Below are positions 1 to 34,264 of a stretch of 34,264 nucleotides of DNA, one piece after another; positions within the stretch are counted from its first letter, which is position 1, and the number at the start of each line of letters is the position of its first letter. This stretch comes from a virus, in IMG/VR virus record IMGVR_UViG_3300043436_004252, positions 1-34,264 of that record. The stretch is one strand, 5' to 3'. The position numbers and the translations under genes were made by a program. The notes beneath the pieces were generated by a model, which worked only from the letters and a program-made list of their open reading frames with translations, searched no databases and was not told the origin of the DNA.

Positions 1-1
1 T

Positions 2-550
2 GATGAGATATTAAGTAACAATACAACTTTACAAATAAAATATAATACTGACTCTTTTAAACCAGGATACGGAGTCTTTTTAGACAAGAGGATTCCTGGA
101 GAAATCACATTCTATTCAGACATTCAATCCTTTTCTAAAATAATTGAGTCAGATTTTAGTTTAAACACATTAGGCACAAGAACTGAAAGTTTAGGAATAG
201 GCGGAACTCAAATTAGACACCTAAAAGTTAACGGATCAGGTAACCCAATTCCTTGGACGATGGATCGTAATTTAACTTTATTAATAGATGATTCATTGAA
301 TGCATGGAGGGCCGGTCAATCATTAAAAATCGTTTGTGATTCTCAAATCATTCCAAATTCTTACACAATAACAATAAAAACCGATTCACAGGACATTGTA
401 AACGCAGGGAGCCAATACAGCGTAATAATTGCAACTTTGAATGCGGCTGATTTTTCAACAGCGTATGGTCGAACTGGAAAACCTATTATTGAAATAGTTT
501 GTAGAGATCCTAAAACTTTAACGTTCGTTGTCGATAAAATAATTAGATAA
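2..550 (+). CDS. 3' part of an unrecognised, probably virion-structural, gene
   Basis: The reading frame is open from base 2 to a TAA at 548-550, so this is the last 182 codons of a gene that begins before the window. An ATG at 260 lies inside the frame, but the 86 sense codons before it read like normal protein (for example GYGVFLDKRIPGEITFYSD), so I do not treat 260 as the start. The visible part is soluble, beta-rich and polar, with no membrane segment, signal peptide or cysteine cluster, and ends in FVVDKIIR. It lies 5 nt before the next structural gene in the same direction, so co-transcription is likely. I do not recognise the family; a tail or baseplate component is an inference from position only. 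Confidence 0.75.
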   Translation, partial: DEILSNNTTLQIKYNTDSFKPGYGVFLDKRIPGEITFYSDIQSFSKIIESDFSLNTLGTRTESLGIGGTQIRHLKVNGSGNPIPWTMDRNLTLLIDDSLNAWRAGQSLKIVCDSQIIPNSYTITIKTDSQDIVNAGSQYSVIIATLNAADFSTAYGRTGKPIIEIVCRDPKTLTFVVDKIIR

Positions 551-555
551 ACTAA

Positions 556-3500
556 ATGGCAGATAAATCATCACTAACCGATTACTTAGCAGAGCTTGGA
601 GTTGATATTAACAACATGCAAGAATTCTTGCTTAAGCTTAACACCTCCTTATCAACTAAGGCTAACTCAGTTAGTGTCACTCAAATTTTACAAGACGGAA
701 GCACGACAAAATACAATATTCCGTCATTTGGTTATTTGAACACTCAAATTCAAAACATTGAAGAGAAGTTCAATAATCTATTAAGCGGTAATGCAAACCA
801 ACTTGGAGTCAAGGACAAAGACGGCAATCTAAGAACCTTTGAACTAAAGGATATTTCTACCGTAATTGATGACTTAGAAAGAGTAAGTTCAACCGGAGTT
901 GCAGTACCTGCAGCCTTTAATTACAAAACTAACTGGTTCTTTGAATCATTCTTAAACCCATTACTTTACGTTAATATCGATACGTCAACCATAACAACTG
1001 ATCCGGATATTAATAAATTCGAAGTAATTAGAGTAATCATCACCTCTCAAATAGCCAGTGATACTCAGTACTTCGATGCAACCTATAAAGGTAAAAACAA
1101 CTTATCGTATTCCGCGGTAATTAGAGATCTAAATAACCGAGGCATTCAGTACTTTGAAGATACTGCAAATCTAGAACTTTCACCGGCCCGAAATACAGTT
1201 AGAGGATCATTTGATGTTCTTGACATTTTAGAAGACACCGAAACTGCGATAGTAGGTGGACAGACTCTAACTGCCAGCGTTCGTAAATATAGATTAGGGA
1301 CGTTACAGTACTCTGGCTTAACTGGGGATACTGCAAGCGGAACGATTGAAAGGACCTTAAAAGCCGGCGATAAATTAATTGCTACCGATAATAGTGAATT
1401 TCGTGTAAAATCAGTAGACACTAACTCTCGTACCATAATACTTGAATTAGTTTTTGGTTCAAGCGGAATTGCAATAGGTCGTGATCAATTAAGAATCAAA
1501 CCAATTCTTGAAAGATCTACTCTTGTGCAACTAAACGTTGGATACAATGAACGCGATATAATTTTCCTAAAACCAATTAGTGATCGATTAGCGGTTACGA
1601 CTGATCAATATTCTCAAGGCTTTGGAATTTATACAAATGACCTAACTATCGAAATGCAAAACGGTAGAGAGTTAACCCTAACTCAATTCTATCAAAATTT
1701 CGTATCCGATTTTGGACTTCTTTTCTTAAACTATGCAAAGGAAAAGAAACTCCCTGCATCGTTAGGTGAAAAACCAAATCCAGTTGTTGCAACTGCTACT
1801 AATTTCAAAGTTGTTCAGATAGATCAACACATTCAGGATGCAGATAATACTCTTGCAATCAAGCAAAAAATTTCAGCTAAAGAACAAAGTTCATCACAAA
1901 TATCTGAGCTCGACAAACAAATTAGTTCAACTAGAGCTAACTTGAATACGAATGCTTCATTGAACGAAGGTCAAAAGTTAAAACTTGAACAAGATTTAAA
2001 GACCTTTGGCGATCGTAGATTAACTCTCTCTAAAACTTTACAAAGTTTAGTTGGAGATATTACAACATCAATAAAATCAACTCCGAGCTTTATAACTAAT
2101 CCGGAGTACAGAGTTAGAGGATTCTGGGCTATCCCAGAGGCTAGACAAACTTTACACGGCTTACAAACAGTAGCTCAATTTAAAATATCCTATCGTACAT
2201 TAAGCAAGACCGGCAGTAGCAAAACCGCCGATCAAATAGAATTCGTTGATGCTAATGGAAATAAAGTAACTGGTGCGTTCTCACCTTGGAGAGAATACTT
2301 ATCTAAAGCAAGAACCAAAAAGTTGAATACTTCAACCGGTTATTACGAATGGGCCGATGAAAATTTAGCAGACCCAGATGCAGTCAACTCAAATCAACTA
2401 GACGTGCCAATCAAAAAAGGCGAAGTTGTTGAAATTAGAATCAAAAGTTTGTCTGAGGCAGGTTGGCCAGATTCACCGATCGAATCAGATTGGTCAGATA
2501 GTATCCTAGTTGAATTTCCAGCGGATATTGAAACAGTTGAAGACGCTACGATTGTATCTCAACAGGCATTTGCAGATGAGGCAAGATTAAACTTTCAAGA
2601 TGAATTAAATTCAAAAGGATTAGACATTCACCTTTCAACGGCATTCACAACTCGTGATAAGTATTATGCTCATAAGTCAGAGGATATTGCAAGCGGATTT
2701 TTTGCAACTGATGGAAATGTGGTTGACCTATACACAAAGCTAAAGGCAATCTCGGACGATCTATCGGCTGTACAGACTTCAATATCTACTGGAGCAGGTG
2801 CATTAAAAGTGAGTATCATTGACCAACTGGGTAATGAAAAGGAAATAAAAAATGGAGATTCAATCTCGCTGTTTGCTGGATACTATAAAGATCTAATAAA
2901 AGACACCAGCGTAACTCCAGTTCAGTATTCGCATGGAAAGGTTGTAGCTGTTCAATACATTGTACAATTACAAAATACCTCGCAAACTGCACTACAATTA
3001 ATTTCAACTCTTGCTGGTGGAATTGGCGTTCCGGCTGATGTCTCAAATCCAACAGCATTCCCTACTTCAAATTACCATAAGAATTTACGATATGATAGAT
3101 GCCCATTGACTATCAATAATTCAACCGACCAAACTCTCGCTAATTTTGTTCAAAAAGACGGATACCAATCATCACAGGTACAAAGTCAATTTATTTACAC
3201 AAGATACAAGGATATTACTCTAACTAGTGATTTATATACAGGAGATGGTCAATCTGCAAGCCTATACGTAAATGCTCCAAGCGGAAATTATGCATACAAT
3301 GGATTTCAGATAGGATCGAACTTTGTACCTTATGTACACGGTCATTATGTACCATTTAATCCAACTTTGTCAGCAACTCCTTACACAACCGTTGCTAATG
3401 CAAATGTTTGGAACGGTACCTTAACTGGTTCAACTCCAAATGGTAATGGTAAATTAAGCGAATTTTGTATTCATAAGAGCCATCCGGAAATAACTACTGC

Positions 3501-4137
3501 CTGGAATCAAGCGACTTGGGTACCAGCTAGACCATCGTATCTTACTACTGACACAATCCAAAAATACCTTCCATTCAGTCAAGCAATACATTGTGAAATA
3601 ACTGAAGCTGAGGGAACGAACGTATTCAGTGCATCGTATTTTCAACAGGCTGCATATCAACGACCAGTTGCTCCAAGCCCATTAACTACAACTCCTGCAA
3701 ATTTGAGAGAAAATCAATATCCAATTAAGAGTGGATTTCTTAAAAATGATGAGTTTTTAGTTGGTAAGTACACATGCGGTGCATATTTGTATATGGCACC
3801 ATCTACTTATTCAGCCGTATCTGTTGCTGGATTAAGCCCAGCTGGCTCAACCAAACAACTTTCGTTTGGTGCAACTAACTCAATTAAGATTCCTTTGATA
3901 TTCCAATTCAGAGCATCTGATAAACTTGGATATGTTGGCGGCTGGAGAGTAGCTAACCCAACTGGCTTAAAGAACGTTAAGTACTCTAAGAAAATTGGAC
4001 TTGACATTTATGCAGTAGGCTCAGTATTTTCGTTTGACGTAACGGTCGGAACTCAATATGAAAAAGAAACAGCAGTAGTTGTTCCGCTAAGCCAACTAGA
4101 TATTTCAACATTTAGTGCAGTTGGTGCAGCCGACTAA
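556..4137 (+). CDS. Large virion structural protein with coiled coil and FnIII-like domain
   Basis: A 1193-aa protein starting at ATG 556, only 5 nt after the previous stop and without a clear Shine-Dalgarno sequence. The N-terminal 90 residues look helical (QEFLLKLNTSLSTKANS, NTQIQNIEEKFNNLL). Residues about 425-505 form a likely coiled coil (DADNTLAIKQKISAKEQ followed by ISELDKQISSTRANL). Residues about 515-655 look like a fibronectin-III or Ig-like beta sandwich: they start at NPEYRVRGFWAIPEARQ, contain FSPWREYLSKA and VEIRIKSLSEAGWPDSP, and end in VEFP. The C-terminal 400 residues are polar and beta-rich. There is no signal peptide or transmembrane helix. Size, the coiled-coil plus beta-sandwich build and the neighbours suit a baseplate-wedge or tail-fibre-base protein, but I cannot assign it to a named T4 gene. 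The minus-strand frames inside it look like shadows. Confidence 0.65.
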   Translation: MADKSSLTDYLAELGVDINNMQEFLLKLNTSLSTKANSVSVTQILQDGSTTKYNIPSFGYLNTQIQNIEEKFNNLLSGNANQLGVKDKDGNLRTFELKDISTVIDDLERVSSTGVAVPAAFNYKTNWFFESFLNPLLYVNIDTSTITTDPDINKFEVIRVIITSQIASDTQYFDATYKGKNNLSYSAVIRDLNNRGIQYFEDTANLELSPARNTVRGSFDVLDILEDTETAIVGGQTLTASVRKYRLGTLQYSGLTGDTASGTIERTLKAGDKLIATDNSEFRVKSVDTNSRTIILELVFGSSGIAIGRDQLRIKPILERSTLVQLNVGYNERDIIFLKPISDRLAVTTDQYSQGFGIYTNDLTIEMQNGRELTLTQFYQNFVSDFGLLFLNYAKEKKLPASLGEKPNPVVATATNFKVVQIDQHIQDADNTLAIKQKISAKEQSSSQISELDKQISSTRANLNTNASLNEGQKLKLEQDLKTFGDRRLTLSKTLQSLVGDITTSIKSTPSFITNPEYRVRGFWAIPEARQTLHGLQTVAQFKISYRTLSKTGSSKTADQIEFVDANGNKVTGAFSPWREYLSKARTKKLNTSTGYYEWADENLADPDAVNSNQLDVPIKKGEVVEIRIKSLSEAGWPDSPIESDWSDSILVEFPADIETVEDATIVSQQAFADEARLNFQDELNSKGLDIHLSTAFTTRDKYYAHKSEDIASGFFATDGNVVDLYTKLKAISDDLSAVQTSISTGAGALKVSIIDQLGNEKEIKNGDSISLFAGYYKDLIKDTSVTPVQYSHGKVVAVQYIVQLQNTSQTALQLISTLAGGIGVPADVSNPTAFPTSNYHKNLRYDRCPLTINNSTDQTLANFVQKDGYQSSQVQSQFIYTRYKDITLTSDLYTGDGQSASLYVNAPSGNYAYNGFQIGSNFVPYVHGHYVPFNPTLSATPYTTVANANVWNGTLTGSTPNGNGKLSEFCIHKSHPEITTAWNQATWVPARPSYLTTDTIQKYLPFSQAIHCEITEAEGTNVFSASYFQQAAYQRPVAPSPLTTTPANLRENQYPIKSGFLKNDEFLVGKYTCGAYLYMAPSTYSAVSVAGLSPAGSTKQLSFGATNSIKIPLIFQFRASDKLGYVGGWRVANPTGLKNVKYSKKIGLDIYAVGSVFSFDVTVGTQYEKETAVVVPLSQLDISTFSAVGAAD

Positions 4138-4153
4138 AATATAATATAAATTT

Positions 4154-7100
4154 GTGGTAACATACACTCAACTGGCTGAGAGAAACGTAAGCTTTCAACT
4201 ATTACGAACTAACCCAAAATTAACAACAAACATTAAGTTAACAGTTGATTCTGGTGGAGACTTATGGTTTAATTCAATTGATGCAAATGAGCAGCTTGCT
4301 AATCAAAAGTACAAGAGATTTGCAATAAACGAAAATTCAAGCCATGAGGTTAATCTCTATAAATTTTACGACAACGGTAAAACGCCAGCCTCTATTGCAT
4401 ACCAAGTTGGTTCAACTATCGGTAAGAATGCAGTAGCCAAAGATCTCAAAGATCAATTTGATTTTGACCTTTATACAAGCGGCGCAAAATACTTAACAAG
4501 TAGACAATACTTGGAAAAGTTTTCGTATTTAGCTCCTCTGTATTTAGACCAAGTCGTTCCTACTAAATTTGTCATTTTTAAAATACCTGGACCTTCAAAC
4601 TACACAGCGGGCCAAGGAAAGACTTTGCAAAATATTTCAGTTCAAGACTTTGCAACCGAAGCTTTTAAACATTCGACTATTGTAAAAGTTTTTGACCTTG
4701 GCAAAACTTCAAAAATTGGACAATACTTGGAGAACATGGCTAAGAACCCAATGTTCACCAAAAAACCTCTGTATGTCAACCATAAGATCGATGGATACTC
4801 TTTGTATAGAGGCGCCTCAATCTCATCTGGTACGTATGTTGAAATTCCTGAACAGTTAAGTACAGTATTTAGCAGAGCCTTACCTCTATTAAAAGTAGAT
4901 GAATTCATAACATTGGGATACGAAAGAAACAAAATAGTCTATCCTAAAATTTTAAACATGGAATTCTTGTTTGACGATATTACGTCAGACCCGTATGACT
5001 TCAACCGATACTTTGGATTCTATTGTAATGATATTGACCTAGAGGAATTTGAAATTGACCTAGATCGAATGTATGCTGAGTCTTCTGAGCAAGTAGTTGC
5101 AGTTGAAACAGTAGATCAACTATCGCTGTCTCCTAGTTCAACATTTAGTTTGCAAGTGACCGGCACAAATTTAGACGATCTGGGAGTCAATAACATTTCA
5201 TTTAGCGATTCAGTAAATATCTCAGTCACTGGTGTAACATTCAACAGCGGTGTTCTGACAATTTCCGGCACATACATAAATTTTCCTTCATCTGTCCAGC
5301 TCACAATAACTGCCAATAATATCAATCCTATTAAGTTTGAACTGCAAAGCTCAACAATTAGCGACCCATGGGTTGAGCTCGATACTCTTATTTTTGACCC
5401 ATTAGTTAATGATCAGGTTTTACCAGTAAGATACAATCAATCAGACGATATTTCACTTACCTTAACTAATTCAACTGGTGTCAAACTTAACGGAAAGTCA
5501 ATTGGCCAAAATCTTAGCGATATTAATCAGAATAGAACATCAACTGAAACTCTCTTCTTTCCTTATATTAAGGGAAAAACTGGAGACCTTCATTTAATTA
5601 ATTCAAATGACTGGAATCAAAGCGATACTTTGGTAACTTTTAAAATAGATGATGTGAGTGTTGATCTAGGTACTTTCTTTGGGCCTACTGATTTAGTTTC
5701 TCAGCCGACTGCCTCAGTTTCAACAATTGATACTAAATCGACGGTTGCGTTACAGTTCGTTAATAAACCAGATCATTTAGACCGTCTTAGAATATACCAC
5801 CCTAGTGGAAGTTGCCTGGATGTAAATGACATAGGTGGAAGATACGATGAAATCGTCTTTGTGAAATCTTACTTTACTGGCGGACCTTCAAGCTTACCAA
5901 CTGGAACTGCATACACTGTAGATTATCCAACTATTCCAACTGTGAGTTTCTCAGCGCTTGATCCGAATGCAGTACCTCCGTCTAACTCACAATATTCGCC
6001 AGCTACGATAGGGACCCAATACGTTTCATCGATCAACAACAGCAAGTGGTACTTTAACGGAACTCAGTATGTTGAAGGAGTTTACGGTTCTCGAATATAT
6101 GTTAATGCGGATCTAGATATTAACCAAATCACCCAAGCAATTTACAATGTTGTAATCGAATTAAGAGATGCATCTATTTTTGCAGTGCCTTTCAATGATA
6201 CAGTATTCATACAGTCTCTAAAATTTGGAGATACGTATGGCGAATTAAAAATTAAGGTAATAACAGCAACGTCATCGACTTTCAAAATAAATGGCGAGTC
6301 TACAAATTCGTTAGTTTGGGCGGATGGAGGATTTTTAAGTAAACCTCATGCGATCATTGATATTGGAAACATTGAAAAGTTAACTCCATTGCTTGATGAT
6401 GTAGTCGTGAAGACCAATACAAATTGGTCAAAAATTAGTCGAGTGTGTAGAGCAGTCGATTTAATCAAAAACGGCCTATCTGATGAGGACCAAACAAATG
6501 CAATCAATTACTTCAATACCTATGCAACTCTTGAACTAGTTGATGATGAAGTAGTTAACGTTAATTACGATAAAATTGAAATCAGAAAGCTTTTTAAACC
6601 CAAAATCGGAGTACTTTCTATTTTTGAAGTACTGGATCTTGATTTCTCAACTTACTCAACTCGATATTCTAGAAATTTACTACTTGATCTATATAAAGAC
6701 ATTTACATTCCTCCTAACGTTACACTATTGGACTTTACAAAGTACTCATATCAAATAATAGGAGATGGTGATATTGAAATAAACGGTCAATTATATGATG
6801 CCGCCTCAGTTGGGACAGCGGCCCGTCCACTAGTTTGGCAAAATACTGACCAATTATCAAAATACTCAGTGGTTAGAGGTGATGCAATTTTAATATACGG
6901 AAAAAAGAGACCAAATACAACAATTGATCCGACCAGTACAGTATATCCAGACAGATTAGATTTAGCATATTATGATGAGTCTAATGACTTGATTGATTTT
7001 AGTGGACCGTTTGCACTAAAGGCTGATCATGCATACCAAAGTCAACAAAGTTTGACCTATAGTAATCGTGATCGTTATGTTTTAGGAAATGTGTCAAGCG

Positions 7101-10100
7101 AGTACCATGTGTACCTTGAAAATTTTAATAAAGAATATGCGTCCACTGGCAGAGTAATTCCATACATAACTAAGTGGGGTCTAGAAGATTCAACTGACAG
7201 TCGTGATAATCCATATCGACTAAACTCTGATCTTATGTTCGGAAAGGATAATTTTGGACCTTCTCATCGTGAAACTTCTCCAACTCCTGAAAAAATGACA
7301 CATGAATGGTTTTATATAGAGTCTGACTTTGGATACTTAAATGATCCTAAGCTTGCACGATATAACTTTTCATATTTTGATTCACCGATTGATGTTAACC
7401 AATTAACCTCATCATCTCAATATTTTGAAACCTATTTTACGTACATTCCAAAAGTTGACGGATTTGAAGTTGATCGTCCACAATTTAGGTATTCAATTCT
7501 AAATAAGAATCAATTCACCAAACAGTATGAAACTACTTTTAAAGGTGCTAAATTTAGATTTTATGAAATTGACGATTTTGGAAATTTAATAGTAGACACA
7601 ATTCGATTTGAAGATTACAAATTCAGCGTTCTAGTTAAGCCAATCAAGGAGGTTCCAACCGTTACTAGACAACCTATAAAGTATAGAGTGATTGAAAACA
7701 CAAATGCTAAAGCAATTACAGTATTAATTGAGATAGCAATAGGCCACAAAGCAATGCTAGATTCAACAATCCTAACTGCCGATTGGTCAATACCTACTGG
7801 TGATCTAATCGATCAAACTACCGTATTCAATAATACATTTAGGGAAATGCCTACTCGATACTCAATTGATCGAACGATTACTGTTTCAAGTTTAACAACC
7901 TACTTGAACTTAATTAATGGAGCAACCTTGATTCCAGCAGACTTGGGTGAAACTGTGCATATTGTTTACGCACCAGTAATTTCGCCATCTAGTTCTCCAG
8001 TTGCCCTATACTCTTCGATAATTGCTTCCACTGGGTCTAGGGTTTATGAAGACGTTAATAATGGACTAATCTCAAACGGCGATCGCCTAGGAGAAAGGAC
8101 CTATGCTAATGTTACTCAGGCTTTGCCATTAATTTTAAATCAAGGAACGTATCCTAGCGTTAGAATCCAATCTGAATTCCAAGATAGCTGGAAGCTAAAT
8201 ACGGCTTCTGCTGGTGCAGGTCAACTTGATCCAAGTTCAGGAGTTTTTAATAATACATTAAGCGGTGGAACTTTAGCAATTAATCAAATTTCAACTTCAA
8301 GTTCTTCATTTTTTACGAATGGATCAATTGATCAAAGTTACAAACTAAATCAAATCTTACAAAGTGGCAACGAATTCAAAATAGCATACGGTATTGCAAA
8401 TTCAAGTTATCAAGACGTTATTTACTCAGTAGCCTCCTCCGTTACTTACTCTTCTGGAGTTTTCACAATCCCGATCTCTTATGTCAGCGGTGGAATATCT
8501 GCAAGCATCACTAATGGAACAGCGGTCCTATTCAAAGCTAACTGGATTGTACCAAGCACAATTGATTCAAACTCTACGGCAGTTGATGAATTTTCAGTAG
8601 AGCACAATTTGTCTTACTACGATTCAGTATCCGGTGATTATAGAATTGAATTTAGTGATGTTTCTAATCTAACTCACTCTTTCTTGTATTTTGCAAAAAA
8701 TAAAAAGTACAATAACCGGGCAGCCGCATACTCAACAATTAAGCTTTCTAGGGGAGTTGACTTATCCACAAGTGGAATCAATGTAAGCACAATTAGCTTA
8801 TTGCCTGAATCTATTGAAACTCGTGAACTTGTTGGATTGCTAGACTACGACTCAACCGCTGACTCAGAAATAGAGCAATCGAATATTGGATTTTCTCCAT
8901 TTTATGTAATAAAACCTGGTCAAAAGAATATTGTTTTGCAGATTGAAAACGTTAGCGGCCCTTCAAGTATACCAGTTTTGCCAACTCCAACAAACTTATC
9001 CAATATTACATTGACCGAAGATGGGATAGCTGGAGCAAATCAAAATCTAGTCATTTTGACTCAAATCCCAACTAAATCTCTTAAGACTGTTATTCCGGCA
9101 ACTATTAATTTAGGAGATATCGTTTCATTCTCTTACTCTGAAGTAGGTATTCCAAATGGAACTACTTCGACCTGGGTAGATGAAGCTCAGCACTTTCAGA
9201 TATTTGGAGGGGTCAAGTACTTTGAAAAATTATTTGGAAATCTTTCGTTTGCTAAATTTGTTCAGCTATTGGACAAATCACAAGAGGTTATTAGTTGGGA
9301 GACTTACACCGACGGTATCAATCTAAATGCTAAAAAGATCTCAATGGAGGTATTAACAGCAGATGAAATTTCAAAATCTACCATTGTAAAAATTTCGCAA
9401 GAGGCTGTTCAGTCTGGGCAAATTAATCAAATTGCCGGAGTTACGCTAAGTGAAGTTAATTCTCAAGCATACTCAGTTAATCGATACTCTGGGGAATACG
9501 ATATCATAACTAGACCAATCGCTGGATTTAAGTACAACTTTTCAATAAATGAAAATGACTTGACTAGCGCAAACGCATGTCTAAATCCGCATGTTGAAAA
9601 CTTCTTTATATTACCGGAGTTTGAATTTGTCAAGTATTCAAGAACCTCAATTCTCGATCTTGAAAATAGTCAGAATTATTCAGCCGAGTACCCATTAATT
9701 GGCGAAACTCCAATTGACCGCACTTCATTAAATATCTTGTCTTCTAGTTGGGACTACAACTACCACTTTGAGTACTCACAAAAGAGCTCATTTTCTAGAA
9801 TTCCAGGAAGCCGTCGAGTTACAGAAGACTATTCATTTGTTTCGAAGCTTATCAATGTTCCTAATAGTTTTACGATCGAGTCATTTACGTCTCTTGAAGT
9901 AACTAACACAAATTTCTTAACATCAACTGCAACTGCTGCAAACTTGGAATACTCAATTTTTGGAAATGAAGTTCGTTTTAAATTGAACATATCTGACTTG
10001 ATAACCAAACACCTATCAGATAACGGGCTTCGCTCTGAATTCCAAAAGTTCTTTAAAGATGAGTCGGGTGGACAAATCACAACAAGTACAGAATTTCTTG

Positions 10101-10387
10101 GCGATCTAACTTTTGAACAATATCTAGCTCAATACTGCTCGACTAATTTAATTAAACTGTACTCAATTGACAGTTTCGAGTTCTATTCACTAAATGATAG
10201 TACAATACCTAATAACTTAGTTAATTTCATCCAACTCGATTACGATTTGCTTGGAGATCTAGGTTATATCCTAGTTCGAAATGTCAAAATAAATAATACC
10301 AAATCAAACCTAGTCGAAGGCTCGATTTTGATAAAACCTAACACTGGCATAAAACTAGTACCAAAAATAAAAATTAAATTCATTTAA
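4154..10387 (+). CDS. Very large (2077 aa) virion structural protein
   Basis: The frame starts at GTG 4154, 16 nt after the previous stop. There is no ATG near the beginning of the frame, so GTG (giving MVTYTQLAERN) is the best start. The protein is mainly beta, Asn/Ser/Thr-rich and soluble. Residues 1-310 are the most complex part, with LRTNPKLTTNIKLTVDSGGD near the start and FGFYCNDIDLEEFEIDLD from about residue 287. Residues about 320-420 read as Ig-like repeats of short Ser/Thr-rich strands. The rest alternates beta-rich stretches with aromatic-rich segments such as HEWFYIESDFGYLND. The stop TAA (10385-10387) overlaps the ATG of the next gene by one base, suggesting translational coupling. 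The length would suit a long tail-fibre or baseplate-fibre shaft, but I do not recognise a named family. One in-frame segment (10288-10297) matches the late-promoter box. Confidence 0.62.
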   Translation: MVTYTQLAERNVSFQLLRTNPKLTTNIKLTVDSGGDLWFNSIDANEQLANQKYKRFAINENSSHEVNLYKFYDNGKTPASIAYQVGSTIGKNAVAKDLKDQFDFDLYTSGAKYLTSRQYLEKFSYLAPLYLDQVVPTKFVIFKIPGPSNYTAGQGKTLQNISVQDFATEAFKHSTIVKVFDLGKTSKIGQYLENMAKNPMFTKKPLYVNHKIDGYSLYRGASISSGTYVEIPEQLSTVFSRALPLLKVDEFITLGYERNKIVYPKILNMEFLFDDITSDPYDFNRYFGFYCNDIDLEEFEIDLDRMYAESSEQVVAVETVDQLSLSPSSTFSLQVTGTNLDDLGVNNISFSDSVNISVTGVTFNSGVLTISGTYINFPSSVQLTITANNINPIKFELQSSTISDPWVELDTLIFDPLVNDQVLPVRYNQSDDISLTLTNSTGVKLNGKSIGQNLSDINQNRTSTETLFFPYIKGKTGDLHLINSNDWNQSDTLVTFKIDDVSVDLGTFFGPTDLVSQPTASVSTIDTKSTVALQFVNKPDHLDRLRIYHPSGSCLDVNDIGGRYDEIVFVKSYFTGGPSSLPTGTAYTVDYPTIPTVSFSALDPNAVPPSNSQYSPATIGTQYVSSINNSKWYFNGTQYVEGVYGSRIYVNADLDINQITQAIYNVVIELRDASIFAVPFNDTVFIQSLKFGDTYGELKIKVITATSSTFKINGESTNSLVWADGGFLSKPHAIIDIGNIEKLTPLLDDVVVKTNTNWSKISRVCRAVDLIKNGLSDEDQTNAINYFNTYATLELVDDEVVNVNYDKIEIRKLFKPKIGVLSIFEVLDLDFSTYSTRYSRNLLLDLYKDIYIPPNVTLLDFTKYSYQIIGDGDIEINGQLYDAASVGTAARPLVWQNTDQLSKYSVVRGDAILIYGKKRPNTTIDPTSTVYPDRLDLAYYDESNDLIDFSGPFALKADHAYQSQQSLTYSNRDRYVLGNVSSEYHVYLENFNKEYASTGRVIPYITKWGLEDSTDSRDNPYRLNSDLMFGKDNFGPSHRETSPTPEKMTHEWFYIESDFGYLNDPKLARYNFSYFDSPIDVNQLTSSSQYFETYFTYIPKVDGFEVDRPQFRYSILNKNQFTKQYETTFKGAKFRFYEIDDFGNLIVDTIRFEDYKFSVLVKPIKEVPTVTRQPIKYRVIENTNAKAITVLIEIAIGHKAMLDSTILTADWSIPTGDLIDQTTVFNNTFREMPTRYSIDRTITVSSLTTYLNLINGATLIPADLGETVHIVYAPVISPSSSPVALYSSIIASTGSRVYEDVNNGLISNGDRLGERTYANVTQALPLILNQGTYPSVRIQSEFQDSWKLNTASAGAGQLDPSSGVFNNTLSGGTLAINQISTSSSSFFTNGSIDQSYKLNQILQSGNEFKIAYGIANSSYQDVIYSVASSVTYSSGVFTIPISYVSGGISASITNGTAVLFKANWIVPSTIDSNSTAVDEFSVEHNLSYYDSVSGDYRIEFSDVSNLTHSFLYFAKNKKYNNRAAAYSTIKLSRGVDLSTSGINVSTISLLPESIETRELVGLLDYDSTADSEIEQSNIGFSPFYVIKPGQKNIVLQIENVSGPSSIPVLPTPTNLSNITLTEDGIAGANQNLVILTQIPTKSLKTVIPATINLGDIVSFSYSEVGIPNGTTSTWVDEAQHFQIFGGVKYFEKLFGNLSFAKFVQLLDKSQEVISWETYTDGINLNAKKISMEVLTADEISKSTIVKISQEAVQSGQINQIAGVTLSEVNSQAYSVNRYSGEYDIITRPIAGFKYNFSINENDLTSANACLNPHVENFFILPEFEFVKYSRTSILDLENSQNYSAEYPLIGETPIDRTSLNILSSSWDYNYHFEYSQKSSFSRIPGSRRVTEDYSFVSKLINVPNSFTIESFTSLEVTNTNFLTSTATAANLEYSIFGNEVRFKLNISDLITKHLSDNGLRSEFQKFFKDESGGQITTSTEFLGDLTFEQYLAQYCSTNLIKLYSIDSFEFYSLNDSTIPNNLVNFIQLDYDLLGDLGYILVRNVKINNTKSNLVEGSILIKPNTGIKLVPKIKIKFI
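10288..10297 (+). promoter_or_regulatory. Possible internal late-promoter box
   Basis: AATAAATAAT is the same 10-mer as the box in front of the minus-strand gene at 14009. It lies inside the end of the 2077-aa gene, 89 nt before the ATG at 10387, and could give extra transcription of the fibre gene. It also simply encodes part of KINNTK in AT-rich DNA, so chance is a serious alternative. Confidence 0.25.
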
Positions 10388-13221
10388 TGGCAGTCATTAT
10401 AAATTTAAAGGAGATATTCGCAACCGATAGTCAAGTTGAGGTCTCAAACAAAGTAAACTTCAACTTCAATCAATTAATTGCACTTGGTATAGGTGGAACT
10501 GGTCCAACTGGTTTAACTGGTCCAATCGGCCCAGCTGGTCCAATCGGTCCAACCGGCCCAGCCGGCCCAACCGGATCAGTCATTTATGGAACAACTCCAG
10601 CGACCGCAGCCGCAAGCGCTCCGTTTGGTGCACCTGCTGGCATTACAATAGGCGATATTCTGATCACAGCTGACAAAGTTCTTAAACGGGTTTCAACTAG
10701 CGGATCGAATATTTACGGTTGGGAAGTACTAACTGATTTTAATTCACTAGTGCAAGCCGCCTTGGGTACAAATATTTCACCCTACGTTAGATTGGGAGCC
10801 ACGTCTAGAGTTGTAAAACCTAGAGTTACAGCAGGTTTAGATTTAACTAATAGCGTGACTAGTACTGACCCTAACTTTGTAATCCCAGGATTAGGAACAA
10901 ATTACCAGACAGTTCTCTATAATTTCAATGAGCTAAAGACCCGCTCATTATCCCTAGTCGGGTCAAACATTGCTGCCATTTTAAATTCATCAACCGAAGT
11001 ATCATTTAACGCAAGTAGCTCATCCGTTGTAAGTTTAACAAATAATCAAATAACCGTATCAGCAGGTCACGGATTAAGTACTGGCCAATTCGTAACTTAT
11101 TCGAACGAGGGCGGTACCTCAATCGGTGGACTAACCAATAACAGCGGATATTACGTGTACGCTCCAAGTTTAACCGTATTTTCTCTTTGTGAGACGTATG
11201 TTCAGGCCTTGGCTGGGACTCCAGTAATAGATCTTACGAGTTTAGGAGCTTTGAATTCAGGAGCTCCGCATAAATTCATAACTTATCCAGCATCAGTAGA
11301 CAGTATATTTCCACAAACTTCAAATTTATCAGTTTACTCGTTCTTTAATAGCACGGCATCTGCGGCAAAGGAATTTGAAACCGACCCAAGTGCAAAGGGT
11401 TACAGAGGTCAAATTGAACTAGGTTCATTAGACACTCTGCCGACTGCATACAATGGAATCACTACTCAAAACTTCTTAATTAGTCCAAGCTTTGAAAATC
11501 TAAGAATCCGAAAGTACCGATTAGGCGGATTCACATTAAGCGGTGGAACCACTGCTAATCCAGGAGACTACATGCTCCGAGCAGAATACGATCTTTCCTC
11601 AAGCGGTAGTGAAGTTGCTGAATCATTCTCACCTCGAAGAAATAGCGAGCACCGTTGGTTAATCAACAAGGCTGGCACTTCACAATCAGTCGGCCGAACC
11701 GTTGAAATGAAATTAACTAATGAGCACATATTAGCAAATACCGAGTCGACTGCAGTTGCTGCAGGAGTCAGCGTCGATGGCTTATTTTTTAAGCGAAACT
11801 CAAGCTTTGGAGGAGGTTTAACAGTTAATTACTTTGCAATAGGATTCAATCCAGCTAATAATAACTCAATTGATTTCGATGCTCCAAGTGGAGTAACTTT
11901 CAACTTTAATCAAAATATCGTATTGGGTTCGGGAGTTACCTCAACGCTAAAGGCAAATGGAATTGATTTTGCCTCTGGTACTGGTACAGCTTGGACGGTC
12001 ACTGCCGTAAACGGAGATCTTAAACTTCAAACCTTAAATCCAGTGTCAACGATTTCGTTAAATAATGCAGTCGTTGTAAGAGATAATCGACTTGCGCAAG
12101 GATTGCCTTTCCCGGTAACTCAAGTTGTATCAACCGATGCAAACACGCTTGATGATTACGAAGAAGGCACGTGGACCCCAGTTCTTTATGGCGGAGCCTT
12201 ACAAAATCAAGCAACGACAAATCCATCATTTAAACGACTCATGACTGACACGGCTGGCCCGGCTGGAACTGGAACTCCATTAGGCGGACCTGCTAGAGCT
12301 TATTACACAGCCGGCGGTCCAGTTTATCAGGTCGGGCTATACGGGCCTCTTGGCTCAGGCTCAGGTTACACATGGCGTGATATTCCAATCGATGTTACCT
12401 ATGCTCGATACGTAAAGGTCGGAAAAAAGGTTACATGTTGGGTGAACTTTGCAATCAATCCAAGTTTCAACTGGATAACAACTCTATACACCGGAGCATG
12501 GAACTCGGTCAATACACTGACTCAGGTCTTTACTGCTGGTACAAATGCAAGCCGTTGTGATTTCTTGTATGATGTGAATCAGGACTGGTCTAATAGCTGT
12601 GCCATAGGGCTTACTCTACCGTTTGGCGCAGCAGTTGCTCCATCCGCCGGTTCTACATCATTCTCTTTGTATGATCCTGACGCTGACCAGCTTAGTTCAA
12701 CCGTGCTGGCCGGAACATATAATCTACAAATCGACAATAATGTGAGCGGTTTGCCTAATCCTTTCGGATTAGGTCCAAACTATCCAATCGTACACTATCC
12801 AGCGTTCTATCAGAATCCACTAACCGTTAGCGCGGGAGTTGCAAGCGGTGGAGGAGTTGAAACAGGCGGAGCAATCGGCCTAGTTTCTAACATGTTACCA
12901 ATCAATCCAACTGGAAAGTCGGAAATTAGAATCGGCGTAGTTAATACCAGAGTTACAGTTACTGGTTCACCATTTTTTGACTATTCAGTCAGCTATTCAC
13001 CAGCTGCACTATTCTTTGGAGAAAGAGATTTTGCAGATACTAACGCGTTCACCTCATCCGGCGGGCGCCGAACTTTTGGTACAAGTAGACTGAGTCCAGT
13101 CACTGCACTTGACTGCCTATATGAAGCATGGATTCCAGCAGCCGGAAATACAGCAGATGCAAACATTGTGGATAAGTTAATCAGATTCCAATGTCACTTT
13201 ACGTACGAAACTGCAACTTAA
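10387..13221 (+). CDS. Tail-fibre-like protein with short Pro-rich collagen stretch
   Basis: A 944-aa protein whose ATG overlaps the stop of the upstream gene (TAATG), so translation is probably coupled. The N-terminus holds NKVNFNFNQLIALG (residues 21-34); a related NFNFN motif occurs near the N-terminus of the gene at 17575 and may be a virion-attachment element (inference). Residues 39-62 are eight uninterrupted Gly-X-Y triplets, Pro-rich (GPTGLTGPIGPAGPIGPTG), a classical collagen-like stretch that can trimerise fibres. The body is beta-rich. Residues about 589-598 (DDYEEGTWTP) match a motif found in many phage tail-fibre and tailspike C-terminal regions. The remaining 350 residues have aromatic, Gly-rich beta segments that could be the receptor-binding end. 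The stop overlaps that of the convergent minus-strand gene by 4 nt. I am confident of a fibre/adhesin role, less so of its exact place in the virion. Confidence 0.75.
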   Translation: MAVIINLKEIFATDSQVEVSNKVNFNFNQLIALGIGGTGPTGLTGPIGPAGPIGPTGPAGPTGSVIYGTTPATAAASAPFGAPAGITIGDILITADKVLKRVSTSGSNIYGWEVLTDFNSLVQAALGTNISPYVRLGATSRVVKPRVTAGLDLTNSVTSTDPNFVIPGLGTNYQTVLYNFNELKTRSLSLVGSNIAAILNSSTEVSFNASSSSVVSLTNNQITVSAGHGLSTGQFVTYSNEGGTSIGGLTNNSGYYVYAPSLTVFSLCETYVQALAGTPVIDLTSLGALNSGAPHKFITYPASVDSIFPQTSNLSVYSFFNSTASAAKEFETDPSAKGYRGQIELGSLDTLPTAYNGITTQNFLISPSFENLRIRKYRLGGFTLSGGTTANPGDYMLRAEYDLSSSGSEVAESFSPRRNSEHRWLINKAGTSQSVGRTVEMKLTNEHILANTESTAVAAGVSVDGLFFKRNSSFGGGLTVNYFAIGFNPANNNSIDFDAPSGVTFNFNQNIVLGSGVTSTLKANGIDFASGTGTAWTVTAVNGDLKLQTLNPVSTISLNNAVVVRDNRLAQGLPFPVTQVVSTDANTLDDYEEGTWTPVLYGGALQNQATTNPSFKRLMTDTAGPAGTGTPLGGPARAYYTAGGPVYQVGLYGPLGSGSGYTWRDIPIDVTYARYVKVGKKVTCWVNFAINPSFNWITTLYTGAWNSVNTLTQVFTAGTNASRCDFLYDVNQDWSNSCAIGLTLPFGAAVAPSAGSTSFSLYDPDADQLSSTVLAGTYNLQIDNNVSGLPNPFGLGPNYPIVHYPAFYQNPLTVSAGVASGGGVETGGAIGLVSNMLPINPTGKSEIRIGVVNTRVTVTGSPFFDYSVSYSPAALFFGERDFADTNAFTSSGGRRTFGTSRLSPVTALDCLYEAWIPAAGNTADANIVDKLIRFQCHFTYETAT
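10501..10572 (+). repeat. Short collagen-like Gly-X-Y stretch, 8 triplets
   Basis: Eight consecutive Gly-X-Y triplets with Pro in the X position of seven of them, coding for residues 39-62 of the tail-fibre-like protein. The Pro content is what a stable triple helix needs. It contrasts with the nearly Pro-free collagen tracts of the giant gene at 24086. Confidence 0.9.
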
Positions 13222-14009
13222 GCCTTTAGTTTAAATGGAATAGCCTTCTTTTTTTCAAGCATTCGACTGTAATCTAGTAGAACATTAGGATCGAATCCAT
13301 GGACGGGTTTCATGATACGATTGACCAAGATAATGTCCTTTGCAAGACAAATTCCGTCAGACAGAACAACATGGTCCGTGCCTGAAACGACTATCACATT
13401 CTGGTCAGGATTAAAATCGGTCAAGTTAGGTTTTGCCTCAAGCAGCCGGGACTTAAACTCGGAATTCTTTAGACTTGGTAAATCCAATACCGCCTTTCTT
13501 TTGATAGAGTAACCTAAATTGCATTTACTCTTTAGGTTTAATCTGTAAACCTCGTACCTGTCTAATTTAGTGGACTTACTAACAATATAGATCACATCCT
13601 GTTTGTGTATTTGATTATTGTTTAAATGAAAGTGAATGTGTTCTAATACTGGAATCTGTTTTCTTAGATACGATGCCATTACTTCAGACAAGATGGATGA
13701 GCATGCCTTAATGATATTCTTACCATTAGAGTCATCGGGCTGGGCCAATTGAGTTACTATTTCCATTAACTTTTCGTGTGACCTGACCACATTCAAATGT
13801 GAATCGTAAACCTTTTTATCAGCTATTACTGTGTTTAAATTTAGGTAATGAAAGACTATTTCGTAGAAGTTGGAAAAGTCACTATCTAAGTTTGAGAGAT
13901 ACTTCTGCTTCGCGTCCAAGAGAATGTACGTGTAATACTCTAGGTCAACAAAATTCGCTTGGCAGAGCCACATTGGGTCTAGCACAAGCTTGGGGTTTAA
14001 AGGTTTCAT
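13218..14009 (-). CDS. Unrecognised 263-aa protein, lone minus-strand gene
   Basis: It reads from ATG at 14009 down to a TAA whose complement is 13218-13220, sharing a TTAA with the stop of the convergent fibre gene. The protein is Lys-, Leu- and Asn-rich and looks globular. The N-terminal half is mostly helical (MKPLNPKLVLDPMWLCQANF, LEYYTYILLDAKQKYLSNL). The second half is more beta (KQDVIYIVSKSTKLDRYEVY, NVIVVSGTDHVVLSDGICLA). No signal peptide, membrane helix or metal or nucleotide motif is clear. It is the only minus-strand gene in the window and has its own AATAAATAAT late-promoter box at 14029-14038, so it is probably a late product read against the structural operons. I do not recognise the family and give no function. 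Confidence 0.7.
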   Translation of the reverse strand: MKPLNPKLVLDPMWLCQANFVDLEYYTYILLDAKQKYLSNLDSDFSNFYEIVFHYLNLNTVIADKKVYDSHLNVVRSHEKLMEIVTQLAQPDDSNGKNIIKACSSILSEVMASYLRKQIPVLEHIHFHLNNNQIHKQDVIYIVSKSTKLDRYEVYRLNLKSKCNLGYSIKRKAVLDLPSLKNSEFKSRLLEAKPNLTDFNPDQNVIVVSGTDHVVLSDGICLAKDIILVNRIMKPVHGFDPNVLLDYSRMLEKKKAIPFKLKA

Positions 14010-14028
14010 TGGTACCCCGATTTTTCTT

Positions 14029-14038
14029 ATTATTTATT
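14029..14038 (-). promoter_or_regulatory. Late-promoter box for the minus-strand gene
   Basis: Read on the minus strand this is AATAAATAAT, matching the NATAAATA form of the T4-type late promoter. It ends 19 nt upstream of ATG 14009. With T4-type spacing, transcription would start about 6 nt below the box and leave a short leader. It sits divergently to the plus-strand box at 14065-14074. Confidence 0.6.
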
Positions 14039-14064
14039 TGACGGCTAAAACCTAGATCCGCTGC

Positions 14065-14074
14065 GATAAATAAC
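14065..14074 (+). promoter_or_regulatory. Late-promoter box GATAAATAAC
   Basis: GATAAATAAC is identical at all ten bases to the boxes at 17539 and 21890 and is close to the T4 late consensus TATAAATA. With T4-type spacing the transcript would start near 14078, right at the Shine-Dalgarno sequence of the gene at 14090. No -35 element is needed for this promoter class. Confidence 0.7.
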
Positions 14075-14077
14075 AAA

Positions 14078-14082
14078 AAGGA
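14078..14082 (+). promoter_or_regulatory. Shine-Dalgarno sequence of the gene at 14090
   Basis: AAGGA with a 7-nt spacer to ATG 14090. It is the only convincing Shine-Dalgarno sequence in the window; the other genes have A/T-rich leaders without one. It also fixes the start of this gene. Confidence 0.6.
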
Positions 14083-14089
14083 TTTTTTA

Positions 14090-16162
14090 ATGCAAGTAAT
14101 CACCTACAAGGTAATTCCGGAGCCTCCGAAAAACACCATCACTTTCAGTAAGAATTACAGAATTTTTTCTACTGGAGAACCCGTGCCTGGTGCACTCAAT
14201 ATCGTTAGCTTTGACGAGGATCTTGACCTAGGTAGTGCAAGCTCAACAAACATTATTCGTAAGATGAGGTACTCGTCTGATCGTGGAAATTGGTCATTGT
14301 GGTATCCATTCACACCAGCTGACCTAAGCGAACTTGCTGTTCTAGACTTTGGTGATGCACCAGTCTTTATAGAAGTAAAGTACGAGTACGATGATACGAC
14401 ATACAACCAGATAACTACACCATTAACGGTCAATGCAGTTAAATTTCGATTAAACAGCACCCACATTGCTGAATCACTATTCACACCAACCGTTTATTGT
14501 TCAACCGAAAGATGCCCAGCAATTATTGCGGAAAGAGAAGCGAGCTTTAAACCCTATGAGGTTGGTACAGCAATCGGTATTGCAAAGGAACTTAGTTTCC
14601 AGACCAATAAACTATTCGGCCATGAAGTTGTCTACTTTAAAACTGAACCTGACCGAGACGGTGGAGATTTCATATTTAAGGAATGGACCCTTTTCAAGAC
14701 GACCGATCGCAAATGTGTTAAGGTCGTCGTGCCTAATAATACTTTCCCGGATAACAAACCAAATTTCACTGAATTCGGAGTGGATTTTGAAATTCCTTTT
14801 GAGATTCATATTGATCACATATACTTTCAGTCAATATTTGGACCGGACACCCAGCCTCGTAAAAGAGATTACATGTACTTTCCATTAACCAATAGAATGT
14901 ACGAAATTCAAGGATCTTATCTGTTTAGAGGATTCATGATGGAACCCCTCTATTGGAAAATACAATTAACTAAATTTAGCCCAAACATTGATATGTTGAT
15001 GAAAACTGAGGATCGTCGATTCTTAGATAACATCATCATGTCAAGCGATGAACTTTTTGGAAAACCGGCAGAAGTTCAAAAGAAGGATGCATTAGATAAG
15101 AAACAATACAAGACAATATCCCATAAATTCGATGAGACCCGCAGATCAATTCATCCGGACCTAAGTAATAAGATTTTGGACTACACGTTTAATTATGCTC
15201 CATTGATTGAATATTATTATGATATGAGCGGAGTTAAACCAGCAATCGTTAACTATTCGGTAGTATCTAACGGAACATCGGCTGATCAAGAACTTACACC
15301 TAGTCAACCGTACACAATCTATGCATATCAAGATAGCGAAATTTACAAGGCCTGGACCGCTAGGCGATTGAATACTGGCGATTCTACTATAAGTAGTTCG
15401 GGTAAACCTCTACCTGTTAAAATGAATGGTCCTAAGGATTCATACAATCCAGCTACTGGAAAATACGTTGCAGTTGAAGGTTATAAGAACTTGGGATTTA
15501 GTGCAAGTGATCGTCGAGATATTACGGAATTTTCAACTGGAGTTTTTCAATTCAAACAGTCAGAAAATGCAGTAGTTTATAAATCAGTTGCATCCACGGT
15601 TAATACACCGAACATAACGTTCAGTGCTCTAGTTAAATTTAACAAAGGATCTCAGTCAATAAAATTAATTGACGGTTTCGATAATTTTCAAGAAAAAGGA
15701 ATGACCATCACCTGCAATTTGGTAGATATTGATGGAATTGATGCAACCTCAACCGTTTATGTTAATATAAACGGAACGAATTACACTTTTCCAGTCGGAC
15801 CTTTAAAATACGATAAATGGTATTCGGTAATAATTCCAGTATCCGCTCAATACGGCCAACTTGAAGTTAACATTTATTCTTTCGGCCAGGACCCAGCAAA
15901 CGTAAAGAATTACAATAGACTAATAAGTGTCTACTCTAATTCTGTTAAAACTGGCCAATTTTCTTTTGAAACAACTGAGAATTGGACCCTACCTAGTGCC
16001 AATTACTCAATTGCTAATATCAGATTATTCAACACAATGGTTCAAGAAGAAGATCACGAATTCATAGTGAGTCAGCTTTTCATTCGTGATGAATCTCTGC
16101 TTGAAATAATTGACAATGCTAGACCAAGATTAAACGTACCATTCATTTCAATAAACAAATAA
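14090..16162 (+). CDS. Virion structural protein with C-terminal LamG-like domain
   Basis: A 690-aa protein with a good Shine-Dalgarno sequence and its own late-promoter box. Residues 1-105 look like a beta sandwich (KMRYSSDRGNWSLWYPF, VFIEVKYEYDD), similar in feel to the FnIII-like modules of baseplate proteins. The middle section contains PRKRDYMYFPLTNRMYEI at residues 256-273, with a dense mix of aromatic and basic residues. Residues about 506-690 look like a concanavalin/LamG-type jelly roll: NITFSALVKFN at the start, KYDKWYSVIIPVSAQYGQL in the middle and SIANIRLFNTMVQEEDHEF near the end, which is the usual LamG strand order. Such domains bind glycans in many phage fibres. The next gene follows after 4 nt. 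A tail or baseplate component with carbohydrate-binding ability is likely; the exact family is not recognised. Confidence 0.6.
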   Translation: MQVITYKVIPEPPKNTITFSKNYRIFSTGEPVPGALNIVSFDEDLDLGSASSTNIIRKMRYSSDRGNWSLWYPFTPADLSELAVLDFGDAPVFIEVKYEYDDTTYNQITTPLTVNAVKFRLNSTHIAESLFTPTVYCSTERCPAIIAEREASFKPYEVGTAIGIAKELSFQTNKLFGHEVVYFKTEPDRDGGDFIFKEWTLFKTTDRKCVKVVVPNNTFPDNKPNFTEFGVDFEIPFEIHIDHIYFQSIFGPDTQPRKRDYMYFPLTNRMYEIQGSYLFRGFMMEPLYWKIQLTKFSPNIDMLMKTEDRRFLDNIIMSSDELFGKPAEVQKKDALDKKQYKTISHKFDETRRSIHPDLSNKILDYTFNYAPLIEYYYDMSGVKPAIVNYSVVSNGTSADQELTPSQPYTIYAYQDSEIYKAWTARRLNTGDSTISSSGKPLPVKMNGPKDSYNPATGKYVAVEGYKNLGFSASDRRDITEFSTGVFQFKQSENAVVYKSVASTVNTPNITFSALVKFNKGSQSIKLIDGFDNFQEKGMTITCNLVDIDGIDATSTVYVNINGTNYTFPVGPLKYDKWYSVIIPVSAQYGQLEVNIYSFGQDPANVKNYNRLISVYSNSVKTGQFSFETTENWTLPSANYSIANIRLFNTMVQEEDHEFIVSQLFIRDESLLEIIDNARPRLNVPFISINK

Positions 16163-16166
16163 TATT

Positions 16167-17519
16167 ATGTACAAAGACTTAAATAAATCAAAAATCTTCG
16201 ACAATGTCAACTTAGGATTTGAGTTTGAATTCTTTTCACCGATTCCAAGGGAGGAGCTTGCTGAGAAATTAAAGACAGCTCTCAATAAGGATATTGTATG
16301 GACCGACGAGTATCGATCGGAACTACCTGTGACAAGAGATCAATTCAAACTTGAAGCGGACTTTTCTGGCGGATTCAAAATGAATGAGCTTGTGACTGGT
16401 GTAATGCCGTATTCTGAAGCAATTCACATCATGTACAAGGTAATGAATTTCATCGATGAAAATGGATTCACGACCGATCGCACTGGACTTCACATCAACT
16501 TATCATTCAATGAATTCGATATGGGTTTAACCGAAAAGCTTGAGAATCTAAATGTTTTCAAGTGTATTCTCTCCCTTAATGAGGAAAGGATATTTGAAAT
16601 GTGGCCCTCTGCAAAGTCTAGAATTCAGAGGATTTATAAAAACTCAGTTAGCAACATCTATCCAAAAGATAAATTCATTGCAGAAAACGCATTGCCTTAT
16701 GCAAAACCTGGAAATCCAATGGACTTTGCGTTTCCTCAGTCTAAGTATTTCGGCCTAAACTTTGAAAAGCTAAGAGAGGGTTACCTCGAGATTAGATATG
16801 CTGGCGGACCTGAATACCAAACGCGTAGAGCAGATGCAACTAATTTAATTAATTACATGTCTGAAAAGTTATATGAGACACTAAGGGCAAATACGACTTA
16901 CTCAATTGAGGAGCAAAAAAAGATAAATGATGTAATTAAGCTACAGAGACATAATACGCTAGCATTAAAAACTTATGAAAATTTCATAAAGAATTTTCCA
17001 GATATTGAACTCTACATTGACCTAAAGGACGATCCCAGAATAGTTGAGTCTAACTATAATAACTTAAGAGAAAGTCTGTTTGATCTAATAACCTTTGGTA
17101 AAATGAAAAAGGGTAAATTGAATTACGATACTGACTCAAAAAGAGTACAGGTCAAGGACTCAATCATTAAGGAGGGATTTGCACTACATGATCTAGATTT
17201 TATTAATTGTTCGATTGAGGCAGAGCTGTCACATTGTATGTTACACAGCTGCAAAGTTAGATCATCTAGAATTGCAGAATGCAGAATCCTAACCGACAAT
17301 GATATCCGATATTCTCATCTAGACGATTGTCTATTTGAGAGAGGTGGAGCCAATCGAATTGACTTAAGCTACATTAATAGTTCTCCAGAGAGTATCATTT
17401 ATGCAAACCTAAATGAGTGTATAGTGAGATCTGGGGTAATTGCCCTAGATTCAGAAGTTGATAATAAAACCGAGATTATTGCCGGTAATGCAAAGGGCAG
17501 TAAGAGACTCCTAAAATAA
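16167..17519 (+). CDS. Amidoligase-like enzyme fused to a Cys-rich solenoid
   Basis: A 450-aa protein 4 nt after the previous stop. Residues 1-220 carry the signs of the Amidoligase_2 type of the glutamine-synthetase-like COOH-NH2 ligase fold: GFEFEF at 17-22, LEADFSGG at 62-69, NELVTG at 73-78, GLHINLSF at 107-114 and YLEIRYAGG at 206-214. In that superfamily such acidic, His and Arg residues bind Mg-ATP and substrate and the enzymes form amide or peptide bonds; this is family knowledge, not shown here. Residues about 230-330 are helical. Residues about 341-430 form a short-period repeat with recurring Cys and Ser (INCSIEAELSHCMLHSCKVR, DDCLFERGG, LNECIVRSG), suggesting a small beta-helix or pentapeptide-like solenoid. 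It is co-transcribed with a structural gene, so it may modify a virion or host-envelope peptide. The solenoid fusion is unusual to my knowledge. A pure beta-helix structural protein is less likely. Confidence 0.55.
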   Translation: MYKDLNKSKIFDNVNLGFEFEFFSPIPREELAEKLKTALNKDIVWTDEYRSELPVTRDQFKLEADFSGGFKMNELVTGVMPYSEAIHIMYKVMNFIDENGFTTDRTGLHINLSFNEFDMGLTEKLENLNVFKCILSLNEERIFEMWPSAKSRIQRIYKNSVSNIYPKDKFIAENALPYAKPGNPMDFAFPQSKYFGLNFEKLREGYLEIRYAGGPEYQTRRADATNLINYMSEKLYETLRANTTYSIEEQKKINDVIKLQRHNTLALKTYENFIKNFPDIELYIDLKDDPRIVESNYNNLRESLFDLITFGKMKKGKLNYDTDSKRVQVKDSIIKEGFALHDLDFINCSIEAELSHCMLHSCKVRSSRIAECRILTDNDIRYSHLDDCLFERGGANRIDLSYINSSPESIIYANLNECIVRSGVIALDSEVDNKTEIIAGNAKGSKRLLK

Positions 17520-17538
17520 TGATGGGGTACTCAAAGTT

Positions 17539-17548
17539 GATAAATAAC
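17539..17548 (+). promoter_or_regulatory. Late-promoter box GATAAATAAC
   Basis: The box lies in the 55-nt gap between the amidoligase-like gene and the mucin-like gene, within TTGATAAATAACT, a 13-mer shared exactly with the box at 21890. It ends 26 nt before ATG 17575. It should drive the mucin-like gene and the glycosyltransferase together, because the 40-nt gap between those two has no such box. Confidence 0.7.
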
Positions 17549-17574
17549 TAAAAGCCCAAACACAGTAAACCGAC

Positions 17575-20500
17575 ATGTCAGTACAAGTAAAGATTTCAAG
17601 TATAAAATCCATCAACGGGACGAGCTTAAGCTCAGTGATCGACCTGTCTAATTTTAATTTTAACACATTAAAGACAGCCTTAGATGAATTTTTGACTTCA
17701 ATAAACTATGATCAGACTACTGGTGTGTCCGTTGACATTCAAGGAATCACCGCAAACACAGTCAAGATCAGACAAGGTTTAACTGTTTATGGTGCTCAAC
17801 AATCTGGAGGTATTTATCCAGAAGTGATAAACATGTATCCTACTGGTGCAATAACTGCAAAGAACGTTGTTGTTGAGGATGTACTAGAGGGTAGAAGATT
17901 AAGACTTAAAGTATTTGGAGTACTTCCTCCAACTGGCATACCTGGAGAAATCGTTTATATTACTGCGCAAAGTGGCAGAATTGAAGGATTTTACGGTTAC
18001 CTAGTTGCCACAGGTTGGACGCTACTTTCTGGAGGAGGCGGTGGAGCGTGTAGAGCAGCTATTACTAGATCAGCAACCCCAAACACTATCACAAGCGATA
18101 ATCAACTTGTATCAGATGGCCTGTTACCAATGCCTGCTCCGTTAACCACTAGTGAATATTTACTATTCGTTAACGGCCAGCAAATACTAGTCGGAGATGG
18201 TGATGTACTTGCTCCAGTATATTTTAGTAAGGATGGCGGAATAACTGCCTCAAATTACGGAGCAATTGATTCAACCGATGAACTCTATTGGAATACCTCA
18301 GTTGCTGGATTTGGATTAGACGGAAACGACATTGTTACCCTAATCTATTCGTCGGCTGATCCTTATTGTGGAGCAGCTGGAGTTACTTGCTCAACCGCAA
18401 TCGTCACGTCTGGGAATGATACTGCTCTTTACAATCAGCTTGGAGTTGAGGTAATACTCGATACTCCAGTTTCTCAAAGCTCTCCAGTAACAGTATGTAA
18501 GGTTCCAATTCCAACAGTTAATCCAACTGGAGCAGGTCTTTCGGCTGGTTATTTCTTGACCAATTCTGCGCTTGCTTTTGATATTACAACACCGCTTGCG
18601 ATTGGAGCAATTATTGGATTCACGATGCCGCAATCAATGAGTCTTTCTACATTCAATACAGTTAGAATATTTCATAATGTTGGAGGAACATACGTTGACG
18701 AAACCGTTTTGACTGGACCTTATGCCCCGAACTACTCAACTCGTAAAATATACGCTCAAGTAACTTCATTTAGTCCGTTTTTTGCGATTCCTCAAGTTCT
18801 AACAACCACTACATCGACTACAACAATATCACCAGTATTAACAACAACAATAGCTCCAACTACAACAACCACAACGTGTTCTCCTGGATCTATTTGGTAC
18901 ACGGTTGCAAACGTTTCGAATGCAACAACGGTTAATTTCGTTGGAACTCCAAGTGGACCATACCAAGTAACATTCTATCCAAACTCAGGAGGAAGCTATG
19001 ATCTAACTGCCCTGCATGGAGTAAACATAAGCCTGTCATGGATATTCAATCGTCTTGATACTGAATATGCAAGTGCTGGAATCAGTTCAGTATTTGGAAC
19101 ATACGTATTCACAACCTCAGGCGGCTGTCAATATTCAGTTAACGTTGCATTGGGTGCAACGACAACGACCACAACTGCGGCTGCGACTACGACAACAAGT
19201 ACGAGCACAACAAGTACAACGACTGCGGCTCCTACCACCACGTCCACGACGACTGCGGCTCCGACGACCACAACCACAACGGCTGCTCCAACTACGAGTA
19301 CAACTACAGCAGCTGCAACAACCACGACTACCACGAGTTACTGTAGCCTATTCACAATAACACCAACCATCAATAGCTTTGATAGGGTAGACGTCGCAAT
19401 ACAAGGAATCTCTTCAGGTTCTTATGAATTCTATGTAGATAATACCCTAGTTCATGCAGGAACTGTGCCTGAGCTCTATACAATAAACGGAATAACTCAA
19501 AATATACAATTTAAAGTTGTAATAGACGGCGGAACTTGCGAGTTCTGTTATGCTTTTGACTATGATAATCAAGTATTAACTCAAATTAACTGCACAAGTT
19601 ATGGAGTGACAACGACAACGACAACGGTAGCTCCGACTACTACGACTACGACTGCCGCTCCAACAACAACGACCACAACTGCAGCGGTTACCACAAGTAC
19701 GACCACCTGTACTCCATATAACTTCACGTACTTTGCGGATTCCGGCCAAGTATTATTCACAGTTGATATTGCGCCTATCCATCCTAGTCAAATCGATATA
19801 ACTGATCCGCTTGGAAGTGTCTTACCTAACGGTTCATATCCGGTTGTTACACCAGGAGGAGGTATCACTGACATTGGTCCATTACCTCTATCTCCTCCGT
19901 ATGGAACTTGGATAATTAGTCTATTCGGTTGTGATTACTTTATCACAGTTGCGACGCCTACCACTACTACGACAACGGCTCCTACGACCACAACTAGTAC
20001 AAGTACGACAACTAGTACGACAACTGCTGCTCCTACGACGACAACTAGTACAAGTACGACAACAAGTACGACCACAGCCGCTCCTACGACGACAACGACG
20101 ACTGAGGCTCCTACGACCACAACTAGTACAAGTACGACGACTACGACGACTGAGGCTCCTACGACCACAACTAGTACAAGTACGACGACTACGACGACTG
20201 AGGCTCCTACGACGACAACGACGACTGAGGCTCCTACGACCACAACTAGTACAAGTACGACGACTACGACGACTGAGGCTCCTACGACGACAACGACGAC
20301 TGAGGCTCCTACGACGACAACGACGACTGAGGCTCCTACGACGACAACGACGACTGAGGCTCCTACGACCACAACTAGTACAAGTACGACGACTACGACA
20401 ACGGAAGCTCCTACGACCACAACTAGTACAAGTACGACAACCAGCACGACCACAGCCGCCCCTACGACGACTACGACCACAGCCGCTCCAACCACGACGA

Positions 20501-20871
20501 CGACTACCGAAGAGCCGACTACTACTACGACGACTGAGGAAGAGACTACGACCACGACGACTGAGGAGGAGACTACAACCACTACCACTGTACTAGGTGA
20601 TACAACAACGACCACAACATCAAATGAACTAGGAGATCAAGTTAATATAGTTAATTGTGCAAATCCGGCAATTACATTATCTGTTGATTTTGCAGCTCAT
20701 GGAAGTAGTCCAATACTTGGAAGGACATATTACTTTACAGGAATAGATGACGGTTATCCAGCAGGCTGCTACACAGTTACTGGAATGGCGACGACGACTC
20801 CGACCACTTGGCTTGCTCCGATTCTCGGATCGTACATTAGTTGTGCTGCATGTAATGAAGCTAACCAGTAA
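17575..20871 (+). CDS. Mucin-like virion protein with Thr-rich linkers
   Basis: A 1098-aa protein. The N-terminal 36 residues contain NFNFN at 26-30, like the fibre protein at 10387. Residues 40-160 are beta-rich (GIPGEIVYITAQSGRIEG, then five Gly). Residues 160-405 form one or two further beta domains ending in VTSFSPFFAI. Four Thr/Ser/Pro/Ala tracts follow at residues 410-434, 529-587, 679-711 and 794-1016. Between and after them are four small domains (435-528, 590-678, 712-793, 1028-1098), each beginning with a Cys close after the tract and having a Gly/Thr-Cys pattern towards its end (GGCQY, GTCEF, FGCDY, AGCYT). There is no signal peptide or membrane anchor. The Thr tracts look like O-glycosylated mucin stalks, and the next gene in the unit is a glycosyltransferase. 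Fibre or surface-display protein is the likely role; glycosylation is inferred. Confidence 0.65.
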   Translation: MSVQVKISSIKSINGTSLSSVIDLSNFNFNTLKTALDEFLTSINYDQTTGVSVDIQGITANTVKIRQGLTVYGAQQSGGIYPEVINMYPTGAITAKNVVVEDVLEGRRLRLKVFGVLPPTGIPGEIVYITAQSGRIEGFYGYLVATGWTLLSGGGGGACRAAITRSATPNTITSDNQLVSDGLLPMPAPLTTSEYLLFVNGQQILVGDGDVLAPVYFSKDGGITASNYGAIDSTDELYWNTSVAGFGLDGNDIVTLIYSSADPYCGAAGVTCSTAIVTSGNDTALYNQLGVEVILDTPVSQSSPVTVCKVPIPTVNPTGAGLSAGYFLTNSALAFDITTPLAIGAIIGFTMPQSMSLSTFNTVRIFHNVGGTYVDETVLTGPYAPNYSTRKIYAQVTSFSPFFAIPQVLTTTTSTTTISPVLTTTIAPTTTTTTCSPGSIWYTVANVSNATTVNFVGTPSGPYQVTFYPNSGGSYDLTALHGVNISLSWIFNRLDTEYASAGISSVFGTYVFTTSGGCQYSVNVALGATTTTTTAAATTTTSTSTTSTTTAAPTTTSTTTAAPTTTTTTAAPTTSTTTAAATTTTTTSYCSLFTITPTINSFDRVDVAIQGISSGSYEFYVDNTLVHAGTVPELYTINGITQNIQFKVVIDGGTCEFCYAFDYDNQVLTQINCTSYGVTTTTTTVAPTTTTTTAAPTTTTTTAAVTTSTTTCTPYNFTYFADSGQVLFTVDIAPIHPSQIDITDPLGSVLPNGSYPVVTPGGGITDIGPLPLSPPYGTWIISLFGCDYFITVATPTTTTTTAPTTTTSTSTTTSTTTAAPTTTTSTSTTTSTTTAAPTTTTTTEAPTTTTSTSTTTTTTEAPTTTTSTSTTTTTTEAPTTTTTTEAPTTTTSTSTTTTTTEAPTTTTTTEAPTTTTTTEAPTTTTTTEAPTTTTSTSTTTTTTEAPTTTTSTSTTTSTTTAAPTTTTTTAAPTTTTTTEEPTTTTTTEEETTTTTTEEETTTTTTVLGDTTTTTTSNELGDQVNIVNCANPAITLSVDFAAHGSSPILGRTYYFTGIDDGYPAGCYTVTGMATTTPTTWLAPILGSYISCAACNEANQ
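18802..18876 (+). repeat. Thr-rich tract 1 of the mucin-like protein
   Basis: Twenty-five codons, mostly Thr with a few Ser, Pro, Ile and Ala, linking the N-terminal half to the first Cys-bounded domain. The codons are mixed ACA/ACT/ACC/ACG, so it is a protein-level rather than a simple DNA repeat. Confidence 0.8.
19159..19335 (+). repeat. Thr-rich tract 2 of the mucin-like protein
   Basis: Fifty-nine codons of Thr/Ser/Ala/Pro with the recurring phrase TTTAAPTTT. The GC content is higher than the surroundings because ACG, ACC and GCG/GCT codons are frequent. Confidence 0.85.
19609..19707 (+). repeat. Thr-rich tract 3 of the mucin-like protein
   Basis: Thirty-three codons with the phrase TTTTTTAAP repeated, between two Cys-bounded domains. 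Confidence 0.8.
19954..20622 (+). repeat. Thr-rich tract 4, 223 residues
   Basis: The longest mucin-like tract, residues 794-1016. It begins with AAP-containing units, passes through a 300-bp near-perfect tandem array of EAP units (20104-20403), and ends with acidic units (TTTTTTEEE and the like). About three quarters of the residues are Thr or Ser. The regular Glu gives this stalk a negative charge that the earlier tracts lack. Confidence 0.9.
20104..20403 (+). repeat. Composite DNA tandem repeat of 48-bp and 27-bp units
   Basis: Two unit types in the order A-A-B-A-B-B-B-A. Unit A is 48 bp and encodes EAPTTTTSTSTTTTTT. Unit B is 27 bp and encodes EAPTTTTTT. Copies are identical or differ by a few bases at the array end. 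Boundaries are at 20104, 20152, 20200, 20227, 20275, 20302, 20329 and 20356. The near-identity at DNA level points to recent expansion by slippage or recombination. Confidence 0.92.
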
Positions 20872-20911
20872 TATGGATTAAACTCCGATCCATTTCTTAG
20901 TATAATTTAGT

Positions 20912-21868
20912 ATGTTAACTAAGAAGACCATTTTCATGTCCGCTCAGCCGGATCATCCGTACTTTCATTGGCAAGTTGAAGTACTAATCAATAATTTTAT
21001 TAAACTTGGAATCAATCCAAATTGGATTGAAATTCTTTGGGCCTATTCAGGAAATCCATCATACGAGGGCCTTGCTCTTGCAACCAAGTATCCAACCGTT
21101 AGGTTCTTTTTCTATGAAAAAACGGTAAAGGATAATTTCGGATACATTCCGATTCTCAGACCCGATATTTTAGAACAACATTTTAGAAGATTTCCAGAAC
21201 TTCGTGGTGAAACTGTTTTCTATCATGATTCAGACATCATCTTTAGGCAACTTCCAGATTTTGATTCAATGCACAGTGATATGTATTGGTATCTAAGCGA
21301 TACGGTTTCCTATATCGGTGCTAACTACATAAAGAGCAAATCTGAGGATCTTTTTCTAGATCTGTGTAGTCTATCAAAAATTCCGCCAGAGACAGTTGAG
21401 AAGAACGAGGAGGGCTCAGGTGGTGCACAGTACCTAATGAAAGGAGTTACTGCTGACTTCTGGCAGGAGGTCAAGGAAGATTCATTAGTGCTTTACAAGT
21501 ACATGTCCGATCGTGAGAACGAGGAACGTAAAAACCTATCAGCTGATGAATTAAAAACCTATAATCCAGTTCAAAAATGGTGTGCTGACATGTGGTCGGT
21601 TCTTTGGGGAGCCTGGAAAATGGGAGCACAGACAATCGTTACTCCAGAACTAGACTTTAGCTGGGGAACTTCATCAATCTCGGATTACGAGCGCTGTAAT
21701 ATTATGCACAATGCTGGAGTAACCGGAGAAAGATCTACTGAACTATTCTATAAAGCAGATTTCCGAAATTCAAGCCCATTCGATGCAGACCTAAGTTTTG
21801 TTACCCCGAATACTGCTTCTGCTAAATATGTTGAAGCAATTTTATATGCTAGAGAAAAAAGAGGCTAA
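20912..21868 (+). CDS. GT-A-type glycosyltransferase with DSD motif
   Basis: A 318-aa protein 40 nt after the mucin-like gene, with no promoter box between them. Residues near the start read FMSAQPDHPYFHWQVEVLI, followed by a Rossmann-like alternation (IEILWAYSG, VRFFFYEKT). FYHDSDIIFRQLP at about residues 103-115 contains the DxD metal/nucleotide-sugar motif of GT-A enzymes. SDTVSYIGANYI, EGSGGAQYLMKG and KWCADMWSVLWGAWKMG are the other conserved-looking blocks, and HNAGVTGE near the end could be a C-terminal active-site His. The pattern recalls eukaryotic and viral transferases that glycosylate hydroxyproline- or serine-rich proteins, but that subfamily link is from memory. There is no transmembrane helix, so it should act in the host cytoplasm before or during assembly. 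Likely acceptors are the neighbouring Thr-rich protein or the Ser/Thr-rich collagen-like fibre (inference). Confidence 0.7.
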   Translation: MLTKKTIFMSAQPDHPYFHWQVEVLINNFIKLGINPNWIEILWAYSGNPSYEGLALATKYPTVRFFFYEKTVKDNFGYIPILRPDILEQHFRRFPELRGETVFYHDSDIIFRQLPDFDSMHSDMYWYLSDTVSYIGANYIKSKSEDLFLDLCSLSKIPPETVEKNEEGSGGAQYLMKGVTADFWQEVKEDSLVLYKYMSDRENEERKNLSADELKTYNPVQKWCADMWSVLWGAWKMGAQTIVTPELDFSWGTSSISDYERCNIMHNAGVTGERSTELFYKADFRNSSPFDADLSFVTPNTASAKYVEAILYAREKRG

Positions 21869-21889
21869 CTCGTTTTAAGGCTTAGGGTT

Positions 21890-21899
21890 GATAAATAAC
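21890..21899 (+). promoter_or_regulatory. Late-promoter box GATAAATAAC
   Basis: Identical to the boxes at 14065 and 17539 and embedded in the same TTGATAAATAACT context as the latter. It lies in the 59-nt gap after the glycosyltransferase gene, 28 nt before ATG 21928, and should drive the last three genes including the giant collagen-like one. Confidence 0.7.
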
Positions 21900-21927
21900 T
21901 CTAGTAGAAAAATGCAAGTCTAGTTGA

Positions 21928-23856
21928 ATGTCTCACAAAATTAAAATAAAACAGGTTGACCTCAGCGGGGTCACCCAGGATAATGCCAAGACCCGATTTT
22001 TAGTAATTAATGCCAATGGTGATCTTTCATGGAATGATTCTCCACAAACAGGCAGTGCTGGAATATCCGGTCTAAATTTCTACGATGAAGGCGTACTCGT
22101 TGGAACCTATGCAAAAGTTAATTTTGTTGGAACTGGCGTTTTTGCCGATGAAAACCCAACTGCCTCAGATACAATAAATGTTTACATTCCACCTCCAACT
22201 TATGCAAGTCACTTCAACACAAATGACGGAACAACCAATGGAATAGTAGTTGAATCTGGAATCACCAGAGCAAATGTTAGAATAAGTAGTCCGACTACTG
22301 AGGGAACTCCTTTTTACACCGGTGGAGGTGCAAATGCCCTATGGGCCGGAGGAGTCCACTCGGCTCACCTAGTTAGTAACGGTACGCCTCTAGCCTTCAA
22401 TACAAATGCAGCAGTCACAGGCTTCGGCGGAGACTCCACGATAACGGTTAAAGTATTTAGTGGAGATGGAACTACTGTTCTCGCAACATTCACTACACCG
22501 GTGATCACAGCAAACGGAGTATTTTCTTCAAGCGGTGCGAACGCTGGAATATCAGTTGAAGTTATAAACTATGCAACCGATAGTTTAAAGTACAAAGCTC
22601 AAGTAGGAGTACGCGTTGACCTATATTCAATGTTCCGCTCAACTGGAACTCTGGGTTTGGATGGAGGTCGTTATCATGTAAAGATAGAGCATACTACGGA
22701 TACAACAACGGACGGTGGCACTACTTACTCATACACGCAAACCGATGCATTCATTGATATAAATCCTTCTACTCCATCATTTGGTGCAGGCTCAAGCGTA
22801 ACAATCATCGAGTCACCTACTCCAAGTAATATTGTCACAAGACACATAAGTGGTGTTGAATACTACACGATAGGTTCTCAATTTGAGGCGGGTGTCACGG
22901 AGATCAATAACATAAATGCAAATACTCAAGGCCGAGCGGGCGGAGCGAATACAAATTTTCAGTTAACTGCCGCAAACTACGGGCTTTCCACAATCGCCCA
23001 ATCAATATGGTCTCCATCCTTCGGAACATTTACCGGTTGGAATAATAATCATGATAATACTAATGATAGTTATTTAGTTACCGATTGGACAATTCCATCG
23101 AGTAGTTTCAGGTATCGTGGAGTTTCAGGAACAGCCTCGGCTACTGTATTCGATCCATGGGCAGCAAGCTCGCCGAAAACCTCTGCCTCTAATCTAATTT
23201 TAATTGATACAATATCAGGAGGTAGTTCTCAATACATTGAGACGTTTAATGATGAGACGTTTCGTAGACAATCTAATTACTCAACTTCATGGTCTTCAAC
23301 CTTACCTTTAGTGAATGGACAGGCTTGCGTGGTCGGTGGAACTCTAGTAAGACCTGACCGATACTACTTAACTGACGGAACTATAACTCCAAACTTAACT
23401 TCTTATAAACCTGATAAGGGCGGCGGAAATCCGAATTACACAGGCTTTTCAAATGATGCAAGTTTCTATCGTTCATTTTATACAACGTTAAGCGCATCAA
23501 CCGTACCTATTCCAAGTTTTTCAATGGTATTTTCAGGGACCTTTGTTGGAACTGCCCTAAGTGATTTACAAAATCAACACTTAAAGATATTCGTTAGAAA
23601 GATTGGAGCAACCGTCGGTAATTCAGGAACCTCATCACCTCCGCTTTTATTACATGGAGCAGAATACGATTTTGGTACTTTTAACGATGGTAGTACTGCC
23701 GGAACTGACACTCCAGGAATTAGATTGGGATCGTCTAGCGGCAGCACAATAAACGGTACTTTTGGAGGATTTAATGCAACCAATGGAATATACGTTGAAA
23801 TTCAAATTTGTCATCAAACCATACGAATCGATACAATAACGGTTACCTTCAACTAA
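21928..23856 (+). CDS. Fibre-like virion protein, 642 aa, family not recognised
   Basis: Starts at ATG 21928 behind a late-promoter box, without a Shine-Dalgarno sequence. The protein is Gly/Ser/Thr/Asn-rich and almost entirely beta by appearance, with one or two Cys and no membrane or signal segment. Residues 1-75 (MSHKIKIKQVDLSGV, then FLVINANGDLSWND) resemble a small N-terminal anchor. Residues 89-135 contain IPPPTYASHFNTNDGTTNG followed by a Thr/Gly-rich strand region. The middle has repeated strand-turn units (TITVKVFSGDGTTVLATFTT). The last 120 residues (FSMVFSGTFVGTAL, LKIFVRKIGATVG, YVEIQICHQTIRIDTITV) look like a compact jelly roll. It heads the transcription unit of the giant collagen-like protein, so a partner fibre, adhesin or adaptor is plausible. 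This is inference from composition and place. Confidence 0.55.
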   Translation: MSHKIKIKQVDLSGVTQDNAKTRFLVINANGDLSWNDSPQTGSAGISGLNFYDEGVLVGTYAKVNFVGTGVFADENPTASDTINVYIPPPTYASHFNTNDGTTNGIVVESGITRANVRISSPTTEGTPFYTGGGANALWAGGVHSAHLVSNGTPLAFNTNAAVTGFGGDSTITVKVFSGDGTTVLATFTTPVITANGVFSSSGANAGISVEVINYATDSLKYKAQVGVRVDLYSMFRSTGTLGLDGGRYHVKIEHTTDTTTDGGTTYSYTQTDAFIDINPSTPSFGAGSSVTIIESPTPSNIVTRHISGVEYYTIGSQFEAGVTEINNINANTQGRAGGANTNFQLTAANYGLSTIAQSIWSPSFGTFTGWNNNHDNTNDSYLVTDWTIPSSSFRYRGVSGTASATVFDPWAASSPKTSASNLILIDTISGGSSQYIETFNDETFRRQSNYSTSWSSTLPLVNGQACVVGGTLVRPDRYYLTDGTITPNLTSYKPDKGGGNPNYTGFSNDASFYRSFYTTLSASTVPIPSFSMVFSGTFVGTALSDLQNQHLKIFVRKIGATVGNSGTSSPPLLLHGAEYDFGTFNDGSTAGTDTPGIRLGSSSGSTINGTFGGFNATNGIYVEIQICHQTIRIDTITVTFN

Positions 23857-23872
23857 AAAATAAAGAGCTAAA

Positions 23873-24079
23873 ATGGAAAAAACTTTCGATAAAAAGATAA
23901 AAGTTAAAATAGATAAAGAAAAGCAGTCAGTATCATTGAGCATGAAAGTGTCAGATGAAATGGTTAACGTATTCAAAACGTCAATCAATGAATTCAACGT
24001 CATGGTTGCAGAGTATCAAGCACAGTTATATGATGCTCAACTTGACGCGGTTGAAAATACTACTACTGAAATAATTTAA
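23873..24079 (+). CDS. Small 68-aa protein upstream of the giant gene
   Basis: ATG 23873 lies 16 nt after the previous stop with a weak A-rich AAAGAG upstream. The protein starts with a very Lys-rich segment (MEKTFDKKIKVKIDKEKQS), then a short beta-like stretch and a helical part (DEMVNVFKTSINEFNVMVAE) with spaced hydrophobic residues that could form a coiled coil. It ends 6 nt before the ATG of the giant collagen-like gene, in the same frame. T4-like phages use small helical chaperones to trimerise tail fibres, and this position would suit such a helper, but no sequence match supports it. It could equally be a small virion protein. Confidence 0.6.
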   Translation: MEKTFDKKIKVKIDKEKQSVSLSMKVSDEMVNVFKTSINEFNVMVAEYQAQLYDAQLDAVENTTTEII

Positions 24080-24085
24080 TAATAA

Positions 24086-27000
24086 ATGGCCGGATATACC
24101 GATAATGAAAGGTTAAAACTCGTATTTAAGGTTCAGGCTGCAAACGTAATCGATGCAGCCTCTGAATATAATTGGTATGAGGCGCGATTTGCGTTCAACC
24201 CAAATATCTCAGCAGATCGAGTCCTAACTCAATTCGATCAAGTCAAAGCAAACCCAGTTGGAAGTAAATCTGCTGCTCTTGCTCTATTGGGTTCAGGTAA
24301 TCCGCTAGACGGAATCGTTGAAGATGCCTACTCGTTGACTCCTACTAGTAAAGCGGTTCGCTTAACTCAGGTAATTACTGGAGAAAATTCAACTTGGGTA
24401 GCTGCATCTACTTACGGTGACATTACAACCCAAATTCTTGACTGGATTCAACCTCAAAAGATATTACAGGCAAGTGGAGCCCCTTCAATTGGTTGGACTG
24501 TTGAATTTTGGAATGGAGACCCAGCCTCAGGCGGTACCCAAATTTCAACAACCACGAATGCTGGTTCTGAAGTAAGCTGGGTATTCAACTACGATAATGG
24601 TCTATTGCTGTTATCTGATTCAATGGTATCGTATTTGACCTCAGCCTACGGAAGCGTAAATCCGTACATTAGAGGTTTTTATTACATAGGCACAACACTA
24701 AGCAGTGCACTTGGCTCTAACGGTTCTTCTGGAACTTCTGGAACAGCCGGTTCTTCTGGAACTTCGGGTACAAGCGGCAGCTCAGGAACATCTGGAACTG
24801 CTGGAAGCTCAGGAACTTCAGGTTCTACTGGAACATCTGGAACCTCCGGTTCGGCTGGGACCTCTGGTATAGATGGCGTCTCTGGAACATCAGGTTCTTC
24901 GGGTACATCAGGCGCAGCAGGTAGTTCAGGAAGCTCAGGTTCTTCTGGTTCAGCTGGCAGCTCAGGTTCTTCTGGAACTTCAGGCTCTGCTGGAACTTCT
25001 GGAACAGCCGGGTCTTCAGGAACTTCAGGAATAGATGGAGTCTCTGGAACTTCAGGTTCTTCTGGAACTTCGGGTTCAGCTGGCAGCTCAGGAAGCTCAG
25101 GCAGCTCAGGAACTTCTGGATCAAGCGGTTCAGCCGGTTCTAGTGGAACTTCCGGATCAAATGGTAGCTCTGGATCTTCAGGTTCATCAGGAACTTCAGG
25201 TATAGATGGTGTTTCAGGAACTTCTGGTTCTTCAGGTACTTCCGGTTCAGCTGGCAGCTCGGGAACTTCAGGTTCTACTGGGACAAGCGGTACAAGCGGT
25301 TCTACTGGGACAAGCGGTACAAGCGGTTCTACTGGTACTTCAGGAACAAGTGGTAGCTCGGGAACATCAGGCACAAGCGGAACATCAGGTTCAGCCGGTA
25401 CCTCAGGTTCGTCTGGAACTTCTGGTACATCAGGTTCTTCTGGTACAACTGGTACATCCGGTTCTTCTGGAACATCTGGAATAGACGGAGTATCAGGTAC
25501 TTCAGGTTCTTCAGGAACATCCGGTTCTGCTGGAAGTTCAGGAACAACCGGTACCTCAGGCACTTCAGGTTCTTCTGGTTCAGCTGGTTCTTCCGGAACT
25601 TCTGGATCAAGCGGTTCAGCTGGTTCAGCTGGTTCTTCAGGCACAAGCGGCTCAAGTGGTTCAGCTGGAAGCGCAGGAACATCAGGCTCAAGCGGTATTA
25701 GCGGAGTCAACGGTACAAATGGAACATCCGGCACAAGCGGTACAAGCGGAACGGCTGGTACCTCAGGAACCTCTGGAAGCTCAGGAACTTCAGGTTCAAG
25801 TGGAACTTCAGGTTCTACTGGAACATCTGGTACTTCAGGAAGCTCAGGAACATCTGGCTCTACTGGAACATCCGGGACATCGGGCTCTACTGGAACATCA
25901 GGAACTTCAGGTTCAAGTGGAACTTCAGGAATAGATGGCGTATCGGGAACCTCTGGTTCTTCAGGTACTTCAGGTTCAGCTGGAAGCTCTGGAACATCAG
26001 GTTCACAAGGTTCATCAGGAACTTCAGGATCAAGTGGTTCTGCCGGCTCAGCTGGAAGCTCAGGCTCAGCAGGTTCTTCTGGATCAAGCGGAAGCTCAGG
26101 AACATCAGGTTCAGCTGGAAGCTCAGGAACATCAGGTTCTTCTGGAAGCTCTGGAACAGCAGGTTCTTCTGGATCAAGCGGAAGCTCAGGAACATCAGGA
26201 TCAGCCGGATCTTCGGGAACTTCAGGATCAGCTGGATCAAGCGGAAGCTCAGGCTCAGCAGGTTCTTCAGGAACTTCAGGAATAGATGGCGTATCGGGAA
26301 CTTCAGGTTCAAGCGGAACTTCAGGTTCAACTGGTAGCTCAGGAACAAGCGGTTCTTCGGGAACTTCTGGATCTTCTGGAAGCTCAGGTTCGTCTGGAAC
26401 TAGCGGATCAACTGGTACATCAGGTACTTCTGGTTCAACCGGGAGCTCAGGTACATCAGGTTCTTCTGGAACCTCTGGATCAGCAGGTTCTTCTGGAACT
26501 TCAGGATCTTCTGGAACCTCAGGATCTTCTGGAACTTCTGGATCAACTGGAAGTTCAGGAACTTCAGGTTCATCCGGCTCGGCTGGATCGTCTGGAAGCT
26601 CAGGAACATCAGGCTCTGCTGGATCAAGCGGTTCATCAGGTTCAGCTGGATCTTCTGGAACTTCTGGATCTTCTGGAACGTCAGGTACTTCTGGTTCTAC
26701 TGGAACGTCCGGAACATCGGGTTCTAGCGGTTCATCAGGTACTTCAGGAATAGACGGTATATCAGGTACATCAGGTTCTTCTGGAACTTCTGGATCAGCC
26801 GGTTCTTCAGGAACTTCAGGTTCAGCCGGTTCTTCTGGAACTTCAGGTTCAGCTGGAACTTCCGGATCAAGCGGTTCTACTGGTACTTCAGGGACAAGCG
26901 GTTCTACTGGAACTTCAGGAACTTCTGGAACTTCAGGTTCTAGTGGTTCAGCTGGAAGCTCAGGAACTTCAGGTTCTGCCGGTAGCTCAGGTTCTTCTGG

Positions 27001-30000
27001 TTCAGCTGGAAGCTCAGGAACTTCCGGTTCCTCTGGAACTTCAGGAACATCCGGGTCAGCAGGTTCTTCAGGAACATCAGGTTCTTCAGGAACTTCAGGA
27101 TCAAGTGGATCAACTGGAACTTCAGGAACAAGCGGGTCAAGCGGAACGTCCGGATCAGCTGGAACATCAGGTAGCTCAGGAACTTCTGGAACATCAGGTT
27201 CTTCAGGATCATCTGGAACATCAGGAATAGATGGAGTCTCTGGAACATCAGGTTCTTCTGGAACATCAGGCTCAGGTGGTACTTCAGGTTCAGCTGGTAC
27301 ATCCGGTTCATCGGGCTCTTCTGGAACTAGCGGTACTTCTGGTACATCAGGAACTTCAGGTTCATCAGGAAGCTCAGGAACTTCAGGTTCTAGTGGTTCA
27401 GCTGGAACTTCAGGAACATCCGGTTCAACTGGTACTTCTGGAACTTCAGGCTCGACCGGTACATCAGGAACAAGCGGAAGCTCTGGTACTTCAGGAAGCT
27501 CAGGAACTTCAGGTTCGTCAGGATCAGCTGGAACTTCAGGTTCGTCAGGATCAGCTGGAACTTCAGGTTCGTCAGGATCTTCCGGAACTGCTGGTACATC
27601 TGGAACCTCTCCGACTGGTCTAGTTGCATCAGACTATGTGGTTCAAGGATACTTGGCGGCTAATCAAACAATTCCTACAAACGTTGATACGGTAATTCAA
27701 TTTTCGGATGATTTTGACCCAAATAACTGGTGGAACTCATCAACTTATAGATTTACACCAACCATTGCGGGATATTATAATGTAACTTTTCAGGTTTTAA
27801 TTAATCCAGGTACAGTAACTAACAATCAGTACAATACTCAAATTCGTAAGAATGGTAATAGTCAAGAGGCTATTTGGCAGAATCAGATAACCACTACAAT
27901 TGGTTTAAGTCAGGGTAACGATAAATTAATTTATTTGAATGGTTCAACTGATTACATTGATTTTACTATCTTTAATGGAGACCCTACTAGTATTAGTGTA
28001 TTTGGAAGTGCTCAAAAATCTCAAACATTTTTCCACGCATCTCTTATAGTTGGTGGTGGTACATCAGGAACTTCAGGATCAAGCGGTTCAGCTGGAACTT
28101 CAGGTTCTTCTGGAAGCTCAGGTTCTACTGGAACTTCAGGAACTTCTGGATCAAGCGGTTCAGCTGGTAGCTCTGGAACATCAGGTAGCTCAGGTTCTTC
28201 TGGAACATCAGGTAGCTCAGGCTCAACTGGTACCTCTGGAACATCAGGTTCAACTGGTACCTCTGGAACATCAGGTTCAACTGGTACCTCTGGAACATCA
28301 GGCTCAAGTGGAACTTCTGGATCAGCTGGTAGCTCAGGAACTTCAGGTACTTCAGGCTCAACTGGTACCTCTGGAACATCGGGCTCAACCGGAACATCAG
28401 GTAGCTCAGGAACTTCAGGTTCAACTGGTACTTCAGGTAGCTCAGGAACATCAGGTTCAAGCGGTTCTTCGGGAATTTCAGGTTCAAGCGGTAGCTCAGG
28501 AACTTCAGGTTCAACTGGTACTTCAGGTACCTCAGGAACATCTGGAAGCTCAGGATCTTCTGGATCAGCCGGTTCGTCAGGAACATCAGGTTCGTCTGGA
28601 TCAACCGGTTCTTCTGGAACGTCAGGCTCATCTGGAACATCAGGAATAGATGGAGTCTCTGGAACATCAGGCTCAAGTGGAACTTCTGGATCAGCTGGTA
28701 CGTCAGGAACGTCAGGCAGCTCAGGTTCTTCTGGAACTTCAGGTTCAGCTGGTACGTCAGGAACATCTGGCTCAACTGGCTCAGCTGGAAGCTCAGGAAC
28801 GTCAGGTTCAAGCGGATCAGCTGGTAGCTCAGGTTCTTCTGGGACCTCAGGCTCAACTGGTACGTCAGGAACGTCAGGCAGCTCAGGTTCTTCTGGAACT
28901 TCAGGCTCAAGTGGTAGCTCTGGATCATCAGGAACCTCAGGATCATCTGGAAGCTCAGGAACATCAGGTTCAGCTGGTTCTTCAGGAACATCAGGTTCAG
29001 CTGGAAGCTCTGGAACATCAGGTTCACAAGGTTCTTCTGGAACTTCTGGATCAGCAGGTTCTTCTGGAACTTCAGGATCTTCTGGAACTTCTGGATCAAC
29101 TGGAAGCTCAGGAACATCAGGTTCTGCTGGATCAAGCGGTTCGGCTGGAACATCAGGTTCGGCTGGAAGCTCAGGTACTTCTGGTTCGTCAGGATCATCA
29201 GGAACATCAGGTTCAAGCGGAACTTCTGGATCAGCTGGTTCTTCAGGAACTTCTGGATCATCAGGTTCTAGTGGCTCAAGTGGAACAAGCGGATCATCCG
29301 GTTCTAGTGGCTCAAGTGGATCAAGCGGTTCTTCTGGGTCAAGCGGAACTTCAGGCACTTCAGGTACTTCAGGTACTAGTGGATCAAGCGGTTCTTCCGG
29401 GTCAAGTGGAACTTCAGGTACTTCTGGAACAAGCGGTACTAGTGGAACTTCAGGTACTTCAGGTACTTCAGGTACTAGTGGAACTAGTGGTCAGGACGCG
29501 TTATCCGGTGGTGTTAATTTATTCTTTAACCATTCAGTTAATAGTGATATTTCTGGTGATAAAGAGTTAGGAAGATTAACCACAACCGCTACTCAATCTA
29601 ATACTACAGTAAATTTTACCGCCCTCCAACAAAACGTTTTAGTAAATTCATCGTTTGTTACTGCACCGGCGTTTCCAGCAGTTACGATAATCCCAAATGG
29701 TATTTGGCACGGCTACTTGTACTTTACTAAACATGCTCAAAATGACAATTTAGAGGCTTACTATACTGTATCTAAGGTAAACTCAACTGGAGGAAGTAAA
29801 ACTTTACTATTTACTAGTGACTCTGTTGAACTTGGATGGTTGAATAATAACACAACACCAGTTGAAATTAAACTTAATGCGGTTGTGACAACTGCATCGT
29901 TAGTTATTACAGATAGAATTGTTATAGACATATATGTCAATAACAACGACAACGCAAATAGAACTATTGACTTCTATACTGAAGGTACACTACACTATTC

Positions 30001-33000
30001 ATATATTGTAACAACATTCGGTTTTACTTCAGGAACTAGTGGAACATCAGGTACTTCAGGATCAAGCGGAAGCTCAGGTACTTCAGGATCATCTGGAAGC
30101 TCAGGAACATCAGGTTCAACTGGTACTTCAGGTACTTCAGGAACAAGCGGTAGCTCAGGGTCTTCAGGTTCTTCTGGAACAAGCGGCTCAACTGGAAGCT
30201 CAGGAACTTCAGGTTCGACAGGTACTTCAGGTAGCTCAGGAACATCAGGTTCTTCTGGATCAAGCGGTTCAACCGGTACGTCAGGTTCAACTGGAACCTC
30301 TGGTACTTCAGGTTCAACTGGAACCTCTGGTACTTCAGGCTCAGCTGGTTCTTCTGGAACAAGCGGTTCAACTGGAAGCTCAGGAACATCAGGTATAGAC
30401 GGAGTATCGGGAACCTCAGGTTCTTCAGGAACTAGCGGTTCAGCTGGAACATCCGGTTCTAGTGGCTCTTCTGGAACACGAGGTACTTCAGGAACCTCAG
30501 GTACTTCAGGTTCTGCTGGTACATCTGGTACCTCTGGTACATCAGGAACTAGCGGTTCAACAGGTTCATCCGGAACTTCTGGATCAGCTGGAAGCTCAGG
30601 AACGTCAGGTTCGCAAGGATCTTCTGGATCTTCTGGAACAAGTGGATCAGCTGGAAGCTCAGGAACTTCAGGTTCAAGCGGTTCATCAGGAACCTCAGGA
30701 TCATCTGGAAGCTCAGGAACATCAGGGTCGACCGGTACTTCAGGTAGCTCAGGAACATCAGGTTCAACAGGTTCTTCTGGAACATCAGGAACATCAGGTA
30801 CATCAGGATCTTCTGGTACATCTGGTTCAACCGGATCATCTGGGACATCAGGTAGCTCAGGAACGTCTGGCTCAACAGGTACTTCAGGATCAAGCGGTTC
30901 AAGTGGAACCTCAGGCTCAGCTGGTTCTTCGGGAACTAGCGGTTCTTCAGGATCAGCAGGTTCATCCGGATCATCAGGCTCAAGCGGAACATCAGGATCA
31001 GCTGGTTCTTCCGGTAGCTCAGGAACATCAGGTTCAACTGGTAGTTCTGGTAGCTCAGGAACTTCTGGTTCTTCTGGATCAGCCGGTACTTCTGGTACTT
31101 CTGGTTCTTCAGGAACATCAGGTTCAGCTGGAAGCTCAGGAACTTCTGGTTCTTCTGGATCAGCCGGTTCGTCTGGAACATCAGGTTCACAAGGTTCTTC
31201 TGGAAGCTCAGGAACATCAGGATCAAGCGGATCAGCTGGAAGCTCAGGAACATCAGGATCAGCAGGTTCTTCAGGAACTTCAGGTTCTGCTGGATCTTCT
31301 GGTACTTCAGGCTCTGCTGGAAGCTCAGGAACTTCAGGTTCTTCTGGATCAGCTGGAAGCTCAGGTTCTTCTGGAACTAGAGGTACTTCTGGAACTTCAG
31401 GTTCTTCAGGTAGCTCAGGAACTTCCGGTTCAGCAGGAACTTCAGGCTCAAGCGGTAGCTCAGGAACTTCAGGTTCTACTGGAACATCAGGTTCTAGTGG
31501 AACATCAGGTATAGACGGCGTGTCCGGTACATCCGGTTCGTCAGGAACATCAGGTTCTACTGGAACAAGTGGAAGCTCAGGTTCTTCTGGAACTAGAGGT
31601 ACTTCCGGTACTTCAGGTTCAAGCGGAAGCTCAGGAACGTCAGGATCTTCTGGTTCAGCTGGAAGCTCAGGAACTTCAGGTTCACAAGGTTCATCCGGTT
31701 CTTCAGGTTCAAGTGGAACATCAGGTTCTGCAGGTTCAAGCGGAACATCAGGTTCAACCGGTACTTCTGGTACGTCAGGCTCAACTGGTACTTCAGGTAC
31801 TTCTGGATCAGCTGGAACATCAGGTTCTGCAGGGTCTTCGGGAACATCAGGTTCTGCAGGTTCAAGCGGAACATCCGGTTCATCAGGCTCAACTGGTACT
31901 TCAGGTACTTCTGGAAGTTCAGGTTCTTCAGGAACTGCCGGCAGCTCAGGAACATCAGGCTCTAGTGGGTCATCCGGTTCTAGTGGAACATCAGGGTCAG
32001 TTGGTTCTTCAGGAACTAGTGGTTCTTCAGGAAGCTCTGGGACATCAGGATCAGCTGGTTCAAGTGGAACCTCAGGTTCGGCTGGAAGCTCAGGAACTTC
32101 TGGTTCTTCAGGAACTTCAGGTTCAGCTGGATCAAGCGGAACATCAGGTTCAGCAGGTTCTTCAGGAACATCAGGTTCAACTGGTACTTCCGGTAGCTCA
32201 GGAACATCAGGTTCAACTGGTACTTCAGGTAGCTCAGGAACAAGCGGCAGCTCAGGTTCTTCTGGAACTAGAGGTACTTCAGGTACTTCAGGAAGCTCAG
32301 GAACTTCCGGCTCAGCTGGAAGCTCAGGAACATCTGGTTCAGCTGGAAGCTCAGGAACATCTGGTTCAGCCGGGTCTTCAGGAACTTCTGGATCTGCCGG
32401 AAGCTCAGGAACATCAGGTTCAGCTGGTTCAAGCGGTTCAGCTGGAAGCTCAGGAACATCAGGTTCACAAGGTTCTTCTGGATCAAGTGGATCATCTGGA
32501 TCAGCTGGAACTTCAGGTTCGGCAGGGTCTTCAGGAACATCAGGTTCAAGCGGAACTTCTGGTTCTACCGGCTCTAGTGGAACTTCAGGTTCTTCTGGTA
32601 GTTCAGGAACATCTGGTTCATCAGGATCAGCCGGTTCTTCAGGAACTTCAGGTTCACAAGGTTCTTCTGGATCTTCTGGATCAAGCGGATCAGCTGGTTC
32701 TTCTGGAAGCTCAGGAACTTCAGGATCTACCGGGACATCAGGTTCTTCAGGAAGCTCGGGTACATCAGGTAGTAGCGGAACATCAGGTTCGGCTGGATCA
32801 AGCGGATCTTCCGGTTCTGCTGGTTCTTCTGGTACTTCAGGATCAAGCGGGTCAGCCGGCTCTTCAGGAACTTCAGGATCAGCTGGAAGCTCTGGTACAT
32901 CCGGTTCTACTGGAACAAGTGGTAGCTCAGGAACTTCTGGTTCTTCTGGATCAGCCGGTTCTTCAGGAACTAGTGGATCGTCAGGTTCAGCCGGAAGCTC

Positions 33001-34264
33001 AGGAACTTCTGGTTCTACTGGGACAAGCGGAAGCTCAGGAACTTCAGGTAGCTCAGGTTCTTCTGGAACTAGAGGTACTTCAGGTACATCTGGATCTTCT
33101 GGAAGCTCAGGAACTTCAGGTTCTTCTGGATCAGCCGGTTCTTCAGGAACAAGCGGATCAGCTGGAAGCTCAGGAACAAGCGGAGCAACCGGTGCAGCCG
33201 GTCCTACTGGCCCAACTGGTACTCCAGGTTCAAACGGCTCTAGTGGAACTTCTGGAATTGATGGTGTATCTGGAACATCAGGTTCAAGCGGTACTTCAGG
33301 CTCAGCTGGAACTTCAGGATCAAGCGGATCTTCAGGAACTAGAGGTACTTCAGGTACATCCGGTTCATCTGGATCAGCCGGTTCTTCAGGAACAAGCGGA
33401 TCAGCTGGAAGCTCAGGAACATCAGGCTCTACTGGAACAAGCGGTAGCTCAGGCTCAGCAGGAACTTCTGGTTCTACTGGAACAAGCGGTAGCTCAGGAT
33501 CTTCAGGAACTAGAGGTACTTCAGGTACATCTGGATCGTCAGGAAGCTCTGGTACTTCTGGTTCAAGTGGTTCATCCGGAACTTCTGGATCAGCAGGTTC
33601 TTCTGGAACTTCAGGTTCTTCTGGAACTTCTGGATCAAGTGGTTCGACTGGAACTTCAGGGACAAGCGGTTCTACTGGAACTTCCGGAACTTCCGGGTCA
33701 GCAGGTTCTTCAGGAACTTCAGGTTCTTCTGGAACTGCAGGAACTTCAGGATCAAGCGGAAGCGCCGGTTCTTCTGGAACTTCAGGTAGCTCAGGAACTT
33801 CAGGAAGCTCAGGTTCTTCAGGAACCCGAGGTACTTCAGGTACTTCAGGTTCAAGCGGAAGCTCAGGAACTTCTGGATCAACTGGTACTTCAGGCTCAAG
33901 TGGAATAAGTGGAGTTAGTGGAAGTGACGGTAGTTCAGGTTCTTCTGGAACAGCCGGTTCATCAGGAACTTCTGGTTCTACTGGAACAAGCGGTAGCTCA
34001 GGTTCTTCAGGAACTAGAGGTACTTCAGGTACTTCAGGTTCAAGCGGAAGCTCAGGTACTTCAGGTTCAAGCGGAAGCTCAGGTACTTCAGGTTCAGCTG
34101 GAAGCTCAGGTACTTCAGGTTCAGCTGGAAGCTCAGGTACTTCAGGTTCTTCTGGAACTAGAGGTACTTCTGGAACATCGGGTACTTCTGGAACAAGCGG
34201 TGCAACTGGTCCTACTGGTCCTACTGGCCCTCCTGGCCCTCCAGGCGGTGGTGGCGGTGGTACG
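24086..34264 (+). CDS. Giant collagen-like virion protein with C1q-like domain (3' end missing)
   Basis: The frame opens at ATG 24086 and has no stop up to the last base: 3393 codons and still open. Residues 1-209 are a non-repetitive head (MAGYTDNERLKLVFKVQA at the start, NPYIRGFYYIGTT at the end), probably the virion anchor. Gly-X-Y tracts occupy residues 210-1175 (322 triplets), 1325-1804 (160) and 1983-3386 (468). They are built mainly of GTS, GSS, GSA and GST triplets with rare GID, GSQ and GTR ones. Residues 1176-1324 form a C1q-like jelly roll and 1805-1982 a second globular domain. The visible end is GPPGPP plus six Gly and Thr, which announces another domain beyond the window. There is no signal peptide or membrane segment. 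Collagen plus C1q-type heads is the build of the Bacillus exosporium fibre BclA and of animal C1q. A trimeric surface fibre is the likely role. Many false frames run through the repeats on both strands. Confidence 0.8.
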   Translation, partial: MAGYTDNERLKLVFKVQAANVIDAASEYNWYEARFAFNPNISADRVLTQFDQVKANPVGSKSAALALLGSGNPLDGIVEDAYSLTPTSKAVRLTQVITGENSTWVAASTYGDITTQILDWIQPQKILQASGAPSIGWTVEFWNGDPASGGTQISTTTNAGSEVSWVFNYDNGLLLLSDSMVSYLTSAYGSVNPYIRGFYYIGTTLSSALGSNGSSGTSGTAGSSGTSGTSGSSGTSGTAGSSGTSGSTGTSGTSGSAGTSGIDGVSGTSGSSGTSGAAGSSGSSGSSGSAGSSGSSGTSGSAGTSGTAGSSGTSGIDGVSGTSGSSGTSGSAGSSGSSGSSGTSGSSGSAGSSGTSGSNGSSGSSGSSGTSGIDGVSGTSGSSGTSGSAGSSGTSGSTGTSGTSGSTGTSGTSGSTGTSGTSGSSGTSGTSGTSGSAGTSGSSGTSGTSGSSGTTGTSGSSGTSGIDGVSGTSGSSGTSGSAGSSGTTGTSGTSGSSGSAGSSGTSGSSGSAGSAGSSGTSGSSGSAGSAGTSGSSGISGVNGTNGTSGTSGTSGTAGTSGTSGSSGTSGSSGTSGSTGTSGTSGSSGTSGSTGTSGTSGSTGTSGTSGSSGTSGIDGVSGTSGSSGTSGSAGSSGTSGSQGSSGTSGSSGSAGSAGSSGSAGSSGSSGSSGTSGSAGSSGTSGSSGSSGTAGSSGSSGSSGTSGSAGSSGTSGSAGSSGSSGSAGSSGTSGIDGVSGTSGSSGTSGSTGSSGTSGSSGTSGSSGSSGSSGTSGSTGTSGTSGSTGSSGTSGSSGTSGSAGSSGTSGSSGTSGSSGTSGSTGSSGTSGSSGSAGSSGSSGTSGSAGSSGSSGSAGSSGTSGSSGTSGTSGSTGTSGTSGSSGSSGTSGIDGISGTSGSSGTSGSAGSSGTSGSAGSSGTSGSAGTSGSSGSTGTSGTSGSTGTSGTSGTSGSSGSAGSSGTSGSAGSSGSSGSAGSSGTSGSSGTSGTSGSAGSSGTSGSSGTSGSSGSTGTSGTSGSSGTSGSAGTSGSSGTSGTSGSSGSSGTSGIDGVSGTSGSSGTSGSGGTSGSAGTSGSSGSSGTSGTSGTSGTSGSSGSSGTSGSSGSAGTSGTSGSTGTSGTSGSTGTSGTSGSSGTSGSSGTSGSSGSAGTSGSSGSAGTSGSSGSSGTAGTSGTSPTGLVASDYVVQGYLAANQTIPTNVDTVIQFSDDFDPNNWWNSSTYRFTPTIAGYYNVTFQVLINPGTVTNNQYNTQIRKNGNSQEAIWQNQITTTIGLSQGNDKLIYLNGSTDYIDFTIFNGDPTSISVFGSAQKSQTFFHASLIVGGGTSGTSGSSGSAGTSGSSGSSGSTGTSGTSGSSGSAGSSGTSGSSGSSGTSGSSGSTGTSGTSGSTGTSGTSGSTGTSGTSGSSGTSGSAGSSGTSGTSGSTGTSGTSGSTGTSGSSGTSGSTGTSGSSGTSGSSGSSGISGSSGSSGTSGSTGTSGTSGTSGSSGSSGSAGSSGTSGSSGSTGSSGTSGSSGTSGIDGVSGTSGSSGTSGSAGTSGTSGSSGSSGTSGSAGTSGTSGSTGSAGSSGTSGSSGSAGSSGSSGTSGSTGTSGTSGSSGSSGTSGSSGSSGSSGTSGSSGSSGTSGSAGSSGTSGSAGSSGTSGSQGSSGTSGSAGSSGTSGSSGTSGSTGSSGTSGSAGSSGSAGTSGSAGSSGTSGSSGSSGTSGSSGTSGSAGSSGTSGSSGSSGSSGTSGSSGSSGSSGSSGSSGSSGTSGTSGTSGTSGSSGSSGSSGTSGTSGTSGTSGTSGTSGTSGTSGTSGQDALSGGVNLFFNHSVNSDISGDKELGRLTTTATQSNTTVNFTALQQNVLVNSSFVTAPAFPAVTIIPNGIWHGYLYFTKHAQNDNLEAYYTVSKVNSTGGSKTLLFTSDSVELGWLNNNTTPVEIKLNAVVTTASLVITDRIVIDIYVNNNDNANRTIDFYTEGTLHYSYIVTTFGFTSGTSGTSGTSGSSGSSGTSGSSGSSGTSGSTGTSGTSGTSGSSGSSGSSGTSGSTGSSGTSGSTGTSGSSGTSGSSGSSGSTGTSGSTGTSGTSGSTGTSGTSGSAGSSGTSGSTGSSGTSGIDGVSGTSGSSGTSGSAGTSGSSGSSGTRGTSGTSGTSGSAGTSGTSGTSGTSGSTGSSGTSGSAGSSGTSGSQGSSGSSGTSGSAGSSGTSGSSGSSGTSGSSGSSGTSGSTGTSGSSGTSGSTGSSGTSGTSGTSGSSGTSGSTGSSGTSGSSGTSGSTGTSGSSGSSGTSGSAGSSGTSGSSGSAGSSGSSGSSGTSGSAGSSGSSGTSGSTGSSGSSGTSGSSGSAGTSGTSGSSGTSGSAGSSGTSGSSGSAGSSGTSGSQGSSGSSGTSGSSGSAGSSGTSGSAGSSGTSGSAGSSGTSGSAGSSGTSGSSGSAGSSGSSGTRGTSGTSGSSGSSGTSGSAGTSGSSGSSGTSGSTGTSGSSGTSGIDGVSGTSGSSGTSGSTGTSGSSGSSGTRGTSGTSGSSGSSGTSGSSGSAGSSGTSGSQGSSGSSGSSGTSGSAGSSGTSGSTGTSGTSGSTGTSGTSGSAGTSGSAGSSGTSGSAGSSGTSGSSGSTGTSGTSGSSGSSGTAGSSGTSGSSGSSGSSGTSGSVGSSGTSGSSGSSGTSGSAGSSGTSGSAGSSGTSGSSGTSGSAGSSGTSGSAGSSGTSGSTGTSGSSGTSGSTGTSGSSGTSGSSGSSGTRGTSGTSGSSGTSGSAGSSGTSGSAGSSGTSGSAGSSGTSGSAGSSGTSGSAGSSGSAGSSGTSGSQGSSGSSGSSGSAGTSGSAGSSGTSGSSGTSGSTGSSGTSGSSGSSGTSGSSGSAGSSGTSGSQGSSGSSGSSGSAGSSGSSGTSGSTGTSGSSGSSGTSGSSGTSGSAGSSGSSGSAGSSGTSGSSGSAGSSGTSGSAGSSGTSGSTGTSGSSGTSGSSGSAGSSGTSGSSGSAGSSGTSGSTGTSGSSGTSGSSGSSGTRGTSGTSGSSGSSGTSGSSGSAGSSGTSGSAGSSGTSGATGAAGPTGPTGTPGSNGSSGTSGIDGVSGTSGSSGTSGSAGTSGSSGSSGTRGTSGTSGSSGSAGSSGTSGSAGSSGTSGSTGTSGSSGSAGTSGSTGTSGSSGSSGTRGTSGTSGSSGSSGTSGSSGSSGTSGSAGSSGTSGSSGTSGSSGSTGTSGTSGSTGTSGTSGSAGSSGTSGSSGTAGTSGSSGSAGSSGTSGSSGTSGSSGSSGTRGTSGTSGSSGSSGTSGSTGTSGSSGISGVSGSDGSSGSSGTAGSSGTSGSTGTSGSSGSSGTRGTSGTSGSSGSSGTSGSSGSSGTSGSAGSSGTSGSAGSSGTSGSSGTRGTSGTSGTSGTSGATGPTGPTGPPGPPGGGGGGT
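24713..27610 (+). repeat. Collagen-like tract 1, about 322 Gly-X-Y triplets
   Basis: Gly codons stay at positions equal to 8 modulo 9 wherever I checked, so the 9-bp register is unbroken. GTS, GSS and GSA dominate. GID-G(V/I)S triplet pairs occur at 24866, 25028, 25199, 25478, 25928, 26279, 26747 and 27224, with a variant (GISGVNGTN) at 25694. A GSQ triplet is at 26000. Pro is essentially absent. Perfect 27-bp tandem copies occur locally, for example from 25271 and from 27512. Confidence 0.92.
27611..28057 (+). other. C1q-like globular domain inside the giant protein
   Basis: Residues 1176-1324. YRFTPTIAGYYNVTFQV fits the C1q core pattern F-x(5)-G-x-Y-x-[FV]-x-F. It is followed by the expected TQIRKNG strand and the LIYLNGSTDYIDFTIFN strand pair near the end. 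C1q and TNF-like domains trimerise and cap collagen helices. Here the domain lies between two collagen tracts, and the next tract begins after a GGG linker. Confidence 0.7.
28058..29497 (+). repeat. Collagen-like tract 2, about 160 Gly-X-Y triplets
   Basis: Register Gly at positions equal to 5 modulo 9, shifted from tract 1 by the C1q-like domain. GID is present once (28643) and GSQ once (29021). The last 200 bases are almost pure GTS and GSS, ending in GQD. Three perfect 27-bp copies encoding GSTGTSGTS lie at 28220-28300. Confidence 0.92.
29498..30031 (+). other. Second globular domain inside the giant protein
   Basis: Residues 1805-1982, non-repetitive and beta-rich: ALSGGVNLFFNHSVNSDIS at the start, NGIWHGYLYFTKHAQNDN in the middle, and a hydrophobic strand (ASLVITDRIVIDIYVNNN) before IDFYTEGTLHYSYIVTTFGF. 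The YF/FF-N-S and TEG-x-L-H-Y-S-Y features suggest a jelly roll as in phage fibre knobs. The family is not recognised. It resets the collagen register. Confidence 0.6.
30032..34243 (+). repeat. Collagen-like tract 3, about 468 Gly-X-Y triplets
   Basis: Gly codons again at positions equal to 8 modulo 9. This tract alone carries GTR triplets, ten of them (30473, 31373, 31589, 32264, 33065, 33335, 33506, 33821, 34010, 34154), usually inside GSSGTRGTSGTS. GID is at 30392, 31508 and 33254. GSQ is at 30608, 31184, 31679, 32462 and 32651. Pro appears only in two clusters, near 33203-33231 and 34208-34243. Four 27-bp tandem units lie at 34037-34144. Confidence 0.92.

Follow-up and report, generated by a model that had tools for sequence, protein, structure and literature searches.

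Collagen-like fibres are already known from phages (PMC3368898), as are glycosylated collagens from Bacillus spores and mimivirus (PMC8968730). In the known bacterial collagens, proline occupies 19–31% of the X positions (PMC8968730). The phiCbK filament, about 200 nm long, makes the first contact with the cell (PMC3556154), and the flexible 50–100 nm head fibres of PTm1 and PTm5 also touch the cell first, as cited in PMC9973310 and PMC13282480. TibC is a protein-serine O-heptosyltransferase, which attaches heptose to a repetitive protein at Ser and not at Thr (PMC4358343).

The window, that is, the whole 34,264-nucleotide stretch of DNA analysed here, is a linear IMG/VR virus contig that ends inside a giant Gly-X-Y gene (Table 1). 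With a probability of roughly 0.55, this gene would belong to a jumbo phage infecting Bacteroidota and encode the stalk of a virion fibre that is homotrimeric and O-glycosylated; the triple helix, the glycosylation and the length of the fibre are what we infer from the sequence. The gene begins with an ATG and reaches the end of the window without a stop, and is thus incomplete, as the first-pass annotation had stated. A frame as long as 3393 codons would arise by chance with a probability of about 1e-71, and the protein scores 1197 bits against Pfam Collagen (PF01391), for which the cut-off is 27.2. The repeat had been put at about 950 triplets (2850 residues) in three tracts and, if a collagen helix, at about 815 nm; a strict count gives 952 triplets or 2856 residues in perfect register, for which 817 nm is computed at 0.286 nm per residue. 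The proline-rich run and poly-Gly at the visible end are probably the close of the last tract. In full-length relatives, 194–322 aa follow the last tract, so that the complete gene is predicted to encode probably about 3600–3700 aa.

Table 1. Features of the window, in order of position; domains and tracts of the giant gene follow the gene itself.
Feature	Position	Strand	Basis or remark
Fibre-type protein with short GPT-rich Gly-X-Y stretch near N-terminus	10387..13221	+	tail collar PHROG E 1e-5; Pfam Collagen E 0.09
263-aa gene	13218..14009	-	74–97% conserved in relatives; weak JmjC-like match, E 0.07
Neck-protein-like structural protein	14090..16162	+	head closure Hc2 E 3e-6; T4 neck protein E 0.006
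Amidoligase_2-like protein	16167..17519		PF12224 E 6e-5
1098-aa protein with mucin-like Thr/Pro linkers	17575..20871	+	homologues in 40 loci
Predicted GT-A fold glycosyltransferase (phrog_4417), 318 aa	20912..21868	+	AF2 and Foldseek
Second fibre/adhesin-type protein, 642 aa (phrog_31482)	21928..23856	+	
Small 68-aa protein directly upstream of fibre gene	23873..24079	+	
Giant collagen-like fibre gene	24086..34264	+	3393 codons visible, open at contig end
N-terminal head domain, ~205 aa, putative virion anchor	24086..24712	+	phage homologues and PHROG profiles
Gly-X-Y tract 1	24713..27610	+	residues 210–1175, 322 triplets
Inter-tract domain 1, C1q/TNF-like, likely trimerising	27611..28057	+	weak profile matches
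Gly-X-Y tract 2	28058..29497	+	residues 1325–1804, 160 triplets
Inter-tract domain 2	29498..30031	+	similar domains recur in relatives
Gly-X-Y tract 3	30032..34261	+	residues 1983–3392, 470 triplets visible
Pro-rich end GAT-GPT-GPT-GPP-GPP, then poly-Gly (GGG-GGT)	34199..34264	+	likely close of last tract

The commonest triplets are GTS (368), GSS (342), GSA (105) and GST (59). The repeat is thus rich in Ser and Thr, with Ser the commonest residue after Gly, and nearly free of charge. It is also nearly free of proline: the Pro-rich X and Y positions typical of known bacterial collagens are absent, with Pro in only 7 of the 952 triplets. Such Pro-rich positions are a property of the known members and lie outside the Pfam definition of PF01391. 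At the DNA level, each of the 957 Gly codons of the tracts begins with GG, followed by A (456), T (406), C (69) or G (26), while GTS is spelled in 36 ways and GSS in 50, and this synonymous diversity extends across the whole array. Varied codons, together with Gly codons that vary only at the third position, point to an old array under selection at the protein level. The array also yields long antisense open frames, such as a VPEVPELPE-rich one of 1422 aa at 29995-34263 (-). The lack of proline makes the repeat an intrinsically weak triple-helix former, and stability is the weak point of the helix reading: on an additive host–guest index, the window has a mean of 26 and its relatives one of 25, where GPP reaches 45.5. 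The low index might be answered by sugar, by great length or by cold fresh water, or else by a softer, non-helical brush.

The head domain of the giant protein matches phrog_33494 (E 1e-31) and phrog_9417 (E 1.9e-10), the latter being the family of gp072 of Caulobacter phage Magneto, of the phiCbK group. Magneto gp072 is encoded two genes upstream of the proposed phiCbK head filament, a protein of 2799 aa. Homologues with 28–40% identity occur, without collagen, in Shewanella and Vibrio phages, and relatives of the domain in other phages lie inside structural modules adjoining capsid genes; none was found in plasmids. A search of solved structures with the domain returned antibody noise only. 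The AF2 model is poor (pLDDT 49), so its structural matches in CcrColossus and Atu_ph07 are leads only. Scanning viral contigs with this domain as query gave ten relatives. In the loci L108 and L109, the same head domain precedes a Gly-X-Y tract of quite different chemistry (GEQGFQGATGLDG), which shows that anchor and stalk chemistry are swapped; the front domains of sister giant Gly-X-Y genes differ from that of the window. In the relative G002, the fibre gene (at 80–92 kb) is found outside the head module, 66 kb away from the major capsid gene (at 13–14 kb). Gene position therefore does not place the fibre on the particle, and with no location near the capsid gene we do not class it as a phiCbK-type head filament.

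Inter-tract domain 1 looks C1q/TNF-like from its profile matches. Each match is weak—Pfam C1q at E 0.027, with 15.1 bits below the cut-off of 23.7; C1QL3 at E 0.1; a TNF-family ligand at E 0.0028 with a 4-sequence profile—but all three point to the same trimeric superfamily, one that is often attached to collagen. For inter-tract domain 2, no match was found in Pfam or the PDB. The C-terminal domains of full-length homologues are swapped between lineages. Directly after the fibre gene, two relatives carry a second collagen gene, of 2810 aa and 747 triplets in G001 and of 870 aa and 213 triplets in G002. The G001 paralogue ends in Peptidase_S74 (PF13884, E 3.5e-14), a tail-fibre chaperone of trimeric phage fibres; this domain is absent from the C-terminal ends of the direct homologues, while the C-terminus of the window protein lies outside the contig.

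What kind of phage is this? Window proteins encoded at 556-4137 and 14090-16162 match those of Tenacibaculum phages PTm1, PTm5 and pT24, Chryseobacterium phages MA9V-1/2 and Flavobacterium phage MaF61, and also those of Sphingomonas phage PAU, Prevotella Lak phages and other huge phages. These matches place the phage among the jumbo phages of this group, whose hosts are mostly Bacteroidota; its own host would, by kinship, also belong to the Bacteroidota. The closest relative contigs are up to 271 kb long, and a DNA-level search found no near relatives among isolates. Homologues of the neck-protein-like protein are annotated as neck protein in PTm1 and MA9V-2. Outside the array, no other long gene than the 263-aa one lies on the minus strand. 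The Amidoligase_2-like gene is part of the structural module and is conserved in 47 loci. The 1098-aa protein has repeated TTTTTTEAPTTTT stretches and is encoded directly before the GT-A gene; it is a possible second target of glycosylation. The first 40 aa of the 642-aa protein constitute an anchor module that is reused before Gly-X-Y tracts in sister loci, and every relative that shares the head domain and has upstream sequence also has the 68-aa gene. The first-pass annotation had called the giant gene product a phage protein and suggested virion filaments; the virion-type N-terminal domain, the globular domains between tracts, the swapped C-termini, the S74 paralogue and the neck and fibre neighbours all argue for a phage fibre.

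Two kinds of glycosyltransferase are associated with these genes. The first is the GT-A enzyme encoded three genes upstream of the fibre gene in the window. It matches no Pfam or NCBIfam family, and a supposed likeness to plant serine galactosyltransferases was dropped for want of Pfam support. Its AF2 model (pLDDT 93) matches GT8/GT24-type structures in Foldseek (E ~1e-6, probability 1.00, TM only 0.4–0.5), the best being xyloside xylosyltransferase, UGGT, glycogenin and LgtC. Both Asp residues of its HDSD motif (the DxD metal site) are invariant in 28 of 28 homologues. Among isolates, 74 phages have a homologue, most of them infecting lactic acid bacteria, enterococci or staphylococci, and in several of the isolate loci examined, the gene adjoins the major capsid or major tail gene. 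The current name of phrog_4417 is "prophage pi2 protein 34", with no glycosyltransferase family annotation; on the model it is plausibly a widespread glycosyltransferase of virion proteins in general. The idea that the GT-A gene is strictly coupled to collagen was rejected, since homologues at or below about 63% identity are mostly found in loci lacking Gly-X-Y and since the isolate phages often have the gene beside capsid or tail genes.

The second kind is found downstream of the collagen gene in relatives, where multi-domain glycosyltransferases (GT4, GT9, with FkbM methyltransferase) are encoded. In G001, G002, G006 and G012, one domain of these proteins scores 260–274 bits against TIGR04414, the NCBIfam family of TibC/Aah autotransporter O-heptosyltransferases (curated cut-off 200). 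A TibC-like domain lies just downstream of the collagen gene in each of the five direct relatives that were searched in full and is found in 14 of 18 virus contigs of a broader set; it is missing from all seven isolates, which are also without the collagen gene. The G006 domain matches the sequence of the TibC crystal structure (4rap) at E 1.3e-57 and, in the alignment, keeps the catalytic base D110, T226, K230, W305 and the four iron-finger Cys (residue roles from PMC4358343). These Cys are conserved in all 14 phage TibC-like domains. The sugar-binding R286, on the other hand, is not kept, Ala standing opposite in the pairwise alignment of G006 to 4rap, and for this reason the enzyme is called TibC-like and not a proven BAHT. 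Since the window ends before the expected locus, the presence of a TibC-like gene in the window's own phage is a prediction.

How tight is the linkage? Viral contigs were scanned with the TibC-like domain alone, and 80 loci were kept of 161 matches. Of these 80, 42 hold a Gly-X-Y gene with 20 triplets or more, nearly always GTS/GSS, compared with none of the 80 control loci that surround the portal gene in this phage group. (The portal gene replaced the MaF61 terminase, for which no relatives were found as a first control query.) With near-duplicates removed, the figures are 23 of 42 against 0 of 36 (Fisher p 1.8e-8), and with only loci above 18 kb, 22 of 36 against 0 of 22, the two sets differing in locus length. 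The query comes from a collagen-bearing phage, so the nearest matches are not independent of the hypothesis; the linkage persists at 44–52% identity to the query. In the more distant phage G012 (343 kb), the segment L122:6208-14043 holds a giant Gly-X-Y gene followed by a sulfotransferase, a GT9-type protein and a GT4-TibC-FkbM fusion and, as read from these genes, is a glycosylation island adjoining collagen. The same pair occurs in an isolate, Microcystis phage Mel-JY01 (PP395634.1), where a GTS/GSS collagen frame of 203 triplets at the start of the record lies about 4 kb from the TibC-like domain. The frame appears to be in phase with 771 codons at the end of the record, which would make about 1790 aa if the ends join. 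The deposited annotation has the antisense frame L409:739-2298 (-) as a hypothetical protein and misses the collagen gene opposite.

In the fibre that we propose, the 205-aa N-terminal domain would fix the protein to the particle. Three chains would join via globular domains, and the Gly-X-Y tracts would wind into an extended, flexible triple helix, held in register by the C1q/TNF-like and other inter-tract domains. The lineage-specific, exchangeable C-terminal domain may bind the host, start folding, or both. Because the repeat lacks proline and charge, many of the Ser residues are proposed to be O-glycosylated by phage enzymes: the TibC-like heptosyltransferase encoded downstream in relatives, perhaps together with the upstream GT-A enzyme. 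The sugar would be added in the cytoplasm of the host, ahead of assembly or while it proceeds, and the product would be a hydrated, protease-resistant, sugar-coated fibre, in which glycosylation may stabilise the protein as proline stabilises animal collagen. Fibre length would drift as triplets are gained and lost in register by recombination. The fibre would reach far beyond the particle, so that its tip could make a long-range, reversible first contact with the host. The most specific version of this model, in which tailed-phage fibres of ~0.5–1 micrometre contain a proline-free collagen helix stabilised by serine O-heptosylation through a repurposed autotransporter heptosyltransferase, is put forward tentatively and is itself rather doubtful.

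Could the array be an artefact of assembly, or of frameshifts, as had been feared? Many such contigs, the window among them, do break inside the repeats, and no continuation of the 3' end of the window was found among viral contigs. However, nine IMG/VR contigs of different samples hold a complete homologous frame, of 2514, 3011, 3622, 3730 (twice), 3733 (three times) and 3852 aa, although exact array lengths may be off in these short-read assemblies. The longest unbroken run, in G007, has 1149 triplets, or 3447 residues, and would measure 986 nm if extended. Over 10,869 nt, G002 and G008 differ by a single in-frame deletion of 324 bp (36 triplets), and the arrays of G006 and G007 share 3959 unique 40-mers at 14 offsets from -1350 to +3321 bp, all of them multiples of 9. 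The array thus gains and loses whole triplets in register. Independent intact assemblies, in-register rearrangement and synonymous diversity throughout the array lead us to reject an artefact, which we regard as very improbable, and to take the array as genuine. "Exceptionally long", as the gene had been described, holds against a viral median of 154 triplets (from 114 pattern-selected loci, 75% of which are cut by an end), but not against relatives of up to 3852 aa or the 3488-aa Gly-X-Y frame (833 triplets) that lies unannotated in LR756501.1 (L413), the record of a published 735-kb phage. A second unannotated Gly-X-Y frame in that record has at least 2604 aa. The window protein still ranks among the longest collagen-like proteins seen in phages. 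Starts and stops of large phage contigs often fall inside Gly-X-Y genes, as at the ends of G010, G012, G013 and G014 and the 3' end of the window; since such genes break assemblies, "linear" huge-phage genomes look shorter than they really are.

Given a genuine array, the tracts might still form a soft, far-reaching, flexible, glycosylated mucin-like brush or tether that decorates the particle without any triple helix. Tracts rich in Ser and Thr and nearly devoid of proline and charge, linked glycosylation genes, a neighbouring protein with mucin-like Thr/Pro linkers and the low triple-helix index would all suit a brush. A brush, however, needs neither a strict Gly at every third residue, slip-free over thousands of residues, nor a restriction of indels to multiples of 9 bp, and the tracts are flanked by domains of trimeric fibres; we therefore think it improbable, if worth keeping in mind. 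Gly-rich folds occur in phage adhesins. The compact alternative raised in the first-pass annotation would be a bundle of polyproline-II or polyglycine-II helices, as in the snow-flea antifreeze protein and the Gly-rich tips of some phage adhesins, so that the adhesin would be globular or sheet-like and far short of 817 nm. The small X and Y side chains fit such packing, but bundles turn every 5–10 triplets with loop residues, whereas here runs of 160–1149 triplets proceed without regular breaks, and a defined bundle could hardly bear the free variation in length between near-identical siblings. We consider this unlikely and an extended trimer likelier than a compact fold. Less probable again is a protein made in the infected cell and never mounted on the virion, for instance one that is exported or surface-bound and alters the host. 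While gp76 of phiCbK, a proposed functional analogue, was not detected in virions either (PMC3556154), the present gene belongs to a series of structural genes, its anchor domain is met again in structural modules beside capsid genes of other phages, and its start has no signal peptide-like feature.

If the glycosylated fibre is borne out, freshwater jumbo-phage fibres longer than the phage itself would be among the longest triple-helical viral proteins, and Ser/Thr chemistry with a linked protein O-heptosyltransferase would be another route to collagen stability without hydroxyproline. It would also explain why assemblies of such genomes break, suggest what the hair-like appendages on some jumbo phages are made of, and offer a compact collagen-plus-glycosylation cassette for biomaterials work. 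The isolate Mel-JY01, with the same gene pair, offers a direct test system. The new element is the pairing of a TibC-like enzyme with a phage collagen gene; a literature text search, with most subscription journals outside its reach, found no pairing of a collagen-like phage Gly-X-Y protein with a glycosyltransferase.

How, then, does the proposed fibre compare with the known systems? PTm1 and PTm5 are distant relatives by their structural proteins, but the PTm1 record has no Pfam collagen match. Their head fibres must then be made of something else, and direct equivalence with the window fibre was rejected. BclA of Bacillus spores and the mimivirus proteins are likewise sugar-modified collagen-like surface proteins, modified by viral enzymes in the case of mimivirus (PMC8968730), but they involve other enzymes and other acceptor residues and do not belong to a bacterial virus. 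The phiCbK head filament module (gp74–gp76) is connected to the window by the profile match of the head domain to the Magneto gp072 family. In phiCbK, the anchor-family domain and the giant Gly-rich protein (~2800 aa, two genes on) are separate genes, the Gly-rich part is not Gly-X-Y collagen, and host and phage type differ. Both TibC/AAH (BAHT; PMC4358343) and the phage enzyme are linked to a Ser-rich repetitive surface protein; the phage enzyme, however, is fused to GT4 or methyltransferase domains and stands beside a collagen-like protein, whereas the substrate of TibC is a beta-helix autotransporter. The EPcl side-tail fibres of E. coli O157:H7 prophages (PMC3368898) likewise have Gly-X-Y domains between globular phage-fibre domains; they are trimeric, and their lengths differ by multiples of a triplet, as do those of the arrays in the window's relatives. 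Compared with EPcl, the window protein has an anchor domain unrelated in name to PfN, and its tracts are many times longer, nearly proline-free and linked to glycosyltransferases.
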